DNA of 20,750 bases from a virus: the IMG/VR virus record IMGVR_UViG_3300025118_000201, positions 1 through 20,750 of that record; one strand, given 5' to 3'. The notes under the pieces are model-generated. The model was not told where the DNA came from, made no database searches, and saw only the letters and a list, made by a program, of their open reading frames with translations. The first letter of the stretch is position 1. Each line of letters begins with the position of its first letter. Positions 1 to 20,750 of this stretch are shown here, piece after piece. The translations under genes and the position numbers were made by a program.

Positions 1-54
1 TAAATATTCCCCGAAGTTAATGGTCGTATCACCTTCATAAACTAACTTTGACAT
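1..54 (-). CDS. Start of an unrecognised gene, 3' part outside the window
   Basis: An ATG at 54-52 opens a frame that runs off the left edge after 18 codons, reading MSKLVYEGDTTINFGEYL. The start overlaps the end of the preceding 355-aa gene by 13 bases. A good ribosome binding site (CGGAG, positions 67-63) lies 8 bases upstream, inside the end of that gene. The overlap and site are typical of coupled phage structural genes, so this is very probably the next gene of the tail/baseplate block. Too little is visible to assign a family. The start itself is well supported and the function is unknown. Confidence 0.6.
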   Translation of the reverse strand, partial: MSKLVYEGDTTINFGEYL

Positions 55-1109
55 ATCTCAGGCTCCGTAACGCTTCCATAAATATCATAAAACACACTAT
101 CTCCAGTTTGAGCATCGCACTCAAAGCCAAAATCAATATAATAACCCTTTTTCTCAAATATAGCTTCAGATTCACAAGCTATTGTCTGGTTAATAGAGCT
201 ATCAGTTAAAACATCAAAATAATATTCTACACTTGCAGTAGTTAAAGTTGCATCATTATTTGTAGGGGGAGTTTCAGCTAACATAAAGCCGTTTTGAATT
301 TGTGGATCCGTTTTCTCAAAATATTTACGTTGTAATGTGGGACTATATAAACCTCCCGCTGTTCCGCTCAGTACTTCGAAAACTTCAATATCAAAATTTT
401 CAGTAAGCATTTGAGTGTTAATTTCATTAAAATAAATAATAGGATCATCTTCTTCGAGTCGGATTATTTTATTATCTATAAATGTCTCACTTTCATCTAT
501 TACATCTCTTGCGTTGGATGCATCAAAATCAAATTCCGGATCTGCCACTTTTAAAACATATTTTGCTTGAATATTTATTTGAGGTATTGCCGAATTAACT
601 AATACGCCAGGAGCGTCAGGTCGTTCAGATGACCCTGGAGTTCGATAAACAGAAGAAGAAATATTGCTATTCAACATTAATACTTGCCATGCTGGTGCGG
701 CATTATTGGTTTCCCCGTCTAAATAAGCATCTCCAATAACAGAATTAAATTTAAAGACATCGGTGTCAGGAGTAACTTTAGTGGGGGTCACGCTGATATC
801 AAAAAAGTTAACCGCTTCTCCTTCATTATTTGTGATAAATTCTTCTACATCTCGAAATAATACCAGGCTTCCCATATATGGAGTTTCTTCTTTAATTCGT
901 TTGTTAATATTATTTTGACTTTCTTTTGGGGCTGTATTACCTGCAATAGTAGGGCCACTTCCGGCTCTATAACGTCCATCATACAAAATATTATCATCAA
1001 AAAATGCATAATAACTTGGCTTAAATGTACCTATAGAAAGTAAATATCTTCCATATGGGGTTAACTTAAGATCAAACACTTGTTCTTTTTTGTCGAGGAA
1101 TTTAGTCAT
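42..1109 (-). CDS. Hypothetical phage structural protein, 355 aa
   Basis: I do not recognise a named family. The protein is complete, from ATG at 1109-1107 to TAG at 44-42. Its N-terminal 50 residues are rich in aromatics (segments such as LTPYGRYLLS and YYAFFDDN) and look like a compact conserved domain. The rest is acidic, rich in Asn and Thr, and probably mostly beta. I see no signal peptide, membrane segment or catalytic motif. The only cysteines are three near the C-terminus. It lies 40 bases downstream of the 3,087-aa protein and overlaps the next start by 13 bases, so it is probably another virion component, such as a baseplate accessory or fibre-attachment protein. The ribosome binding site is weak: AAAAAAGA about 7 bases before the ATG. 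I have a vague memory of similar N-termini in marine phage genomes, which I could not check. Confidence 0.85.
   Translation of the reverse strand: MTKFLDKKEQVFDLKLTPYGRYLLSIGTFKPSYYAFFDDNILYDGRYRAGSGPTIAGNTAPKESQNNINKRIKEETPYMGSLVLFRDVEEFITNNEGEAVNFFDISVTPTKVTPDTDVFKFNSVIGDAYLDGETNNAAPAWQVLMLNSNISSSVYRTPGSSERPDAPGVLVNSAIPQINIQAKYVLKVADPEFDFDASNARDVIDESETFIDNKIIRLEEDDPIIYFNEINTQMLTENFDIEVFEVLSGTAGGLYSPTLQRKYFEKTDPQIQNGFMLAETPPTNNDATLTTASVEYYFDVLTDSSINQTIACESEAIFEKKGYYIDFGFECDAQTGDSVFYDIYGSVTEPEICQS
63..67 (-). promoter_or_regulatory. Ribosome binding site for the left-edge gene
   Basis: Read on the minus strand this is CGGAG, 8 bases before the ATG at 54-52. It lies within the last codons of the 355-aa gene, so ribosomes finishing that gene pass directly over it. 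It is the main evidence that the short open frame at the left edge is a real gene start. Confidence 0.55.
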
Positions 1110-1149
1110 TTTAAAATCTTTTTTGTCTCATTATAAATATGCCATTCAA

Positions 1150-4100
1150 CTATTTCTTGTATAAAACCTGTACATCTAATTTTGCCATTTCTATAATAGA
1201 TATATAATCATAAGGCCAGTTGAACATTACTTCATATTCTTTTTCTTCTGTTGTTTCGACATCAAAAATATCTTCAGAAGATTCTCCTACTTGAGTAACA
1301 ATTTTATCATAGTAATTGCTCGTGGCTCTCTGCTTAACTTTAAACACCATCCAACGAAGATTTTCTTTCTCCAAAATAGATGCATCCAAAAGTTCAGTAT
1401 TTATTAGCTCATGTGCCACACTATGATTTTCTAAAGATATTTTTTGATAGTCTCTTGGAGCAACATTTTGCCAAATATATGCTAAATCATCTCTATCTAA
1501 TTCATATTCGAATTCAAACATATACATCACCATTGGTTTAATATCTGGATTATTAATAAAATCAAATTGTGGAGGCAATACATACCGTTGCATTTTTTGC
1601 ACCAACTCTCGAATGGAAATGCCAGCAGCATCCAACGAATCACCAGCGGCGGTGTTCTTATTCATCGCAGCTTTAAATCTTTCTTTTGGAATACTTATAA
1701 ATTTCTTACGTTGAGAAGCAGCTTCAGCAGACATTGAGCTTATTTCACTTTGGATAATACTCTCGGTTGTATATGGGACTACCATCACGGCTTCTTTAAT
1801 TATTTGTTTTGAGGCTAACTCTCCGAGTCTAGTTTTAACTTCCTTTCTCTCGAAGCCCATTAGTTGTGGCAATGACTTCAGTTTTCTATGAAGCTTCTTT
1901 CCGTTTGTGCCGGCATTATTGTTGTTATAAATAGTATCATTAGTGATCACATCATAATGATATTTCAACCAATTAATAGGAATATCACCAATCTTAAGAA
2001 AAACACCATTATTAGTTTCAGTAGGGGGTACACCAAATTGATGCCACATTCCTCGAGGTACAGATGCCGAGCCATAAGTTGGCAATGTTAATGTGGAATT
2101 TGCGGTCGAAATAGGATGAACTGGATCATTATCACTAAAATTCATCATTGGTGTCTCAAACTTGGATTGGATAACCCATTTCTTTCCAACAGCTTTATTG
2201 GTATCCGCTATTAAATTACCAAATTCATCAAGCGTTTGTTCTGTTACTCTTTCAACGCCGAAGATATTAACGCTAGCGCTTAGCTGCATGGCATTTGAAT
2301 TAATATTGGCACCACCATATGGAGGGCCCGGATCATTACTGCCTGTTGCTCCCTTAGGAATCAAAGCATATGTTGTAACGTCAGATGCATAAAGCTCACC
2401 GCCTGGGTCGGCGCGCCAATAGGCAGCACTTGTTTCCGATAGAATTCGTTCTAAAGAATAAGTTCGCCCAGCAACAGGCCTAAAAATCAAATCACACCAT
2501 GCTTCTCCATAAAAATAGGGAGGGGTATAAGCCCAAGCATGACCATTGGCAAAATCTCGAACGCCATTAGCATCACCTTCTCGCGCAATAAGAACCGTTG
2601 AATCGCCGTCAGCGCCCCATGCTGGGCGGCCGGCAACAGGAGGGCCATATGCAGTTGGGCGAGTATATGGAACAAACTTAGGCTTGAAGTCCACATTCTT
2701 AATAGGATCTTGAGGGATGGGATAATAACCACGAAGGGCCGTAGCCGAAGCTCCAGAGCCACTATAAGCCTGAGCCCCTGCTTCAGTAAAGCCGGTATTA
2801 TCTCCAGCAGAGCCCGATTCAGACCCATAAGTTCTCTCGCCATCCCAAGTGCGCTGCATTACAATCCTGGCGCCAAAGATATCACCTCTTTCAAACTCCA
2901 AGTCGTCGGTGATAATACCCGACTTTAGGGTGGAGAACTCTTGGTTCTTTAAAAAGAAATTAGCAATCTCGCCAAAGAAGTTGGTAGACATCTTAGAATA
3001 TATACCATCAGATTCGCCCGTAAATGAAGCGCTTGTACTTAAACTAACGGAAGGGTGTGGTTCACAATCGATGAATAGAACTTCTTTAATGTGAGACTCT
3101 GGTTCAATAATAGCCTCAAAAGGTAAGCGTTGATCATACCATTCGCCTCCATTATATCCCTCTGTTGTGCTCGATGCATTTGTTGCATTGTGGTGTAACA
3201 GAGCCCAATTATTAGTTGTTTCTGACGACCCTGTCCATCCAACAGGTATGAACTTAGTGTCATCTATTAAAACAGGATAATCTACAGCGCAGCCGGCTTT
3301 AATGGTGTTGTATAGAATTCCTGGAGCAAACAAGGGTTGTACCAATGGCCTCAATAATGAACCCGAATATGTCAACAACTTCTGATGCACCTTCATATTG
3401 CCGGCCTTTTTCTTGCCGACAAAGCCGGTACCATAAGATTTAGAAAATTGCGAGACTAAGTTTAGACTTCTTTGTGCTGGGTAAAATCCTTTATATGGAT
3501 TAAATCTAATCGCGGCACTCATTACAAGTCTTATATGAGTAGGAGGCAAACCAGTATCCGAAGAAACATTTCTAAACTCTTTCATAAAATCAGAATTAGA
3601 GTAGTCTTTATAAAAGTTATCTTGTTCACTATTGATAGAAGTACCAGGAATTTCAAATGTATTTGTTTGAGCCAATACTCCATAATTGATATAATCTTCA
3701 ACGTGTTCACTAATTCTAAACTCCGGAATAATAGAATAATCTTTTGCCATAAGTTTTAAATCATATCTAAAATCATCATAATTATTAAACCAGGGCTTTG
3801 AAGCGGTAACCTCAAACCTAACTTGAGACCCGCTCTTAATAACTCTTCCAGCCTGTGTGTCAGCCTCCCAAAAAGCTTCCCCCGCATAAGGTTCTGGTAC
3901 GATACCCTCCATCGAAGCAGTTGAAAATTCTCCAATATTAGGATTACTTCCTGTTTCAGGTATGTTTGTCCATGGACTAACAGATTTGGGGGATTCTAAC
4001 ATGTGCTTTCTAGCATACAAGGCGCCTGGGGCCAGTGTACCATATTTAACTTCCACAGGGTGTATCGTCGGCGTATCCGTATCCCAGTAGAAGAAATAAT

Positions 4101-7100
4101 TATTTTGTAGTTCGCCGGCGGCGCCGGAAACAACCAAGCCTTGATCATAGCCGGGAGGAATCGAGGAAGTATGCCAAATTGGAACAGGCAGAGTGGCCGC
4201 AGTACGAGTTAAAAAGTTTTCCTGGGCGTCGAGGGCCCAACAACTTTGTGAAATGGATCTGCTAAAAGAGTTTCTAAGGACAGAGCCTACTGTTTGACGA
4301 TTGAGTCCTGCTTTTCGTGCCGCGGGTAGCTTATCCAATAAAGTCGCCGTTCCTCTAGTATCTCTCCAAAACTCATTATTATAATCCGTTCTAGTAGTTG
4401 TTCGCGACAAAAGTTCATTTTGATCGGATGGATAAATACCCTGAGAATAAAGAGTCCATTTTAAATTAAAGTTCCTTTTCTGGGAGAGCTTAGAAATTCT
4501 ACCGTAGGCTGTCACGTTTCTGATGTCAGGATTTACTAAAATATTATCCAGTTGAATATTATTAAAATAAATGTGTTTGTTATTGTCTGTTGCTTTAAGG
4601 GTAAAATTATTAATGGGAAGATCACTTCTATATTCTGAACTTTGCGGCGCATTCATGTTCATCAATACAGGGCGCCCTTTTAGAGAAACCGCGCCCAAGC
4701 TATAGTTAGAAAGAGTATCTCTGCCTTCATTTTCAGTAAAAGTTAATGTGGAACCTGTGGCTTCCGCAACCAAAATAGGATGATCATTTTGACGAAACTT
4801 CTGCCAATTCCATCCATACGTATTGCCGCGGCGAGTCATTAAAAGATTGAAATAATTGGCAGCCGAACCCGTAACTGTGTTCGAGTCGGCGGCAGATAAT
4901 TTTTCAATTAGCTGTGAGTTAAAATAAGCGGTGCCGGCAGAAGTGGAGGGATACCCTAACATATTAGTTGTTGAACCTGTGACCGGATCAAGAGTAAAAA
5001 TATTTAACCTCGTGGTAGGCTGAAACATTCCTACTGAAGTATCGATGACGCTTCCCGTAATGAAGTCAAAATAGTCCACATACCCACTAGAGCCCGAGAA
5101 CAAGTCCGCAGGGAAATCGCGACCAGTAGGCTGGAAGCGATAGTATCGTACATCACTCGAAGAGACCAATGATGCTGTAAACCAAGAATATTGACGATCT
5201 GACCGAGGAATAGGATGGGTCACATAAGCATTATCAAACTGTGAACCACTAGAATATCCTGAATCATCCGCATATGCTGTTGAAGATGATTTAATCACCA
5301 TCCAACGATTGCGATTATTCTGTTGAAAACTTGGCAACTGATTATATGTTGCGCCTGGGGACGCCGTTTCAAATATCGAATCTCGACCAAATCTCGCCGA
5401 GTGTCGAGCTAAGAGTCCATTTAAGCCGTAAGACTTACCATGAATATCATATACACGGATGCCCGGCACTCCAGAGCCAGTAGCTTGAGAAATAGTGCCA
5501 CTAGGGGGCTGCCATGGCCGTAGAACAGAAAGATTACGCCAGGGAAGAGCATTGTACGGAGAGTATTCAGCACCTCGAATATCCAAGAATCCGCGAGACA
5601 TAACATCTGGACCACCTGGCGCAGCAAAACGACTTATAAAGACAGTCTTATTGGTTGTGCCTGTGAGTTCTACAGGGGTATAATCCAAGTCCCAATTAAA
5701 GTGAGAGTTTGACGTACGTCGTATCCAGGGGAAGAACCCTACCACATTTGTTGAAGCCGAAGGAACAGTGTGAAGAAGATTTACAACTGGTGTTGGAAGA
5801 GGTGGTTGATATTCCAAGAAATGACGCGGTGTTGAATAAGTGCCAACCGTTTGAACAACCTGCGCGGCGTGAGTATAATTGCCCAGAACAGAATTCATGG
5901 AACTAGTAATATTACGAATGTTAACGGGACGCTTGGCAACAAATCCACGATAGTATATCGCCTTTTGAGAGCCTGTCATCGGATAGGGGCGCGCGTCAAG
6001 CGCATTAGCCTCGGGCCATGGATAATCGGGGCCGGCCATACCAATGGCGCCTGTGCCAATGCCCCTTCCTAGAAGTAATTTCCATGCTTCCGGGCGCGTA
6101 AGATATGTATCTAACACAGACCCAGTATTCAGCGGAACGTGACGAGACTGCATACCGCCAACATTATGTTCAGTAAATGGCCCCTGCATGGGAACTTCCA
6201 TATCGGGTCCATAAACATCATTATGTAAATTGGTTACCTCAATACTAGACGTTACTCTATTAATTACTTGCTTGTTGTAGCCGGATACAACAGAAGAACT
6301 CATAATATTAAAAGGAAAAGAGTATGTAGATTTTGTGTTTGCGTAACCACTACCGTCTTCCCAGTCGCGGCCGTGTTGCACTCTACCAAAAATCCTTTTC
6401 AACTTCCTGCTAGAGGGGAAGTTAGCCACATTAGCTGTAATTTCATCTAATGGCTCTAAGTCATCTGTAAGTGCTAATAAAACATTTTTAGGGACAAAAA
6501 CACTATCGTCTGTATTTACAGGGCCTCCTGGACGGAGAGCATTGAGTGTAAATTGAAGGTTTTTGCTTTCTGGGAAATTAGTGCCTCCCCAATAGCTTCC
6601 GGAGCCACGGCGCGCCAACGTGCTCGAAAACTTTTCATTTTGAGTATTTTGGGCAACATCTTGCATTCCCTTATAGGTGGTGCCGTCTACACTCTTAAAA
6701 TTCGGCAATGCTTGGGGTACAGTTGGGAAACTAGCTGCAATCCTTCGAATGTTATCTCGTTGACTATCGATAGTAGCATCGCCAGAAGTAAGCTCCGGTG
6801 ACGACCTAAGAGCCCTATCTTCCCAAAATGGAGCATGTTTATTAGTGGGGCGTGGACTGCCAGCTACAGTGCTCGTGCTACCAAAACCTGCGTCAGAACT
6901 CCCCAGAAGACCTTCCACTGTGGGCTCTTCATAATCAAGCATCGGAAACTTGCTACGATATTTGTTTCTTTCAAGAACGTGGCTTTCAATCGTATTATAT
7001 GCATCGGGCGTAAAGTCGCCGCTCGCTGGTAAGAGTTGGCCAATTACTTCGGCAATTGCATCATCGAACCATTTGTAATATTCGATAAATTTCTCTACTT

Positions 7101-10100
7101 GTTTAACTTCAGTAACTCTTCTAAAGAATATCTCTCTTAATTTTTCAAGTGTTTTATATCTTCCTCGATATCGATTAATGGGTTCGCCGATCACATTATT
7201 AAAGTCAACCACCCCCGCAAAGAAATTAAGCATTTCCTCAGAGATGGCATTATACATGCTCTTTTCAAGCAGATAAGTAAACTGTGGGGGAGTTTCGGAG
7301 ACTCCAAAATAAGTGTCGTCTTCAGATAGTATCTGTATCATGTCCGAAGAAACCGCTATCTCTGGATTAATAAACTGGTATGCATTCACTGACTGGCTTT
7401 GAATTATAGTTTGGGAACTATTAGACCACCCCGACCCAGAGCCTGCCATTTGATATCCTGCAATTTCACCAACCCATCCATAATTATTACGTATTTCTGC
7501 CGACCCAGAACTAATATCCGTTGTTATAAGAGAGCCGTTGGCATCTGAAGAAGAAAGTTCTCCAAAGTTCCAGTTTAAAGCCAGCATATTAGAGTTCAAT
7601 ACGCTGCCGCTGTTTTGTAAGTTTATATCAAATGGCGACGTGTATTGATAAGACCCCGAAATACCATAGTTGTCAATATCGTAGGCGTGCTGATTTAAAC
7701 TCAAATCATCAAGATATTTTAGCCAATATCTTGCGCCTTCAAAAATTACATCGCACGACGAAGAGAGAGAGCCGGTAAGATTATGCTTTCTGGCGCCAAT
7801 ATATAATCGTTTAGCTGCTTTTAAGAAGTTCTGCCCAACAGTTTTTGTAATCGAGGAAGAAAGTTCAAAACTGTTGCGAACCACTCCCAATTCAGCATTA
7901 ATTCCTTTAAAAATTACATCATAAGTATAAGCTGTGGCACCGGTTACTACTTGAGCCAGTGGCCACTGACTCGGCTTGAGTCTAACTGAAAAGTTCCAAG
8001 CTTGATCATCATATACATCATAAAAGGTTTCACTTGCCATAGTTGGGAACGGCTGATCAACATCGGGACCAAATGCCGAGGTCAACTGAAATTTAACATT
8101 CTTAGAATTTGGTTCATCTCTGATAGCAAATACCTGGAAACTTGCATTGTCGGAAGCATACCAAGTTGTATCATTTAGTGGGCGCTCGCCTGCATTGTCC
8201 GTCGAAGCCGAGCACATTCCAAATAAAGAAATGTTGGTAGGTTGGCGACTAGTCGGCATTGCCGGATCTTCAAAGTTAGGGAAAATAACATCCGCTTCCG
8301 CAGTAAACCCATATTTGCTTTCGTAAGGGACGCCGGATGGGACACCTACACCTTCGCTACCAGAGATATATCCAAATGTTTCAGCGTTTGCAGGATCCTG
8401 TGCTTGATAAACAACACCCCCAACGTTAGCAGATTCGTTGAAGTTCAACATCTTTTGATTGACTAATGTTTGTCGTAAATTATTTTTAAGCTCATAAACT
8501 TGTTTATCAGAATAAACGTTTAAGCGAATCAATTTATCGTCAATGTTAAAGCAACGTAAAACATTTCTAATTGCTTTTTCTGTGCCTTTTGACTTATAAA
8601 TGTTTGTGAGATTATTATAGATGTTTTGATAAATAAGGTTCTTAGTTTCGGTAAGATCTCCTTCGAATAAAGTATTATCAGTTCGATTTAAAAACTTCTC
8701 CATCACATTTGCATCTACAAAAATCTCGGGCATATACAAACCTAATGATTGTGGTAAATGTTGGGCAAACGCAGTAGGTGGGTTGGAAGCACTAGCATAG
8801 TTAAGATATCTAAGCTTGGGAGTTGTTTGAATCATCAACCTTAAGTTATCAAAATACGTCCCCAAAATGTGTGATACCATTTCAATATTGCTTGGATTCG
8901 GGTTTACATATTGTCCATCTCTCGTATCAGCTTCTTCTACTACCCAACTAGGGATTAGACCCTGGAAGGAGGCGTTGTTATTGAAATCGTAATTTGCGCC
9001 TTTTTTCTCTAATGTATCTTTGAGACTAATAACATCTGGGTTGTTACTGCGGATAATGGGGTCTTTATATTCTGTTGCTGAGGCAGAAGACTGGACTATA
9101 GCAGAGTTAAGAGAACGAGAGTCTGAATCATATCCAACCCAATTACCGTTGGTTATTCTTCCGCTATAATCTAGAACACTATTATCGATACTAGCGGTGC
9201 CAGTGATACCTTCATTAAATTTATAATATACACCCAAAGTGGTGTTGGAGATATCTGTGTTGGTGCCGCCGCGAACTTGTGTGAACCAATTTTTGTAAAT
9301 CTCGTCGCCATTTCTGGCCGCTTTCCAAAAGCGGAACTCATCCATAGACGCACTTAATTTACCGGCGCCCGGTTTTGCGGCCTGCCCTGGTAAATTATAA
9401 AGAAGGGCCCCAATACGAGCTTCCGTATTTTTAGAGTTTAAAGCGCCGATGGTTGAAGTGGTATATTCGTTAATGTCATCTAATGCTCCTGTCACATATA
9501 ACTTAGATATAAAATCGCTCCCCGAATTTTGCAGGGTCAGTGCATAATGTTTCCATTCTCCATTAACCACGTACGTGGCTATTTCTGCGCTTCCGATCTC
9601 CCGCTCTTTGAAACCGTTACTTCCCGAACGAACTGTTAAAATAAAAGGAGAAGTGGTATATCCGGATGATACGAGGGATAATGATAATCGAGCATAATCA
9701 TGTTGGTTGGCTGCTGTTATCCCATTCCACATGTCAAAAATTACTTCTTTTTTGGTACCGCCGGCGATGCCCACAAAAGCATCTTTCTTGAGCCAAAATT
9801 CAATTGTGACACCTTTATCAAAATTGCTTTCTAAGTTAGATTCTCGCGACCCTGTTCCATAATTGGATTCTAAACCTTCCGTTGTATAAATATCGGCATC
9901 ATAAACGTTGGCATAATTTCTTTGTGCTGTTGCGGGATCGTCGAATAAACCAGCGCTTGTGCTGGAAGTTATAGTGTGGGGGCCCCCTTTAAATGCTATA
10001 TATTCTTGTTCATCGGGAAGTCCATATCCGTTAGCTGTAGACGTCTGACCTCCCCAGCCATCAGCACTTAAAAGAGCATATCCATTCGTACGAGGATAGT

Positions 10101-10413
10101 CGTTATCGAAAATATACTTTTCTATATTAAGTGATTCGTTATAGAACCCATTGATTTCAGCGTCAGACCCATCATAAGGAAAGTAATCAATAATTCTGTC
10201 TATAGCAGACTTATAATATAAGTTTGCAGAACCATATTTGACAAAGTTTTTAGGCTCGCTATAATCGAGCGGCGGTATAAAAGAGGTTTGCTTTTCGCGA
10301 ATCTCCGCAACATTTTTGGCGGATTCTACATCTTTAAAGGCATCCTTCTGATTTGTATCAGAAAGATAATTTCGAGATGTGTCTGTGGACTGGAAAAGTT
10401 TTTTAATACTCAT
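1150..10413 (-). CDS. Giant baseplate wedge-like protein with LamG-like regions (gp7/gpI-position), 3087 aa
   Basis: Probable third inner-wedge protein of the baseplate, functionally like T4 gp7 or P2 gpI, and greatly enlarged. Visible regions: an N-terminal part (about 1-120) with YFPYDGS and YPRTNGY segments; a LamG/concanavalin-A-like domain at about 200-375, with IEFWLKK, GEWKHYALTL and MDEFRFWKAARN, the usual landmarks of that fold; a KGT motif at about 605-635 (YKSKGTEKAIRNVLRCF) resembling the P2 tail protein I family; a second LamG-like stretch at about 700-910; a helical segment with FIEYYKWFDDAIAEV at about 1110-1160; a long Ser/Thr/Gly/Asn-rich beta-type region at about 1170-2850; and a charged C-terminal domain ending in VQVLYKK. 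I count only about seven cysteines. The ATG at 10413 overlaps the previous gene by 11 bases, with a modest GAG site 9 bases upstream. The structural role is secure; equivalence to gp7/gpI is inferred from gene order and the KGT motif. A large tail fibre or adhesin is the alternative. Confidence 0.85.
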   Translation of the reverse strand: MSIKKLFQSTDTSRNYLSDTNQKDAFKDVESAKNVAEIREKQTSFIPPLDYSEPKNFVKYGSANLYYKSAIDRIIDYFPYDGSDAEINGFYNESLNIEKYIFDNDYPRTNGYALLSADGWGGQTSTANGYGLPDEQEYIAFKGGPHTITSSTSAGLFDDPATAQRNYANVYDADIYTTEGLESNYGTGSRESNLESNFDKGVTIEFWLKKDAFVGIAGGTKKEVIFDMWNGITAANQHDYARLSLSLVSSGYTTSPFILTVRSGSNGFKEREIGSAEIATYVVNGEWKHYALTLQNSGSDFISKLYVTGALDDINEYTTSTIGALNSKNTEARIGALLYNLPGQAAKPGAGKLSASMDEFRFWKAARNGDEIYKNWFTQVRGGTNTDISNTTLGVYYKFNEGITGTASIDNSVLDYSGRITNGNWVGYDSDSRSLNSAIVQSSASATEYKDPIIRSNNPDVISLKDTLEKKGANYDFNNNASFQGLIPSWVVEEADTRDGQYVNPNPSNIEMVSHILGTYFDNLRLMIQTTPKLRYLNYASASNPPTAFAQHLPQSLGLYMPEIFVDANVMEKFLNRTDNTLFEGDLTETKNLIYQNIYNNLTNIYKSKGTEKAIRNVLRCFNIDDKLIRLNVYSDKQVYELKNNLRQTLVNQKMLNFNESANVGGVVYQAQDPANAETFGYISGSEGVGVPSGVPYESKYGFTAEADVIFPNFEDPAMPTSRQPTNISLFGMCSASTDNAGERPLNDTTWYASDNASFQVFAIRDEPNSKNVKFQLTSAFGPDVDQPFPTMASETFYDVYDDQAWNFSVRLKPSQWPLAQVVTGATAYTYDVIFKGINAELGVVRNSFELSSSITKTVGQNFLKAAKRLYIGARKHNLTGSLSSSCDVIFEGARYWLKYLDDLSLNQHAYDIDNYGISGSYQYTSPFDINLQNSGSVLNSNMLALNWNFGELSSSDANGSLITTDISSGSAEIRNNYGWVGEIAGYQMAGSGSGWSNSSQTIIQSQSVNAYQFINPEIAVSSDMIQILSEDDTYFGVSETPPQFTYLLEKSMYNAISEEMLNFFAGVVDFNNVIGEPINRYRGRYKTLEKLREIFFRRVTEVKQVEKFIEYYKWFDDAIAEVIGQLLPASGDFTPDAYNTIESHVLERNKYRSKFPMLDYEEPTVEGLLGSSDAGFGSTSTVAGSPRPTNKHAPFWEDRALRSSPELTSGDATIDSQRDNIRRIAASFPTVPQALPNFKSVDGTTYKGMQDVAQNTQNEKFSSTLARRGSGSYWGGTNFPESKNLQFTLNALRPGGPVNTDDSVFVPKNVLLALTDDLEPLDEITANVANFPSSRKLKRIFGRVQHGRDWEDGSGYANTKSTYSFPFNIMSSSVVSGYNKQVINRVTSSIEVTNLHNDVYGPDMEVPMQGPFTEHNVGGMQSRHVPLNTGSVLDTYLTRPEAWKLLLGRGIGTGAIGMAGPDYPWPEANALDARPYPMTGSQKAIYYRGFVAKRPVNIRNITSSMNSVLGNYTHAAQVVQTVGTYSTPRHFLEYQPPLPTPVVNLLHTVPSASTNVVGFFPWIRRTSNSHFNWDLDYTPVELTGTTNKTVFISRFAAPGGPDVMSRGFLDIRGAEYSPYNALPWRNLSVLRPWQPPSGTISQATGSGVPGIRVYDIHGKSYGLNGLLARHSARFGRDSIFETASPGATYNQLPSFQQNNRNRWMVIKSSSTAYADDSGYSSGSQFDNAYVTHPIPRSDRQYSWFTASLVSSSDVRYYRFQPTGRDFPADLFSGSSGYVDYFDFITGSVIDTSVGMFQPTTRLNIFTLDPVTGSTTNMLGYPSTSAGTAYFNSQLIEKLSAADSNTVTGSAANYFNLLMTRRGNTYGWNWQKFRQNDHPILVAEATGSTLTFTENEGRDTLSNYSLGAVSLKGRPVLMNMNAPQSSEYRSDLPINNFTLKATDNNKHIYFNNIQLDNILVNPDIRNVTAYGRISKLSQKRNFNLKWTLYSQGIYPSDQNELLSRTTTRTDYNNEFWRDTRGTATLLDKLPAARKAGLNRQTVGSVLRNSFSRSISQSCWALDAQENFLTRTAATLPVPIWHTSSIPPGYDQGLVVSGAAGELQNNYFFYWDTDTPTIHPVEVKYGTLAPGALYARKHMLESPKSVSPWTNIPETGSNPNIGEFSTASMEGIVPEPYAGEAFWEADTQAGRVIKSGSQVRFEVTASKPWFNNYDDFRYDLKLMAKDYSIIPEFRISEHVEDYINYGVLAQTNTFEIPGTSINSEQDNFYKDYSNSDFMKEFRNVSSDTGLPPTHIRLVMSAAIRFNPYKGFYPAQRSLNLVSQFSKSYGTGFVGKKKAGNMKVHQKLLTYSGSLLRPLVQPLFAPGILYNTIKAGCAVDYPVLIDDTKFIPVGWTGSSETTNNWALLHHNATNASSTTEGYNGGEWYDQRLPFEAIIEPESHIKEVLFIDCEPHPSVSLSTSASFTGESDGIYSKMSTNFFGEIANFFLKNQEFSTLKSGIITDDLEFERGDIFGARIVMQRTWDGERTYGSESGSAGDNTGFTEAGAQAYSGSGASATALRGYYPIPQDPIKNVDFKPKFVPYTRPTAYGPPVAGRPAWGADGDSTVLIAREGDANGVRDFANGHAWAYTPPYFYGEAWCDLIFRPVAGRTYSLERILSETSAAYWRADPGGELYASDVTTYALIPKGATGSNDPGPPYGGANINSNAMQLSASVNIFGVERVTEQTLDEFGNLIADTNKAVGKKWVIQSKFETPMMNFSDNDPVHPISTANSTLTLPTYGSASVPRGMWHQFGVPPTETNNGVFLKIGDIPINWLKYHYDVITNDTIYNNNNAGTNGKKLHRKLKSLPQLMGFERKEVKTRLGELASKQIIKEAVMVVPYTTESIIQSEISSMSAEAASQRKKFISIPKERFKAAMNKNTAAGDSLDAAGISIRELVQKMQRYVLPPQFDFINNPDIKPMVMYMFEFEYELDRDDLAYIWQNVAPRDYQKISLENHSVAHELINTELLDASILEKENLRWMVFKVKQRATSNYYDKIVTQVGESSEDIFDVETTEEKEYEVMFNWPYDYISIIEMAKLDVQVLYKK

Positions 10414-12166
10414 AGTTTTCTACTCTAAACTTAAAAGTGTCTGGCTGTTCAACCCAAGAATTAAGTCCATTATCATAGAAAGAGAATTTAAATGCGTACT
10501 CATAGCCGGCCTCTAGCAAATTCATATCTAAATCAAAATAATTACCCGAAACATCATAAGACATTAGCGTTTGTAAATCACTTCCAGTTCCGTATGGAAT
10601 AGCATCATAAGCATCTAAAGTTCTATACACTCTATAAGATGCGCTTAAAATGCTCGTTGTCGGGGGAGTAACATTGGCCACCGTGTACACAGTCGGTTGC
10701 CAATTTTTGTCTCTCACATACAAATTAAATCGTGCGTTTTCATTCGCGCGATACTTGTCTTTAAGATTCGTAATATTCATATAATAAGTTGGACGACTAA
10801 TAGTGTTTTCGGCGCGCAATGTATGGCACTCAATCGCGCCCGTAAAATACTGAACATAAGCATCACTAGCGTTTGTAGTAGTATGGCTACCTGTAAACCA
10901 TACATCATAAATGGTTTTAAGTGACGGGTTTTGAGTACCAGTGAACGCAAAAGAGGCGCTATAAATACCCGTTGAAACAATACCTCCTGTTATAACTGTT
11001 TGGTTATCTGAACCAACATGGCTTTCGTTGTCGAGTGATAAGATTTGTGCGCTTCCGGTATTGGCTATCGATCCAAATGCACCCGAGAGAGAACCGGAAA
11101 CAGGAATGTCTGAGGGGGGTACGTCATCTCCATCGCCCCCTTCATAAAAACCGCCGGTTGAACCGGAATAAATGCTTACATATACAACCTTTTTAAAAGT
11201 GCCAGTATGTGATTGGGGAATATCCGCCAATTGTCCATCCACATAGTTATACATGTAAATGGTGTTTAGGTTTTTAGCAGCAGAGGCTAAAGAACTACTA
11301 AAGAAAAAGTTAGCTCTATCATCGGCTTTGGCCGAGTTCCATCGAGCTTCAATGGTCGGTTTCTTAAAGAAATATTCAGTTCCTCGACCAAAAAACCTCT
11401 TGGTATAGTATGAAGTAGTAGATCCGCTCGGGTTGTAGATAACACTCTGTGTTGTATCGTCTCCGTCAAGTGCTAGTTGGCCAGGAATTCGGCTCGTCAC
11501 GGTATTAGCAGAGCCCGATTCATATGCCTCATAACTTGCAGATAAATGAACTCCAATACCATAGTTAGAATAAGTCCCAGCTATCCATTGTTCTACCAAG
11601 GGGGTGATATCTAATTCTAAATCTTCTAAACCTGTAGAAAAATCTTTAGTGAAAGTAAAGATCTCTGTATCCACTATTCCTGTGACAGCGCCTCCCGTAA
11701 GATATGATCCTCCGGCCAATACTGTACTATTAATATCAGTCCAATATGCAGTATTAGAAGCACTCATCCAGTTAGAGCCTTGGTTTTCGAGGGTTAAATC
11801 TTTATACCCTTCGAGATCTAGGCCTACGCCTTCCTGCCATGATTGTGAAACTGTAAGAACTGTTAAAGTATAATCTCGTGGCACAGTTTTTGAGTGTTCA
11901 GCATTATACATGCGTAAATAAAAACTTACACTCCCGCTTGCCGGCACATCACCATTGGTTCTGTCGGTAGAAATATCCGTAACTGGAAACTTAATAAGAA
12001 TCCGAGATAGCTCTTGGGAGCTTGTGGTGACGCGTCCATAAATAGAAAAGGTTTCTAAAACATCGGATTGGCCCGCGTTGGCGCCCGTGCCACGAGTTTT
12101 TAAGTTGGCATCGTAAGCATTAACAACAGTATTGTCAGCATCAGCGACATATCTTTTGATGGTCAT
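10403..12166 (-). CDS. DNRLRE-domain structural protein in the baseplate cluster, 587 aa
   Basis: The first roughly 230 residues resemble the DNRLRE domain, a beta-sandwich found in cell-surface and virion proteins. The signs are an opening with paired positions DNTVVNAYDAN and GTGANAGQSDVL, the strand SRILIKFPVTDI, a SWQEG segment, and the closing DITPLVEQWIAGTYSNYGIGV. The middle (about 270-400) is Ser/Gly/Thr-rich. The last roughly 130 residues (RFNLYVRDKNWQPT, then FDLDMNLLEAGYEYAFKFSFYD) look like an Ig- or macroglobulin-like beta domain. It starts on an ATG that shares one base with the upstream stop (TAATG), 7 bases after a strong AAAGG site, so it is coupled to the gp6-like gene. It sits between the gp6-like and gpI-like genes, so a wedge-associated decoration or adaptor is likely. 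The exact role is unknown. Confidence 0.85.
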   Translation of the reverse strand: MTIKRYVADADNTVVNAYDANLKTRGTGANAGQSDVLETFSIYGRVTTSSQELSRILIKFPVTDISTDRTNGDVPASGSVSFYLRMYNAEHSKTVPRDYTLTVLTVSQSWQEGVGLDLEGYKDLTLENQGSNWMSASNTAYWTDINSTVLAGGSYLTGGAVTGIVDTEIFTFTKDFSTGLEDLELDITPLVEQWIAGTYSNYGIGVHLSASYEAYESGSANTVTSRIPGQLALDGDDTTQSVIYNPSGSTTSYYTKRFFGRGTEYFFKKPTIEARWNSAKADDRANFFFSSSLASAAKNLNTIYMYNYVDGQLADIPQSHTGTFKKVVYVSIYSGSTGGFYEGGDGDDVPPSDIPVSGSLSGAFGSIANTGSAQILSLDNESHVGSDNQTVITGGIVSTGIYSASFAFTGTQNPSLKTIYDVWFTGSHTTTNASDAYVQYFTGAIECHTLRAENTISRPTYYMNITNLKDKYRANENARFNLYVRDKNWQPTVYTVANVTPPTTSILSASYRVYRTLDAYDAIPYGTGSDLQTLMSYDVSGNYFDLDMNLLEAGYEYAFKFSFYDNGLNSWVEQPDTFKFRVENYEY

Positions 12167-13962
12167 TATACAACCTTTCCTCTTATATCCGTAGCGGGAT
12201 ATTTGATTTCTACTAAAGCATTAGCCGGCACAACCAAATAACTTCCATCTGGTGATAAGTTATCGTTGATATCAATATTAGCAAAGGAATAATTAGCGCC
12301 TGTTTTATTAACAAGCTTTACTGTTAGAACATCTAATAAGCCCGTAACATTTTTTAATTCGCTATAAATATCGCTGATATAAAACGGTTCTCCAATATAA
12401 TAAGGAGTGCTATATTTATCTGCCAGTGCATTAACCGCATTATCTAATAAAACAAATTTGTCCGTGCCCGTCGCTGCTTTAATGGTGAACTCAATTCCTA
12501 TATTCAAAATATATGGATCCAAAATATCAATAGTATCATTAATCATTCTATATTGATTTAACCATGTTTTTACATTATCTTTAATAGTACTGTTGGTTTT
12601 TATCAACTTTCCTTGACTATCTTCGGATACAATGTATAGATTAAGATTTCTTTTTAATGAATTGGGGTCTTTTTGTATGGAAACCCTTTTAACAGAACCA
12701 AATTTTGCTGGCATTCTATAAACAACATTTTCATAGTCAGCTTGTGTGACTGCTCGATTTTGAGTGGGAAAAGTATCAAAAATTCTTCTCTTAACTTCTC
12801 CAGAGGAGGGCGCTGTCACGTCTCCCATAATTGGCTCTTCATTAGAAACCTCTAACGAATTAATAACGGTTCTCATCGTGGTGCTAGTAAGCGATTCAGG
12901 ATTTTTAAATTCCATCTTAGCATTACCAACCGAATTTAAAGCAGACACAGCAACATTAGAATTGGAGGCATTTGTGACCCTATAAATTACTGTTAAAACT
13001 GTATTTGATGGAACTATTCCAAGACTTTCATTTCTTGATAGCCGAGTGGGATCAAAAGTGGTATCTGTTACGTATGCTTTCCCAAATGCATTCAAAGCAA
13101 CCGATTGAGGATCGGCCACCACATTCGATTCTCCCGCCTTGCCGCTTCCAAACTGCAAATAAGAGGCCACTCGAGTTCGTTCCACAACGAATTTTCTCGA
13201 TGTTAAAAATGGTTTTAAAATAGAAGGTACATTATCGCTCTTAAAGTTTGTATTCCCCATTTCTTTTAGTACCATATCTTGCGCCAAGTAATCTACTTCA
13301 AAATATTCGTGACCTTCCGCATCAGTTACTGCTATAATCTCAGCCACATTTGTGGTTGCCAATGGTACTTGTAAAAATTTTTGATATGCTCCTACTCTAA
13401 TTTGCTCTTGGCTAAAATATCCAGACACCACATTTCCATATGCTTTAATCGCATAATAAGTGGGTGCACCAGTACTCGTATCCACTGTAGCCACTACCAC
13501 TGGGTTTTTGGAGTCACTAAAATCCACATTCTCTGTTAAAACAAAATTAGTGCCATTTGTAGCTGTAAAGCGAGAGCCTCTTTTTAAAAGAGGTGTATAG
13601 TTTCCGTCTGGGCCCAGACCAGTACTAGACGCAGGTACTACGGCAAAAAGCGCAACTTGACCATAAGTTGAAGGAGTGCCTGTATATTTATACCCTAGAA
13701 CTCGGCCATGGCGCAGAATGTTGTTATATTGGTATGCTGTATCTAAAAAAGATTCATTAACGTTATAATCTAAGTAAAATGAAAGCTGATCTCCCACATA
13801 CGCTACAGCATCAAGCATAATGGAACCGAAAGACGCCTCACTCCAGTCTTTAAACGTATCTGGATAAAAGCGCTCAGCTATTTGCATTAAATCTTCGCGA
13901 ATACTTTCATACTCGCGATGAGTGTAGTCTATTGGTATTATCTTTTTTTGTTCATTTGGCAT
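12166..13962 (-). CDS. Baseplate wedge protein, gp6/baseplate J-like, 598 aa
   Basis: A T4 gp6 / P2 gpJ family protein, the wedge subunit that forms the ring around the baseplate hub and drives sheath contraction. The N-terminus shows the family pattern: DYTHREYESIREDL, then DWSEASFGSIMLDAVAYVGDQLSFYLD (residues about 40-65), NESFLDTA and RVLGYK. The middle has the RAVTQADYENVVYRMP stretch (about residues 398-415), the usual baseplate-J entry to the C-terminal domain. Its length of about 600 is typical of gp6-like proteins. I chose the ATG at 13962-13960 over the TTG one codon upstream (13965) because the GAGGG site is 7 bases from the ATG and only 4 from the TTG. It follows the gp25-like gene by 17 bases and shares one base with the next gene, an order conserved in contractile phages. 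Confidence 0.93.
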   Translation of the reverse strand: MPNEQKKIIPIDYTHREYESIREDLMQIAERFYPDTFKDWSEASFGSIMLDAVAYVGDQLSFYLDYNVNESFLDTAYQYNNILRHGRVLGYKYTGTPSTYGQVALFAVVPASSTGLGPDGNYTPLLKRGSRFTATNGTNFVLTENVDFSDSKNPVVVATVDTSTGAPTYYAIKAYGNVVSGYFSQEQIRVGAYQKFLQVPLATTNVAEIIAVTDAEGHEYFEVDYLAQDMVLKEMGNTNFKSDNVPSILKPFLTSRKFVVERTRVASYLQFGSGKAGESNVVADPQSVALNAFGKAYVTDTTFDPTRLSRNESLGIVPSNTVLTVIYRVTNASNSNVAVSALNSVGNAKMEFKNPESLTSTTMRTVINSLEVSNEEPIMGDVTAPSSGEVKRRIFDTFPTQNRAVTQADYENVVYRMPAKFGSVKRVSIQKDPNSLKRNLNLYIVSEDSQGKLIKTNSTIKDNVKTWLNQYRMINDTIDILDPYILNIGIEFTIKAATGTDKFVLLDNAVNALADKYSTPYYIGEPFYISDIYSELKNVTGLLDVLTVKLVNKTGANYSFANIDINDNLSPDGSYLVVPANALVEIKYPATDIRGKVV

Positions 13963-13963
13963 C

Positions 13964-13981
13964 AAAAAACCCTCGTTTTTT
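13964..13981 (-). promoter_or_regulatory. Ribosome binding site of the gp6-like gene, in a hairpin loop
   Basis: On the minus strand this reads AAAAAACGAGGGTTTTTT. The Shine-Dalgarno core GAGGG (13974-13970) falls entirely in the 6-base loop between a run of six A and a run of six T that can pair. It is 7 bases from the ATG at 13962. The stem overlaps the stop codon of the gp25-like gene, so ribosomes ending that gene would open it. The pairing is visible in the sequence. The stem is A-U only and weak, so any regulatory effect is a guess. Confidence 0.5.
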
Positions 13982-14348
13982 AATTAGTTATTTCCAAGAA
14001 ATCTGAAGCTCCCACCCCTGGAATGGTGTATCTTATTTGTAAACCTAAGTGGTTGTTGTCTGGATCGGTTGTGCCAAAAAATATTTCTTGAATTTGAACA
14101 GCGGGCATATAAATGCGCACCTGTTCTCTAATTTTGGCCTCAATCTCCGCTGTGGCACCCGCACCAAAATTTTCAAATAAATAAGTTTTAATGCCGACTC
14201 CAAAGCGAGGTTCCATCACTCTTTCCCCAGGGTTGGTGTAAAGTAGCATTTTTAAATTTTGTTTTACTAACGGCTTAAACCCTGTAACCATTTTAAACCC
14301 GGTGGAGTAATTTATCTTCAGCGGCAACGCTACGGCAAGTGAACTCAT
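13980..14348 (-). CDS. Baseplate wedge protein, gp25/gpW-like (lysozyme-like fold family), 122 aa
   Basis: A member of the GPW/gp25 family, the small wedge protein that nucleates sheath assembly by joining the baseplate to the first sheath ring (T4 gp25, P2 gpW, TssE in type VI secretion). The family core is clear: NLKMLLYTNPGERVMEPRFG, with the hallmark EPR at residues 46-48, followed by KTYLFE and an IEAKIREQVRIYMP helix. The length of 122 is normal. Despite the old lysozyme name these proteins are structural, and I see no catalytic site. The ATG at 14348 is preceded by GAAAGGG 7 bases upstream. It lies 26 bases after the giant upstream gene and 17 bases before the gp6-like gene, as expected for a W-J pair. 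Confidence 0.95.
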   Translation of the reverse strand: MSSLAVALPLKINYSTGFKMVTGFKPLVKQNLKMLLYTNPGERVMEPRFGVGIKTYLFENFGAGATAEIEAKIREQVRIYMPAVQIQEIFFGTTDPDNNHLGLQIRYTIPGVGASDFLEITN

Positions 14349-14374
14349 ATTATATCCCTTTCAGTAAATACTCC

Positions 14375-17300
14375 TTAATCTTTTTCTTCACACAATTCTC
14401 CATTAGCATTAAATGGATTTGTCCGAAGCATTCTTCTCTTCCAGAAGGGAAGTAGATCTTGTCCCGGTCTGGGTCGGAACTTTTCTTTGAGTTGGTTGGT
14501 GATAATTATCCCTCCGCTATCTGCTGGTTCATCTTCTTCATCATCCAGATCTCTCGACTTATAATAGTTTTTAAACATTCTTTTTATTTTACTTTTCGAA
14601 TTGCGCAATAAAACTTGATCCCATTGATCATAGCTCACGACCCCCATGCCAGCCAGAGGATTGAGCAAACTGCCCGGAGTCCGATCCACTTTGTTGGCCC
14701 AGCCATCGATCCCGTCAACCTCGGGTGTAATGACACTTGCAGCAGCGATTTCGTCGGCGCTCGTTGCAGACGTAACGTCTGTAGTGGTGCCATCGGAGGC
14801 ACTGGTCATTGTATATTTGACATTAGAGCCAGGCTTAAGAGCTAAACTATCGGAATTAATGGCCCCAATTGGTACCACTTTTTCACCAATAGAAGGAAGA
14901 AAAGCTTCTCCATTATAAATGGCGGCCATAGCAGTTAGTTTATTCAGTGGGAAAATGTAATGAGTTGCCATTTTAAATTTCTCATCTTGTTTGAGCATCT
15001 TAATCAAACACAACAAAAGCAAACTATCACCTTCCAAAGGATCCATTTGACTAATTTTTAAATCTAAAGAATCGATTTCGACTTCTGTAACAGTATAGGT
15101 TCCACTGGAAAGAACAATCGAAAATCTCAACCCATACCTAACCCCAAGTTCTCCAGTTAAACCAACCGTCTCTCCGTTGACATCAGTTACTAGTTCTAAA
15201 GTGCCCGGATATGCTTCTGAGATGTTGCTATTTTGATCTTTTGAAGCTAGTTCTGTCGAGAGATCGGTGCTACCGGGCGCGTAGTAAGCCTCCCCAATTC
15301 TTATATACTTTTCAATACGAAAGGGGACATCGGCTGGGGTATCAGCGTTATCCAATACTGGTATTGGGGTGGTAGTTGTTATTTGGAAGGGGCCCGTGCT
15401 GGTGTCATCTAGAGGTGCTATATCTCCCACATTCACTGTAACTTTGTTAGCAAAAGGAGTTAAGGTGTCATCCAGCGCTGATGCTTTGCCAGTGTCAAAT
15501 TCCCCTGTCATATACGCCGGATTCCCTTCGGCATCTATTATAACATGATAATATCCAACATATTCACTTCCATCCGAGGCTGCGAATTCTCCTCCACTAG
15601 TGTAGTGTTCATCACCTTCAGTTGGAAGGTCTACATATGTGCGCACCAATTCTTCACTAAGTGTAAGACCAGAACCTCCTTGGGAAAGATATTGGAGAAT
15701 ATAATAATCCAAATCATAAATAGCGGGACTCATTCCTACAATTTTAAGATTTTCAATGAGTTTGGCGCCCATAAAATTCAATTCATTTTTGACGAGTTCT
15801 TTGAAAATTAACTTCGCATCTTCTTCAGTTTTTTGAATGGCTTCATAATTTTTATCTATACGATATTTTTTTAAACTCTCAAAAAGGCCAGCCATGTTAC
15901 CTTTTTCTTCATTTAGTTCTGCTTGATCGGGATAAGCATATCCTTGTTGCATACTGTTTAAACGCCCCATTGCGTCAAGAACATCTTCGGGGGGGTCTGT
16001 AATGGAGCCGTCATCAACTTTTCTTCCATAGAGTTGTACAGTTTGTTCTAAAAAACCATACCAAAACTTACTATTTTTAAAAGGATTGAAAAATTCCCAA
16101 AAAGCTTTTTGAGCGCCTTTAAAACTAGCTTCCATATCTTCAATAATATATTGCGCATAAAGAGAACTAAACACTTCCGGGAAACTGGGATTGAATTTTG
16201 TAAAAGTGGCTATTGATTTTATAAAGTTTGTACTTACATAAATTCTAATAGCAGCACTAATGAGTCCCTCTAATCCTGCCACGTCTGCTCTGTTTAAAAT
16301 TCTATTATAAGGTAACTCAACCGCACAATCGGGGTCATCCCTTAGACGCTCATCCTCTGGGATAAGGGGATATGCATCATCAATCTTATCTTGAATATCT
16401 TTGAAATCAATTAAATCGGTAGTGTATGGCTTACATGGACTCATCTCGGGGAACATAACTTCAACAAACCCAAGCCAACCTGTGCTTTGGCTTGGGGCCA
16501 TATAGATGGGAGGGTTGACATAAGATCCTCCATAAGTTAATGGATCTAAATAAAATGCTCTATTTGTTGGCGTTGGAATGGGTTCTCCGGCGTCCTTGGC
16601 CGCGGCAGCCAAAACATTGTCATTATACTGCATACGACTTATACCCATGATCTGATCCTTAGGTAATATAGGCCGCCATCCCAATTTAAAAACAATCCGT
16701 AATGGGTCAAGTAACGGTACATCAAGTTTTACATCGTAATAATTGGTGCCGGCTTCATAAGTCACGGGAGTACCCGTAAGATCCACCCCTGCCACTGGCT
16801 CTTCTAACACATATTCAATATCTTCAGTACTTAATTCATCATAAGTTGCTCCATATTTAAAAGCGTTTTCATTTTCACCAACTTCCTGGGTAATCAATAA
16901 TGTAAGATTAGTCATAATGGCATCATACTGGGTTTGTAAACTGCTTATCTCAAGATCATTTCCATTGTTTTTTAATATTTCGTGTAATAAAACCACTTGT
17001 GGGGCATATGACTGATAGCTCGAAAATGTAGAAAGAAATTGCGGGTAGCTATTAAAATTTATACCATCTAATGTGTCATCAACTGATAAAAATTCGTATT
17101 TTACATCTTGCATCACAATGGTGGGGAAGGTAAAGAAATCTCGGCCCGAGCCCCACGTACCCACCCAATCGAGGAAAGTATCAACACCAGCAGCCTCAAG
17201 CGTGTCAGCACTATTTTTTGGTGTTAATGTGTCTTGTAGGTCCGTAAAAAAGGATATTTCTTTTCCAAGTATTTTAACACGAATAACGGGAACCATTGCC

Positions 17301-20300
17301 GCCAACTTAGTAAATGTCACCCCCGTCAAATTAGATTTTTCCAAGATTTTAATACGGGCCGTGTCGCGCGGTTGATTTGTGGTACCTACAGTTTTTCCTA
17401 AAGAAACTTCTAGGAGGGTATGAGTGTGACACTGGCCATCCTCATCGCAAACTTCTTCAACAACCCCACCCACAATTGAATGAATGTGGCCATCCGCCCA
17501 AGACGTTTCTCCATTCAAAGTAGGTTCTGCATCCTCCCCTTCGGAGTCTAAATCGCCTATAGTATAAGTGTGACGATGTCCATCATCAAGGGACGTAAGA
17601 GTCTCTTTTAAAGCAGCAAGAGAACCGCGGTTGCGGGCGCCAGTTATTACACCATCATCGGAAACCAAATCTGACAAATAAAGTTGCAAGTCAAATCCTG
17701 TGGAATATGCGTCTCCTATATCGTAATCCCATGGGACGCCGTCGTACGCGTACCCACTCGTCGAGGCGCCTCCCACATTGGGTGTTGCCTGCAGTCCTTT
17801 ACAATTGTCTTGAAAACTTAGTACAAGATCGGCGGTGGATTTTCGTGCTTGTTCAACGAAATTAATTTCTTTGGTCTCAAAATCTGGTTCAAAGGTAGTG
17901 TTATAACCAAGAACGTCTGAATCGAGTCGTAATAAATTAACTCCACTTCCAACAGTTCTTACGCCGGCTTGGGCAAAACTAGAAGTGGTGGTTACATTGC
18001 CTATAAATTCATTATTTGATGTAAATGTTACAATTCCTGGGAGGCCGCGGTCAGCATAATCCGGAGTAGTCATTGGCGCCAAGCCGGTTTTCACATTTCC
18101 CAAGAGATAATCTTGTAACCATTCTCCAATTTTAGTTGGGAAAGCGCCCTCTTGCTTGCTGAGTTTGGGTGGGTTAGGGAAAAGGGCGGCGAAGGTCTCG
18201 GTGTCTTCTGCTGCATCTACGGCATCTGAATCCTTTTGGTCTAAATAAAAATCAACATATCCCCTTCTATTGGAAGCTTTTCTATTATGAGCAGTTAAAG
18301 GAAGTCCCATCGTATCCGACAAAACCATGTTCATCAACCCATATTTTGATTCCCATGGGCCGTTTCCAATCATATCGTAAGCAAATTCAATTTTTAATGC
18401 TTCTAGATCGCCACTTAAACCGGCCGTCGCAACAGACACTGACTCTTCGGGCTCAATAGGCAAAACCCCATTATCGCAGCCGGGATCAGAAAATAAGGGA
18501 GGAAGTGCCGCCTCTGGAATTCCCCCCTGTAATGCATTGGCTATATCTGATAAATCGTTTGATGGTACACATATTTGTGTTATTTGCTCTGCTGTCGCTC
18601 TTCCTGAAAGTATTTGACTTCTGAGGTCGCAGAACTCTTCTACTTGTTCTGGTGAGGCGCATGCACACAAACCAGCAGCTTGGGGTATGGCGTCAGGAAA
18701 GGAATCCAAAAAGTCTTGCAATTTCTCTTTAAAAGCTCCCGGGAATAAATTGCCCATATTACAAAAGAAGCTTTTAATAGTGTCGTCATTCCTCAGGCCG
18801 GCCTCAAATTCAGGATATTCATAATGGATTATTTGGCGAACAATCTGTAAAAACTCTGCGGATGGCTCGCACAAAAAAGCACTATAAAGTTCTTCGGTGG
18901 TTACAGCATTAGATACATCGCCTGCCAAGTTTAAGACCTGTTCTGTGTCGGCCAGTGCGGCAGTCCCAACTCCCAAATCACTAAACATATCTACAAGCGT
19001 ATCATCAATTACTTCGTCTGGGACGTCGTCTCCGCAAATAGAATCTCTAATGGCATCAACAATTTTGGTGCGACCACCGCTAGCCAACGCGGCGAGAGCT
19101 TGTCCGGTGGCACCCGCTGCTTTACAGGCGGCGCCTCCCAATATATCACAAATCTTTGTGAAAATCATTATTAATATTTTTAACAATGCCTGTTGAATAG
19201 CATATTTGGCCGCTTCCATCAATAATCTTTGAAAATCATTTCGTGATGGCATCCATCCGTAAGGGTTTTCATATCGCGGCATTGTAATGCCGTGGGTCGT
19301 CGTACAAAATGGTATTTCGAAATCCTTAATGAAATCCACATAGGAAGGATTAAAAGGAGGAGGAACTGGACAATCTAAAGTGGCAATGATATAAGAGACC
19401 ATTTGAGCGCCAGGAAGCTTATTCAATTCCGCTAGCAAATCCATATAGGCATCAGCATATAACTCCAAATATGCCAAAATTACGGCTTCCATAACTAGGT
19501 TAGGATCCAGCTTTCCAGTCGCGCCGCTTGCATCTAATGTTTTTCCTAAAGTGCGTTCATCACGGCGGGCACCTGAACCCCACGTTAACGGCTCACCGCC
19601 GGTAGTTTGTGGCGGGTCTCCTTGCATGTCCGACTTCTGCTGTTCGGTAACCATTGCTTCATCTTCAAACGGGTATCCGGCATCTGGGGTTGGGTTTGCA
19701 TCAGATGCAATCTGATCGGAAGTATACTGTAGATCAGAACCTTGTTGGAAAACGTCTCCACTTTCTAATTTTTTCTTAATTAATGCATCTAATTCTGCTT
19801 GCTTAGAGGGAGGAAGCCCAACAAATAATTTATCAAAATTCTCCAGACTCATTGCTCGCAATGCGCTTTCAATAATAGTGGCCATGGCCTGTTCAAAAGT
19901 CAAGCCCGAGAACAAACACGATACCGTTGACATCATTAATTCTGTCATACCACAGAATTTAATTTTATCAAAAGCCTCTTCCCATAACTCTTCTATAGAG
20001 TCTACAGAGTCCGTCAGGGCAGCACAAAACGCCAAAGTAGATTTAGAATCTATTGATTCGTAAGCCTGCATTTTGGCCATTTTCATAATATCCACATTCT
20101 GTTGTATGTCTGAATCCCAAACTTGGCCAATCTTAATTTTCTCGTCTATAATTCCTTGAATATCTTCACTGCATAAGTTTTTATTAAATTGATAAGCAAT
20201 AGCGTCGCCTAAGTTGAAAACTTCATCTAGAATATCCTCACCTAGTTGTTTTCCTTCGTCTGCTAGGGCGGCCGCTACACAGCTAACTACTGTATTTTGA

Positions 20301-20750
20301 GGGTCGGTGTTGGCATATGCTTGATTGGTGGTAGAGTAGATGGTAGGATAAGTATATTTTTTAACAAATTCTAGCCATGGCAATGGCTCACGGGCCGTCA
20401 AATCGGATTCCATATCATCCAATTGGGCTAAATATGCCATCGCTGTTGGATCTGTCCATGCGGAGCCTGGGCGCAGAAGTGGTCCTAATTTACTATCTTT
20501 CTTAAAAAATATAGGAGTGTTTTCACATCCTTCTGTATAAACGGTTAACTTTATAAGTTCATAATCGCTATTAAAACTAAAAGTTACTTCTTCAATTTTT
20601 TCTCTTCTCCATATGCGCCCGAAAGCTCCACCACCGCTCCCTCCAATTTTATAGTTTTTAGTATTTAAAAATTCGTCCAACTCGGGAAGTAATTTGGCAG
20701 TTATAGAGCCCTTGAGTATACCCCAGTCTCCATAATTCTCTAAAGCAAAA
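14375..20750 (-). CDS. Giant phage structural protein, N-terminus outside the window, at least 2124 aa visible
   Basis: I do not recognise a named family. The frame stays open from the TAA at 14375-14377 to the right edge. The TTG at 20680 is not the start, because 23 more sense codons (from FALENYGDW) precede it with no stop. Residues below count from the edge. The first roughly 760 residues are largely helical and hold about 18 of its 25 or so cysteines. A hydrophobic helix-like stretch (LLKILIMIFTKICDIL) lies near 515-540. Three HxH motifs sit at 1056-1060 (DGHRH), 1086-1090 (DGHIH) and 1104-1110 (DGQCHTH). A charged helical, possibly coiled-coil part lies near 1610-1690, and the C-terminus is acidic then basic. 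It directly precedes the gp25-like gene, so it is probably a baseplate hub, spike-associated or wedge protein. HxH motifs bind metal in known phage tips; that role here is inferred. Confidence 0.8.
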   Translation of the reverse strand, partial: FALENYGDWGILKGSITAKLLPELDEFLNTKNYKIGGSGGGAFGRIWRREKIEEVTFSFNSDYELIKLTVYTEGCENTPIFFKKDSKLGPLLRPGSAWTDPTAMAYLAQLDDMESDLTAREPLPWLEFVKKYTYPTIYSTTNQAYANTDPQNTVVSCVAAALADEGKQLGEDILDEVFNLGDAIAYQFNKNLCSEDIQGIIDEKIKIGQVWDSDIQQNVDIMKMAKMQAYESIDSKSTLAFCAALTDSVDSIEELWEEAFDKIKFCGMTELMMSTVSCLFSGLTFEQAMATIIESALRAMSLENFDKLFVGLPPSKQAELDALIKKKLESGDVFQQGSDLQYTSDQIASDANPTPDAGYPFEDEAMVTEQQKSDMQGDPPQTTGGEPLTWGSGARRDERTLGKTLDASGATGKLDPNLVMEAVILAYLELYADAYMDLLAELNKLPGAQMVSYIIATLDCPVPPPFNPSYVDFIKDFEIPFCTTTHGITMPRYENPYGWMPSRNDFQRLLMEAAKYAIQQALLKILIMIFTKICDILGGAACKAAGATGQALAALASGGRTKIVDAIRDSICGDDVPDEVIDDTLVDMFSDLGVGTAALADTEQVLNLAGDVSNAVTTEELYSAFLCEPSAEFLQIVRQIIHYEYPEFEAGLRNDDTIKSFFCNMGNLFPGAFKEKLQDFLDSFPDAIPQAAGLCACASPEQVEEFCDLRSQILSGRATAEQITQICVPSNDLSDIANALQGGIPEAALPPLFSDPGCDNGVLPIEPEESVSVATAGLSGDLEALKIEFAYDMIGNGPWESKYGLMNMVLSDTMGLPLTAHNRKASNRRGYVDFYLDQKDSDAVDAAEDTETFAALFPNPPKLSKQEGAFPTKIGEWLQDYLLGNVKTGLAPMTTPDYADRGLPGIVTFTSNNEFIGNVTTTSSFAQAGVRTVGSGVNLLRLDSDVLGYNTTFEPDFETKEINFVEQARKSTADLVLSFQDNCKGLQATPNVGGASTSGYAYDGVPWDYDIGDAYSTGFDLQLYLSDLVSDDGVITGARNRGSLAALKETLTSLDDGHRHTYTIGDLDSEGEDAEPTLNGETSWADGHIHSIVGGVVEEVCDEDGQCHTHTLLEVSLGKTVGTTNQPRDTARIKILEKSNLTGVTFTKLAAMVPVIRVKILGKEISFFTDLQDTLTPKNSADTLEAAGVDTFLDWVGTWGSGRDFFTFPTIVMQDVKYEFLSVDDTLDGINFNSYPQFLSTFSSYQSYAPQVVLLHEILKNNGNDLEISSLQTQYDAIMTNLTLLITQEVGENENAFKYGATYDELSTEDIEYVLEEPVAGVDLTGTPVTYEAGTNYYDVKLDVPLLDPLRIVFKLGWRPILPKDQIMGISRMQYNDNVLAAAAKDAGEPIPTPTNRAFYLDPLTYGGSYVNPPIYMAPSQSTGWLGFVEVMFPEMSPCKPYTTDLIDFKDIQDKIDDAYPLIPEDERLRDDPDCAVELPYNRILNRADVAGLEGLISAAIRIYVSTNFIKSIATFTKFNPSFPEVFSSLYAQYIIEDMEASFKGAQKAFWEFFNPFKNSKFWYGFLEQTVQLYGRKVDDGSITDPPEDVLDAMGRLNSMQQGYAYPDQAELNEEKGNMAGLFESLKKYRIDKNYEAIQKTEEDAKLIFKELVKNELNFMGAKLIENLKIVGMSPAIYDLDYYILQYLSQGGSGLTLSEELVRTYVDLPTEGDEHYTSGGEFAASDGSEYVGYYHVIIDAEGNPAYMTGEFDTGKASALDDTLTPFANKVTVNVGDIAPLDDTSTGPFQITTTTPIPVLDNADTPADVPFRIEKYIRIGEAYYAPGSTDLSTELASKDQNSNISEAYPGTLELVTDVNGETVGLTGELGVRYGLRFSIVLSSGTYTVTEVEIDSLDLKISQMDPLEGDSLLLLCLIKMLKQDEKFKMATHYIFPLNKLTAMAAIYNGEAFLPSIGEKVVPIGAINSDSLALKPGSNVKYTMTSASDGTTTDVTSATSADEIAAASVITPEVDGIDGWANKVDRTPGSLLNPLAGMGVVSYDQWDQVLLRNSKSKIKRMFKNYYKSRDLDDEEDEPADSGGIIITNQLKEKFRPRPGQDLLPFWKRRMLRTNPFNANGELCEEKD

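Follow-up and report, generated by a model that had tools for sequence, protein, structure and literature searches.

A giant putative third baseplate wedge protein with LamG-type inserts and a once-gained extension in uncultured, mainly marine phages

Introduction

The third component of the baseplate wedge is known from phage T4 as gp7 and from phage P2 as gpI, and the (TssF)2(TssG)1 complex of the type VI secretion system is equivalent to (gp6)2(gp7)1 (PMC6300606). In Alg12, in which gp6 and gp7 are fused, the gp7-like part has been called an evolutionary hotspot and mediates fibre contacts (PMC8894135), and marine T4-like phages are said to lack gp7 (PMC7029224). Sugar-binding modules in a third wedge protein have already been published: Gp119 of Bacillus phage Vp4 (baseplate wedge 3, 831 aa) contains carbohydrate-binding modules and decorates host cells (PMC11406892). 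What is new here is a much larger variant, a 3,087-residue protein encoded on a 20.75-kb fragment of a virus record (20,750 nt, hereafter the window; the wedge cassette and all features given below lie on its minus strand). We consider it likely that this protein serves a contractile-tailed phage as the third component of its baseplate wedge, built from a core that carries LamG inserts and from an extension that was gained once.

The giant protein resembles Vp4 Gp119 and its module-free homologue, Gp177 of phage Deep-Blue, in that carbohydrate-binding-type modules come and go in the third wedge protein of related phages. It differs from Gp119 in that the modules of the latter adopt CBM16 and Xyn10B-type folds, not the LamG fold, in its length (3,087 as against 831 residues), in its large extension, for which Gp119 has no counterpart, and in the phage family concerned. 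T4 gp7 (1,032 aa) is likewise encoded after gp6, shows the Gp7_helical region followed by a KG(T/I) motif, and is similar in size to the ~1,130-residue core of the giant; however, it has no LamG domain and no extension, its motif reads KGI rather than KGT, and a comparison of whole profiles is not significant. P2 gpI (176 aa; Tail_P2_I, TIGR02242) aligns with the KGT helix region, including the pattern that precedes the motif, and the P2 gene order W-J-I corresponds to gp25-gp6-giant, although gpI is about 17 times smaller and the window has an extra gene between the gp6-like gene and the giant. The contrast in size with gp7 and gpI that was drawn in the initial annotation therefore holds. Alg12 differs in being a gp6-gp7 fusion rather than a gp7 with a C-terminal extension, and in that system the carbohydrate-binding modules reside in Alg11.

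A conserved giant gene in a wedge cassette

The 3,087-codon ORF noticed initially is present as described; it starts with ATG and occupies positions 1150..10413, stop codon included. A scan of IMG/VR with the giant protein returned 64 loci, and the database holds 31 distinct full-length relatives, all of them single ORFs of 2,968-4,732 aa, while at least 593 stretches were confirmed when the N-terminal alignment served as the query. Between the giant and its closest relative (L010, ~87% identical), dN/dS is 0.01-0.29 in every region. A chance ORF is excluded by the number of confirmed stretches together with these low ratios, and the ORF is a real, conserved gene. The lineage is uncultured and appears to be mainly marine, judging from metagenomes and relatives rather than from the window itself. 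No match to the two ends of the giant was obtained by tblastn in 50,697 phage records, and sequence searches of PHROG and PDB with the full-length protein gave nothing useful. Two unusual loci were set aside: a three-ORF version of the giant in L049/L119 (~15400-17000) arises from two frameshifts inside an inserted LamG-bearing region, shows no clear start sites there and probably reflects sequence error or decay, and an apparently chromosomal copy in a WOR-3 MAG (L133, CP070664.1) has gap or masked N stretches inside the gene and a non-viral continuation, so that it is probably a chimeric scaffold and not a prophage.

Read along the minus strand, the window contains the end of a 2,124-aa ORF, a gp25 gene, a gp6-like gene, a gene for a 587-aa protein, the giant and a 355-aa ORF. 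The gp25/gpW-like wedge protein (122 aa, 13980..14348) matches PF04965 (2.5e-13) and phrog_261 (1.1e-21), and the gp6-like baseplate wedge protein (599 aa, 12166..13965) matches phrog_10646 (3.6e-17), phrog_219 (8.3e-17) and TIGR02243 (6.4e-11); the giant gene is thus a member of a cassette with gp25/gpW and gp6/gpJ. The intervening 587-aa protein (10403..12166) is DNRLRE/CBM96-like (NF033679, E 3.3e-5), and its relative in Microcystis phage Mel-JY01 has a CBM96 match (E 5.5e-5). The counterpart of this protein in L010 carries a separate insert of ~134 aa near residue 140.

Searches with a divergent relative (L065) uncovered a sister clade, whose locus encodes gp25, a gp6 of ~615 aa, a ~515-aa protein and then a stand-alone protein of ~1,120-1,290 aa. 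The stand-alone protein is homologous to window residues ~48-1140 and ends there, at a segment that we refer to as the H module. The order gp25, gp6-like, a protein of ~515-590 aa and the giant or core protein is kept in both the fused and the stand-alone clades. L065 also encodes, downstream of the wedge cassette, a protein of 1,016 aa (L065:14796-17846) that contains a long collagen-like GPTGPTG repeat and is probably a tail fibre.

Relationship of the core to gp7 and gpI

Three curated models of the gp7/gpI superfamily bear on the identity of the giant. In the window record, Tail_P2_I (PF09684) matches at 8506..8604 (11.7 bits, E 0.0025) and the TIGR02242 phage tail protein domain at 8545..8631 (10.3 bits, E 0.0077), both below cut-off. 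They fall within a helical domain (residues 440-668, 8410..9096) that surrounds a KGT motif (residues 609-611, 8581..8589); the motif occurs once in the giant and is invariant in the aligned sequences, including those of three outgroup phages described below. Among the 69 records searched, 32 gave a total of 33 matches to Tail_P2_I, every one of them within the giant/stand-alone ORF family and almost always at the KGT region; the scores of two family members are above the curated cut-off (20.8 and 21.4 versus 20.6), and that of the window is below it. No match to PF09684 was found in the other ORFs of contigs of up to 340 kb, which are of uncertain completeness, the window being itself a fragment. 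TIGR02242 matched 10 records besides the P2 control, always in the same ORF family, including the window and a 1,265-aa protein of Flavobacterium phage immuto. Gp7_helical (PF21428), which covers residues 643-689 of T4 gp7, matches 17 ORFs of the stand-alone clade (best E 1.4e-5) and, two stray matches elsewhere aside, lies upstream of the KGT motif wherever both models match. The three models are therefore collinear on this ORF family and, within these records, practically confined to it. Their matches are non-independent, coming from related sequences, and mostly fall below curated cut-offs, and their strength lies in the agreement on ORF and order. Tail_P2_I does not match even T4 gp7, so that low scores are to be expected across this superfamily.

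When the profiles of the KGT domain and the gpI family were compared, the score was 33.5 (P 3.9e-4), whereas 60 column shuffles reached no more than 17.1 and the reversed profile scored 9.8; the comparison with T4 gp7 alone was not significant. The PDB search with the KGT alignment returned weak capsid-protein matches only (E 0.1 or worse), which were taken as chance. Modelled alone with AlphaFold2, the KGT domain is almost entirely helical and elongated (67 sequences, pLDDT 71.7, pTM 0.37). Foldseek with residues 440-690 returned no match from the PDB, whether gp7, gpI, TssG or another protein (best E 3.8), and against viral predictions the KGT domain matched only uncharacterised phage proteins. 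The corresponding helices in known wedges pack against gp6 chains, and a lone-chain model with a pTM of 0.37 is for this reason a poor query.

Two further segments delimit the core. Near the N-terminus, residues 31-115 (SANLYYKSAIDRIIDYFPYDGSDAEIN..., 10069..10323) form helices in the AlphaFold2 model, are conserved (identity 0.53-0.67 to the family) and are common to the stand-alone clade as well. At the other end, the H module (residues 1035-1162, EEMLNFFAGVVDFN...EYYKWFDDAI, 6928..7311) has a dN/dS of 0.01, is the point at which the stand-alone homologues stop and is also found in isolates. The gp7-like core of the giant thus comprises residues ~31-1162 (~1,130 aa) and ends near residue 1,162.

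Full-length relatives of the gp6-like protein occur in phages Mel-JY01 and immuto and in a 484-kb uncultured phage, each of which encodes a protein of 1,265-1,404 aa with KGT and H regions two or three genes past gp6 (KGT HMM, E 6e-23 to 6e-18; H HMM, E 1.5e-14 to 3e-8). In WWT39511.1 (Mel-JY01, 1,336 aa) and QQO92079.1 (immuto, 1,265 aa) these regions lie downstream of gp25-gp6, as in the window; in contrast to the giant, LG1 (the first LamG domain, below) is not detected in them, LG2 is absent from immuto, and neither has the extension. The 'hypothetical proteins' of immuto (L259:18249-22046) and Mel-JY01 (L258:19265-23275) qualify for annotation as gp7/gpI-like wedge proteins, which supplies names for proteins of isolated phages in which the ideas put forward here can be tested.

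Gene order, the three family models, the gpI profile and the stand-alone sister family all favour the initial proposal of a third wedge component, and on this sequence evidence the gp7/gpI reading of the core is well supported. It does not extend to the whole protein: nearly two thirds of the giant (residues 1170-3087) is an added extension, and what lies beyond residue ~1,162 is not gp7/gpI. A different possibility is that the giant is a VrlC/Gp106-type outer-baseplate protein that replaces gp7, a substitution suggested for pelagimyophages and cyanomyophages; VrlC has been put forward as the substitute for the missing gp7 of marine T4-like phages (PMC7029224), and homologues of A511 Gp106 bear carbohydrate-binding modules (PMC11406892). 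We regard this as improbable for the giant as a whole, in which no VrlC-annotated PHROG finds a match and whose family is instead matched by Tail_P2_I, TIGR02242 and Gp7_helical, although the extension alone could be VrlC-like.

LamG domains inserted in the core

The only Pfam match above cut-off in the giant is Laminin_G_3 (PF13385), at residues 199-372 (28.0 bits versus a cut-off of 27.6, E 2.8e-6), within a LamG/ConA-like domain termed LG1 (residues 190-425, 9139..9846); the same match is found at LG1 in 24 of the 30 aligned relatives. AlphaFold2 modelling of residues 1-1162 (30 sequences, pLDDT 67.7) produced beta sandwiches at ~200-400 and ~700-900 and helices at 459-621 and 1052-1127, and Foldseek of this model retrieved pentraxin, LamG and related lectin folds (E about 1e-6 for pentraxin/LamG at LG1). 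The second sandwich, LG2 (residues 695-912, 7678..8331), is conserved and has no Pfam match in the window, and its LamG-like assignment comes from the model, in which the block has a pLDDT of mostly 75-92, and from Foldseek. Two laminin LG-tandem structures align over >700 columns and would span both regions. LamG-like regions thus do flank the KGT motif, as first noted, LG1 by Pfam and Foldseek and LG2 by the model.

The LamG domains are inserts in the wedge core and were gained as modules. The KGT-to-H distance is ~80 residues in immuto as compared to ~420 in the window, from which it follows that immuto lacks LG2 and, in turn, that a simpler core received the LamG domains by insertion. Two of these domains are fixed and flank the KGT helices on either side, and extra copies occur at a few fixed loops: L010 carries a clean additional LamG of ~255 aa in the loop at residues 672-677 (8383..8400), the main site in relatives corresponds to residue 1715 (5269..5271), and others correspond to window residues 1467, 1685, 1533 and 320. 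Longer proteins tend to have more LamG domains (rho 0.71 between length and LamG count). In the comparison with L010, a single close pair, dN/dS is 0.29 for LG1, the fastest-evolving region, 0.05 for LG2, 0.07 for the KGT domain and 0.01 for the H module. This pattern, read from one close pair and the fold, fits a situation in which LG1 and the optional copies face a target that changes and LG2 is structural. Fold, rapid divergence and domain gain together suggest that the LamG domains may bind glycans.

The LamG domains could alternatively belong to a genuine wedge core and yet act as structural spacers, or bind baseplate or fibre proteins, with the host being recognised only through separate fibres. 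LG2 is conserved to the same degree as the core (dN/dS 0.05), LamG folds often serve as protein-protein modules, and in AlgoCIS the gp7-like part holds the tail fibres (PMC8894135), all of which would suit such a role. Against it, no region evolves faster than LG1, and additional LamG domains are gained at fixed loops even between relatives of 87% identity, as expected of recognition modules, and Vp4 Gp119, with its carbohydrate-binding modules, binds cells whereas the module-free homologue does not (PMC11406892). On balance we think a purely structural or protein-binding role rather unlikely, while giving it appreciable weight, and favour recognition by the LamG domains.

A clade-specific C-terminal extension

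Residues 1170-3087 (1153..6906) are conserved across the fused clade, most strongly at 1351-1500 and 2901-3000. The extension has no match in the PDB and no convincing one in Pfam, save for extra LamG-type domains in some members. In a tree of the helical core, a quick tree in which long branches were flagged, the fused and stand-alone forms each constitute one clade (SH-aLRT 100 and 97), and therefore a single gain of the extension, in one clade, suffices. About two thirds of the giant was thus added once, and the resulting wedge component is exceptionally large for the gp7/gpI superfamily in which it is placed (2,968-4,732 aa in the clade versus 1,032 for T4 gp7). In the sister clade, proteins of ~300 and ~1,400 aa adjoin the stand-alone protein, and an origin of the extension from these neighbours is plausible by position and size. 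A fusion of the two was examined by HMM and profile comparison, which show only a shared LamG insert, and was not retained.

The size of the giant, its Ser/Gly/Thr/Asn-rich composition, its beta-rich LamG parts and the frequent placement of fibre genes after wedge genes might suggest a trimeric tail fibre, or else a receptor-binding protein, whose gene simply happens to adjoin the wedge cassette. This interpretation is disfavoured, and we judge it very improbable: the giant contains the gpI/gp7 core, has no collagen-like runs and, in the modelled residues 1-1162, consists of globular LamG and helical domains, whereas collagen-repeat fibre-like proteins sit further downstream in relatives such as L065. 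Its C-terminal part is, moreover, among the most conserved (56-61% at 2901-3000), unlike fibre tips, and this conservation argues against the extension being one.

For the wedge component that we prefer, the following arrangement can be envisaged. The helices around the KGT motif (440-668) and the H module (1035-1162) would pair with two copies of the gp6-like protein encoded nearby in each wedge, a stoichiometry transferred from T4 and the type VI secretion system. The LamG domains, placed in loops of the core, may face outwards and bring the baseplate into contact with surface glycans, LG1 and the optional copies serving as variable recognition parts and LG2 being mainly structural, and residues 1170-3087 would most likely form the outer baseplate and a platform for further LamG domains. 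More tentatively, and with some doubt on our part, the wedge might act as a host-range module, in which interchangeable LamG domains in fixed loops and an outer-baseplate extension of 1,900-3,500 residues equip all six wedges with receptor-binding arrays of their own, so that hosts could be switched while the separate fibres stay as they are. Lectin-type modules are gained here at fixed loops of a core part of the contractile machine; if these modules are glycan-binding, hundreds of uncultured marine myophages would recognise their receptors partly through the baseplate frame, where host-range prediction centred on fibres would miss it.

A 355-aa protein (MTKFLDKKEQVFDLKLTPYGRYLLS..., 42-1109) is encoded directly after the giant and has no match in isolated phages; ORFs of 350-386 aa, akin to it in size, follow the giant in several relatives. 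Upstream of gp25, the 2,124-aa ORF (14375-20749), which is open at the window edge, has a weak PHROG 'protease' match only (E 0.008) and is possibly a second giant baseplate protein. An ORF of like size (~2,080 aa) lies upstream of gp25 in relatives of the fused clade, and several smaller proteins are encoded there in the stand-alone clade.
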